This document shows positions 1 through 64,000 of a stretch of DNA of 64,000 nt, piece by piece. The translations under genes and the position numbers were made by a program. The first letter of the stretch is position 1, and every line of letters begins with the position of its first letter. A model generated the notes under the pieces. The model saw nothing but the letters and a program-made list of their open reading frames with translations. It did not search any database and was not told the DNA's origin. The DNA is from Sipunculus nudus (lineage: Eukaryota; Annelida; Sipuncula; Golfingiida; Sipunculidae), in contig CM049317.1 in NCBI GenBank assembly GCA_026874595.1, positions 1,107,108-1,171,107 on the forward strand. The letters are read 5' to 3'.

Positions 1-965
1 AAAGGGTATACCTATCATGTAGATAAGAAAATCTTTTATTATTATTTTTTTTTTGTTTCCTGTTTAGTCCTGGTAATATAAGGTTCTAATTCTAACTTCT
101 CACAATTTAAATTAGATTTGATACCGCTAAACAGGTTGGTTAACCAGTTTAAACATATTATCGAGCACCTGGCTTACACACACACACACACACACACATT
201 TATGACCACCTTGCAAAGCTCTCAATAGATGGCGCTGTCACATACACACAAAACAAATTTCAAGCAAAACGTTCTTTCTGAGGACTTGCAAGAAACTTCC
301 CCAGCATAGTTTCCCGGCTTTTTAAATGTTTTAAAAATTCTTAAACAGCTAAACGTTTGCGAGGACCCAGTTATAAGTCCACACAAGGAGAAAAGGTCCT
401 CTCGTGTTTGGTGTGCAGTCAATATCATGTCCTCTCAAGTACGGTTATACAAACACACACCCACGCACACACGCACTCAAGCTGAGCACGCCATGCAGCC
501 GTACGGGCGGGCTGTTTTGGCCAGTGTTTTTTTTGGGCGGCGGTGCTTGTTTTTTTTTTGTTTTTCCCCCTTTTGGCGGCACTGGAAAGAAGCCGGACTT
601 GTGTACAGGTCCTGGAAGGGCGCGCTGTTGAGTTTCCTGGATGGGTGGAGGCCGAAGCCCCTTCCGGTGCAGGAGAGTGGCTGAAAATCCGTTGACTGGC
701 AGCTGCTAAACCACAGTTGTGGAAGGACAATAAAATGTATCATGACATAAAACGAGTTGTGTTTTAGAGATCTGCGTTGTTATGGGCGTGGGAATGGGAG
801 GACTAAGGAGGGAGGAAGGCAGCCCAGAGGAAGAGGGAATTTTTTAAACAGAAATGAATATATTTATTTTGCCTAAAATTGTGTGTGTATTGTTTTTAAT
901 TTAACCAAAAAAAAATAATATGCAGGCGTGAGGACAGATAAGCGAGCGTGAAAAAAAAGTTTATT

Positions 966-997
<32 letters not shown>

Positions 998-2400
998 CAG
1001 GCTGATAAATAAGAGGTACGTCATGGCGTGAATTGGGCGTGAATTTTGTTGGAATATTGATTATTTTGGAGCGGGGTAAGTAGAAATGTAAGTATATTAG
1101 TGTAAGTAAGTGTATGTAAGTAAGTATATGTTTTTATAAATTTTATTTTGATTTGTGGGTCGTTGCAGGAGCCTTGGGGTATTTCAGTGTTGTGTGGTTT
1201 GGCACGGGGGCTTGGCGGGAAACGGTGGTATATATTTATATACTTGTTGAGCGTGACGGAGCAAATTTTTGTTTAAATCGGGTGTTGTTGGATATTGGGG
1301 TAAGTGATGTTTCCTGCAGCCAGTTAATTTTTCCCACGCCATTTTCAGATATTTTATTAAAAAAACAAGGGCGACATTTTTTTATGCACTGCCGGCCTGG
1401 AGGAGGTTGATCAAAATGATGTCTTGCGTCCGTTGTTCCACATTTTGCCCGTTCAAAGCGTATTTTCTGCGGGATGAATTTAATGATATTATATAGTCTA
1501 TGTGTCATGCCAGAAAACTGCCGCACGTCTTGAATAATGTCGGCGTGTTTGACTGGCTCGGGATATAATTTCATGGCGAGGTATGCTAAACCCCGGCGTG
1601 GTTTAATCATTTGGCCCCAAAAGAAACCAATCCTGGCCTGATTCGGCGTTGGACGCGCTCTTTCGATTTCCTGGGAAGGATGACCTCGTTTTACCCCAGT
1701 AGTGAACCGGGCCAATTTTTTGGCCTAGACTGACAGTTGACAATTTCCTAAAAAAATTTGACACGGCCGATTTCAGACGATCAGAGCTTGAAATATCTTT
1801 ATTTAAAAAAAAGTATATATATATATATATATTGCTGATTTTCATAATAATTGACACAAATATCAACACACGGGTTGGGTTCATCCGCCAAATTATTACA
1901 ATCAAAGGCAACATGAACCGAGGACACCAGCCTTTTCACGCTGCTCCGATCCGCAAACCAGGAGTTTTGTCGGAGAGCGGCATATTTAACGTGTGGCAAA
2001 TTGGCCTTTCTGTGCCCCACATTTCCACAATTTCCAACCCACACACCTGGTTTTGCACTAAAGCAATCCTCTGGCATCCACCAGCTGGCATTGCAAAGCA
2101 CAGGGCCCAACTCCTTCAGCAAAAAGTCTCACACCACTTTGAAATTAAAAATAAAAGTGCTCAGGCTGGAATCTGGTGATTTTCAGCCATCTGCTTTTCC
2201 ACCTCACAGCTGCAATAATGCGCACACACCAATGGTTCTGCTGATATTCAGTCAGGATTTACACCTATATTCAGGAAAAACAAGCCATTTCACCATGCTC
2301 TAATAAACATAGGATTTCAGCCACCCACAACATACTCGGCAGGGCCACTATCTATTGCATACCTACAAGACGGTATTTCAGGGGGATATGTCAAACCAGT
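1..2400. other. Left edge of window, no gene recognised
   Basis: Contains (CA)n near 177-199, a T/G homopolymer tract at 970-998 and a short TA tract near 1814. The longest open frame is 159 codons on the minus strand (1236-1715), low in complexity and unlike any family I know. Confidence 0.45.
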
Positions 2401-2444
2401 CCTGAGATATAAGCCTGAATGTCTGCAGCGTATACATAAATGTA

Positions 2445-3790
2445 GGTGGCGCCACCTGCCACACAATCCAGAAAACTATCCAAGATCTATAAACCTGCAA
2501 AATTTTACTCAGATATGTCAAACCACTGCCAAGATATGAGTGATTTTATCCCACGGCAAACAAGCAGACAGACACAGTACAAAACTGGTTGCAGGTGGCG
2601 CCACCAGTTTTCCGTATGATAAAGAGCTATATTCGAGATCTATACACATGCAAAATTTTTGCCCAATCGGTCATATTGTTCCTGAGATATGAGCTTTGAT
2701 GTCTGCAGCGTAAATGTGAATGCAGGTGGCGCCACCTGTCATAAAATCAAGAAAGCTTTCTAGGATGTATTTACCTGCAAATATCAGGTGGATAAGTCAA
2801 ACCACTGCCGAGATATGAGTGATTTAATCCCAAGGCATATGAACAGATGGACGCTGTGCAAAAATGGTTGCAGGTGGCGCCACCAATTGTGCGTATGATA
2901 AAGAGCTATGGGAGATCTATACACATGCAAAATTTTGGCCAAACTGGACAAATGGTTCCCGAGATATGAGCTTCGATGTCTGCAGCTTTAACGTGAATGT
3001 AGGTGGCGCCACCTATCATAAAATCAAGAAAGCTTTCCAGGATGTATACACATGCAAAATTTCAGGTGGATAAGTCCAACCAATGCAGAGTTATGAGTGA
3101 TTTTTATCCCAAGGCAGATGAACAGATGGACGCTGTGCAAAAATAGTTGCAGGTGGCGCTACCATTTTAAGTGTATGCTATAAAGCTATCCAAGGGCTAC
3201 ATTTGAGCAAAATTTTTAGGCTGATCGGTCAAACGGTTCCCGAGATATGTGGGTTTATGTGTGGAAACAGACGCACAAATGGACGCTTGGCAGAGAGGAA
3301 AGGTCAGAGGTCAACCAAAAATGAGGGCGCAGCAGTTCACATGTGACCCGATCATAATTCTAAATTCAAAAAAAAATTCTGCCAAATGGTTACGGAGGAG
3401 TTCTCTGGAAACCTATGAAGCGGTAGCGGTTGCGGCGGCGGCGTCCGACTGAAAACATAGTATCCGCAAAACTCGGTATTGGCAGACAAATTGATTGTAG
3501 CTGGCACCACGAGTCTTGTATACAACAAAGAGATATATACATATGCCCAATGTTAAACTCATATGTAAAACCCCTCCTATGAAAAAAGCAGGGACATACA
3601 CTGAGCAAAAAATTATTGTAGGTGGCGCCACCAGTCTCGTACACTATAAAGCTACCCGATATGTATAAACATGCCCAATTTTAGGCTGATGTATCAAATT
3701 CCTCTGTAGAAATGAGCAGGTGCATACACTGGAAAAGTAAATGTGGCACCACCTGTCTTGTAAATGAGAATACCATCGAAGACGCACAGA
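2445..3790 (+). repeat. Diverged tandem repeats, each with the palindrome GGTGGCGCCACC
   Basis: The 12-bp palindrome is exact at 2445, 2594, 2725, 2873, 3002 and 3621, with one mismatch at 3152. The steps alternate about 149 and 130 bp, so the true unit is a dimer of about 279 bp. Shared sentences include GAGATATGAGC, ATACACATGCAAAATTT and CAGATGGACGCTGTGCAAAA. Confidence 0.82.
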
Positions 3791-3799
3791 CAGGTCAAA

Positions 3800-4325
3800 A
3801 TATCAGGCCAATACAGCAAACTTCCCAAGAGTTTGATGCACTGGGCTGACAAGGCTTACTGAACTCTTGACCTGTTGCATAATCTGACACATCTGGCAGT
3901 CTGCCAAAGCTATAAATAGATCCAGGCTGAACGTCGGCCAAAAATCTCTGAACTGGAACCATTCGAAAAAACTTGAGAGAGATTGTTTCAGGGATCATTT
4001 CTGTGAAACATTGGACAATATGGCTGGACAGTTTCGGAAAAGAAGATTTTGAAAGCTTTTTTAGCTTTTTCCCTATCAAATCTATGAAAATACAGTTAGA
4101 AAAAAATAAACAAAATTCGATAGAGTTTTTCTAATGACTGATTATTTGCATAAAATTTGGTGATGCTAGCTCCTGCCATTTTTGAGATAGCTATGGTTAA
4201 CGTACAGACGACGCACGACGGACGACGGACGACGCACGACGGACGACGCACGACGTACGACGGAGTCGGACGGACGACGCCGCACCATCGCATAAGCTCA
4301 CAGGTTCGCTGAAAAACTATCACCA
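3800..4325 (-). repeat. Dispersed repeat ending in an ACGACGG minisatellite
   Basis: At 4206-4285 there are about 11 units of GACGACG(G/C)AC, followed by CATCGCATAAGCTCACAGGT. This end structure is seen in many invertebrate dispersed repeats (from memory). Confidence 0.45.
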
Positions 4326-4875
4326 GCTACTGACCAATACACTCATTCGAATCCAACAGTAACAGTTGCATGATATTTAAACTCCGCAAATTATCCATGA
4401 ATTCTCCGCAAATTCTTCAGTGCTCCGCGTTTTAGACATATAGACATATGTATTTAGGCTAATAATGACATAAAAATTGGCATAACATTTTATAAATACC
4501 CGTATATTTGCGGGTTTTGGGCGCCAACCCTCTACTGGATAATATGGACAATATTTTAATGACCGTTTCCGAAGCTGGAACGGGTTAATAAGGTCCCTGG
4601 GATTTTTTTTTTACTGCAATTTCGGTATTCGGACTCAAAATTGCCCAATCCTTCATTCATTCTCCAGCCTCTTCCAACGTCCCGGGTATAAAAAAGGAAC
4701 CATCTCATACCTTTTACAGCTATAATTGCATTATCTGGGGTCAAAACAATTCAACTATGGCTTGGGATTACCACGTTTCCACTTATATTTCCATCGGGCC
4801 CGTGTAAAGGTGCACCATCACATTCACAAACGTGCGGTAGGCGGGGAAAAAATTGACAGCACTATCCCATAACTA

Positions 4876-6825
4876 CGGTGGCTGATTTAGGACACAGAAA
4901 AAAAAAATATTTATCTCGTGATCTCGAGATAACATCTCGAGATCTCGACATAGAATTTCGCAAAAAAAAAAAATTTTAGGAAGCAAAAAAAATTTTTTAT
5001 GAAGCAAAAAAAAATTTTTAGGAAGCAAAAAAAAAAAAATTTAGGAAGCATAAAATAAAATTTTAGGAAGCAACAAAAAATTTTTTTAAGGAAGCAAAAA
5101 AAAAAATTTTAGGAAGCAAAAAAAAAATTTAGGAAGCATAAAAAATATTTTATGAAGCAAAAAAAAAATTTTTAGGAAGCAAAAAAAAAAAATTTTATGA
5201 AGCAAAAAAAAAAAAAAATTAGGAAGCAAAAAAAAAAATTAAGGAAGAAACCCCAGCTGGGAATGGGTCTTATAACGTCACTTTGACGTTTAAACATTTT
5301 ATCTAAAGGCTACTTGTATACAAGCCACTTGAGCAAGTGTTAACATACAGATAAAAACATGTAACCGAGTTATTGAAAGATCACTAGTTGATATTCGTTA
5401 GAGCATGTGAAGCAATGCAGTATTTGTCATTTACAGAAATCTGTAATCTCTGAATTGAAGCCAGATGTTTCTGCCGGACGTCTTTCTATTACGATCGGTG
5501 GCAATTTTTGCACCCCCCCACCCCCCACCCCGACCCATGTTATAAAAAAACGTGGATATAGACAAAGACACCGCCTTTACCCATGGCATTGGCTCATTTT
5601 TATGAAAGATTAATAGATTATGTTTACCTAGATTATGTTTATGATTACTTTCACTTCTTTAATATGTATATGCAGAGTTTTTACAAAGATTCTATAAATA
5701 AGGCAGGTGAATAGCGACTTTAAGACCAAAGCAGAGCATTTTGCTGAAGTAAAATCATGATGAGAGATGATCGAAATTTTAAACCGTTTATTTATGAATA
5801 TAAAACATTTATGAAGATAGGTTGATTAAATTGATCTGAGCTATAGTAAGAGCTATAGTGGATCAAGACTTGGGCTTTAGGGGCTGAAGCAACGCCCCTC
5901 CCCGACCCCCCCCCCCAGCGTACCTACCCGAAAACACAGTAATCAGTTTTAGCATATTTTATTTTATGATGGTCTAATACATGTTCCATAAAACAACACA
6001 CCATTTCAATAAAATAAAAGCTGAAAGAAATTGTACAAAAAGCGTGTTTCTATAAGAAGCTCATATTTGTTTGTATTCTTAAAAAAATAAGGTACCCACA
6101 ATGCATGCATGCAGACCTAAACATTTCTATTTGAGTGATTTAACAGACATGGCTCCGAATCCGCCGTTCAGGTAGAATGATTCAGATTCTTTAGGCTTTG
6201 ACATCTTCCTTACGGATATGAATATTAAATATTGAATTTATATTGAACTTTTCTTCAACTAGCCTTATCTCAGGGGATATACAAACTTGATTGATTTTAA
6301 ATTAATTATATTGTATCACCGTTCAATTAAACACAGTATACATGGTCTTTGTATTATAATTGCAATAATAAGCACTCTTAACGTATACTGTCCCCATAAG
6401 GTTGCTTTGTTTTATGTCAATTCAGCTTCGAATGGTTCGTACAAGTGTGACATTTTTTCTGGAGATCTCGAAAGATAATTTTTTTTTTGCTTCCTAAAAA
6501 TTTTTTTTTTTGCTTTCTAAAATTTTTTTTTTGTTGCTTCCTAAAATTTTTTTTTTTTTGCTTCCTAAAAATTTTTTTTTTTGCTTCCTAAAATTTTTTT
6601 TTTGCTTCCTAAAAATTTTTTTTTTGCTTCCTAAAATTTTTTTTTTGCTTCCTAAAATCTTTTTTTTTGCTTCCTAAAATTTATTTTTTTTTGCTTTCTA
6701 AAATTTTTTTTTTTTTTTGCTTCCTAAAAATTTTTTTTTGCGAAATTCTATGTCGAGATCTCGAGATGTTATCTCGAGATCTCGAGATAAATATTTTTTT
6801 TTCCTGTGTCCTAAATCAGCCACCG
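4876..6825. mobile_element. 1.95-kb foldback DNA transposon with TA target duplication
   Basis: The left end TA|CGGTGGCTGATTTAGGACAC and the right end GTGTCCTAAATCAGCCACCG|TA are inverted. Inside each is a cluster of ATCTCGAGAT palindromes, then about 280 bp of A-rich (left) or T-rich (right) units of about 20 bp built on TTTTAGGAAGC. The arms total about 370 bp and could form a near-perfect stem. The centre (5250-6470) has no transposase. Size and TA duplication suggest a non-autonomous Tc1/mariner-type element. Confidence 0.75.
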
Positions 6826-6827
6826 TA

Positions 6828-7415
6828 CATAACCCCAGAAAAATAAATATATAAATTCCTAACCCACCACGGTACTAAGGCCTTAGAATTTTTTATCTGA
6901 TTACTTACCAATTCAGACTAATTAAAACCGGGATTTCCTGTTTTTAAGGAAAGATTCGAATTTTTAACATTATTTTTCATATTTCAAATTTCAGATACAA
7001 GAAGGGGACATTACAGTTAATCCGTGATGGGCCGGACCTTTTGGAATTTTATAATACCCGGACGCAGGATGACCGGCCGCCTTACTTCTTAAAGACGGCC
7101 GTAATTTAGGCCATTATCAGACTTGAAGATGTCCTCAGGCCACCAAACATTCCAGGAATGACAAGTCGGGTCTCCATTACCCAGAGGTCAGGTCTCTGTC
7201 TGACACGAACGCGGCTTCGCTTGCATTTCGGCAGTATGGACGTTCAACTCTTCAATTTTCATTTTCATTGCTTTTTCTTGTTTCCAGCATTCAAGAATAG
7301 AAGAGCTGCCAAGGATTCAGTTGGACTTGTATTAATTTTATTTCTGTTAAAAAAAAAATCCCTGTATTGGATAGCTACTACTAATAACAGGATATATGGT
7401 ATTTTATTTGGCAGG
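6828..7415. other. Intergenic, nothing recognised
   Basis: Short unique stretch with no convincing ORF. Confidence 0.45.
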
Positions 7416-7416
7416 C

Positions 7417-8517
7417 CTTATTTCCACTCCCCCGGAGTGGAAATAAGGAATGCTTATTTCCACTCCCCCTAGGACAGTGGTAATAAGGGATGCTTATTTT
7501 CCACTCCCCTTCATGGTAAAGGCTGGTGCTGTATATAATTAAGTTTTCTGGGAATCATGTCACCAAATAATTTTCAGTCTGTTTCAGTTATAAATAAGCA
7601 AGTCTTTATACCAGTAATTCTTGTTCAAAGTTATTCAGTAAGTGTGCATTATACTCGATTATACTGAGACATTTATAGTTTTATATGTGTGCACTTAAAA
7701 AGGTTTAAGTTTTTACATTGAAATGCATTTCAAAGTGAAATTGTTACAGTATTAAACATAATTTTAAACATTTATGGTTCACTTGAGTAAAACTTGCAGT
7801 TTACTTACATTCAAATTTCTGGCCAGATTTTTAAAGACAAATAAAATTTATATTTTTCTGCAAATAGTTACATTTTGTCAATTAGTTTGTTTTATAATTG
7901 TATAGGTTTATATATTAGGCAGGGTTACAGGCTTTCAGTAGCTCAAATAAGGGGGTAAATGTTTCGACAACACTTGTTTCCTGGCTCATTCTTTATCAGT
8001 TGACGGATGGTTAGCACCTCAATCAGTAGGGCCAGTCACAGAAGAGTCTGCGTCTCCATTTGCCAAGACTAGTGCTGTCAGGTCTTGGCTAAATGTACAG
8101 GTAAAATCTAGACAGTTGCACAGGACGATACACTCTGGTTCGCAACTTCATTAATTTATCACACCACTAGCTGATTTTATCCAAAACAATTTCATAGGCA
8201 TGACTGTGGAGTCAAAATAAGTGAACTTTGTCTGAAAGAAAAACTACAACTACAAGGAAACATAATATGCATACATGTAATAGTAATAATAAGACTGTTG
8301 TCACCAGTGTTTGACATAAAAGGTAAGACAAATAACCTTCTTCTGTTATATTCTATACTGCCTTCATGGCTGATGAAAGTGAATTTCTTAACTTACAAAC
8401 ATTTAACGTTTCTTTAATATATATAGGAAGTGGAAATATGTATTCTTTATTTAAACTTCCAGGGGGAGTGGAAATAAGCATCCCTTATTTCCACTTCCTG
8501 GGGGAGTGGAAATAAGC
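7417..8517. mobile_element. Element bounded by CTTATTTCCACTCC palindromes
   Basis: CTTATTTCCACTCCCC(C)GGAGTGGAAATAAG is itself a hairpin at 7417-7447 and is repeated, less perfectly, to 7510. Matching inverted units lie at 8461-8517. The 950 bp between has no ORF. It may be a foldback MITE. Confidence 0.42.
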
Positions 8518-8519
8518 AC

Positions 8520-9454
8520 TTCCATTTTATTTTTTATTTGCAAAATAAATATATCACATATTTCATTCACAGAAATACTACAATTTAATTTCACTTGCAT
8601 TGTCTCTTCATGGAAAGAAAAAAAACCCCACTTTTTGAATGGTTTTTAATTTGCACCTCCCCCCACACCCCGGGCCCCACCAACACACACACACACACAT
8701 ATGGGCCTATATGTAATATAATATAATATAATATAAACGTAACTGATGAAAAAGGTTTATTTTCGGTATATAAGTCAACGGGTTTAATTTTTTGTCAGTT
8801 TTATATATCAGTGACCTCTTGACTTTTATATTATTATTGGGATTTATTCACTTTTTTTTTTAAATGGTTCATCTGCCATTTTTTCATTTGACATTTATTT
8901 TTCCCTGACATACCGTCCCTTTACACGAAAATATCCAATGAAAATATCGTTTTTTAATGCGACATTTCTTCCTAAAGTATCCGTGAACACATCCCCCGCC
9001 GGTACCGACACCGTCTGTGTAATAGTTAGCGCTTATTCATCTACCCCATGGTAATTATGGAGGATCACGCATAACCCCCTCCTGGACTGACGCCTCCGCG
9101 TGACTGTGTTTGGGGTATATAGCGACAGCTGATACGAGCCTGTCCCGTTTATGACAGTGACAGTCACATTCAACGTGTCCGTGATGATTTATGTGGTTCC
9201 GTGACCGTGACACGCGTTTGTTTCAGCTGGCGTGACCAAGTCACGTGTTGTGGTTTCCTGGCAAAGCATACATTATAATCATCGTTAACTCTTGCGCACA
9301 ACGAAAGTGATTGTTCTGCAACGCTGTGACGTACAATAGGATGGGAACGCGGTCACGTCGACCTAGTTTCACTGCGCCTGTAGACGCGCGAGCATTTGAA
9401 CACAGGTGGTGGCTTTGTCACATTGAATCGGTGATAACCGCTAACACTGGTTTC
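8520..9454. other. Upstream flank of gene A
   Basis: Contains (CA)n near 8680-8700 and GC-richer sequence from about 8990, consistent with a promoter region. No strong core element is seen apart from a weak TATA-like site at 9115. Confidence 0.4.
9115..9122 (+). promoter_or_regulatory. Weak TATA-like candidate upstream of gene A
   Basis: GTATATAG is the only TATA-like element outside a microsatellite in the 700 bp before the gene A start. It lies about 570 bp upstream of the ATG, so it would require a long leader or a non-coding first exon. Confidence 0.22.
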
Positions 9455-9550
9455 AGGCTGAGCTGTGAAATAGAAATCTTTATGCCGCTGTCAGAGGGCT
9501 GAGGCTGGGCTGTGATACAGAATTCCATGTACTAGTGTCAGAGGCCTATC
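9455..9550 (+). repeat. 46-bp tandem duplication in the gene A leader carrying a copy of the start codon region
   Basis: Two copies of a GGCTGRGCTGTGA...CAGAGG unit lie at about 9455-9500 and 9502-9550. The first contains ATGCCGCTGTCAGAG at 9482, which is identical to the first 15 nt of the gene B coding sequence and is followed by GGC TGA. It is therefore a 6-codon upstream ORF (MPLSEG) in the gene A leader. Further degenerate echoes occur near 9600 and 9633. Confidence 0.55.
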
Positions 9551-9689
9551 AGTTAGTTGTACACGTAATATATATATATATATATATTCCTGGTGCAGCT
9601 GTCAGACGCCAGGTGATGACAGTGTCATTCTGCCGCTGTGGGAGATCAGGTGGTGATACGATCACTGACAGTGCCTCAATAAAGTCACT

Positions 9690-10191
9690 ATGCCATTATC
9701 AGTAGTCACTACCACTAAGTTGGATATCTACTTTGGGGACCACGTTAAAATGGTGGGCCAAGATCTCAACATTTGCCGGAATTACGCCAGACTGATGATC
9801 CAGAAGCTTGTACAGGCCGTACACAAGGTGGATCCACTTTTCGAGTGCAAACCGATCCACATTGGAAGCTCGAGGGACGGACTGAAAGTGATACAAGGTG
9901 ACGAACATGACGTCAATGTCAGGCTGGTCCTACCTCGTGACGTCAGTCTAATTTTTGACGAGGCACCACGGAACTTTCGCCTGGATAGAAAAGATCGAAC
10001 CCGCCCACAGTGGACCTCTCGCAAAACCAACAAGACGGACCCTGGTTTCATCGCTATCAAACTTAACAATGTTCCGCCCATCCTTAACAACGTGGTTCAC
10101 CAGTCGTACCTTGTACCTTTCTGGGTGAGGCTACGTTTCAGACGTGCCCTGAGGGTGGCAGTGTTTAAAGTACTGACACCTCGCGGTACCG
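9690..10191 (+). CDS. Gene A exon 1 (nucleotidyltransferase core, residues 1-167 plus 1 nt)
   Basis: The ATG at 9690 is chosen because MPLS and the following HVKMVG block align with the start of gene B. The exon holds HIGSSRDGLKVIQGDE, the most conserved stretch between the paralogues. The donor is CG|GTAAGTAAG at 10192, an excellent consensus, and leaves intron phase 1. Confidence 0.9.
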
Positions 10192-12187
10192 GTAAGTAAG
10201 CTATTTTGTAAAACTAGACATCTGGGGCCTGTATCTCGAAGCCCTCGTTAAAACCCCCTTAACGAGAGCTTAACCAGATGATAACGAGGGGTTTAGCGAG
10301 CAGTTAACGGTCGTATCTCGAAGCACCGATTAGGCCCACGTTAAGTCCTCGTTAGAATTCTCTAGCGACATCGTTAGCCTATCATGGTATTGTCATCAGT
10401 GGGTACACGGACTTCAGCGAGTCCCTCTTTAACCTGGGGCCTGTATCTCGAAGCCCTCGTTAAAACCCCCTTAACGAGAGTTTAACCAGATGATACCGAG
10501 GGGTTTAGCGAGTAGTTAACGGTCGCATCTCGAAGCACCGGTTGGGCCCACGTTAAGTCCTCATTAGAATTCTCTAGCGACATCGTTATGGTATTGTTAT
10601 CTGTGGTACACGGACTTCAGGGAGTCCCTCGTTAACCTTATTTTCACACGTCCTCCCCAAAAGACGGTCTTTTGTTTCTAAATATAGCATCTTCTATGGC
10701 AAACTCACGTCTGAACACACGCAGTAGCGTTGGATGGTCGACTTCGAAAAATGATAAAAACCTGAACATAGTGTCGTTCGATGCGCCACAGTCTGTAGAA
10801 TGACAGTTTCCAAACCCGCTAATATCTGCTTTGGGATTTTTTAGAGCGGCTATTAATTTAAATATTTTTAAAATAAAAATAACATAGACTCTACCTTATT
10901 ACGTTATATTAGTAGCCGATTTTCACATTTATGCACGTATAGCACGTCAGAGTTATTTAGAGAAATGCACTTGATATATCGACTCCACAAGACTGGACTA
11001 CAACTATTTACTTTTTAATTCAAATTTAAAAAAAAAAAGATTATAAAGATTAAATTACAAAACTATACAAGGTCATAATCAAGCCTCTACGTAAGATTGT
11101 CTCTGTATTGTAAAGGTATCGCCTTATTGGATTAGGTTTCTGTGCATTGTCATTGTGTCTATTTTTGTGTACTGTGTTTGTTTGTTATGTGTATACATAG
11201 TTCACATGTTTTTTATTTGGTACTGTCCATATGTTGTTAAATGTGATGTATTCAGTAAAAAATCTAATTTTAAACATATCCATTTTCTGTGAAACCTTGT
11301 AAGCATTGTTCTAAATATGAATTTACTTACTGAGCAGACTAAAACCATGTAGCAAATGTTGTCTCTGAGTTTTTTTTTAATTAAATATATTTTCTTTCAA
11401 AATAATTGACTTCAAGTAAATTTAAATGATAAAAAGTGTTTTGTTTAACATAACTCTGCTCGGTCTGGTACACAAAAACAATTTACAATGACTGGAGAGA
11501 TCCGTTTCTCATTATCTTTTATTCTATCAAAATTACTCCCACTCCGTTAATCTTGAAAATTTCACCTTTATTTACATGTATATATAACCTATGTTGAGCA
11601 CTCAAATGCGATTGTTTGGACAAAATAACTTCAAATATATATAAATATATATATATATATATTTATATATATAAAATATATAATATACTAGTATATATAA
11701 AATCGTTAGTGACCTTTGTTAAAAGCTGTTGCTTTACAAATTCCATAATCACGTGATACATTTTTACATTGAATGTTCCCTTTATGTTTCCCTTCGGTAA
11801 TTTTAAATTATTAATTCGTGAAAATTTGAATTTTTTATGCTGTTATCCCAGAGTATTGTGTTTTGATATTTAAATATTCTTTCTAAACTTTAAAATTCGC
11901 ACATATTCTAAAGTCGCATATACCAATAATGAGGAAAGCATTGAAAACACTTTAATTTTCGGAACTGGTCCACCATGTCTGTATTTCTGATTTAAGCTAT
12001 ACTCGTAGTATTTTTATACATACAAACGTATAGGTTTTTTCGAACTTGGCTACGTCTTCAGTTGTATCAAGGAAAATCTACACCGAGGGATGCACCAACT
12101 TAATGAACAAATACCCCTAGATAGAATATTTCTCTTCATTTAAAATATACTGGATGGGTAACATATAGTAAACATTCAACAGTCAAC

Positions 12188-12248
<61 letters not shown>

Positions 12249-13692
12249 GTTTAATTTGCTGAAATCGTATAAATATTTCAATTTTTATTATAATGTTTGG
12301 GAAATATTACCTCTTGATCTTATTTGCCAACTCTGGAAATTATTTACTGCTACCAATATGAAGAAATGTAAGATATATTCATCATACTAAGCACACAATC
12401 ATAATCAAATTATAATACAACTACCTTTATATATAAATCTGTAAAGTATATTGAAAAGGACTGGAAATGGAATTGTCTGAGTGTAAGGAGTGGCATAAAC
12501 TCATCAGACAGTGCTCGACCAAAAAGTATGGGATTTGGTTATACAGTATTTGGATAAATTTTTTAAAATAGTTTATAGATGAGTTTTATGAAATTTTAAC
12601 CTAGTTATTTTGGCTATATAAGTCATGATTTTTTTTATGTTTTATAATAATGCATTAGTTATGCACATAAAATATGAATATTCTTGCATCAACTAATCAA
12701 GGGGTAGGGGTTTGAGCTCTGGTATGAATGAGACTGTCACGTTTGGTGCTGTGAGGGGTTCATTAGATCAATAGACGAGCACCAGGGCAGAGGCTGCAGA
12801 ATCTTGACAAAAAAAAAAAAAAACACATTTAACCTAAGGACTGATAAAGTAAGTTAATTTATTCGTTTCTCTGCCAACTGAGTCTAAAGACTTCATGAAA
12901 TACAGCCCAGCGGACACCTTGCGTATATACATTAAGCGCTCACAAAGGAAGTTCAGATATCTTCCACATGCAAGGTTCAAATCTAAAACATGTTATGGTT
13001 ATTATTTTGGAGTGTCCAAATTGAAGTTTAAACATTGACACGAAGATATATGACTTTGCAGATAATTTAATGATTCGGTTTCCAGATTCGTTAATATATC
13101 CTATGACTATATCATCTACATCACAAAATGCCTGCAATAATTAAAATATAAACATGTATTTATTCTCTATAATAATAGAAAATATATGAAAATGTTATAT
13201 GAAAATATGTTATATGAGAATATGAAAATAGAGTGACAACCTAAAAATACGTTATTCAGATATGTTGCACTTTAAATTGAAAAGCCACAAAAGAACAATG
13301 TACACCTTTTTGTTGTTTTCAGTTGTAATGACTATTTTCTTTATTGGGCTGTCCACACCAAACATTTCCAAGAGCTCGTATTAAAATGTGTGACACATTT
13401 CATATGACAATTAGCCTGATAATATCCAGATAAAGTGTTCACTTACTTGAAATATAAACACTGTACGATAATGAATATATACAAATATATAAAGATATGT
13501 ATATATAATATATATATATATATATAAGTTTTATTAAAAAATGTAATTTTAATTTTATATTCTCTCGGTAAAATTAAATATATAGTTTGGTAATCCATAT
13601 TAGTTAATGAAATTAGCTATTTTTTTTTACAGTTGGAGGGTTTTACAGAAAAGGCATTTTCTTTATGAAAATATATATATATATATATATAT

Positions 13693-13733
<41 letters not shown>

Positions 13734-16700
13734 AAGAAAATTAATATTTATTTTAAAGATACATACATAGAAATTGAAATTTATAAAAGCTCCTGATGTT
13801 TCCAGCAGAACATCAAAATTAAAAGTGGGTGTTTAACTGACTTTGATACGAAACACCCTCAAAATCTTGAATTTGAATATATTTTCATATTCTTTCAATT
13901 AAAATTTAGATTAATATTAAATAATGATCCTAGAAGACCATTACAGTGAAGCATTATTGCAGAGACACACCTAGACCTAATCCTGGCATGCTACATGTGC
14001 ATAAATGTTAAACTTTGGGCTAATTTTAAATAATTATAATATTTCAAACAAAGTTATATAAATATTTAGATAATATTTACACATTTATTGAAATGTTCCA
14101 TAATTATCATGGCGTTGTTCCCGTAAGATTGCGCATAGAGGCTTGTTTTTATTATCTTTTGACTTGTTTGCAGAAATTATTATCAAGATTGGATATATTA
14201 TAATATTCTTTTCTATTGAAGAGATTTGTCTCTTGTTCTATTTGGTATAATTTTGTTATCTTTGACAAATCTAATCATGTTCCATCGTACTAGAGACCTC
14301 GCACTATCCTGCACGAAAAGGAAGGCATTTCCTTCAAAAATGTATATACAAGGCCTTAGGTTGTATGACTTTGATAACATGATCGTATTTCTCGGAGGTT
14401 CACAGCAAGGAAGAATCACACTTCCTATAAACAACATGTTCTTAGGCTAAACTAGTAGGTGACCCATACGTGGAGAGATCTTTATCGCCCTGTATATTAA
14501 TGATAAGAAGTTGCATAAAAAAGAGCGACATGTCCCTATCATGTAAACTATTTTAGGTTTCACAGACAGTTATGGCTATGAAAGGTCCGCTCAGTCTTAC
14601 AGAGATTTTGATTTAATTTAATATTTTTATTACCTTATCGAAAGAGGTTAAATTTTTTACCTGTCTTTCGTCTGTTTGCTGTTTTTAAGAATAACTGTTT
14701 CATGTAAACGAAACGTTATTCAGATATTAAGTATAAGCATCCACTGGAAACTGGTGTGGATCAGGATAACGGGGTGGGTCCAGTAGGATTATGTTTTTTT
14801 TTATTTCGTTGGGATATGCGTCCTAGTGTTTCATACCAATTTCATTATGGCACGTCAGGCATCGAACAATGTTTAATTATCTGACTGCTAATAGACTAGA
14901 AAAAGAAAAGGCATTTTCGCTAAAATGTTCGGAGGGAATCAGTAGCAATTTTTTCATATTATAAGGTATTCATATTGGAAATTTTTGCCTTTCCTTTTGT
15001 AATTAGGTGCCTTAATTAGGAGGAGGCCGCTAATTTACACTTGAATCTAAAGAGCAAACTTCAAAGAATCCGTGATGTAGTCGAGATCACACCATCCGAG
15101 TCCGTGTACAAGTCCCAGTCCAAGCTACTCCAGTCCCAGTACAAGTCCCAGTCCAAGCTACTCCAGTCCCAGTACAAGTCCCAGTCCAAGCTACTCCAGT
15201 CCCAGTACAAGTCCCAGTCCAAGCTACTCCAGTCCCAGTACAAGTCCCAGTCCAAGCTACTCCAGTCCCAGTACAAGTCCCAGTCCAAGCTACTCCAGTC
15301 CCAGTACAAGTCCCAGTCCAAGCTACTCCAGTGCCAGAACAAGTCCCAGTCCAAGCTACTCCAGTCCCAGTACAAGTCCCAGTCCAAGCTACTCCAGTCC
15401 CAGTACAAGTCCCAGTCCAAGCTACTCCAGGTCCAGTACAAGTCCCAGTCCAAGCTACTCCAGTGCCAGTACAAGTCCCAGTCCAAGCTACTCCAGTCCC
15501 AGTACAAGTCCCAGTCCAAGCTACTCCAGTCCCAGTACAAGTCCCAGTCCTAGCTACTCCAGTCCCAGTACAAGTCCCAGTCCAAGCTACTCCAGTCCCA
15601 GTACAAGTCCCAGTCCAAGCTACTCCAGTCCCAGTACAAGTCCCAGTCCAAGCTACTCCAGTCCGTGTACAAGTCCCAGTCCAAGCTACTCCAGTCCCAG
15701 TACAAGTCCCAGTCCAAGCTACTCCAGTGCCAGTACAAGTCCCAGTCCAAGCTACTCCAGTCCCAGTACAAGTCCCAGTCCAAGCTACTCCAGTCCCAGT
15801 ACAAGTCCCAGTCCAAGCTACTCCAGTCCCAGTACAAGTCCCAGTCCAAGCTACTCCAGTCCCAGTACAAGTCCCAGTCCAAGCTACTCCAGTCCCAGTA
15901 CAAGTCCCAGTCCAAGCTACTCCAGTGCCAGTACAAGTCTAAGTCCAAGCTACTCCAGTGCCAGTACAAGTGCCAGTCCAAGCTACTCCAGTGCCAGTAC
16001 AAGTCCCAGTCCAAGCTACTCCAGTCCCAGTACAAGTCCCAGTCCAAGCTACTCCAGTCCCAGTACAAGTCCCAGTCCAAGCTACTCCAGTGCCAGTACA
16101 AGTCCCAGTCCAAGCTACTCCAGTGCCAGTACAAGTCCCAGTCCAAGCTACTCCAGTGCCAGTACAAGTCCCAGTCCAAGCTACTCCAGTGCCAGTACAA
16201 GTCCCAGTCCAAGCTACTCCAGTCCCAGTACAAGTCCCAGTCCAAGCTACTCCAGTCCGTGTACAAGTCCCAGTCCAAGCTACTCCAGTGCCAGTACAAG
16301 TCCCAGTCCAAGTTACTCCAGTCCCAGTACAAGTCCCAGTCCAAGCTACTCCAGTCCCAGTACAAGTCCCAGTCCAAGCTACTCCAGTCCCAGTACAAGT
16401 CCCAGTCCAAGCTACTCCAGTGCCAGTACAAGTCCCAGTCCAAGTTACTCCAGTCCCAGTACAAGTCCCAGTCCAAGCTACTCCAGTCCCAGTACAAGTC
16501 CCAGTCCAAGCTACTCCAGTCCCAGTACAAGTCCCAGTCCAAGCTACTCCAGTCCCAGTACAAGTCCCAGTCCAAGCTACTCCAGTGCCAGTACAAGTCC
16601 AAGTCCAAGCTACTCAAGTGCCAGTACAAGTCCTAGTCCAAGCTACTCCAGTGCCAGTACAAGTCCCAGTCCAAGCTACTCCAGTCCCAGTACAAGTCCC

Positions 16701-19700
16701 AGTCCAAGTTACTCCAGTCCCAGTACAAGTCCCAGTCCAAGCTACTCCAGTGCCAGTACAAGTCCCAGTCCAAGCTACTCCAGTGCCAGTACAAGTCCCA
16801 GTCCAAGCTACTCCAGTGCCAGTACAAGTCCCAGTCCAAGTTACTCCAGTCCCAGTACAAGTCCCAGTCCAAGCTACTCCAGTGCCAGTACAAGTCCCAG
16901 TCCAAGCTACTCCAGTCCCAGTACAAGTCCCAGTCCAAGCTACTCCAGTCCCAGTACAAGTCCCAGTCCAAGCTACTCCAGTGCCAGTACAAGTCCCAGT
17001 CCAAGCTACTCCAGTGCCAGTACAAGTCCTAGTCCAAGCTACTCCAGTGCCAGTACAAGTCCCAGTCCAAGCTACTCCAGTCCCAGTACAAGTCCCAGTC
17101 CAAGTTACTCCAGTCCCAGTACAAGTCCCAGTCCAAGCTACTCCAGTCCCAGTACAAGTCCCAGTCCAAGCTACTCCAGTCCCAGTACAAGTCCCAGTCC
17201 AAGCTACTCCAGTCCCAGTACAAGTCCCAGTCCAAGCTACTTCAGTCCCAGTACAAGTCCCAGTCCAAGCTACTCCTGTCCCAGTACAAGTCCCAGTCCA
17301 AGTTACTCCAGTCCCAAGTTACTCCAGTCCCAGTACAAGTCCCAGTCCAAGCTACTCCAGTCCCAGTACAAGTCCCAGTCCAAGCTACTCCTGTCCCAGT
17401 ACAAGTCCCAGTCCAAGTTACTCCAGTCCCAAGTTACTCCAGTCCCAGTACAAGTCCCAGTCCAAGCTACTCCAGTCCCAGTACAAGTCCCAGTCCAAGC
17501 TACTCCAGTCCCAGTACAAGTCCCAGTCCAAGTTACTCCAGTCACAGTACAAGTCCCAGTCCAAGCTATATCCAGTCCCAGTACAAGTCCCAGTCCAAGC
17601 TACTCCAGTCCCAGTACAAGTCCCAGTCCAAGTTACTCCAGTCCCAGTACAAGTCCCAGTCCAAGCTACTCCAGTCCCAGTACAAGTCCCAGTCCAAGCT
17701 ACTCCAGTGCCAGTACAAGTCCCAGTCCAAGCTACTCCAGTGCCAGTACAAGTCCCAGTCCAAGCTACTCCAGTCCCAGTACAAGTCCCAGTCCAAGCTA
17801 CTCCAGTCCCAGTATAAGTCCCAGTCCAAGCTACTCCAGTCCCAGTACAAGTCCCAGTCCAAGCTACTCCAGTCCCAGTACAAGTCCCAGTCCAAGCTAC
17901 TCCAGTCCCAGTACAAGTCAGAGTCCAAGCTACTCCAGTCCCAGTACAAGTCAGAGTCCAAGCTACTCCAGTCCCAGTACAAGTCTCAGTTCAAGCTACT
18001 CCAGTCCGAGTACAATCCCAGTCCAAGCTACTCCAGTGCCAGTACAAGTCCCAGTCCAAGTTACTCCAGTCCCAGTACAAGTCCCAGTCCAAGCTACTCC
18101 AGTCCCAGTACAAGTCCCAGTCCAAGCTACTCCAGTCCCAGTACAAGTCCCAGTCCAAGCTACTCCAGTCCCAGTACAAGTCCCAGTCCAAGCTACTCCA
18201 GTCCCAGTACAAGTCCCAGTCCAAGCTACTCCAGTCCCAGTACAAGTCCCAGTCCAAGCTACTCCAGTCCCAGTACAAGTCCCAGTCCAAGCTACTCCAG
18301 TCCCAGTACAAGTCAGAGTCCAAGCTACTCCAGTCCCAGTACAAGTCAGAGTCCAAGCTACTCCAGTCCCAGTACAAGTCCCAGTCCAAGCTACTCCAGT
18401 CCCAGTACAAGTCCCAGTCCAAGCTACTCCAGTCCCAGTACAAGTCAAGAGTCCAAGCTACTCCAGTCCCAGTACAAGTCCCAGTCCAAGCTACTCCAGT
18501 CCCAGTACAAGTCCCAGTCCAAGCTACTCCAGTCCCAGTACAAGTCAGAGTCCAAGCTACTCCAGTCCCAGTACAAGTCAGAGTCCAAGCTACTCCAGTC
18601 CCAGTACAAGTCCCAGTCCAAGCTACTCCAGTCCGAGTACAATCCCAGTCCAAGCTACTCCAGTGCCAGTACAAGTCCCAGTCCGAGCTACTCCAGTGCC
18701 AGTACAAGTCCCAGTCCAAGCTACTCCAGTGCCAGTACAAGTCCCAGTCCAAGCTACTCCAGTGCCAGTACAAGTCCCAGTCCAAGCTACTCCAGTCCCA
18801 GTACAAGTCCCAGTCCAAGCTACTCCAGTCCCAGTACAAGTCCCAGTCCAAACTACTCCAGTCCCAGTACAAGTCAGAGTCTTTGAGTTACGAGTCCAAG
18901 TCCATCTTCTTCGAGTCCGAATAACTTGGAAGCCGAGTACAAGTCCGATTCCGAGTCCAATGTACATCTTTTAAAATGAAATTTTAAATTGATATTTTAT
19001 ATTACCATGAATATTTTAAAGACAAGTTTATACATGATTTTACTAAACTAAAGTCATATTTTGTATGCCTACTATTCTGTTGGTAGTTCGTTCATGTATG
19101 TTAATATTTTGAAGTATGTGACAGAACGTTTTTCCTACTGGACTCAAGATTGACTCTAACCTCCCAGTCCAATTAAAAGGCCGAGTCAAATATCACTGAA
19201 AAGAATGCTAACGTTAATTTGACCTATCTGAGAAATATGTATATTAGCTGGCCGCTGAAATTAAGGATTTTCGCAGATATCCACATGAGATTCCTCTCTG
19301 TAAAGAGGTCTTAACCAGTGGTCAGGAGCACCGGTTAATAACCGGAGAGTTTGCGAGGCCGTTAAGATTAACGAGAGGTTTGAGATACACCCGTTAATTT
19401 TAACTATGTGCTAACGGGCTGGTTTAGAAGAACTGTTAACTATACCGAGGGCTTCGAGATACCCAGGTTGATAACGAGGCCCTTACGAGGAGCTAACGGG
19501 GGACCACCAAACCACCCGTTAAAAACGAGGAGTTAGCGAGGTGGTTTAGCTTAAAGATGCTTTCGAGATACACCCGTTAATGTTAACGAGCCCGTTAACC
19601 TCTCGTTATTTTAACGAGGGCTTTGAGATACAGGCGCCTGATTGTCCCACGTCCATCCCAAAAGACCGTCTTTTGTTTCTAAAAATAGCATTTACGATGC

Positions 19701-20748
19701 AACCACACGTCTGAACACACGCAGTAGCTTTGGAAGGTTCGACTTAGAAAAATGGTAAAAAGCTGAATTTAGTGTCATTCAATGCGCCACAGTCTGTAGA
19801 ATGACATATTCAAAACCCGCTCAAATCTGCTTTGGGATTTTTTAGAGCGGCTATAAATGGAATATTTTAAAAATAAAAAAATAATATAGAATGTACCTTA
19901 TTTCGTTATATTAGTAGCCTATTTTCACATGTATGCACATATAGCACGCCAGAGTCATTTAGAGAAGTACACTTGATATAGCGACTCTACAAGATTGGAC
20001 TACAAAAATTTATTTTTAATTAATATTTTAAACATAAGAATATAATGATTTAATTACACAAATTATCATAGGCCGTAATCAAGCTTCTACAAAAGATTGT
20101 CTCTGTACTGTATATAGGTGTCGCCTAACTGGATTAGGTTTCTGTGCATTATCATTGTATCTGTTTTTGTGCAGTGTGTTTGTTTGTTGTGTATATCCAT
20201 AGTTTCACATGTTCATTATTTGGTACTATCCATATGTTGTTTTATGTGGTGTATTCAATAAAAAAATCAAATTTTAAGCATTTGAAAATGCATTCATTTT
20301 CAACGACGTTCTGTGTTAAACCAGAAAAACATCCACTGTACACATTTTGGTCCCAATAAAAGCATTTATTAATTCAGCTTCTATGTTCTAATGTTTAAAA
20401 GCAAATATGATATCATTTAAAATAAATCTTTAAATATGGGTATATTTGAAATATCCATTTTCTGTGAAACCCTGTACGCATTGTTCTAAATATGAATTTA
20501 ACCAACTAAACAGACTAAAAACCATGTAGCAAATATTTTCTCTATTTTTTTTTTGTTAAATAATTATTTTTGCTTTCAAAATAATTGGCTTCAAGAAAAT
20601 TTAAAGGATAAAAATCTTTTGTTCAACATAACTCAGCTCGGTCTCGTACACAAAATCAAATTACAATGACTGGTGAGCTCGGTTTCTCATTATTCTTTTA
20701 TTCTATCAAAATTAATCCCATTCCGGTAAACTTGAAGCTTTCATCTTT

Positions 20749-20815
<67 letters not shown>

Positions 20816-23800
20816 ATATTTATATATATGGTCGCATTTCACAAGATGGTCCAGAAAGTGTGACATGGGTCAAAATGACCATTTTTGGGAAAAAAAGTTG
20901 ATATGTTCAACCTCTGTCTAAGGTCTAGTTTTGTCCTAGGTTAAAACCCCTTAATTAACCAAATATGGCATAAAAACCATATTTAAATACTATATAATAT
21001 CATATAAACTGCAACTTCAAACTGCTTTTTCTTCCGTTTGTACTTCTTTATAATAAACTGATGTATCTCAAGAACTATTTATCTGTTAAAATTTCAGGAT
21101 TAACAGATAACAACATTTTCATTAGCCTCTAAAATTTTTGTTTGGCCACATTGAAATTTTCATAGGTATGAGAGTCTCTGTTTGTGAATACATGATTTTG
21201 TCAAACAACAATAGTTAAAAGAGGTAAAGTAAGAATTAAAAACATGGAATCATTAAAATTTTTAATTTTTAAGTACACAAATGTACATGAAACAAGGTCT
21301 CACATCAAATAATATAACAAAATAGTACACTGTACAGGAATGATATCTTGGTGGTCAGACAGTAATGTCCTAAATGAGATCTTACCTTTTTATGGGGCAT
21401 TGCGCTACTACATATATATTTACTTAGGAAATCAACGTGTATACACATCTCTCTTTTGTTAAACCTGTAAATTGACCCAGATTTAATTTCTTTATGGAAA
21501 TCAAAGTAGTAACAGATGAAAGCATCTGATCCTTAAAAAAACAGTCCCATTTTATCATGTTAATTTTTTTGTAATGCTAGTGTAGTGTCAGATGAAACCT
21601 TAAATAAGAAAGAGGACCAGACCCATTAAAGTGCTCATTACCTTGGTGTGAGTGTCCTGGATCTTTTGATGTCACATTCTTATTAAATTTATACAAATGA
21701 AAGGCTTTATAGATTATTCTTAAAACAGTTGTGTTTGTGGGTCAGTATTTATTCAGTGGTGTTTACGGCAACTGAAAATAAATGTTTTTTTTCTGATTTT
21801 GTCAATGCAAAGGTTTACAGGTGAGCAATGGGTCCTTGGGCCCTTGTTTATTCTGCACAGCTCTATCCTACATCTACATTAGTTTTACCCATGTCCGTCA
21901 TTCCATCCTTCCGAAATCAAACAGTTGTACGGACATTTTTTCCGTAAAGCCTGCAGATATTGGCCTGATTTTTGGTGTGTGGGCAGATAATAACCAGTTA
22001 CAGAACGAGTTCGCATTTCGTCTCGGTTGACCAACTTTTGACCGTTTGATGGCTCCTGAACATAGAAAATTTCATGAAAAATATAATATACTAGCAATTA
22101 CCCGTGCTACGCACGGTTTTGGGCGAGCATTTAGTTCTGATGTCAAATAGTCTGTCATAGTTTCATGTCTTGGGTGTACAATGTTACTGTCTCATTAAAT
22201 CCGACATTTGGTATAAGTGTTCTGTCTCTGAGTTAACCCTGTGCCGGAGTCTGAATGACCTGGACGAATACGTTCTTGTCCAAATGGTGGAATGTCTTCG
22301 GACAAACCCGGAGCATATGTTTTGGCAAAAATCACGGCAAACCGTAGTGTCAGAGGAGACATGTAAATTTACACAAATCGCATTACGCTTTTAATATATA
22401 GATCCATTATATGCATGGTGTTATGCATAAAACTCTAATTGAAGCCGAGAGGTTGGCCGGAGAATTTTCGAAGAATCTGATATATATTAAATAAAATCAT
22501 TTTTATATGAAAATATATATTATGCTGAACATCGCCATTTAAAGTTGCCCTCCGCGCCCGTGAATCCGCCAGTAAAGGAACCTGTTAATAGTGTAATCTT
22601 CATGGTAGTAGAGTACAGCGCTGAGACGTGATCTCGATAATTGCATTCCGGTTATAGCGCACAAAAACTGAGCACTCACATGGTCGGGCAATCCCGCTGC
22701 GCAAAAGTTCGTGGTAGCATTATATTATGTGTTACATTTAATGGCTGTATTTATTTTTAAACATCACGCACTCTTTTCTGTTTGAAAGCTGAGCCAATGT
22801 TTTCCAGTGAGACAGTCACTGCGTTCAGGCAGTGTGTTAAACCCGGATCCCACTCCGGATCCCGGAACCCAAGAAAAATTTGTAATTCTTAAACTCCATG
22901 CATGGTAATTTGTCCAGATATTTTAGCATAATCGTATCTAAAGACATATTTTATATTATGTTTGGTTAAAACATAAAAAAATAGTCTGTTTTGCAACAAA
23001 ATTTGAAAAAAAAAATACTTACGGACCCTGGGGCACGGACCTCACGGATTACACGGACCCCGTTTTCTCGTTGTTTTACCATTTCTTTAGTACATTCATG
23101 TATTTGACATCATGTTCAGCCATGACACATTTGTGATTTATTGTTGTGTTTGTATCTGTATTTTTACATTTCTGTCTCAGTTTGTATTCATAATTTTATA
23201 TTTGCTATTTATTTCATTTGTGTAGCGTTTTAAAAAGTATTATAATTTAAAACATTTACAAAATCATTATTTTAGAACCTGTAGTTGCTTGAAATGCAAG
23301 TAATCAACAATTCCTTTCGGTATTTATATTATTGCCAACTTTAAAATTGCATGGTTGTTATGAACGGAGCACGAAACATGTTGTTATGTGGAAGTGCTCT
23401 GATATATCAGTCTCAGGTCCGCTCAACTGTTAGTGCACTTCAAATTAAATCTCCCCCACTGTGTCCGCACTATTATATTTTCATTTAAAATCACAAATAT
23501 TATATTTAGTGTGTGACATGAGTGCTATTTTGTCCTCTTTTAGTCATAAATAAAAATATGAGCGGTGGTTACTGGGGTCCGTCAAAATTGAACAGTCGGC
23601 AAATTCAAGTAAATGAGGTCCGTCTTCATCGAAATATTTTTGTAATTATAAATCTTTCAGTGAATCGGTCATTTACAAATGTTTAACATTTAGGGACTTT
23701 GCCCTGTCCTTACATTAACAATAGTGGTGTTTTTATCGGTATAAATAATGGAAAATGAGGAAATAGGTTTATGGGGTCCGGGGACCGTGGGGTTCGGGTT

Positions 23801-26800
23801 TTACACACTACCCTGCATTCACTACCGCTCGGAAAATTTTCATTCTTTGAAAGATCCCCCTTTTAAGCATTTTCCTCACGCGAGATCTCCTTGTGCACAA
23901 TAGACCTTTTCGCTGCGCGGAGGTTGCCTTTTGAGAAGGGATCACCAATGGGGATTATTTCGGGCCGGTCACCGCAAATTTAAAAAAAGCCCATATAGGG
24001 CCCCCGGAGAAAAACTCTGTCCCGCCATCAAACACTCTGTGGCCATTGTGTTACCAGGCCCGAAGACACAAAGAAAAGAGGCGCCCGCGGGGGAGCAAAT
24101 ATTAAAATTATTAATTATGCACGTAATACGCAAATATTGCAAATAAAAGTGGGTGGAATCTCTTCGGACAAACCCTGAGCATATGTATGTCAGAAATCAC
24201 GGCAAACCGTACGGTAGTATCAGAGGAGATACGGAAAATCACAAAAATCGCCTTACGCTATTAATATATAGATGATTTTTTATGTGTGGGTAGATAATGA
24301 CCAGTTACAGATGGTGTTCGAGGTTTGTTCCAGTTGACATACTTTTGACCGTTTGACTGCACCTGAACATAGAAATGAAAAATAGAAATGTTCATAACAA
24401 ATGCATATGTACGGACTTTTTTTTCCTCAATGCCTGCAGATACGGCCCTGATTTTTTATATGTGGGCAGATAATGACCAGTCACAGATCGAGTTCGCGTT
24501 TTGCCCGGTTGGCCTACTTTTGATTGTTTTACGGCTCCTAAACATTGACAATTTTATGAAAAATAGAAATTTTATATGACAAATGTACATAGCGTGTACA
24601 GAAGCTTATATCTCCGGAACCATTGTGTGGATTTTCACAAAATTTACTACGATTATTGGGACTGATGGTTTGTACGTGCTGCACAATTATTATCGGATTT
24701 TTCAATTGTGGCCTTGTGAGCGAGATATCTCTAAATGACTCACCATTGGAATTTTATTTATCAGTAAAGATGTATCAACAAAATCTTGGTCAAGTACGAA
24801 GATGGATGACCTTGACCTTTTTTTCTTTGTTTTAGAGCTGATTCTACAAAAACACTCAGAAGCTTATATCTCAGGAACCTTTGTGTGGATTTTCTCAAAA
24901 CTAACTATGATCATTCGGAATGATAGTCTGTAGGGCTGCACAATTTTGGTGGCAGCATCTACAATTTCTGATTTTCAATGTTGGCCTTTTGTGCAGGATA
25001 TCTTCAAAGGTATTCAACACAGGAACTTCATTCTTCAGTGCTATTGCATGATATTTACAAAATCTTGGTCAAGTTCAAAGATGGGTGATCTTGACCTACT
25101 TTTTTTCAGGTCACAGTTTAGTATAGAAAAAAAAGTAGGAGCTTATTTCTCAGGAAGCATTTGGCAGATTGTTATGAAACATGGTACATACCTCTCCAAT
25201 TTAAAATTATAACTGATATCAGCTTTTGCTAATATTCTAGTTTCGCAATGCAATGCTTACAGATACTGGCCTAATGTTTCGTTTGTGGGCGCATGATGAC
25301 CACTCACAGATCGAGTTCGCATTTCGTCCCAGTTGGCCTGTTTTTGACCATATAACAGGTCCTGAACATAGAAAATTTCATGAAAGACAGAAATTTTTGT
25401 GAAAAATGCACATGTATGGACTTTTTTTTCACAATGCCTGCAGATACTGGCCTGATTTTCGGTGTGTTGCTTGATAATGACCCGTTACAGATCGAGTTTG
25501 CATTTTGCCCTTGTTAACGTACTTTTGACCATACGACACCTCCTGCACTTAAAAAAAATTTACAAAATTTAACAAATATTTCTAATTTGCTCCAGGCGGG
25601 GGCATTCGTGTCGTTCCGACACATCTAGTTTCAGACTCAAATAAAGGGTTACAATTCATTCACCGATTTTCAGAAGCCTGGTTTTTACACTTGCGTGATA
25701 GATAGAAGGGCATATAATATACCAAAATAAAGCTTAATTTATGAGCATTTGTGTGATGGACTCCAAAAGGAAAAATTACTAGAACGGTTGAAATGTTTGG
25801 GCAAAGTATTAGCTAACCTCTCTTCAGTTTTATCAAAAATTGGTTGCGTTTCAAAGCATTCACCGAAATTGAGACAGATGGTGTAAAACCAGCATTGAGC
25901 AACAGTATTTAATGTTTACTTTTCCTTAAAGAACAACTTATGAGCATTGTATAATGAACAATTCTAAACCATATTATGAATTTTGAGCCCTTTAGCAAGT
26001 CTGTGAAATATTCATGTCATTTTTTTAAATAAAAGGGGACACCATTACCTTGTGGGGCTTTTTGGGTAGAAGCTTTTTATTTTAATGATTTAGAGTTCAG
26101 CAAATAGCTTTAAAACATAGTCAATACATGTAGGACCAACAAATAATATGGTTTTATATGGTTACTGCAGCATTTGTGTGCTGATTAAGCTTTATGTACG
26201 TTTTTAGCTGATCAGCATGTCACAGGGGACATTCAGAAATTACATCACATGTAAATTTAGGGCCTCCTTTAGACTCTGGAACTTTCCACAGCTACCTGCA
26301 AATAGCAACACTAGAAAGGGCATGTCTTAAGCTTTCTGTTATCGATGTACAGAACATGCACTTTGTCATTCAACAGAGGCAACAGTATTAGATTTTTGTC
26401 AGAAAACCTGATATTTTGTAAAAATGAACTATCGAAATGTGACCACATGAGATTCTTCTCTATAAAGAGGTCTTAACCAGTGGTCAGGAGCACCGGTTAA
26501 CAACCGGAGAGTTTGCGAGCCCGTTAAGATTAACGAGAGTTTTAAGATACACCCGTTAAATTTAACGATGAGCTAACGGGCTCGTTAAGAAAAAAAGTTA
26601 ACTACTGAGGGCTTCGAGATACCCAGGTTAATAATGTTAATGGTAACAGGTCCGTTAACCTCTCGTTATTTTAACAATGGTTTCGAGATACAGGAGCCTG
26701 CTTTCCAAAGAATGCAAGTCTCCACTTCTTTTTTTTTTTGGGGGGGGGGGGGGGTCCTAATTGTGGGATGCCCCGAACCCGTGTTTGCATTCTCTTATTT

Positions 26801-29800
26801 GACCGATATTCTCTGGTTCATAAGTGCATAAGTGACTGTACTTTTTAATTGGCCGGCGTCATTTTAAAAGGGACTCCTTGGGAGATCCTCTGCGGAGAGA
26901 GCCACTCACCTCGGAACCTGAAGCATTTAACACCCTCACTCCGAAGTTCTGGGCGCTCGACCGTGACCTGAACAGGTGGGCAGGCATGCATCGAGCACGA
27001 GGCATGGCCGTTTTTGTCTTCATTAATTTGTTTCGCCCGTATTCCAAGGTTAATTCGTGCTCAAGTAACTGTATATTTGTGAATATTCCAGTTGTACTGT
27101 TATTGCTGTAGATACCTGTATATATATGGGGAATGTGGACGTGATAAGATCGAGACCAGTCATTAGTTTTACTGATAATATTGTAGGTGCCTGTATGGAA
27201 TATGTGGACGTGATGAGGTCTGGGCCAGCCATTAGAGTTGTACTGTTCTCATTGTAGATACCTGTGTCGGATATGTGGACGTACTATGGTCTGAGCTAGA
27301 CATAGGAGTTGTACTGTTCTTATTGTAGATATCTGTAATGGATATGTGGACGTGATGAGGTCTGGGCCAGCCATTAGAGTTGTACTTAAGCCGATCCTAG
27401 AAAAACGTATCACCTGCTACATCTACATAGATGTTGCTCCTGTCATACACCTTGGAGCTCGAGAGGTCCCTCCAACATGGCGGCCAGTGTTTGGATCAGA
27501 GGATGGATCCTGGCCAGAAATGGAGGTTAAAAAGAAAATCCTATCCCAGGGAATAAACCTGGTAGCTAAACGGGAACTTGAGTGGTATATATCATACGCT
27601 GAGGGAGAGCGAGACTTCGTGCTTGACATGGTGAAAAACGCTTCCTACAGAAAGCACACGCTCCGTACACTGAAGACCCTGAACACGCAGCACTGGAGCC
27701 CCGGGGGAGAGCCCCTGGTCAGCTCTTATGTACTTAAGGTTGGTGTCGTTTAAATTAATATTAGTTTTTGTGCACATATTTAAGTTAACTTAACAATGCT
27801 TTATCTTCAGCTGAAATTCAGTTTAAACTCAGCAGACTGTTAATCTTCGCATGAAAATGATTTTTTTATGTCAGTCATCCGTCCGTCCCTAGATCTGTCC
27901 GATCATTTGCTTGACAAATTCTGATCATTCGATATAACCATATCATAATCTAAAACAAAAACCTGAAACCACCTAATATGTCCCGACATGTGTCCATGTA
28001 TCACGTTAAAATACACACCATACCGTTCTGAACATCTTGAGTACTGTCCTGCAAGAATTCCCGTCGTGTCAACTGTTGATTTTCAGTTGCTGACTTGACT
28101 TTGGAGTTATTATGACCTAATCATTCAATAAAGACATGACAGTAATCCCTCACCATATGTATAATGAACTTAACGAAGTTAAAAAAATCATACTTTTCAT
28201 TGATTTAGCCTTGCATTAAAACATTTGTTTTTTATTTTACAGATTTTTTTACTTTTAACTAAGGAGAAAGCAGGTTTATTCTGAACTTTATCAAAACAGG
28301 TTATCTAAAACTCCCAGAGGGTTGCAGCAACTTGCTGGTCAGTCAGATCCGTTAGTTTGCATTTGTAAATAAATAAATTTAATGACATATTTTAAAATTC
28401 ATAAAGTTAAAATATATTTCCGCATATGTCGTTCTCCCTATTTGCTTAATTTTTCACCAGCAGTCCCCTGATATAACTAACATGCATGGTTCTCATGTTT
28501 GTTAACGGGTCACTTTTTTCACTGACCAGCTTACTGGCATCACCCACCAGGCACTCATTCATAATTTGTCCCAGGTCTCACAACAACAGCGGGGGGTAAT
28601 TGTCTGGGGGGTAGTTGTCCCAAGGGGTAATTGTCTGGGGGGTAGTTGTCTGGGGGGGGGGGGGGGGGGAGGTAGTTGTCCCAAGGGGTAATTGTCCAGG
28701 GGGTCATTGTCGGGGAGTAATTGTCCGGGGGTAGTTGTCCTAGAGCCGCACAACAGAATCGGTATCGGCATGGTATGAACCCCGGGAGAAAACATTTATT
28801 GAATATTTCGGCCGTGAGATCCCGTGAATGGTAGAATGGGAGATTAGTACAAGTAGTTGGGTTAGGACCGATGATCGCGCTCATCGTCAGGGCAAAATTA
28901 CACGAAATATCAGGTGACTATGCGATCTCCATACTGGCCAACGCCGTATCCTGATTTGTACCTGACGATGCCGATAGACGTCGCATGAAAAGGTCGATGC
29001 AGGCCTGGACAAATTGCGTGAATGATTGTTGCGGTTACGCAAGGGTTACGCAGAATGAAATTGGCGCGAACGGATTTTCGTTTGCGCAAACCAGATGACA
29101 GTATAATTATTAAATGCAGGTTAGATCCAAGTGTAGAGTCACTGTGAACCAATCCTCCCTTAAAGTCCAAGTCTCAGCACGGAGGTCGATTAGGTCATAT
29201 GCTCGTCTTCTATGTATCAAAACACGATGTTATGGTCCATTTAACATTAATCTAGCAATTTAATCAATTAATACGACATTTGAAACTGACGCGTCGAATA
29301 CACTCCGGAAACTGCCGAAAGCCAAGGGGGAAATCCGTGACGTCACGTGTGGTAGTCGTCTCACACAAGCATCATGGCGCGGCGGTGGTCGAAGTAAACA
29401 ATCCGATGAAACTTCCAATGCATCAAGTGACAACCAAGCGTCCACCGACTATGGTTTAAATTTAGTAATTTCGCAAGTATGTCAGAAAGTGATTGTAGTG
29501 ATGTAGGATTTGAAAATCCTTGTGATATTGAACCATTTCGATTTGAGCCATTGGCTCGACGAGGCGAGATCGAAGGAGGGTGAACAGAGTCTGACAGTGA
29601 CAGCCGTGTCAACACAGAATCCGATGAACCGTCTCAGGCGTCTATGGGAGCAGGCACAAATGACTGGTAATTATTTTATTTAACTCTAACATTGAATACA
29701 TCTCAATTATCTGTAATAAATATCGCTCAACCAACGCATGCAGCACTGATTTTTTTATGACAGTCCTAGGTTTTCCTGGAAAGATGGGTCCAAGCTAGCT

Positions 29801-32800
29801 CATTTCTGTGATTTATTAAAATGCCATTACTTATCAGTGAGTGGTCATATTTTGTGAATTTAAGAACTATATTGAATAAAATCCGGAAGCAAAAACCAAT
29901 CTTGCAGTGTATTTCTTATCTGAAAATCTTAATTTTGGAAAAAAAAAAATTACTGATATACCTAGCTAGTATTAAAGCTGTCATTTGACAAGTGACTTGT
30001 GAATTCTCAACCTGGATGCCATTAAAAATTGTAAAATTATTTTCACGATATTAATAATGATGACTTTAAAAATATATATAATTTTTTATAAAAATTTAAA
30101 TTTTCATTTTTATTTTTTGCACATATTACATGCACATATATATAATATTAATTATTTAAAAAGAATAATTTTGCAAATACTAGATATATACTAGAAATAT
30201 TTACTGATTTTTTCTGCATTTCAATAACCTTGCAAGGGTTATTGTTTTCACTCAATTCTCTGTGTGTGCAGGGGTGTCAATATAGGCGGGGGGGGGGGGT
30301 ATATATCCCCAAAACTTTTTGACAAGGGGGAAGGGATGGTCAGTGTAATAACCCCCCCCCCAACACACACACACACACTATTCACAGAATATATTATATA
30401 TTACAAATGAAATATATTAATTAACTGAATTGTATACTTTTGTCCAATTTATGATCTTACTATGAAAAGTTTCATATCTAAAATGATTTAGAATTAACAT
30501 ACAGACAATCAAAGGTATATATATTCCTTTTATCTAACTTTGATTACCCTCCCATGCCTGTCACCCCCCCCCCCCCTTGAAGCCACTGTGTGTATGTGTG
30601 CAAGGTAATGTAATAGTTGCATTACCGATGTTATTGCAATTTTACATATAGATCAGTACAGTGAAAATCTCAGGTGATTACTTTTGGTGTAAATTCAACT
30701 CTGGGGTTAATGGTTTATAGAGTTTTATAGCTTATTTGTTTACACAAAGATATATGTGACCAGATGAACCTATATATGGCCATCTTTGGAGTGTAGTTAT
30801 GATGTCACCCCACATGCCATTTCCCTCAAAGGTGTCAGTAAATCTTCATACAGCAAGGCAGACCAAGATTGTTGTTCAATGTGTTTATAGCCAAGGGCAG
30901 CTATATCCCAATGTCCAGGGGTGATTTTTAAAACAATCTCAGTGGGAAAAAAGTTTCCAGGAATAACACGGGTTAATTTACATTTCAGAACACCACCTCT
31001 GAACATAATTTTCCATACAGGATTTGCACCCCCAATCAGACACTTTTTAATTTATCTTTAGTCATCCTTTGTGATATTGACATTATTTATGATACACAAC
31101 ATGTCTTTTTGTAGGAAATACAGATACACCACATTCAGGCAGCAGGTTTGATGGAACTGGGGATTCCTTGGGAGACACATCAGGATACCACTACCAGCAT
31201 GTGCAGTGAAAAGGATTGAGCAGGCATTTATGTCACATGATGGGAAATAACTTTATAAAGGGTTCAGATGCCCTAGATTGAACTGATAAGTGTACATCCT
31301 TGAGCACACTGATGAGATCTTAGTTGATAAGATGTAGCAATGAACTTCATTATTTCAGTGCACAAGATCTTACACCACAATTATTACAGCATATTAAATC
31401 AATGCTTGCAGTCAAATTGCACACATATCATGTATAATAGCAATAATCAAGATTTTACAATTACAAGATGCAATAATGGAGCCTTCTAGTCCATGTGCAC
31501 AATGTTGTGTTTGAGCTCAAGTTTACCAGCAGGCATCTGGCGAATTTAAAGTTGACTCCGCCACTTCCTGTGCAGGTTACAGTTGTTGCATATCTCGCTT
31601 ACCTGGACTGCAGTTTCCTTAACAAGAATCACCTGCTCATGTGTACAAGATGTGCTGTTTGGACAGAGGCTAATCATCTCCTTCAGTTGTGAGTGAAAAA
31701 CAATAAATTTGGGCTCTTGATCTTGGTGTATTTCTTCATATAAGCTAATGCTTTTGGACCATAAAAGGTCCTTAAACAGGACCACGCAGTCAAAATATCC
31801 TCAAAATCCCAGCCCTGTTGCCATATTGGATGTCACATTGGCCTGAAACTTACCACCCCAAATAACCTGAATGGGACCTACATTCAGAAAATTTTTAAAA
31901 GATTATTTAGATGAGGCATTAACAGGATCTTAAGGTACATGTATGTGCTTGGAAGCAGCGTTGGATTTGCATTTAAAGGAATGATGAGAGGACCAAGGAC
32001 TGATGGACAGACATCAAGGCAATTATTCTTGAGTGGTGCCTGAATAAAAATCAGTCAGCATGAACAAACTGATATAAGAAAAATCTATAGTAAATGTCAA
32101 ATCTATAAAGATTAAATATTTAAGAATAAGTTCATAGGAGGATGAATCGGTATCATAATCTTCATCATCAGAAGGGAAGAATTCATCACTGCATAAACTG
32201 GTGGTGTTTCATCATCATCATCATCATTATCATCTGGTTCTTCTTCATCGTTGAAGATGTTGCAATCTTCTGTATTTTGGCCAACCCGAGCTTCACCAAT
32301 CAGTGAGCACTGGACACCAGCATTTTTTGTTGATACATTCACTGGGCAACCTGAATTTGAAACAATATGCCATTTTCAATGATTTCCAGGACAATTGAAA
32401 GATAACTATTTCATTTGTAATTTTAAAAAATATATATATACTAACGTAACTTGTCATAAGATCTTATCCCAAAATAATCATAGTATTTATGCTTTATTAA
32501 AATGAAATTGTGCATAATATGGAAATCTGAGGTTAAATAAGGCAAAATGTCACAACTGTTAGCATTAAATGATTATTTAAATCGGAGTGGCCACTGTAAT
32601 TTGTTAACAAACAATTGGGGGTTATGGACACACCGCTTGGCGCACCCCTAATTTGCCGGCTAACTGCCAGGCAATTTGGCAGGAGTTGTGGGTGTTCATA
32701 GGTTTCCCTAGAACAAAAGGGCACAATCCCAGCTTAAAAAATGCAACAACTTTGCACTAGGCTTCGGAGTAGATTAAGCACAACAACCGTGTTTACATGG

Positions 32801-34747
32801 GCGATAATAAGGTATATTCAAATCACGTGACAATTTCTTATAATTTAAAATAAATAAAAAACTTTCCCTTTGAGCAGTCAATTTCCTCACCGTTATAGAA
32901 CCCTTTTCTTCTAATCTAGCGTGCTTCACACCTTTTCCCAGCGAGTACCTCGGGCGCTTTGCGGCGTTATCTTGCCCCGGCTCTTGATTGAAGTTGAAGC
33001 AAGGCTGGATCCACTCTCAGTCGGCCTTGAAGCGGGTTCTGGTGGATTTATACTCGGAATTGCCACTTGTATCAGATTTTGTTGTTTTTTTTATATATCC
33101 AGCTTCCCATTGCTGATAGTTTTAAACATCATCAGGGATCCGTAATTATGCCCCATAAATGAAACTGGAAAGTTTTGCCAGGAGTTCCCGACCTCCAATC
33201 GGCTCGTCTCTGTCTGACAGGTCCCACCTTTTCCCTAAACGTACGACTTTCGGGGAATTGTGGACGTTCACACTATCCTTGTTGGTATTATTGCATCCAC
33301 CAAGAACACCTCGTTTTGTCATTTTGATACTGTGTAAGATATAAATTGTTTGTCGAGGGGAAAAAACACGGCAGTCAAGGATGCAGACCGGCAAGACGCG
33401 GCACGTTGACCCATGTGATGTTTACCCACCAGTGCCACACGTGACGTCACTGAAGCCACGCCCACCGCGTATCACCGAGTGCACCTTTGCACTCGGCAGC
33501 GTGTTTACCGTGATGTTTCACGGATAAAATGGAGCATTAATTCGATCTCGTTCAGCTTGAAACGGTGTTGTAAGCACTGTATTAACTTATTAAAAGGGTA
33601 CATTACGCTTTTTTAACTTATAAAAGTGCATGAAACTTGGACTTTAAATTTTGATCAGTGTCATCCTGAAATGGACTATCGCAACCGTGCCCGATACGTA
33701 GAATACGGCCTTCAATTATTATTAATCGGTAACAGTCCGTGGTACCGTAAATCTCCGGGGTTCAGAACATGTTTTATTGACAGTTGATAGATGGCGCTGC
33801 AAAAGGCGATTTCCAAACCGGAAGTTGGACCGTCTAGAAAATTCGTTAATATCTCCGGGTCTTCTAACAAATAGGCTTAAATGAATTTGTGTTCAATTGT
33901 GTTTCTTTGATTTAAGGTTTAAACCATAAGTATTCTTTATGTAAGGATTCTGTCTCGGGGCTCGGCAGTGACAAATATGCCGTAACTGGGCCACACAGCT
34001 TTATTTGCATACGGAATCTCTCGGCCGATTTTTCCGGCAATACTCGTAGTGATGTTAATGCAATCATTGGCAATTGGCGGGTTCAGTCAAAGGTTCCCGA
34101 AGCGTATTTTAGGACGACGGGTGCAAAATAAAAACTCCTGTGAGGAAAATCGACTGGTTTAAACTAGTTTATCGTTAACGTATATGATGATTCATGCTTT
34201 GTGATTTTATTTATTCATTATTCTCTGGATTATAAAAATTTCATTTCTAAATTCATTTATCTAAACGACAAAAGCATTTTAAATTTTTTGTTCATATATA
34301 GCCGTCGCTAAAAAGATTGATTATCAGACAGAATTTTTTTTCTAATGACGTCAACAAATGTTTGATATATTATTAGCGACATTACGCGGGGCCAAAGTTC
34401 CCTTAAACTTCCCTGAATATATTTTATTTTTTTTTTCATGAAGCCAACCCCAATTAACATTTTCTGTAAACTAAACAGACGGTTCTACTATCATAGCTAA
34501 AAATGGTGTTTGAGATGTATACTTCTGCAAATTAAAAAATGTTAATTTTTGTGCTTTATTCTTTCTTTGTATCATGACTGCTGAAATTGCTTTGATATAA
34601 AACAATTCAAGAAAAATAAGCCAAGCATAAGGGTTTCAATAGGATCCTTATTCAATGGTGAAGAAGCATGATTACAAATACAATTATAATTGGAAAAAAT
34701 AATAAATAATCCCACCATTCTAAATTTTCTCTGTCGATCTGTCTTTT

Positions 34748-34814
<67 letters not shown>

Positions 34815-37800
34815 TAAAATTATTTTTTTAGATAGGCAAAACATTACATGGGTTACGCAAAACTAAATAGGTAACGCAAACTGGAATGTGTGTAACCTAA
34901 AAATGGGTTGCGCCAATTTCTAATTTGTCCAGGCCTGCGATGTGTTCTCGGTCTGAGATGGCAAGGCTAATGACCAATTAATAACTCAGCTTTACTTTTA
35001 TATAGGAAGGCTAAAGGCAAATTAATAGCTCAAGCCTAAAGGCAAATTATTAGCTCAGCTTTACTTTAATAAAACATGGCCAAAAGCAAAATATTAGCTA
35101 AACAATACTTTAATATGACAAAGCTAAAGGCAAGTTAACAGCTTAATTTTACTTAAATATGAAAAGGCAGGCAAATAAATAGCTCAGATTTACTTTTTAT
35201 GACAGGCTAAAGGCAAATCAAAAGCTCAGCTTTACTTTAATATGACCAAGCTAGAGGCAAATTAATAGCTCGGCTTAACTTTAATATAACAAGGCAGGAA
35301 AATTAATAGTTAAGCTTTATACTTCAATGTGACAGGGCTAAAAACAAATTAATAATCAAGCTTTACTTAACTATAACAAAGCTAAAAGCACATTAAAAAA
35401 TTAACAGCTCAGCTTTACTTTAACGTGACAAGGCTAAAAGTAAATTAAAAGCTCAGCTTTACTTTATTATGATAAGGCTAAAGGCAAATTAAAGTTCAGC
35501 TTTACTTTCATCTGACAAGGCTAAAGGCAAATTGATAGTTCAGCTTTAATTTAATATGACAAGCAGGCAAATAAATAGCTCAGCTTTACACTATACGCCA
35601 GGTGAAAGGCAAATTAATAGCTCAGCTTTACTTTAATATGACATAATGGTTAACTTTATTTTATTTTGTCACAGAACGCCTTGCTGTGGTTGTGTCAGTT
35701 TTCTGGTACACAATGGTTAGCTTTATTTTATGATGTTACAGAACGCCTTGCTGTGGTTGTGGCAGTTTTCTGGTACACAATGGTTAACTTTATTTTATGC
35801 TGTGGTTGTGTCAGTTTTCTGGTACACAATGTTTAACTTTCTTTTATGTTGTCACAGAACGCCTTGCTGTGGTTGTGTCAGTTTTCTGGTACACAATGGT
35901 TAACTTTCTTTTATGTTGTCACAGAACGCCTTGCTGTGGTTGTGTCAGTTTTCTGGTACACAATGTTTAACTTTCTTTTATGTTGTCACAGAACGCCTTG
36001 CTGTGGTTGTGTCAGTTTTCTGGTACACAATGGTTAACTTTCTTTTATGTTGTCACAGAACGCCTTGCTGTGGTTGTGTCAGTTTTCTGGTACACAATGT
36101 TTAACTTTCTTTTATGTTGTCACAGAACGCCTTGCTGTGGTTGTGGCAGTTTTCTGGTACACAATGTTTAACTTTCTTTTATGTTGTCACAGAACGCCTT
36201 GCTATGGTTGTGGCAGTTTTCTGGTACACAACGGTTAACTTTCTTTTATGTTGTCACAGAACGCCTTGCTGTGGTTGTGGCAGTTTTCTGGTACACAACG
36301 GTTAACTTTCTTTTATGTTGTCACAGAACGCCTTGCTGTGGTTGTGGCAGTTTTCTGGTACACAACGGTTAACTTTCTTTTATGTTGTCACAGAACGCCT
36401 TGCTGTGGTTGTGGCAGTTTTCTGGTACACAACGGTTAACTTTCTTTTATGTTGTCACAGAACGCCTTGCTGTGGTTGTGGCAGTTTTCTGGTACACAAC
36501 GGTTAACTTTCTTTTATGTTGTCACAGAACGCCTTGCTGTGGTTGTGGCAGTTTTCTGGTACACAACGGTTAACTTTCTTTTATGTTGTCACAGAACGCC
36601 TTGCTGTGGTTGTGGCAGTTTTCTGGTACACAACGGTTATTTTTCTTTTATGTTGTCACAGAACGCCTTGCTGTGGTTGTGGCAGTTTTCTGGTACACAA
36701 CGGTTATTTTTCTTTTATGTTGTCACAGAACGCCTTGCTGTGGTTGTGGCAGTTTTCTGGTACACAACGGTTAACTTTCTTTTATGTTGTCACAGAACGC
36801 CTTGCTGTGGTTGTGGCAGTTTTCTGGTACACAACGGTTAACTTTCTTTTATGTTGTCACAGAACGCCTTGCTGTGGTTGTGGCAGTTTTCTGGTACACA
36901 ACGGTTAACTTTCTTTTATGTTGTCACAGAACGCCTTGCTGTGGTTGTGGCAGTTTTCTGGTACACAACGGTTAACTTTCTTTTATGTTGTCACAGAACG
37001 CCTTGCTGTGGTTGTGGCAGTTTTCTGGTACACAACGGTTAACTTTCTTTTATGTTGTCACAGAACGCCTTGCTGTGGTTGTGGCAGTTTTCTGGTACAC
37101 AACGGTTAACTTTCTTTTATGTTGTCACAGAACGCCTTGCTGTGGTTGTGGCAGTTTTCTGGTACACAACGGTTAACTTTCTTTTATGTTGTCACAGAAC
37201 GCCTTGCTGTGGTTGTGGCAGTTTTCTGGTACACAACGGTTAACTTTCTTTTATGTTGTCACAGAACGCCTTGCTGTGGTTGTGGCAGTTTTCTGGTACA
37301 CAACGGTTAACTTTCTTTTATGTTGTCACAGAACGCCTTGCTGTGGTTGTGGCAGTTTTCTGGTACACAACGGTTAACTTTCTTTTATGTTGTCACAGAA
37401 CGCCTTGCTGTGGTTGTGGCAGTTTTCTGGTACACAACGGTTAACTTTCTTTTATGTTGTCACAGAACGCCTTGCTGTGGTTGTGGCAGTTTTCTGGTAC
37501 ACAACGGTTAACTTTCTTTTATGTTGTCACAGAACGCCTTGCTGTGGTTGTGGCAGTTTTCTGGTACACAACGGTTAACTTTCTTTTATGTTGTCACAGA
37601 ACGCCTTGCTGTGGTTGTGGCAGTTTTCTGGTACACAACGGTTAACTTTCTTTTATGTTGTCACAGAACGCCTTGCTGTGGTTGTGGCAGTTTTCTGGTA
37701 CACAACGGTTAACTTTCTTTTATGTTGTCACAGAACGCCTTGCTGTGGTTGTGGCAGTTTTCTGGTACACAACGGTTAACTCTTTTTATGTTGTCACAGA

Positions 37801-40124
37801 ACGCCTTGCTGTGGTTGTGGCAGTTTTCTGGTACACAACGGTTAACTTTCTTTTATGTTGTCACAGAACGCCTTGCTGTGGTTGTGGCAGTTTTCTGGTA
37901 CACAACGGTTAACTTTCTTTTATGTTGTCACAGAACGCCTTGCTGTGGTTGTGGCAGTTTTCTGGTACACAACGGTTAACTTTCTTTTATGTTGTCACAG
38001 AACGCCTTGCTGTGGTTGTGGCAGTTTTCTGGTACACAACGGTTAACTTTCTTTTATGTTGTCACAGAACGCCTTGCTGTGGTTGTGGCAGTTTTCTGGT
38101 ACACAACGGTTAACTTTCTTTTATGTTGTCACAGAACGCCTTGCTGTGGTTGTGGCAGTTTTCTGGTACACAACGGTTAACTTTCTTTTAAGTTGTCACA
38201 GAACGCCTTGCTGTGGCTGTGGCAGTTTTCTGGTACACAACGGTTAACTTTCTTTTATGTTGTCACAGAACGCCTTGCTGTGGTTGTGGCAGTTTTCTGG
38301 TACACAACGGTTAACGTTCTTTTATGTTGTCACAGAACGCCTTGCTGTGGTTGTGGCAGTTTTCTGGTACACAACGGTTAACTTTCTTTTATGTTGTCAC
38401 AGAACGCCTTGCTGTGGTTGTGGCAGTTTTCTGGTACACAACGGTTAACTTTCTTTTATGTTGTCACAGAACGCCTTGCTGTGGTTGTGGCAGTTTTCTG
38501 GTACACAACGGTTAACTTTCTTTTATGTTGTCACAGATCGCCTTGCTGTGGTTGTGGCAGTTTTCTGGTACACAACGGTTAACTTTCTTTTATGTTGTCA
38601 CAGAACGCCTTGCTGTGGTTGTGGCAGTTTTCTGGTACACAACGGTTAACTTTCTTTTATGTTGTCACAGATCGCCTTGCTGTGGTTGTGGCAGTTTTCT
38701 GGTACACAACGGTTAACTTTCTTTTATGTTGTCACAGAACGCCTTGCTGTGGTTGTGGCAGTTTTCTGGTACACAACGGTTAACTTTCTTTTATGTTGTC
38801 ACAGAACGCCTTGCTGTGGTTGTGGCAGTTTTCTGGTACACAACGGTTAACTTTCTTTTATGTTGTCACAGAACGCCTTGCTGTGGTTGTGGCAGGTTTC
38901 TGGTACGCAATGGTTAACTTTCTTTTATGTTGTCACAGAACGCCTTGCTGTGGTTGTGGCAGTTTTCTGGTACGCAATGGTTAACTTTCTTTTATGTTGT
39001 CACAGAACGCCTTGTTGTGGTTGTGGCAGTTTTCTGGTACGCAATGGTTAACTTTCTTTTATGTTGTCACAGAACGCCTTGCTGTGGTTGTGGCAGTTTT
39101 CTGGTACGCAATGTTTAACTATCTTTTATGTTGTCAAAGAACGCTTTGCTGTGGTTGTGGCAGTTTGCTGGTACGCAATGGTTAACTTTCTTTTATGTTG
39201 TAACAGAACGCCTGGCTGTGGTTGTGGCAGTTTTCTGGTACGCAATGTTTAACTTTCTTTTATGTTGTTACAGAACGCCTGGCTGTGGTTGTGGCAGTTT
39301 TCTGGTACGCAATGGTTAACTTTCTTTTATGTTGTTACAGAACGCCTGGCTGTGGTTGTGGCAGTTTTCTGGTACGCAATGGTTAACTTTCTTTTATTTT
39401 GTTACAGAACGCCTTGCTGTGGTTGTGGCAGTTTTCTGGTACGCAATGGTTAACTTTCTTTTATGTTGTTACAGAACGCCTTGCTGTGGTTGTGGCAGTT
39501 TTCTGGTACACAATGGTTAACTTTATTTTATTTTGTCACAGAATTACTTGCTGTGGTTGTGTCAGTTTTTTGGTACACAATATTTAACTTTATTTTATGT
39601 TGTCACAGAACGCCTTGCTGTGGTTGTGTCAGTTTTCTGGTACATAATGGTAAGCTTATTTTATGTTGTCACAGAACGCCTTGCTGTGGTTGTGTCTAAG
39701 GAAGCCAAGTGACACAGACTGGCAGCATCACTATTGGGCAGATCGTTTCCGGGAGCTGGTAGTCAGAGTACAGCAGAGTGTCCTAGAGAAAAAGATGCCA
39801 TTATTCTTCCATCCTGAGATTAACCTGTTGGCCAGGGTACCAAAGCAAAGGTTGGAACTGTTCCTGACTTTCCTTGGTGAATTCATGACAAGGCCCTTGT
39901 TTTTTTTCGGATCTGATCAAAACCAGAAATCACAGCGAAGTGACAATTCAAATAGAGAACCAGCGTCTCAAGAGAAAGAGCCATCTTACAGAAATAAGGA
40001 ATTTGATTCGTGTCTCCCCTCAGCCTGCTCCGATAACCTTGTAAAGTTTACCGCATCTGACCCCTTCTTTATTCAGCAATGGGAACTCTGTACTAAATCA
40101 AGAATAGCACCACCGCAACCTTGA
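9690..40124 (+). CDS. Gene A: Mab-21 / cGAS-like receptor family protein (3 exons, 453 aa)
   Basis: Joining 9690-10191, 27329-27738 and 39675-40124 gives an uninterrupted 453-residue protein. Residues 59-61 are the nucleotidyltransferase GSS, followed by the metal-binding pair E72 and D74 in DEHDVNV. D202 in YIDVAP fits the third catalytic acid, as in cGAS. The middle exon carries Mab-21 C-terminal-domain features (WYISYAEGE, LRTLKTLNTQHW) and exon 3 adds its last helices (LFFHPEINLL). The family makes cyclic (oligo)nucleotide second messengers after binding nucleic acid; ligand and product cannot be read here. I see no cGAS-type zinc thumb. Residues after about 379 are a polar, low-complexity tail with no membrane helix. 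Introns of 17.1 and 11.9 kb are filled with repeats. All splice sites are GT-AG and their phases match gene B, so the gene looks intact. The first AATAAA I noticed after the stop is at 41275. Confidence 0.88.
10224..10640 (+). repeat. Two tandem 212-bp copies of a TTAACGAG-rich MITE-like repeat
   Basis: Copies begin GGGGCCTGTATCTCGAAGCC at 10224 and 10436. They contain CGTTAA/TTAACG motifs in both orientations. The opening is the inverse of the ends of the repeats at 19620-19640 and 26680-26700, so all belong to one mobile family with inverted termini. They lie just after the gene A exon 1 donor. Confidence 0.7.
10641..11575 (+). repeat. Direct duplication, copy 1 (intron 1 of gene A)
   Basis: This stretch, starting at CACACGTCC...AAAAGACGGTC, is repeated in the same orientation at about 19640-20750. 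Shared landmarks include AACACACGCAGTAGC, GCGCCACAGTCTGTAGAATG and ATTGTTCTAAATATGAATTTA. No protein is apparent. Confidence 0.75.
12190..12244. repeat. (TA)n microsatellite
   Basis: About 27 uninterrupted TA dinucleotides. Confidence 0.95.
13671..13731. repeat. (TA)n microsatellite with one GA interruption
   Basis: About 30 TA dinucleotides with a single G near 13694. Confidence 0.95.
15107..18880 (+). repeat. 33-bp minisatellite, about 114 units, open in several reading frames
   Basis: The unit is 33 bp, built from 11-bp sub-blocks (CAAGCTACTCC, AGTCCCAGTAC, AAGTCCCAGTC). Because 33 is divisible by three, every frame stays open unless a unit carries a stop. This gives KSQSKLLQSQY, PVQVPVQATPV and SPSYSSPSTSP on the plus strand and YWDWSSLDWDL on the minus strand. 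Variants CAGTGCC, TCAGAG and GTCCGTG are scattered. Occasional 11-bp losses (for example near 17310 and 17430) and small indels shift the frame. It lies within intron 1 of gene A and I do not call it coding. Confidence 0.93.
19285..19640 (+). repeat. TTAACGAG-family MITE-like repeat
   Basis: Starts CATGAGATTCCTCTCTGTAA and ends GGGCTTTGAGATACAGGCG. A second copy is at 26450-26700 with the same start and end. The end is the inverse of the start of the repeats at 10224. Confidence 0.65.
19640..20750 (+). repeat. Direct duplication, copy 2
   Basis: The same landmarks as 10641-11575 occur in the same order. This copy has about 170 bp of extra sequence near 20270-20450. Both copies are preceded by TTAACGAG-type repeats, suggesting that the repeat and its flank were duplicated together. 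Confidence 0.75.
20752..20830. repeat. (TA)n microsatellite
   Basis: About 75 bp of TA repeats with a few TG interruptions at the right end. Confidence 0.95.
20831..21900. other. Intron 1 sequence without recognised features
   Basis: AT-rich sequence with no long ORF, tandem repeat or recognised mobile element. Confidence 0.5.
21940..25575 (+). repeat. Dispersed family of about 150-bp repeat units interrupted by a Helitron-like insertion
   Basis: Units share TGCCTGCAGATACTGGCCTG, GGCAGATAATGACCAGTTAC and TTGACC...CTCCTGAACATAGAAAATTTCATG. They occur near 21950-22090, 24275-24395, 24430-24580, 25255-25395 and 25435-25560. A second unit starting AGCTTATATCTC(A/C)GGAAC recurs near 24604, 24861 and 25139. 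The Helitron-like element splits the first two units. Confidence 0.65.
22091..24272 (-). mobile_element. Non-autonomous Helitron-like element, copy 1 (minus orientation)
   Basis: Read on the minus strand, the 5' end is TCTATATATTAATAGCG (24272 downward). The 3' end is a CCGTGC-GTA-GCACGG hairpin (22102-22116), then GGTAATTG and CTAG (22094-22091), followed by T. TC...hairpin...CTAG|T is the classic Helitron layout. A second 5' end of the same sequence lies inside at 22402, so a 312-bp element (22091-22402) is nested in or fused to the 2.18-kb one. No Rep/helicase ORF is present. A second copy in opposite orientation is at 52926-55056. Confidence 0.72.
25576..26449. other. Intron 1 sequence without recognised features
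   Basis: AT-rich sequence with short ORFs only; nothing recognised. Confidence 0.5.
26450..26700 (+). repeat. TTAACGAG-family MITE-like repeat, shorter copy
   Basis: Begins CATGAGATTCTTCTCTATAA, contains GGTCAGGAGCACCGGTTAAC and ends GGTTTCGAGATACAGGAGCC. It is about 100 bp shorter than the copy at 19285. Confidence 0.65.
26878..27060 (+). other. Unrecognised GC-richer open stretch before gene A exon 2
   Basis: This 180-bp block is richer in GC than its surroundings and is open on both strands. The plus frame reads MGDPLRREPLTSEPEAF then FWALDRDLNRWAGMHRARG. I cannot assign it. It may be a remnant of a mobile element or an alternative exon. Confidence 0.2.
27112..27328 (+). repeat. Three decayed copies of the gene A exon 2 start and its 3' splice site
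   Basis: Copies start at 27112, 27187 and 27258, and the real exon at 27329, giving steps of 75, 71 and 71 bp. Each copy contains a GTAG acceptor, an ATACCTGT-like start, GGATATGTGGACGT and the block around GCCAGCCATTAGAGTTGTAC. The 27187 copy is nearly identical to the exon over about 45 nt. Confidence 0.75.
27329..27738 (+). CDS. Gene A exon 2 (third catalytic Asp and Mab-21 C-terminal domain)
   Basis: The acceptor TTATTGTAG ends at 27328 and the donor AAG|GTTGGT begins at 27739. The exon is 410 nt, the same length as gene B exon 2, and encodes 137 residues including the split codon. YIDVAPVIHL, GINLVAKRE and SSYVLK align to the paralogue. Three decayed copies of its first ~55 nt plus acceptor lie directly upstream. 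Confidence 0.88.
27739..28560. other. Start of gene A intron 2, nothing recognised
   Basis: AT-rich sequence with no tandem repeat or ORF of note. Confidence 0.5.
28585..28745 (+). repeat. G-rich minisatellite
   Basis: Imperfect repeats of GGGGGTAGTTGTCC and GGGGTAATTGTC, with a run of about 18 G near 28650-28670. G-quadruplex formation is possible. Confidence 0.75.
28999..29090 (+). repeat. Left inverted repeat of a 5.9-kb element
   Basis: GCAGGCCTGGACAAATT at 28999-29015 is repeated in reverse complement at 34922-34938. Both ends also carry GAAATTGGCGC and GTTACGCAA motifs just inside. The two ends bracket the THAP-type and RFEPL-type remnants. Confidence 0.5.
29337..29352 (+). promoter_or_regulatory. 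Fused CRE/E-box palindrome, left copy
   Basis: GTGACGTCACGTGTGG contains TGACGTCA overlapping CACGTG. An exact inverted copy is at 33435-33450. Each lies about 115-140 bp upstream of the start of one of the two inward-facing ORF remnants. Confidence 0.45.
29479..29670 (+). pseudogene. Remnant resembling the N-terminal part of a P2X7 C-terminal-like domain
   Basis: From the ATG at 29479 the frame reads MSESDCSDVGFENP, then EPFRFEPLARRGEIEGG, a TGA, then an acidic Ser-rich stretch ending GAGTNDW just before GTAATT. The PFRFEPL-type motif followed by an acidic stretch and a Trp before a cysteine-rich exon resembles the P2X7 C-terminal (ZNFX1/P2RX7-like) domain of many invertebrate genes. The Cys-rich continuation was not found. 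The in-frame stop and missing exon suggest a dead copy. Confidence 0.35.
31500..31785 (-). pseudogene. Decayed fragment of a multicopy THAP-associated (transposon-like) protein
   Basis: The minus frame contains KFIVFHSQLKEMISLCP, then CTHEQVILVKETAVQVSEIC, then NNCNLHRKWRSQ. The spacing of Cys residues and the ending KW-SQ resemble a repetitive protein family common in aquatic invertebrates and often fused to THAP domains. Downstream reading soon meets stops, so it is degenerate. The family assignment is from memory of the motif, not a search. Confidence 0.38.
32112..32355 (-). pseudogene. Acidic exon-like fragment, probably of the same THAP-associated element
   Basis: The minus frame reads SGCPVNVSTKNAGVQCSL, then a stretch ending in a run of Asp/Glu. 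A T-x-N-x-x-V-Q-C segment before an acidic linker is typical of the region between the THAP domain and the Cys-rich part in such proteins. It lies between the THAP-like start and the KFIVF fragment in the expected order. Confidence 0.33.
33146..33322 (-). pseudogene. THAP-like zinc-finger N-terminus, probably frameshifted
   Basis: The minus-strand ATG at 33322 begins MTKRGVLGGCNNTNKDSVNV, close to THAP starts (basic residues, one Cys, then an H-x-x-P-like segment). After GKRW the expected VRQRRADW continuation is in another frame, so the copy looks frameshifted; the C-terminal C-x2-H of the domain is not evident. THAP domains bind DNA and occur in several transposases. Confidence 0.4.
33435..33450 (-). 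promoter_or_regulatory. Fused CRE/E-box palindrome, right copy
   Basis: CCACACGTGACGTCAC is the exact reverse complement of 29337-29352, upstream of the minus-strand THAP-like start at 33322. Confidence 0.45.
33560..34740. other. Intron 2 sequence without recognised genes
   Basis: AT-rich, no long ORF; ends in a (CT)n(AT)n microsatellite at about 34749-34812. Confidence 0.5.
34749..34812. repeat. (CT)n(AT)n compound microsatellite
   Basis: About 15 CT followed by about 16 AT dinucleotides. Confidence 0.95.
34845..34938 (-). repeat. Right inverted repeat of a 5.9-kb element
   Basis: This is the reverse complement of the repeat at 28999-29090, with clustered GGTTACGCAA and GGTTGCGCCAATTTC motifs ending in TTTGTCCAGGCCTGC. 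Confidence 0.5.
34960..35645 (+). repeat. 44-bp tandem array in gene A intron 2
   Basis: About 14 diverged units of a 44-bp motif (AGGCAAATTAATAGCTCAGC then TTTACTTTAATATGACAAGG). It abuts the 67-bp splice-site array at about 35645. No coding potential is evident. Confidence 0.8.
35646..39674 (+). repeat. 67-bp tandem array of the gene A exon 3 acceptor and exon start (about 60 copies)
   Basis: The unit is about 67 bp: a pyrimidine-rich stretch, TTTTATGTTGTCACAG, then AACGCCTTGCTGTGGTTGTG, then GCAGTTTTCTGGTACACAAC. The 20 nt after the AG are identical to the start of gene A exon 3, and the last unit runs straight into the true exon at 39675. Central units are almost identical. Edge units vary (CACAATGG, CGCAATGG, GTGTCAG) and one unit near 35783-35800 lacks the acceptor. 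Edge units share GTGTC with the real exon, whereas the homogenised centre has GTGGC. The array lies inside gene A intron 2. Confidence 0.92.
39675..40124 (+). CDS. Gene A exon 3 (Mab-21 C-terminal helices and polar tail)
   Basis: The exon starts AAC GCC TTG CTG TGG (NALLW) after TTGTCACAG and runs 149 codons to TGA. It aligns with gene B exon 3 through KPSD, the FFHPEINLL block and about residue 75 of the exon. After that it is unrelated: a Ser/Asn/Glu/Lys-rich tail with no hydrophobic segment. The acceptor and first ~22 nt are the last unit of the 67-bp array that precedes it. Confidence 0.88.
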   Translation, partial: NALLWLCLRKPSDTDWQHHYWADRFRELVVRVQQSVLEKKMPLFFHPEINLLARVPKQRLELFLTFLGEFMTRPLFFFGSDQNQKSQRSDNSNREPASQEKEPSYRNKEFDSCLPSACSDNLVKFTASDPFFIQQWELCTKSRIAPPQP

Positions 40125-40134
40125 CAACTATTAT

Positions 40135-41100
40135 GTCCCACACACAGCTTTAATCACGTGTTATCTCCCACACACAGATCTAGTCACGTGTTATCTCACA
40201 CGCACAGTTAAAATCACGTGTTTTCTCCCACACACAGCCTTTATTACGTATTATTTCCCACACACAGCTAAAATCATATGTTATCTCCCGCACACAGCTT
40301 TAATTACGTGTTATCTCCCACAAACAGGTGTAATCACGTGTTATCTCCCTCACGCATTTTATGTACGTGTTATCTCCGACAAGCAGCTCTAATAACGTGC
40401 TATCTCCCGCACACAGCTTAATCACGTGTTATCTCCCGCACACAGCTAAAATCACGTGTTATCTCCAACACACAGCTCTAATCGCATGTTATCTCCCGCA
40501 CACAGCTTTAGTCACGCGTTACCTTTCGCACACAGCTTTAATCACGTGTTATCTCCCACACACAGGTCTAATCGCGTGTTATCTCCTACACCTAGCTTAA
40601 ATCACGTGTTTTCTCCCGCACACAGTTTTAATCACGTGTTATCTCCCACACACAGCTTTAATCGCGTGTTATCTCCAGCACACAACTTTAATCACGTGTT
40701 ATCTCCCACAGGCAGCTCTAATCATGTGTTATCTCCTGCACACAGCTGTAATCACGTGTTTTCTCCCCACACAGCTGTAATCACGTGTTTTCTCCCGCAC
40801 ACATTTTTAATCACGTGGTATCTCCCACTCACTTTATTAATCACTTTACCTATACGTTCATCTTTCATCATGTATTATAACCCACACAACACATTACACC
40901 CTACTCAGCTTTAATCACGTGTTACAGCCTGCAAAGCTTCGATCACGTGATATACCCCACATAGCTTTGATCACGTGTGATACTCCACACCGCTTCGGTC
41001 ACGTGTCATAACCCTCATAGATTTCACAACGTGTCATAATCCACACAGCCGTAATCACTGGTTTATGCCCTCACTGCTTTGATCACGTGTTATAACCAAC
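40135..41100 (+). repeat. 30-bp tandem array with an E-box (CACGTG) in most units
   Basis: The unit is CACACAGCTTTAATCACGTG followed by TTATCTCCCA. About 32 units run from just after the gene A stop codon to 41100. Most retain CACGTG; some have CGCGTG or CATGTG, and units become irregular after 40820. It lies in the 3' flank (or 3' UTR) of gene A and 1.2-2.1 kb upstream of the gene B TATA box. Confidence 0.9.
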
Positions 41101-41104
41101 AATT

Positions 41105-41270
41105 GCTATAATGTATATTTTCTCTGACCCTAACCTTAAGGGCATTACACGGGTGTAACCCTGACCCTAAACTTAAGGGTATTACACAGGTATAACCCTG
41201 ACCCTAAACTTAAGGGTTTTACACCGGTATAACCCTGGCCCTTACCTTAAGGGTATTACACGGGTATAAA
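41105..41270 (+). repeat. 37-bp tandem repeat, about four copies
   Basis: Units of CCCTGACCCTAAACTTAAGG followed by GTATTACACGGGTATAA; each contains a CTTAAG palindrome. Confidence 0.8.
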
Positions 41271-41420
41271 AAAAAATAAATGTCTTACATAATCATGCTT
41301 TCCTTGTTTTTTTTACTCTGTTGTTCATCAGTGTAATGTCTAGGGTCGGTGCAGATTCAAAAACTTCTTGAGCAATATAATATATCTTCAAAAATCTACA
41401 GAATAAACCTCACAAATGTG

Positions 41421-41487
<67 letters not shown>

Positions 41488-42240
41488 ATTCCCTGTTACA
41501 GAAGTGAGTTTTCCGAGCAAGCTTGTATAATATTATGTTTACTCGCAGCTCGGACACATACATATACTTAACACACAAAAGTGAAAATTTGCAGTGACAC
41601 GTAACATGACGAAAATTGTTTCCCAGAAACTGATTTTGCGGAAACAAGAAGGTGCTTATTTGCAGAATATGACAACGACCAGCTAGGCGCCCGATTCGCT
41701 TTGTCCATACATTATACACATCACTTGTTTTCAATGTCTATTGTTAATGCGTTCACCCTTATAAAACCTTGGGTGGGATCTGTCGGTGGAAGGCCTGCTA
41801 TTGACGTGCTTTTGTCAGGTTGGAAATGCAGGGTTCAGGTGTGCACCAATAAGGTCAATGGTTTCTGGTTTCTATAGCAATATCTTTCCTAAAAAGAATA
41901 ATAAGGCGCTTGTCTCTTTGTCTCTGTTAAATCTTGATTTAAAAAATAGTCTGAAAAGAAAAAAATGACTATTTTAGAAAGAAACCCCTCTTAATATATC
42001 AATTAAGAATAATAATGTAATTTTGAAATAATCGTTTTCTTCTGTATACTAGGAGTAGGAACTCTTTTTAAGCTCCCTTGAAAAAAAACTGGTTCATGGT
42101 CTGCGGTTTTAGCTGCACTCACGCGAGCTCTGTAAACACGTAGGACCTGTGGTTGTGTTTATCAACCCAGGTCCACTTAACTTGGTGTTCAAAGTCTGAA
42201 CCCGCCACTCCTGTGTCGAGAATTGTAATTTGATCGTTGG
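41271..42240. other. Upstream region of gene B
   Basis: Contains a (TA)n tract at 41423-41484 and AT-rich sequence. AGAAAGAAAC near 41977 is IRF-like but short. No ORF is recognised. Confidence 0.5.
41423..41484. repeat. (TA)n microsatellite
   Basis: About 31 uninterrupted TA dinucleotides. Confidence 0.95.
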
Positions 42241-42270
42241 GGGACCTTCCGCAAAAACAGGATATATAAA
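42241..42270 (+). promoter_or_regulatory. Gene B core promoter: kappaB-like site and TATA box
   Basis: GGGACCTTCC at 42241-42250 fits the NF-kappaB consensus GGGRNNYYCC exactly. TATATAAA follows at 42263-42270. With the usual spacing transcription would begin near 42295, giving a leader of about 80 nt before the ATG at 42375. The match to consensus is seen; use by an NF-kappaB factor is inferred. Confidence 0.6.
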
Positions 42271-42374
42271 ACGCAATCTAGTTTCACAGCCAGGCGACCT
42301 AGTGCGATTAAAGAGGACTCATGGAGATTATCACCAAATCGGTGTGGAGTTGACCTGAACAGGTCGGTCTCACA

Positions 42375-42861
42375 ATGCCGCTGTCAGAGATCTGTAATTG
42401 TCATCTGGAGAAATATTTCAATAAGCACGTGAAGATGGTGGGTTGGGAACTGAATGCGTGCCGTGATTACGCCAGGGGCGTCATTGACAAAATTGTGTGT
42501 AACATTCACAAAACAGACCCGCTCTTCAGTTCCAAACCCGTCCATATCGGCAGCTCCAGGGACGGGCTGAAGGTGATACAGGGAGACGAATACGACGTCA
42601 ACGTCCCCATGCTGTTCCCTTCAGAATGTAAACTAACATTAGATGACACACTCCGTCAGTATAAGCATTTAAATGGTGCTGCATTACGGGGAACCCGTCA
42701 TGAAGACGAGACGAGCCCAGGTTATGTAGGTGTCCGTCTGAACGTCACCCCGCCAGCGATAAAGAAGCTCGTTCACGAGTCGTATCTGATCCCGTCCCTG
42801 GTTCGTCAGCGCTTCAGACGAGCACTGTCTGCGGCCATTAAAAAGACACTCAATAATGGAC
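42375..42861 (+). CDS. Gene B exon 1 (nucleotidyltransferase core)
   Basis: The ATG at 42375 lies about 105 bp after the TATA box and encodes MPLSEI. The donor is GGAC|GTAAGT at 42862, phase 1, as in gene A. The exon encodes 162 residues plus one nucleotide and carries the GSS and ExD motifs. Confidence 0.9.
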
Positions 42862-45800
42862 GTAAGTTGTTCTCAAATAATAAAAATATTCGTAATTTAA
42901 TGAAATTTTAGATACAGATATTGTTACATTTAGCTCATAGAATAATTCAAATGATCGAAGCATAAGTTTAAAGTGATATTCAATTGCTCTGACGCAACAG
43001 TGAGCACAAATTTAGAGAGCCATGAAATCACAATACCATTTTGACTTATTTATTTGATTTATTTTGATCTTAAAACAGGATTGGCATTTCATAATAGAGT
43101 GACAACAGGATAATGATAATAATAGACATTCAGTTTACGACCACCAACGGGACCTCGATAAAGTAATCGCATATTGAGGTGGTCGTCAAAGCGAAGTCTT
43201 GTATAAAAAGCAAAAAAAAAAAAAGTAAATAAAAAAATTGGTACCTTGAACAAGTGGTGATTTTAAGGTGGTTACCAAAATGAGGTCGTTAAGCGAGGTT
43301 TTACTATACGTGAAAATGATCTAAATGACTTAGTTAATGTTGATCTCATGATTGCAGATACATGTCTGGGTTACCTACAACTACCGCCAACCGGTCCCGC
43401 AGAAAGAGTGGTTCTCAACCCGAGCTCTGAGAAAGAAATATCAACCAAAATCTATATAGACTTTGCCCCCTCCATTCATCTAAATCCCTCCAAGGAACTA
43501 CTAAAATGGTGGCCAATTCTGGGTTCCAAAGATGGCTGCTGGCCGGAGACTCATATCAAGAAAGAGGTTCGTTCACTGGGAATAAATCTGGTGGCCAAGC
43601 GAGACTACGGATGGTACGTGTCGTACGCGGAGGGAGAGAGCAGACTCGTGTTACATATGTTAAAGGACGTGTCATGTAGGAAGCAGGCGCTCCGCATCCT
43701 AAAAACCCTTAACACCCAGTACTGGAGCAGAGATGGGGACGCCTTGATAAGCTCGTACATACTCAAGGTACTGGTACAACACACGGGGTGTGTTGTACCC
43801 ACGTAGTACACCCGTGTGTTGTACCCACATAGTACACCCCGTGTGTTGTACCCATGTAGTACACCCCGTGTGTTGTACCCCCGTAGTACACCCCGTGTGT
43901 TGTACCCACGAAGTACACCCCGTGTGTTGTACCCACGAAGTACACCCCGTGTGTTGTACCCACGTAGTACAACCCGTGTGTTGTTCCCACGTACTTCACC
44001 TCGTGTGTTGTACCCACATAGTACAGCCCGTGTTGTACCCACGCAGTACACCCCGTGTGTTTTACCCACGTAGTACACCCGTGTGTTGTACCCACGTAGT
44101 ACACCCGTGTGTTGTTCCTACGTAGTACAGCCCGTGTGTTGTACAGACGTGGTACACCCGTGTGTTGTTCCCACGTAGTACACCCCGTGTGTTGTACCCA
44201 CGTAGTACACTTCGTGTGTTGTACCCACATAGTACAGCCCGTGTGTTGTACCCACGTAGTAAACCCCGTGTGTTGTACCCACATACACACGGGGTGTACT
44301 ACGTGGGTACAACACACGGGGTATACTACGTGGGTACAACACACGGGGTGTACTACGTGGGTACAACACAAAGGCTGTACTACGTTGGTACAACACACGG
44401 GCTGTACTACATGGGTACAACACATGGGCTGTACTACATGGGTACAACACACGGGGTGTACTACGTGGGTACAACACACGGGCTGTACTTCGTGGGTACA
44501 ACACACGGGCTGTACTACGTGGGAACAAAACACGGGTGTACTACGTGGGTACAACACAGGGGGTGTACTACGTTGGTACAACACACGGGTGTATTTCGTG
44601 GGTACAACACACGGGGTGTACTACATGGGTACAACACGGGCTGTACTACGTGGGCACAACACACGGGGTGTTCTACTTGGGTACAACACACGGGCTGCAC
44701 TACATGGGTACAACACATGGGGTGTACTACGTGAGTACAACACACGGGCTGTACTACGTCGGTACAACACACTGGGTGTACTATGTGGGTACAACACACG
44801 GGGTGTACTACGTGGGTACAACACATGGGTGTACTACGTGGGTACAACACACGGGGTGAACTACGTGGGTACAACACACGGGGTGTACTACGTGGGTACA
44901 ACACACGGGGTGAACTACGTGGGTACAACACACGGGCTGTACTACGTGAATACTACACACTGGGTGTACTACGTGGGTACAACACATCGGCTGTACTAAG
45001 TGGGAACAACACACGGTTGTATTACATGGGTACAACACACGGGGTGTACTGTGTGGGTACAACACGGGCTGTACTATGTGGGTACAACACAGGGGGTGAA
45101 CTACGTGGGTACAACACACGGGGTGTACTATGTGGGTACAACAGACGGGGTGTACTACGTGGGTACAACACACGGGGTGTACTACGTGAGTACAACACAC
45201 GGGCTGTACTACGTGGATACAACACACGGGGTGTACTCCGTAGGTACAACACACGGGGTGTACTACGTGGGTACAACACATGGGGTGTACTACGTGAGTA
45301 CAACAAACGGGCTTTACTACGTGGATACAACACAAGGGGTGTACTACGTGGGTACAACACACAGGGTGTACTACGTGGGTACAACACAGGGGTGTACTAC
45401 GTGGGTACAACACACGGGCTGTAAGGCGAGGGTTTGTTATGGGTTCATAACTGAAATGAGATTTATGGTGATCCTCTTATAGAAAAGCGTAGCAAAGGTA
45501 CATTAGGATATTCGCAAAATAAACAGAGAAAATCGAGTCAATTAAAAAAATGTCTTACCAATAATGGTTAATAAACTGTTCTGGAGCAAAAATAATAAAT
45601 AATATAGGAGTGTTCTAATAAGGAAATTGCTAAGATTTCAGCTCCTGTTGATTTTCTGTAGCCTGCCACGCTGTCATGTTTATCTTTTGTCGTTTGACCC
45701 TGTCCTTGACCTTATTCATATTAGTTGTCCTTTGATTATTGTCCCAAATTAATTATAGTGAATATTGTTTCCATAATTTCCATTTAAAAAAGTGGTTTAA

Positions 45801-48783
45801 AACTTAAAAGATATAGCCATAAACTTTAAAAAAGGACTTATTGCAGCCATATATTTTATTAACTCTTAAGCATTATTTATGAACTAAGATGTTTTGGAAT
45901 AGATTTATTAGCAATAAATTACTCTGGTACACAAGAGGTCAGGTCACAGGTTAGGTCATGGGTGACCAGAGTTCATGCCTCAGCAACATGGCTGTGTCAG
46001 TGATGGTCTTCTGCTCTTCTCTTCATGATAAAATGCTGTTATATCATATATAACATAAACAGAACACTCCGCATGTATGGAAACTGACAAATAAAGGATA
46101 TAACGGTAGAGTTAACATAGTTTAAGCTGCATCTTATTCGTTCCTCCTGATATATCAGAAGGGCCGCTACGATATTTTGTAAGTACACATTCGAGGCTGA
46201 GAATAGCCCGGGTCTGCCGGTGTGTAATTCTCAGACTTGCACCAAGGCTAGGCGAGGTTATAACGCGCGGGCTGTAAGGCGAGGGTCTATCACATCGGCT
46301 GTACGACGTGGGTTTACACACGGGCTGTGGTTATCATATAGAGTGGCGATGAATTATATATTAAGTGAAGGAGGATATTTTCTTGTCAGGTCCTGATTGA
46401 TAGAGTATAGATAATATAAACTGTGTCAAAAAGGAGATTCTATGCATGATAACCATATGAAGGTGGATTGTATTCAATTATATTAACCTGATCCCCTTGA
46501 GCATTATGATTAAGACATGATAGTAAGCCATGGCGCAAGGTCAGTTCCCAGAATATTTACCAATGAATCATGTTTCTCTGAGAAACGACCAGGTTACCTC
46601 ACAATACAAATACCTCTCTAATAACGACCAGGTACTTCTCCTTACAAACACCTCTCTGATAACGACAAGGTAACCTCTCCATACAAACACCTCTCTGATA
46701 ACGACCAGATTCCCACTCCATACAAATACCTTTCTGATAATGATCAGGTTACCTCAATACAAATATCTCTCTGATAATGACCTAGTAACCTCTTAACAGA
46801 AATACCTCTGATAACGATCAAGTGACCTCACAATGCATTACCTCTCTGATAATGAACAGGTTACCACTCCATACAAATACCTCTCTGATAACGACAAGGT
46901 AACCTCTCTATACAAACACCTCTCTGATAACCACAAGTTAACCTCTGGCATACAAACACCTCTCTGATAACGACAAGGTCACCTCACAATACAAATACCT
47001 CTCTGGTAACGACCTGGTTACCACCCCATACGAATAACATCTGATAATAATCAAGTTAGCTCTCAATACAAATACCCTCTCTGATAACGAACAGGTAACC
47101 TCACAATACAAATACCTCTCTGGTAACGACCTGGTTACCACCCCATACGAATAACATCTGATAATAATCAAGTTAGCTCTCAATACAAATACCCTCTCTG
47201 ATAACGAACAGGTAACCTCACAATACAAATACCTCTCTGATAACGACAAGGTAAACTCTCAATACAAACAACTCTGTGATAACGACCAGATTCCCACTCC
47301 ATACAAATACCTTTCTGATAATGATCAGGTTACCTCACAATACAAATATCTCTCTGATAACGACAAGGTAACCTCTCCATACAAACACCTCTCTGATAAC
47401 GACCAGATTCCCACTCCATACAAATACCTTTCTGATAACGAACAGGTAACCTCACAATACAAATACCTCTCTGATAACGACAAGGTAACCTCTCCATACA
47501 AACACCTCTCTGATAACGACCAGATTCCCACTCCATACAAATACCTTTCTGATAATGATCAGGTTACCTCACAATACAAATATCTCTCTGATAATGACCT
47601 AGTAACCTCTTAACAGAAATACCTCTGATAACGATCAAGTGACCTCACAATGCATTACCTCTCTGATAATGAACAGGTTACCACTCCATACAAACACCTC
47701 TCTGATAACGACCTGGTAACCTCTCTATACAAACACCTCTCTGATAACCACAAGTTAACCTCTGGCATACAAACACCTCTCTGATAACGACAAGGTCACC
47801 TCACAATACAAATACCTCTCTGGTAACGACCTGGTTACCACCCCATACGAATAACATCTGATAATAATCAAGTTAGCTCTCAATACATATACCCTCTCTG
47901 ATAACGAACAGGTAACCTCACAATACAAATACCTCTCTGGTAACGACCTGGTTACCACCCCATACGAATAACATCTGATAATAATCAAGTTAGCTCTCAA
48001 TACAAATACCTTTTGATAACGACCAGGTAACATCTCTATACAAACACCTCTCTGATAACCACAAGTTAACCTCTGGCATACAAACACCTCTCTGATAACG
48101 ACAAGGTAAACTCTCAATACAAACAACTCTGTGATAACGACCAGGTAAAATCTCCAAACAAACCCCGCTTTGATAACGATAAGATTAACCCTCCATACAA
48201 ACACCTGTTTGAAACGACTATTTAACCTCACTCGTATAAATACATCTCTATTAAAGCAGCTAACGTCAGTAATTTTTTAGTATCACCTGTATTTGTGCCT
48301 TCCTTTTCATTGTTTGCGAATTATAAATGACTTATCAGCTAATACAATATTTTTGTGGATATTTGACAGAACGCTCTGTTCTGGGAGTGTTTTTGGAAGC
48401 CGAGTGACAGTGAGTGGCAGCTGCCTGATTTGGCGGACCGTGTGCGGGATCTCCTGGTCAGCCTGGAGCAGCGAGTCCGATACGGGCACATGCCGATGTT
48501 CTTTAACCCTGAGGTCAATCTGCTGGTCGACGTTCCTGATGAAGCGCTACAACAGTTCCATGTCTGTCTCCAACGATTCAAAAAGTCCCCGCTCTCAGTG
48601 TTGTGCGATGATTCACACGTGACCCAATGTCATTGTAATTCAGAGAATTGTGGAGATGTAGCAACAAAAGCGGCATCTATTGGTCGAGTTCTGAGTGATT
48701 ACTCGGGCATGGTCGCCTGGGTGCTGGTTGCTCTGGCTCTTGTTTTATATGGGTATTTGTATATTAAATTAAAAATGAAATGA
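42375..48783 (+). CDS. Gene B: Mab-21 / cGAS-like receptor family protein with C-terminal membrane helix (3 exons, 436 aa)
   Basis: Joining 42375-42861, 43358-43767 and 48370-48783 gives 436 residues. The catalytic signature is intact: GSS at 59-61, E72 and D74 in DEYDVNV, and D197 in IYIDFAP. The C-terminal Mab-21 domain follows (WYVSYAEGE, LRILKTLNTQYW, FFNPEVNLL). Residues 378-393 hold four Cys and two His, and residues 413-430 form a hydrophobic helix followed by YIKLKMK. This suggests a tail-anchored, cytosol-facing enzyme on an internal membrane, which is inference. By eye it is about half identical to gene A, with the same intron positions and phases, so the pair arose by tandem duplication. 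No signal peptide is visible. A kappaB-like site and a TATA box lie upstream. A possible poly(A) signal AATAAA is at 49191. Confidence 0.9.
43130..43312 (-). mobile_element. MITE-like repeat in gene B intron 1
   Basis: The right end GGTCGTTAAGCGAGGTTTTA and the left end TTTACGACCACC are loosely inverted. The phrase 'gtggtcgtTAAGCGAGGTTTTACT' type end is common in short DNA transposons of marine invertebrates (from memory). Confidence 0.4.
43358..43767 (+). CDS. Gene B exon 2 (third catalytic Asp and Mab-21 C-terminal domain)
   Basis: The acceptor ATGATTGCAG ends at 43357 and the donor AAG|GTACTG begins at 43768. The exon is 410 nt, the same as in gene A. It contains IYIDFAPSIH, GINLVAKRD and SSYILK. 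A 27-bp tandem array begins within about 10 bp of the donor. Confidence 0.9.
43776..44285 (-). repeat. 27-bp tandem array, left arm (inverted)
   Basis: About 19 units of the 27-bp motif in the orientation CCCGTGTGTTGTACCCACGT. It begins about 8 bp after the gene B exon 2 donor. At 44285 the array flips orientation. Confidence 0.9.
44286..45424 (+). repeat. 27-bp tandem array, right arm
   Basis: About 42 units of GGTGTACTACGTGGGTACAA plus CACACGG. This is the reverse complement of the left arm, making a palindromic array with a stem potential of about 500 bp. A stray degenerate unit lies at 46255-46330. Confidence 0.9.
45425..46555. other. Gene B intron 2, between the two arrays
   Basis: AT-rich with one stray fragment of the 27-bp array (46255-46330, sharing CGGGCTGTAAGGCGAGGGT with the array end at 45416). 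Nothing else is recognised. Confidence 0.5.
46560..48245 (+). repeat. 39-bp tandem array with higher-order structure in gene B intron 2
   Basis: The unit is ACCTCTCTGATAACGACAAG then GTAACCTCACAATACAAAT, about 43 copies, ending about 125 bp before exon 3. A multi-unit block (CTCTGGCATACAAACACC ... CCACCCCATACGAATAACA) recurs at about 46945-47215 and 47755-48010. This shows higher-order duplication. Confidence 0.9.
48370..48783 (+). CDS. Gene B exon 3 (C-terminal helices and membrane anchor)
   Basis: The acceptor ATATTTGACAG ends at 48369 and the exon opens AAC GCT CTG TTC TGG (NALFW), matching gene A. It runs 137 codons to TGA. The last 25 residues are a single hydrophobic helix (MVAWVLVALALVLYGYLY) and a short Lys-rich end, absent from gene A. 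Confidence 0.9.
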   Translation, partial: NALFWECFWKPSDSEWQLPDLADRVRDLLVSLEQRVRYGHMPMFFNPEVNLLVDVPDEALQQFHVCLQRFKKSPLSVLCDDSHVTQCHCNSENCGDVATKAASIGRVLSDYSGMVAWVLVALALVLYGYLYIKLKMK

Positions 48784-50205
48784 GTTCTGCTTAACTTTCA
48801 TTCAAGACAGTATATGCTATACGCTAAATACAGATTTTGATAATCAGTAAAACTGAAATTGGACTTTTTTTTACACAGGATTCTAAAATATCTCTGCCTG
48901 CATGGGAACGGGTATTTTCTGTGAATTATACAGATCTTGATGCATGATCTGCACTAGGCCACTGATCAGGTTAGTAGTCCGAATTAAAGGCGGTCTACAG
49001 TAGTTCGGTTACCTTAAATCCGGTTTACAAGTAAATTGGTTCCTGGTGCGCACAAGCAAATCTGTTTCTTGTCTGCGCGAGGCCAGTCTTGTTACCATTT
49101 GGCCTAATCCTTCCCGCGCAAAAGCATTTTTTTTTTTCAGCAGAGTAAAATTGATCAACAAGCAAGTGACAGGGAACTCACATTTAATCGAATAAAACGA
49201 TTTAGGCTTTTGTAATTTAACTACAGTGAGGAGGCAAAGCTTACTTACATGAAGTTTAGTGCAGTCTGATTCAGGTGCCAATCAAGTGCGGATAAGGCCT
49301 ATTTGACACCCCTGATCTGCAGCGAGGTTGCTCAGATTATTATTGGATAAACATACAATGTCTTAATAAACTGTCATCTCAGTGTTAATGTTAAAGTAAG
49401 GCCTGTGTTAGTAAATACGCCACTAAATATAGAATTGTTGTATGAAGTTTAGTTTTTAGCGTTGGGATCATAAACATCTTTGTACGAATGTTACAGCATT
49501 AGCGACATACACAACACCAGCTCCCACAGGAATTGGAGCACCCCCGTGCGGCTGCAACGAATAACTTCGCGTGACGTTGGCTCTGATCACTTTTAAGATT
49601 TATCGACATAAAACAAATAATGCCCTTGAAATGAGGTTTAGATATTCGTTTTCATCTCAAACATAAACACCTTAGACATACTGTTCCAAACAAGCATATC
49701 ATGGTCATGGCAACCTTAACGGCGTACCAGCGTTTGTGCCGCCCGGGATATCGTATAAATTGCCGCCCCTCTCACTGAAACTTACAGACCAAGACAATGT
49801 GTGGAGAAATATCATATCAAATTTCATTGTTATATTGAATTCTTTTACAGGGAATTTTTCGCAACACTTTGAATAGAAGTTGCATAATCTTGACAACTTC
49901 TACAATTAAAAAATCGACTTAAAAGTTAGTTTTCGTAAATCAAAAGATGACTTGAAACAAATACATATCATTATGAAGTGCACAGACTAGAATTATTGTA
50001 ACAAAGAAAGAAAATATTTAGGCTACACTTTAGGATACACATAAAATGTGGTAACTGAATTGTTCATGAACACAAGATTTATGTTTAGCTTAAATTAAAC
50101 ATGGTTAACCTTCATTTGGTGAGCGTTATTCAATTCTCGATGTATATAATTACCTTGTCACTCCTATAATTCCACCTCTTTTATTGCATATTGCAGCAAG
50201 GCACC
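48784..50205. other. 3' flank of gene B, nothing recognised
   Basis: AATAAA at 49191 is a possible polyadenylation signal for gene B. The rest is AT-rich with short ORFs only. Confidence 0.45.
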
Positions 50206-50211
50206 TGTACG

Positions 50212-50440
50212 TTAGTGGGTGGTTATTTTATGAGCTATGTTTGTACGCGGGTGGTTATTTTATGAGCTATGTTTGTACGCGGGTGGTTATTTTATGAGCT
50301 ATGTTTGTACGCGGTTGGTTATTTTATGAGCTATGTTTGTACGCGGGTGGTTATTTTATGAGCTATGTTTGTACGCGGGTGGTTATTTTATGAGCTATGT
50401 TTGTACGCGGGTGGTTATTTTATGAGCTATGTTTGTACAA
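50212..50440 (+). repeat. 32-bp tandem repeat, about seven copies
   Basis: Near-identical units of GCGGGTGGTTATTTTATGAG followed by CTATGTTTGTAC. Confidence 0.93.
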
Positions 50441-50823
50441 GGGATGTTTTATGTTTTTAGATATGATATCAAATGTCTGCATAAAGTGATATTTTTGTTT
50501 AATGATAATATCCACAAAGTAAAACCTTTAGTTTTTTTCATTTATGACTGAGTTATTTTGTTTCTGTACTTTCCTGTAGAGTTCCTGTATAAGGCCGATA
50601 TAACTTTATTTTTTTCAAAAAAGGTAACGCTAATACTTGATATTTATATTAGCATTGCACATAGTGGCCAGGAAGGAATCAACCCCCCCCCCCGGGACAT
50701 CTTAAAAATGAAACATTGTAGGGTGAAAGATTGTTGTTTTAAAAAAGATAGCCCAAAGTCAATCTGTAACGACTGGTAAAATAGGGGCGTAGCCAGAATT
50801 GAGGGAGGGGAGGGGGCCATAAT

Positions 50824-50916
50824 CAGTGGCGGAGCCAGAAATTCGAGGGGGGGGGGGGCGCTAATATGCATGTATGGGTGCTCTGACAACAGTTATATAT
50901 ACGTGTATATATCCAC

Positions 50917-50964
<48 letters not shown>

Positions 50965-51730
50965 CTATTAATAATTATATTATTATTACTATACGTTATA
51001 TATTTTAGTGTAGGAAAATTTTATTTTATTTTTTATTTTCAATGATGAATCATGGTTTCATTAAGGTTAGTTACAGGTACATGGGCTATCCCCCTCCCAT
51101 ATTTGGACATATATTTAGATATGCAATGTAAAGAGGTCATTTTGAGGCAATTTTCACAAAAAAATGAGGAATTCCTGTTCCTAAAAAACTGTTCCCTTAT
51201 GTCTTTGCGTTATGTAGTAAACTGTAGAGAGGTTCAATATTTAATATTTATATTTCTTCGAATAAGGATATAAAATTTCAATCTTTTTTCAAACAAGTCA
51301 ATGGCGTAAAGGCGCATTTACATTTGTAACTTGCAAAATATTATCTTTTAAATGTTATGCTCGGGAGTGAAATAACTGTTATGTTGAAGTACTATGTTAA
51401 ACTTTACCGGGTTTCTTTGTCTCGACAGCATTCAAGACTCCTAAGAGCACAGACCGCGAGTTCGAATACTGGTATCACCAGAGCCGTGAGATTGTTCACG
51501 TTCGACCCCAACCAGGGCTTGTTGTTCAGCAGTTGTTCTGCAGCGCTTCCTAAATATCCTTATACTCCACTAATAAATTTGAAATTAATAAACTGCAGAT
51601 AACTTTAATAAAATCTAATTTATAATTAATAAAAAAAATATGAAAACGAAAAATAATCACGAAAATTGGGATATTAAATAAAATGAGAGATATTGCAGCT
51701 CAACAAGGGGCCCCTCTAGATCCGCCACTG
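50824..51730. mobile_element. hAT-like terminal-inverted-repeat element, 0.9 kb
   Basis: The left end CAGTGGCGGAGCCAGAAATT and the right end CTCTAGATCCGCCACTG are inverted copies of a CAGTGGCGGA(T/G)C terminus typical of hAT-like elements. A G-run follows the left end. I see no transposase and no clear 8-bp target duplication. A further left end of this family is at 58550 (CAGTGGGGGATCCAGAAATT). Confidence 0.5.
51425..51545 (+). mobile_element. Possible SINE fragment with tRNA B-box-like motif
   Basis: GACCGCGAGTTCGAATACTG contains a B-box-like GAGTTCGAATA, preceded by AAGAGCACAG. The tail CACGTTCGACCCCAACCAGG resembles a SINE body. It is short and the A box is unclear. Confidence 0.3.
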
Positions 51731-52925
51731 ATAGAAAAGGCAATTTAATGCATATATATGTGTATATATAACTGAGGGTTATTATCCCCGCAGTGACATA
51801 GGCGATATGAGAAGAAACATTTTTTAATGTACATATAATTTTGAGTTTTTACTGACTTCCACCGAGGTTGGACCGAGCACAGCCGAACTGCCTTCGGCAA
51901 TGACCGGAATGCGTGCATCGTGGTCACTCAACCTCAAACACTTTTAAGGACTATTGTTTATATGAATAACGCTTGCTTTCACTGAGGGATTGTAGCATGT
52001 CTAGCCTTATATTTGAACGAGGCTCTCACCCACGTGCTTGGTCAGTAAAAGAGATAAACACGTTTCTCGCTTTATGAAATGGAGTGTTCAACCCAGGAGT
52101 ATGAATGACAAAACTTAATTCAATGATCCAATATCAGGAATAGGGTTGGGGTGGGGTAGATTGGTGGCGGGGGTTTCAGGCCTCAAAATTTGTCTGATAC
52201 GATGAAAAAAGGATGCGGTTGCTTAAATGGGATCCTCTGCATGGAGTCCCATTGGGTCCGCTTCTGCTACTTACGAGGTATGCATATTTCTTTTTCTTTC
52301 TTCAGAACCTCATTTCGGTTCGCAAAGTAAACATCATCAGGTTTTCAAGGTAAACATATCGAGGTATGAATTTCTTGCTACGAGATTAGCGCCACAAAAT
52401 TAATGTAAAAAATATATATACATATCTTATTGAGACAGTATCCCTCTGAAAACCTATATTTTCTGTTAACTTTTAGAATAAAAAATGAGCCAACATTCCA
52501 AATCTCAGTTAATATTGTTACGGAACATAATATAAACAGATCACTTATGCGTAATGAACACAAATTTTGTAATGGAGATAGAAAAAATCAGATTCTGTAA
52601 CACTAGGCAGCGGGAAATGTCTAGGTGAATGAATCAAGAAATCAGTGTTTTTTTTTGTTAACAAATAACTATAATTTATTCCTAAAACAACCCCAACAAT
52701 ACAAAACACTAAATCAATACAATTATACAGTAAAACAGCGGTATAGCAACAAGTCAATACAATCACAGAAAGATAATGGTACAATACCTTAATACCAACA
52801 GTGTCACCAAAATAAGTCCTTTGATTGTAAGCTCTCGGAGAATGACAGTCCAGTGGAAAGTTCTTGCAACAACACAGAATGTAAACTGAAGTCCAAATAT
52901 ATAAAATTCAGGAAGGTTCTTGAAA
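51731..52925. other. Intergenic, nothing recognised
   Basis: AT-rich sequence with only short ORFs. Confidence 0.5.
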
Positions 52926-55056
52926 TCTATATATTATTAGCGTAAGGCGATTTTTGTGATTTTCCGTATCTTCTCTGATACCACCGTGCGGATTGCCGTG
53001 ATTTTCGACCCACATATGCTCTGGGTTTGTCCGAAGAGATTCCACCCACTTTTATTTGCAATATTTGCGTATTACGTGCATAATTTAAAATTTATTATTT
53101 GCTCTCCCGCGGGTGCCTCTTTTCTTTACGTCTTTGGGCCCGGTAACACAATGGCCATAGAGTGTGTGATGGCGGGACAGTTTTACTCCCGGGGGCCCTA
53201 TCTGGGGTTTTCTTATATTTCGAGGTGACCCGCCCGAAATAATCCCCATTCGTGATCCCTTCTCAAAAGGCAACCTCTGCGCAGCAAAAAGGTCTATTGT
53301 GCACAAGAGGAGAATGCTTAAAAGGGGGATCTTTTAAAGGATGAAAATTTTCCGAACGGTAGTGATTGCAGGGCAGTGTGTAAAACCCGGACCCCACGGT
53401 CCCCTAACCCCGAAAACCAATTTCCTCATTTTTCATCATTGAAACCGAGAAAACCACTATTGCTGATGAAAAACAGAGCAAAGTCCCTAAATATTGCAGC
53501 TTTGAAAATGACCGATTCACTGAAAGATTTAAGTTTACAAAAACATTTCGATGAAGATGGACCTCATTTAACTTGACTTTGCTGACTGTTCCATTTTGAC
53601 GGACAGTAACCACCGCTCATATTTTTGACTGAAAGAGGAATAAAATAGCTTTCATGTCACACACTAAATATAATTTTTGTTTTATTTTAAATGAAAATTT
53701 AATAGTGCGGGCACACTGGGGGAAATTTATTCGATGTGCACTAACAGTCGTTGCGGACCCGAGACTGATAATTCCGAGCCCTTCCACATAACAAAAGGTT
53801 TCGTGTTCCATTCATACCAACCATGCAATTTAAAGTTGGCAATAATATAAATTCCGAAAGGAAATGTTGATTACTTGCATTTCAAGCAACTATAGGTTTC
53901 AAAATAATGATTTTGTAAATGTTTTTAATTATTGTACTTTTTAAAAAGCAACACAAATGTAATAAATAGCATGTATAAAATTATGAATAAAAACTGAGAC
54001 ATAAAAATGTAAAAATACAAATAATAACGCAATAATAAACCACATGGGTGTTATAGTTAAACGTGATGTGAAAATATGTACTAAAGAAATGGTAATACAA
54101 CGAGTAAACGGGGTCCGTGTAATCTGTGAGGTCCGTGCGCCAGGGTCCGTAAGTGTTAATTATCAATTTTTTTGGTGCAAATCAGACTATTTCTACTAAT
54201 TTTTAACCAAACATAATATTAAATATGTCTTTAATACGTTTATGCTAAAATATCTGGATAAATTACCATGAAAGTTTAAGAATTTCAATTTTTTTCTTGG
54301 GGTCCGGGATCCGGAGTCCGTGGGGTCCGAGTTTTACACACTGCCTGAATGCAGTGATTGTCTCACTGGAAAACATTGGCTTAGCTTTCAAACAGGAAAG
54401 GTCCTTGGGAGTAGGTGATATTTAAAAAATATTTACAGCCTTTATATGTACCATATGACATAATGCTACCACGAACTTTTGCGCAGCGGAATTGCCCGAC
54501 CATGTGAGTGCTCAGTTTTTGTGCCTGATAACGGGAATGCAATTATCGAGAACACGTCTCTTGCAAGATAACAGGTTCCTTTACTGGCGGATTGACGGGG
54601 TCGGAGGGCAACTTTAAATGGCGATGTTCAGCATAATATATTTTCATATAAAAATGACTTTATTTATCACTTCTTCGAAAATTCTCCGGCCAATCGCTTG
54701 GCTTCATTTAGTTTTATGCATAACACCATGCATATAATGAATCTATATATTAATAGCGGAACGCGATTTGTGTGGTCTTCCGTATCTCCTCTGGACATTA
54801 CGGATTGCCATGGTTTTCATCATACATATGCTCCGGGTTTGACACCATTCCACCATTCTAAAGGAACATATTCGTCCAAGTCATCCATACTCCGACACAA
54901 GGTCAACTTAAAAACAGAATACTTATACCAAATGTCAGATTCAAAGAGATCTTATGACGGTAACATTGTACAACCAAGACTTTCATCTATGATAAGCTAT
55001 TTGACATTAGAACTAAATGCTCGCCCCAAACCGTGCGTAGCACGGGTAATTGCTAG
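52926..55056 (+). mobile_element. Non-autonomous Helitron-like element, copy 2 (plus orientation)
   Basis: The 5' end is TCTATATATTATTAGCG at 52926, an internal second 5' end TCTATATATTAATAGCG is at 54742, and the 3' end is the CCGTGC-GTA-GCACGG hairpin (55031-55045), then GGTAATTG and CTAG ending at 55056. It is collinear with copy 1 at 22091-24272 in opposite orientation. No Rep/helicase is encoded. Confidence 0.72.
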
Positions 55057-56107
55057 TATCTATAATTGTCGCAATCGTCGGATAAGATCTTAGAATCTGA
55101 CACGCTTCTGCGTCCGCTGGTATCTGCTCTGCTGTCTGCCCCTTGGTTATAAAAAACAGCCCTTTATATACCTTCACACCCTAAGCCGGGAACCTTCCAC
55201 TTCTCGAACAGTCTACAAAGAACCCTACTCCACAGTAAACACGCGTTTCAGGAATTCTCTAGAAAGAAATAGCCGCGTGTCTCTACACATACCAGGCTAA
55301 TCACGTGACCCACGACCAAGCGTGAAAACTCAAGGCCCACATGACAACGAGTTTTCAACCAGTACGGAATGTAACAACAACACGAGTTACGCCCGTGTCA
55401 CATAATAGAGCACCTGTAACATTATATCTCCCCAACCCCGGTAATAAGCCCGGAATACCGGGTTTATCTGCTAGTATATATAAATAGAACGTCCGCAGAT
55501 CATTTGGTTGGTTCCATTTGCCAGTTTATAATTTCTGAAATAATTGAAATACACAGCAAAAAAAAAAAACCACCAATTAGTTTCCCATAAATCTTTAAAA
55601 GGTCAAAGTTTTACCTATAAATCTGAACATTCTTTTCAGGAATTCCTCATGCCACTTCATTAATCTACTTAACCCAAATGCCCCCCACCCCTCCAGAACA
55701 TTTGCCGCTCGGGATGGACCGCCCCTGCCGCCCCCCTTAGGTCCATAACTGGGCATCCTCTTCGACTGATTCCGAATGGAAATTACCAGTACTTTCTAGA
55801 GACCTCCGCAGTCAGTTGGGCATGCGAGGTCATGACCCCACAGTTTATCCCGAGGAGACGTGTCCTTACTCTACAATAATATTTAACGTTTAAAGGTCCC
55901 TGTGGTGAAAACGAAGTGTTAGATCAGATAAACTGTACAGGGAAGCAAACTCGGTTAGTAGAACTTAAAATTCACTTCTTTAAAACTTAGCTGTATTGTC
56001 CACCGTTGTATGTGAAAACCTGTGATAAACTGCTTTTGTTATTTACCCAACTGTCAACAGATGTAGGGCCCATAAATAACTAAACATTCATTTAATTCTT
56101 GGTTTGT
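55057..56107. other. Intergenic, nothing recognised
   Basis: Moderately AT-rich sequence with no ORF or repeat that I can name. Confidence 0.45.
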
Positions 56108-56159
56108 TATGGAGCCCCTAAAATGACATACGTGATATTTTTTTTTCTGGGTAAATATC

Positions 56160-56305
56160 GCGTTCCCTCGCGATCTTTTCGCGGTCCCTCGCGATCTTTT
56201 CGCGTTCCCTCGCGATAATATCGCGTTCCCTCGCGATAATATCGCGTTCCCTCGCGATCATATCGCGTTCCCTTGCGATCTTTTTCGCGTTCCCTCGCGA
56301 TCTGT
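56160..56305 (-). repeat. 21-bp CpG-rich array, left arm
   Basis: Seven or so units of CGCGTTCCCTCGCGATCTTTT, the reverse complement of the right arm, each with a TCGCGA palindrome. Confidence 0.9.
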
Positions 56306-56706
56306 TCGGCTAGGCTGGTTCCTGCTCCCCTATATCTGGCATACATGCAATATAAATGGACGCGGGAACCAGTACAACAGTTTACTGTGTCTTGTTCTCT
56401 GTGTCTTAAACACCACTACGCTCCAATAAGATACACACTCGATGCCAGGTCAACACAACGATACTTGTATAAGATTAGATTTGTTTCTGATGACAATGAA
56501 TTGCCTTATAGGCAAGAGATATTATATCTGACCAAATGTTGTCAATCATAATCTTCTTTTAAATGATAAAAAAAAAACAAAGGAAGTTTTATTCGATTTT
56601 AGAAATGTGTAATGTAGTAATTAAAATGTGTATCAACAATGTTGGAGTTAAGATTGTTAATAAGTACCTAGCCACAATTATTCAGGATGATCTCAAATCG
56701 TCTGAT

Positions 56707-56709
<3 letters not shown>

Positions 56710-56760
<51 letters not shown>
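56710..56760. repeat. (TA)n microsatellite
   Basis: About 21 TA dinucleotides followed by TG-TA interruptions, within the foldback element. Confidence 0.95.
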
Positions 56761-56950
56761 GCATAAATGTTTTCATTAATTTTTTTTTATATCCTTTTCT
56801 TTTACCTGACATAAAAATCAATATTAGGCCAGATTCTATCAAATACTTAAAATACTGGACACAGTTCATCTTAGATTATTGATACTTCCACTGTCAAAAC
56901 TATATATATATATACATACATAAATATATATAAATATATATAATATATAA

Positions 56951-56952
<2 letters not shown>

Positions 56953-57013
<61 letters not shown>
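56953..57013. repeat. (TA)n microsatellite
   Basis: About 30 TA dinucleotides. Confidence 0.95.
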
Positions 57014-57015
<2 letters not shown>

Positions 57016-57459
57016 CTCATGCCCCACATATCTGCTATTTATTATTATGGGTCCTCGGCCACCCAGAGATATGTGCAAACCGGTGTTTAAGATGATCTAA
57101 TTGATCTGGAAACAATCTAAGACATACTTAAAATAACCGGAATGTCTTAAAATTATTAGATCTGCTATATAGAAATGACGCCTTTGTTGTTGGTCTTATG
57201 ACTTTATTACAGAAACACGATATATCACGTATCCCGATTATATTTAACAATAATGTCATCTTAGAACATACATACATTCATATATTTATCATCTTTCCTT
57301 CTGATATTTCTTCATTTAAAATTGCGGAAAAGTTAACAAATGATTCTCTATTAAAGATTCGCATGAAATAATTCTATGAAACAAAATGTTAACCATTATT
57401 ATTAATTGATGGTTTGTGAGTAATATCTCTCCGAAGATGGTGTAAGAGGTAAATAGACT

Positions 57460-57660
57460 TAGTGGGAAGATCGTGCTCGCCGGCCCTGCTCCGGGGGTTC
57501 GACCCAGCAATGGGATAGATTACGCACCCAGGGCTCGCAAGTGCAGGGGTCACCGGGCCTGGTTACCGCCAGAAAAAAAAACAGGGGAAGCGTACGATAA
57601 TGCCGTGTCACGAAATCCGAAAGCGGAATGGAATTCTGCAGATGTAAATATTAAAATATT
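57460..57660 (+). mobile_element. SINE fragment related to the one at 61058
   Basis: Shares GACCCAGCAATGGG...GATTA, GGGCTCGCAAGTGCAGGGGT, GGGGAAGCGT and CGGAATGGAATTCTGCAGAT in order with the element at 61058. The tRNA-like head is not recognisable. It sits inside the foldback element. Confidence 0.55.
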
Positions 57661-58655
57661 GAAAATGGTGGCGGTTACCTCCACCAAAAAAATCTTTAAT
57701 AAAAGAGTAATTGTAAATGCCAAAAGTAAAGTTTGCAAATGTCAAACTCGAAAGGAGGCACAACAATCCAGGAAAATGTCCACCTGGCTCGTACTAATTA
57801 AAAGTCAAGAAACAGGGCCTAGATATCAAAATAAGCAGTTTTTATTCTCATTCTCTGAAGGTCGGTTCTATGCTTCATTTGTTTATCGACTGGCAATTGA
57901 AGAATGTGTTGGTCCTCCAAGGGCACACTTGTGGTTTTGTATTCACTGATGTGGGGTCGGCAAATAAGTTAAATATTTCTGTTTCTTAATGGAGAACCAC
58001 ATTTACAAAAATACATTTATGAGACAAGGTGGGTATAAAAATGATCCTGGGTAAAATAACCCTCTGGACACTGGAATATTTGCAAACTAGTGTTTAGTCT
58101 CAGAAGAAGAAGAACAGATGTGGCCAAAGGCCTTCTGTAGAACTACCAAAATAATTATGGGAGTGTTAATGTAAAACCAACTGATAACGTAATAAATAAA
58201 TGACTGATAACGTACCACTAACCAATAATGTAATGCAAAATCAAACGATAATGTAACTGATTTCCCTAGCCGTTAACGTAAAAACAGAATTAATTGGCAA
58301 AGTAAAAACATTTCATTGAACCTGACCACACCAAATTGGACCTTTCGCATGCTTCTTGGACAATACATGCATTTTTTTAGCTCAGTTGACCATAGGTCAT
58401 CAGAGCATTAGTAACCACCCCTTGTCCGTCCGAGCACAAATCGGTCTCTTTCGCGTCGCACATTTCATATCTTGTATTATGATTATATAGCACTACTTAG
58501 GACATCTAAAGTTCAGAACATTTCAGAATGATAAATACAAACCAGTGGGGGATCCAGAAATTTCAGAATTAAGGCTGGGGGGGGGGGGGGGGTCAATACT
58601 GGGTATGATTAAAAATAAAGTTCTTAAATTGCGCATTTCAGTTTTTGTTTTGTGT

Positions 58656-58659
<4 letters not shown>

Positions 58660-58720
<61 letters not shown>
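58660..58720. repeat. (TA)n microsatellite
   Basis: About 60 bp of TA repeats within the foldback element. Confidence 0.95.
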
Positions 58721-58722
<2 letters not shown>

Positions 58723-59591
58723 AATGTCGCGCTCCATCTTCCGATCTTAAGAAGGACCGACCCAATATCCGATCATGATCTGCCGATGCATTCCTACAGC
58801 TTTGAATTAATAGAAAGAAAAAAAAAAGAAATAAATAGTAGTTTCTCTTCTACGAGTATTATAATTTGTATATTTTATGGTATTATGTGTGTAAAGAAGC
58901 TGATGTGTGGAAAGGTATAAACCTGCAAAGGTTCTATACCTTGTACAATGATTTTTATTTTCATTTTTATTTTTTAAATAGATTTAAATATGTGAATATT
59001 TTTCGGTATTTTTTTGTCTTATTTTATGTGTATAAAAAACAAAATAGAAAACAAATGTGTATAAAATATTACCAAAATCAGTAATTGAACATAGGGAGAT
59101 CGGCATGTGCAAAGTTGATATTGTTGATTGGTAATTTGGCCTGACCCATCTTAAAATGGGTCTGAACCAATAACTGACGTGAAAATTATTATCAATTTTA
59201 GTAAATTACATCGGGATAAGGGCATGTTCCAGGATGACACTGTTGATTCGTTGTTGGGTCTGATAATAAACAAAGAGATAGAAACGAATAATTTGATAAT
59301 CCCATTGCTAAAAAAATAAAAAGAGGTCTGCAAAAAAAATTAAAAATGAATAAATGGGGAATAGATAACATATATCAGAAACATGGCAAAAGGTCTAATC
59401 TCTCTTATTCAAGTATCGCTTTGTTAATCTGACATCGAGTGTATATCTAAGAGGTGGAGCATGGTGGTGTGAAAGACACAGAACGAGACACATAACTATT
59501 GTACTGGTTCCCGCGTCCAATTGTTTGCATGCTAGATGTTGTATGCTAGATATAGGGGAGCAGGGAACCAGCCTAGTTATCATTTGTAAGA

Positions 59592-60032
59592 TCGCGAGGC
59601 AACGCGAAAAGATCGCGAGGGAACGCGAAAAGATCGCGAGGGAACGCGATATTATCGCGAGGGAACGCGAAAGAAATCGCGAGGGAACGCGAAAAGATCG
59701 CGAGGGAACGTGAAATGATCCCGAGGGAACGCGAAAAGATCGCGAGGGAACGCGAAAAGGTCGCGAAGGAACGCAAAAAGATCGCGAGGGAACGCAAAAG
59801 ATCGCGAGGGAACGCGAAATTATCGCGAGGGAACGCGAAATGATCGCGAGGGAACGCGAAAAAGATGGCGAGGGAACGCGAAAAAGATGGCGAAGGAACG
59901 CGAAAAGATCGTGAGGGAACGCGAAAAGATCACGTGGGAACGCGAAATTATCGCGAGGGAACGCGAAAAGATCGCGAGGGAACGCGAAATTATCGCGAGG
60001 GAACGCGAAAAGATCGCGAGGGAACGCGATAT
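59592..60032 (+). repeat. 21-bp CpG-rich array, right arm
   Basis: About 21 units of AAAAGATCGCGAGGGAACGCG. The period of 21 keeps frames open (AREREKI, REGTRKD), but it lies in a transposon arm and is not called coding. Confidence 0.9.
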
Positions 60033-60085
60033 TTACCCAGAAAAAAAATATCACGTATGTCAATTTAGGGGCTCCATAGTTTGTA

Positions 60086-60104
60086 ATATATATATATATA
60101 TATA

Positions 60105-60136
<32 letters not shown>
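60086..60136. repeat. (TA)n microsatellite
   Basis: TA repeats with one C interruption, directly after the right end of the foldback element. Confidence 0.95.
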
Positions 60137-60141
<5 letters not shown>

Positions 60142-61055
60142 TCTGTGTATGATGGGATGTTTTCTGGTATATCCAAGGTCCATTCGTCCGTCCGTCCGTT
60201 AACTTTCAGTATTACCAGGATAACTAACCAGGAAAATGATGGATCATAATAATTAATCAATATAATACGATCTCAAATGAATTACATGTGATTTCCAGGA
60301 AAGTCCACCCATATATAACGAGGTCAGAGGTCATTAGAGTTTGCTGGTGCCGTGATGACTTCCCATAAGTCTGATGGGAATTTATGAAAGTCATTATTGA
60401 TATTAACACTTACAGTTTCATACCCGTATTACATTCCCAGCTAAATTCACGCATATGTTATTAGGTCAGAGGTCACAAGATAAGCGACGGACGTATTTTG
60501 CACCATTTGCGCTACTCTTTGTTTTATTTTCATTGTAATTTCCACAATTATTAAGGAAATCTATAAAACACAGGAGAACAGTATTTGGGTTCATTTTGTT
60601 ATAATGATAACTTTATGAATCTTAATGTTATCTGAATGGATATATGTAAAAAGCCCCAACATAAAACGATAACCAATGAATTACCTTTTGAGATATTGAA
60701 CCCCAGTGAGACTTTAAACTCCAAGAGTCTGCTTAGCATGAAATTAGCCATGTAAACGTTAGTTCAGGTATTTTAAAAAGAGCTGTCAGAATATTTAAAA
60801 AATCAAACAGGGACGCCACCTGCCGGTAGCAATGACTATGTAAAGTGTTACTGACATTAAAAAATACACGTGGGGCTTAATCTATTAATATTTTGAAAGT
60901 TTAAATTGAATAAAAATGTAACTGTTGATTTTTTATCCCATGCTTAAGTTACGTTTTCATACTTAAACACTCAGATTATACTTTCAGCAGAGTATAATAT
61001 TTCAGAGTATATCATGTTAATCTTATTATACTTAAATTTTCGGTTTGCTAGTTTA
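60137..61055. other. Intergenic, nothing recognised
   Basis: AT-rich sequence with short ORFs only; (GTCC)n near 60186. Confidence 0.5.
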
Positions 61056-61057
61056 AT

Positions 61058-61405
61058 AGATGCGGGGATTGCCGTGTGGCATACGGTTTGTAAGGTCATT
61101 TGTTAAAGCCGGGAGATCGTGAGTTCGAATTGCAGCCGAGGCGGTGAGATCTTCAGGGTGAGCGATCTGCAGGCTTAATGAGGAAGTCGTGTCAAACGGC
61201 CATGTATTACCCTCAAAAGAGTGCGCTTTTCGGGGGCTTCTCGTTGGTATGACCCAGTAATGGGGACGATTATACACCAAGGGCCCGCAGGTGCAGTAGT
61301 AACCGGGCCGAGTTGTCCCAGGATATAAAATGAGAGGAAGCGTGTGATACTGCCCTGTCAGGTAGTCCGACACCGGAATGGAATTTTGTAGATGTATATA
61401 TATTT
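61058..61405 (+). mobile_element. tRNA-derived SINE
   Basis: The head GTGTGGCATACGGTTTGTAA with GAGTTCGAATTGC (B-box-like, about 61121) is tRNA-like. A body of about 230 bp follows, ending CACCGGAATGGAATTTTGTA and GATGTATATATAT. The tail is shared with 57460-57660, which confirms a repeated family. Not identified by name. Confidence 0.6.
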
Positions 61406-61764
61406 AGTTAAGCTAGCATAAAAATAGCGACAGCTTGTCACCCCAAACGTCGATTTTAGATGGACTGAAGACGATGGGGTGACAGTACAAGCTATTGGGT
61501 TCGCATCAATTCTAGTATGTGCAGATGTGCACGCCATTTCTGACACTACTTTTTCATTTTCATCCACTTCTCGAACTGTCATTTTCCTGAGTTAAGACAA
61601 AAAGTGACGTTATTCTGTTGGGGAAAATAATAATTATTACATCCACGGTTGACTTACGTGTAAACGTGCAGCAGTTTTTAATTCCGAGGCTGGTTTTACT
61701 CGAAAAACTCGTCTCCACGTCTGTCAGCGGGAGAATCATAACTTCCGGTAGGGGATTTCCATAC

Positions 61765-63328
61765 GGCTATGTGTAAAACTCGGAAGTCCGAAGTCGGAAG
61801 CAAGGACTTTTTTAAAGCAATGATCGAAGCATAATTAAAATGCTACTACATCAATGGAAAGAACCTTTTTATTTTTATTGATAGAATAAGGTCTTTTCTA
61901 TCATCATGTAAAATAATCAAAGTTATCCATCCGAAGTTAATGACTAGTTTTTGCTCGGAAATGCCCGGATATGGTCCAAATGTGTAAAACTCGGAAGCCA
62001 GTAATGGCATATGCACTGGTCATCATATCGTCAGCAAACGTGTCAAGCATTTTCAATTTCTTCAGTATCATGTATTTTTCATAAATTCAATCTGTTTTGT
62101 AACATTCATGATGCAGTTTTTTTTTTTAAATAATATATTATATTGATATTTTATTTCATTTTGTAAAACAAGATTATTTTAACTCATCAATATTTTACGC
62201 TGTTACCGCATTTTATGTTGATGGAAACATGAAAAAAATAAAGGTTTTGATAATATTTTATACATGTGCCCCTATAAAAATCACCGTGATAATATCATAG
62301 AGACTTAAACAGAAAATTTGACAGAACCAACCCGTCCAGTTAATGTTTTTACAAGTTGTTTCGAACAAAATATTTTATTTTTTATGTATAAATTGAAAAA
62401 CATTTTCCTCTTCCATTGACCAAAAAAATTCATCAGGATTATGAATCTCTTAGACTCTTATCTATTATGTAATACTTTTTATGCCAAATATTATTTTACA
62501 TTTCATGGTCCGGTTGCATTTATATATATATATATATTATGTAAACAAAATTGTAAATTCTTATCGAGATCCTTGTAATCTAACAGTAATATGAAGTTGA
62601 AGGGAGCAAATTCTGGTTATATGCCCTTATAATGCAATCAGTTGCAAACATACTTTAATATATTAATAAATATCCATATATTTGAAGCTGAAATGTGATG
62701 TTGAAACATCAGGAGTGAAATTAATATAATATAAATATCGAAATTGATAAAGTTTGAAAGAAAGAGTCAAAAACTTGTAAAAGAATTAATTTTAGTTTTT
62801 AAAAAAATTTGCTTAAATTTGTAAATCGATCAGATTTTATAATAAAACATGATATATATTATCTGGACTGTTGTATCCCTTTTCTAAGATATAAATGTAA
62901 CATTTTTTTTAAATATCGTTGAACATATTGAAAGACATTTCGTTTTGCATATGATACATGTATGTTTGTTCCAGCGATGACCTTCTGGGATATATTGAAT
63001 TTTCATATTTATTCAACGTATGGAAAATATATTACAATATATTTTATTTTGAATGACATCGTAATTTATAACTGTATTTTTAATGCCGTACATGGGTTAA
63101 TCATACCATATTTATTATTCAGTGGTGCATCCATAGAGGGCGTGCCCGTTCAGACGTAATATCTCTTAATTTTCATTTCTTTTCCAGATTACTTTATTTA
63201 TTCCCTAGCAATTTCATTATTATATTTATTACTTTCCAATTCATAAATTGGTGATTTACTCCACTGAGAGAGCATCCAGATATATACTAGTATAATAAGA
63301 GAGGAAGTATTTCCGATAATAACACCGA

Positions 63329-63380
<52 letters not shown>

Positions 63381-63795
63381 TTTACAAATAAAAAAATAAG
63401 AACTTATAGTTTTCCGATTATGTATCATGTATTGCATTATACACTCATTAAAAGCAGAATCATGCATAAGCAATTTAATATATGCATGCAACTATAATTA
63501 TAATGAAACTGCATTTTGGGCAAAGTGCGTCTCTGTGACTTCCGAGTTATACACATTGGATATCATCCAAGCACTTCTGACTGACTTCCGAGATGGCTTC
63601 CGAGCACAAAATCTTCCATAACGTTCAGATTAAACAATGGATAACTATTATTCTTCACAGAATGATAAAAAAAGATCTTATTCTATCGGGGAAAAAACAA
63701 AACGGTATTGAAACGTTAGCATTTTGTATATGCTTTAAACTGCTTTCGTTGGTTTCCGGCTTCCGGCTTCCGACTTCCAAGTTTACATACACGAC
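61765..63795. mobile_element. Inverted-repeat element, about 2 kb, diverged arms
   Basis: The left arm (about 61765-62020: AAACTCGGAAGTCCGAAGTCGGAAGC ..., GATAGAATAAGGTCTTTT, AGTTATCCAT, GCTCGG) is matched in reverse complement by the right arm (about 63560-63795: TTCCGGCTTCCGACTTCCAA, AAAAGATCTTATTCTATC, ATGGATAACT, CCGAGC). No coding sequence is recognised in the AT-rich centre. Confidence 0.5.
63331..63376. repeat. (TA)n microsatellite
   Basis: About 23 TA dinucleotides inside the inverted-repeat element. Confidence 0.95.
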
Positions 63796-64000
63796 CGCGC
63801 CATGACACATTTAGTTTTGAATGAGAAGTACCGCTTCACGTGAATCGGTGCCACAATGATGAAAGAAGGTAATAATTGTAATTATTTTTGTGTAACAACA
63901 TTTTTTCTTCGATATTTAGCGCATATAATACGACTATATAAGCCTGTGATGCCAAATAATACCAGACAGCAAATATTTTGATCCGACCCTTAGAATGGGC

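Follow-up and report, generated by a model that had tools for sequence, protein, structure and literature searches.

The locus analysed here raises the question of how an exon can be spliced correctly when some 60 copies of its own acceptor and first nucleotides stand in front of it. Throughout, the window denotes the whole stretch of DNA analysed, 64,000 nucleotides in length (G000:C12:1107108-1171107). It contains the gene concerned, gene A, and a neighbouring paralogue, gene B. The parts of gene A referred to below are as follows.

9690..10191, + strand: gene A exon 1 (open frame; 50% identity with gene B exon 1)
27090..27386, + strand: tandem array at exon 2, the putative exon-2 mirage, with a 71-bp unit and 4 AG acceptors (Tandem Repeats Finder and acceptor listing)
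27329..27738, + strand: gene A exon 2 (entry phase 1; donor AAG/GTTGGT; 56% identity with gene B exon 2)
35641..39696, + strand: 67-bp tandem array at exon 3, the putative exon-3 mirage, with 60 acceptor-bearing copies (Tandem Repeats Finder and unit-by-unit listing)
39675..40124, + strand: gene A exon 3 (acceptor before 39675; the stop codon ends at 40124)

The start codon of gene A is the ATG at 9690, and exon 1 ends in the donor G/GTAAGT after 10191. Joined, the three exons encode a protein of 453 aa, with 0 stops and 0 frameshifts in 453 codons, in which Pfam detects Mab-21 (PF03281, 4.6e-11) and Mab-21_C (PF20266, 1.1e-14); searched separately, the exon 2 region 27295-27738 matches Mab-21 at 1.7e-6 and exon 3 matches Mab-21_C at 1.1e-9. 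The closest PDB match by sequence is cGAS-like receptor 1 (8gjy, 9.1e-8); the nucleotidyltransferase half on its own gives a weak match, and its N-terminal alignment with 8gjy is not significant. Read by eye, gene A has the motifs GSS...DEHD and IDVAP, which may correspond to the active-site motif, GS plus an acidic triad. The product of gene A is an intact Mab-21/cGAS-like protein that resembles an immune DNA/RNA sensor. With its Mab-21 and Mab-21_C domains it is a putative member of the animal cGAS-like receptors (cGLRs). Large numbers of cGLR genes have been reported in some cnidarians and bivalves (PMC9980059), and a genome search with Mab-21_C gave at least 118 matches at E up to 1, at least 105 of them above the curated cut-off. 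All genome searches were made in the 1.43-Gb assembly of 153 contigs, and the match counts are lower bounds.

Like gene A, gene B (42375-48783) is built of three exons; the aligned identities between the two are 50, 56 and 41%, the last across 93 aligned residues only.

42375..42861, + strand: gene B exon 1 (donor GGAC/GTAAGT)
43358..43767, + strand: gene B exon 2 (acceptor without duplication)
48370..48783, + strand: gene B exon 3 (acceptor without duplication; C-terminal hydrophobic segment)

Between the two genes pN is 0.35 and pS 0.75 (0.29 versus 0.65 in the core of exon 3), with pS near saturation, and a recent loss of function could not be dated from these values; the tail of gene A exon 3 has 24% identity with gene B (59 columns). 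The last part of gene B exon 3 encodes MVAWVLVALALVLYGYLYI, a strongly hydrophobic segment that precedes KLKMK and is possibly a tail anchor. A hydrophobic C-terminal segment is absent from gene A exon 3 and from the seven scorable paralogues on contig C4 (hydropathy at most 1.07). Gene B and the eight C4 paralogues support the exon boundary at 39675, and in all eight of the latter (8/8) an AG directly precedes the residue matching the start of gene A exon 3. In one of them (L046, G000:C4:6649000-6658900, at 8648) exon 3 reaches a stop after five residues from the acceptor, and this paralogue may be a broken copy. Downstream of gene A exon 3 the first AATAAA is at 41275, so that the last exon would extend about 1.6 kb from 39675 and each upstream copy used would add 67 nt; transcript length alone would not exclude the near upstream acceptors. 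A 30-bp array of 23.5 copies (40131-40832), whose unit also contains CACACACAG, begins 6 nt past the gene A stop, in the presumed 3' UTR.

The first-pass annotation of this DNA had reported about 60 tandem copies of an acceptor plus exon start ahead of exon 3, and on this point Tandem Repeats Finder and our unit-by-unit listing agree. The former gives a period of 67, 58.2 copies and 98% matches over 35798-39694, with flanking rows reaching back to 35641; the latter gives 60 acceptors, from 35675 to the true site at 39675, the final copy overlapping the first 20-22 nt of exon 3. Among the 59 acceptor spacings 56 are 67 nt, two are 66 nt and one is 116 nt, the last being one further unit whose acceptor has been lost. 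In the consensus unit TTAAC, which is branch-point-like and lies from -25, is followed by a T-rich tract, then by CACAG and by 20-22 nt of exon 3; the exon boundary itself has thus been amplified, as had been claimed, in copies that resemble acceptors. Counted exactly over the 60 units including the true one, AG is present in 60/60, TTAAC in 56/60 and CACAG in 53/60, the first 20 nt of exon 3 in 50/60 and the first 22 nt in 7/60. The further claim that every unit carries CACAG and the exact first 20 nt is consequently correct for most units, but not for all. More than half of the units (33/60) are identical to the consensus, and the changes cluster at both edges of the array; the homogenised centre suggests recent turnover. 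Our catalogue of distinct changes from the consensus holds 33 entries, one of them a gap, and omits one 66-nt unit (indel) as well as 14 nt on the left side of the first unit. With 33 distinct changes over 67 positions only about one change in the AG would be expected, too few to tell whether its retention in 60/60 units is meaningful. A genome search with the 67-mer gave at least 60 matches, all at the exon-3 array among the matches listed, and a single copy of the array locus was found in the assembly.

The true unit is among those furthest from the consensus and is one of the four (4/60) without TTAAC. At approximately the position of that motif in most copies it carries GTAAGC (39650..39655, + strand), the only GTRAG donor-like word within 35640-39674. 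Splicing inside the array by means of donors in the units was considered and rejected, since this word lies 25 nt before 39675, and 25 nt is generally too short for an intron. Between -20 and -5, pyrimidines make up 0.81 of both a central copy and the first copy and 0.75 of the true site, the 11 other acceptors of these genes ranging from 0.44 to 0.75. By eye, most copies appear to match or exceed the true site as acceptors, which makes the success of the last acceptor hard to explain, and we found no sequence-based reason favouring 39675. An RNA fold that hides or offers copies was likewise rejected, as no special fold was seen in three central units (z = 0.00) or in the last units plus exon 3 (z = 0.92).

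The exon came first, because the homologous exon starts in gene B and in the C4 paralogues have no array; the exon part of the 67-bp unit is derived from gene A's own exon 3. A search for exon-start copies crossing an acceptor gave 59 at exon 3 and 3 at exon 2 of gene A, compared with 0/2 in gene B, 0/16 in the C4 genes (where as much as 6 kb upstream was covered, the exon 2 starts being tblastn edges) and 0/20 at myosin exons. The myosin exons were 20 of 76 matches, hand-chosen, with starts placed at profile-match edges, and since about 200-260 nt upstream of each was searched, the zero excludes nearby copies only. Copying of acceptors throughout the family can be rejected for gene B and the eight C4 genes (0/18 acceptors). 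One myosin exon (L072) does have an array beside it that resembled another mirage; this case was rejected, as the array stops about 40 nt short of the match on its upstream side and so leaves the exon untouched.

The second array of gene A, at exon 2, was absent from the earlier reading of the window and was found on re-analysis of the gene. Tandem Repeats Finder describes it as 3.6 copies of 71 bp with 77% matches (27133-27386). Its AG acceptors lie before 27112, 27187 and 27258, the true one being before 27329, and ungapped matches to the first 58 nt of exon 2 number 20 (with indels), 52 and 45 at the three copies, respectively. Reading from any of the three stops after 23 to 48 aa. The 71-bp unit gave at least 3 matches genome-wide, only at gene A exon 2 among the matches listed. 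Since its copies are more diverged, the exon-2 array is probably older than the exon-3 array. The word AGTTGTACT occurs once in the intron ahead of the first copy (27090), twice within the array (27236 and 27307) and once in exon 2 (27378); this 9-nt intron/exon match is a plausible seat of the first exon-2 duplication.

The consequences of splicing to an upstream acceptor of exon 3 can be read directly by translation. As had been proposed, only the last acceptor gives the full gene A protein: the number among the 59 upstream ones is 0/59. The specific stops that had been noted are present as well, in the second-last unit a TAA after GGTACA and in central units a stop in the third repeat. The added tails are 59 aa in 49 cases, 53, 126 and 81 aa in two cases each, and 74, 56, 18 and 12 aa in one each; of the 49 tails of 59 aa, 24 share one identical sequence. 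The period of 67 carries the reading through all three frames, and for that reason the copy of entry hardly matters. The 59-aa tail has a hydropathy of 2.08 over 19 residues, compared with 2.23 for the C-terminal segment of gene B and a maximum of 1.2 in gene A exon 3. In 5000 shuffles of the intronic part, 7.7% reached 2.08 and 3.4% did so with a tail of at least 59 aa, and 30% reached 1.6, in a test designed after the tail had been seen; the hydrophobicity is thus mildly unusual, and the case for a meaningful hydrophobic tail is weak. No coding constraint was seen on the array copies, 3/32 distinct substitutions producing an earlier stop relative to 25/201 possible ones (about 4 expected).

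Structures of this type have been described in lancelets, whose genes carry intron-exon boundary minisatellites called mirages (PMC3087553). In the globin gene BflGb6 the copies comprise the 3' end of an intron and the 5' part of exon 2, and there are 6 and 3 of them in two haplotypes (PMC3087553); further mirages are known in troponin C and, in imperfect form, in PGBD5 (PMC3902484). For troponin C, splicing is stated to be regular, and for PGBD5 this is suggested (PMC3902484); the Adh3 data and globin RT-PCR were taken to suggest that mirages do not interfere with regular splicing (PMC3087553). The authors of the globin study also noted a potential of the copied signals to act as cryptic sites, and they proposed that new introns can arise from mirages (PMC3087553). 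The gene A arrays resemble these mirages in having tandem units that span a splice boundary, with exon sequence and splice signals, and in that the boundaries of the clusters escape homogenisation (PMC3087553, PMC3902484). In gene A the unit spans the boundary, its exon part comes from the gene's own exon, and the AG is kept in many units. The differences are ones of scale and setting: the exon-3 array has 60 copies versus the 6 and 3 of the BflGb6 haplotypes, its unit is 67 bp versus 150-160 bp in BflGb6 and 10-72 bp in Adh3, and gene A, an immune-type gene, has two acceptor mirages. Judged by its organisation, the exon-3 array is a mirage, larger than the described ones with which we compared it.

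Two other precedents are more distant. An interferon-induced gene reportedly contains a minisatellite whose repeats carry splice sites; those are donors, whereas the gene A arrays carry acceptors. Decoy exons and decoy splice sites promote intron retention, as in SF3B1, OGT and the Drosophila P element, in effects shown with splicing reporters, and the choice of true sites in other genes is disturbed by decoy sites (PMC8706089). By analogy, the gene A copies may likewise be extra sites able to compete with the true one, but the part of that source considered describes no tandemly repeated exon edge (PMC8706089). In the literature searched, which consisted mostly of listings and had subscription papers largely outside its scope, we recognised no description of dozens of acceptor copies.

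Several explanations of the exon-3 array can be weighed against this evidence. The first-pass annotation had suggested that the array could be a decoy that determines how much functional receptor is made, with copy number as a dial. In such a scheme the copies would vie for the donor of exon 2, most transcripts would encode a truncated receptor, and the amount of full-length protein would follow from copy number. Truncations in the last exon are not classical targets of nonsense-mediated decay (NMD), and since exon 3 is apparently the last exon, truncated messages from gene A would not belong to them. In addition, not one of the 59 acceptor-like copies yields the full protein, most of them seem at least the equal of the true site, and decoy sites do disturb true sites in other genes (PMC8706089). 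Nevertheless, such a role appears unlikely: lancelet mirages are reported without disturbance of splicing (PMC3087553, PMC3902484), the copies have neither coding constraint nor a special fold, and the absence of an array from gene B and the eight paralogues gives no sign of conserved use. The amplified boundary that had been reported is thus real, but nothing in the precedents, the coding content or the RNA fold backs the regulatory role attached to it. A more elaborate form, in which an acceptor array variable in the germline controls how much cGAS-like receptor is full-length and how much truncated, and the truncated form dampens the full-length one, seems to us quite improbable. If it were true, copy number and distance from exon 3 would fix the odds among near-identical 3' splice sites, and the truncated product would be the nucleotidyltransferase part without that portion of Mab-21_C which exon 3 encodes, mostly with a 59-aa hydrophobic tail.

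It is also doubtful that gene A is failing, that is, yields little functional message and is drifting towards a pseudogene. Its two mirages both bring stops, its true acceptor has no TTAAC and sits in a unit far from the consensus, and the exon 3 tail is poorly conserved relative to gene B (24% over 59 columns); against this stand 453 codons free of stops and frameshifts and a pN well below pS, exon 3 core included. That 49/59 upstream acceptors lead to a tail of 59 aa, identical in 24 cases and with a hydropathy (2.08, attained by 7.7% of shuffles) near that of the gene B segment (2.23), could mean that most copies supply about the same alternative, membrane-inserted C-terminus. We regard this as very improbable, as the shuffles indicate that T-rich repeats come near such values by chance (30% reach 1.6), the test was post hoc, the seven scorable C4 paralogues do not exceed 1.07, and the copies are without coding constraint. 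The least probable reading is that the length of the array is an assembly artefact: with 33/60 units identical, misassembly might be suspected, but the edge units are diverged and ordered, marker units occur internally, the locus is single, and contigs of up to 98 Mb are among those seen in the assembly.

The explanation we favour, and consider probable, is that the exon-3 array is a tolerated, recently expanded mirage that is spliced out as intron. Lancelet precedents together with the lack of coding constraint and of a special fold lead us to prefer such tolerance to a decoy dial, and because gene A is intact with pN below pS, the simplest reconciliation is that enough regular splicing occurs. 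The history would begin when a segment reaching from within intron 2 to about 22 nt past the start of exon 3 was duplicated in tandem. The locus is array-prone, and the duplication would probably have come about through slipped replication or unequal exchange. The array would then have grown, homogenising from the centre outward, to 60 copies; diverged edge units beside 33/60 identical units are the classical picture of a growing minisatellite. The exon 2 acceptor would have been copied on a smaller scale, at the 9-nt intron/exon match. Most likely the whole array is intron and the functional mRNA joins exon 2 to 39675, while some use of upstream acceptors probably leaks, giving a receptor that would lose the exon-3 part of Mab-21_C and end in a short nonsense tail. 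The structure, the polarity from exon to array, the intact gene, the stops and the absence of arrays at the other acceptors checked are observed directly; we infer the mode of growth, normal splicing and leakage.

The locus is a natural experiment on 3' splice-site choice, with about 60 nearly identical modules of branch point, pyrimidine tract and AG in series. The choice would show in transcript length, since the number of repeats retained in a message is fixed by the upstream acceptor used. Compared with the described cases, the locus also raises the copy number of mirages considerably, and it has two of them in one gene. By its genome size of 1.43 Gb, about three times that of lancelets, the host is probably not a lancelet, although one of its muscle myosin exons is about equally close to squid, scallop and vertebrate proteins, and a search for a molluscan haemocyanin domain gave no match, as did its controls. 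A host outside the lancelets would suggest that gene structure is changed by boundary minisatellites more widely than the lancelet examples indicate.

The surroundings of gene A are themselves rich in repeats. Tandem arrays with a period of at least 10 make up 25.0% of the window, versus 1.25% in a 78-kb region of C4 and 5.5% in a 46-kb region of C12 at 13.8 Mb, comparison regions that surround other Mab-21 genes and were not picked at random. By this measure the window is array-prone, and both acceptors of gene A were caught. Intron 1 of gene A contains a 33-bp array of about 114 copies (15099-18875) with long open frames on both strands. In intron 2 of gene B, two 27-bp arrays with reverse-complementary units form a 1.6-kb head-to-head minisatellite (43788-45423), the first beginning about 20 nt past the donor, and a 39-bp array of 42 copies (46575-48218) stops about 150 nt before the exon 3 acceptor without crossing it. 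By eye, three further pairs of arrays, at 4963-5247/6477-6739, 7417-7509/8429-8518 and 56158-56308/59588-60029, seem to have reverse-complementary units; such paired arrays recall the arms of foldback-type transposons. Across the whole window, Rfam gave no family at gathering score. Elsewhere in the assembly, contig C123 (L075, G000:C123:5000-14900) carries cbb3-oxidase-like bacterial genes, named by eye, and nine near-equal COX1 matches lie on C60-C89, which suggests that some contigs of the assembly are bacterial and perhaps come from symbionts.
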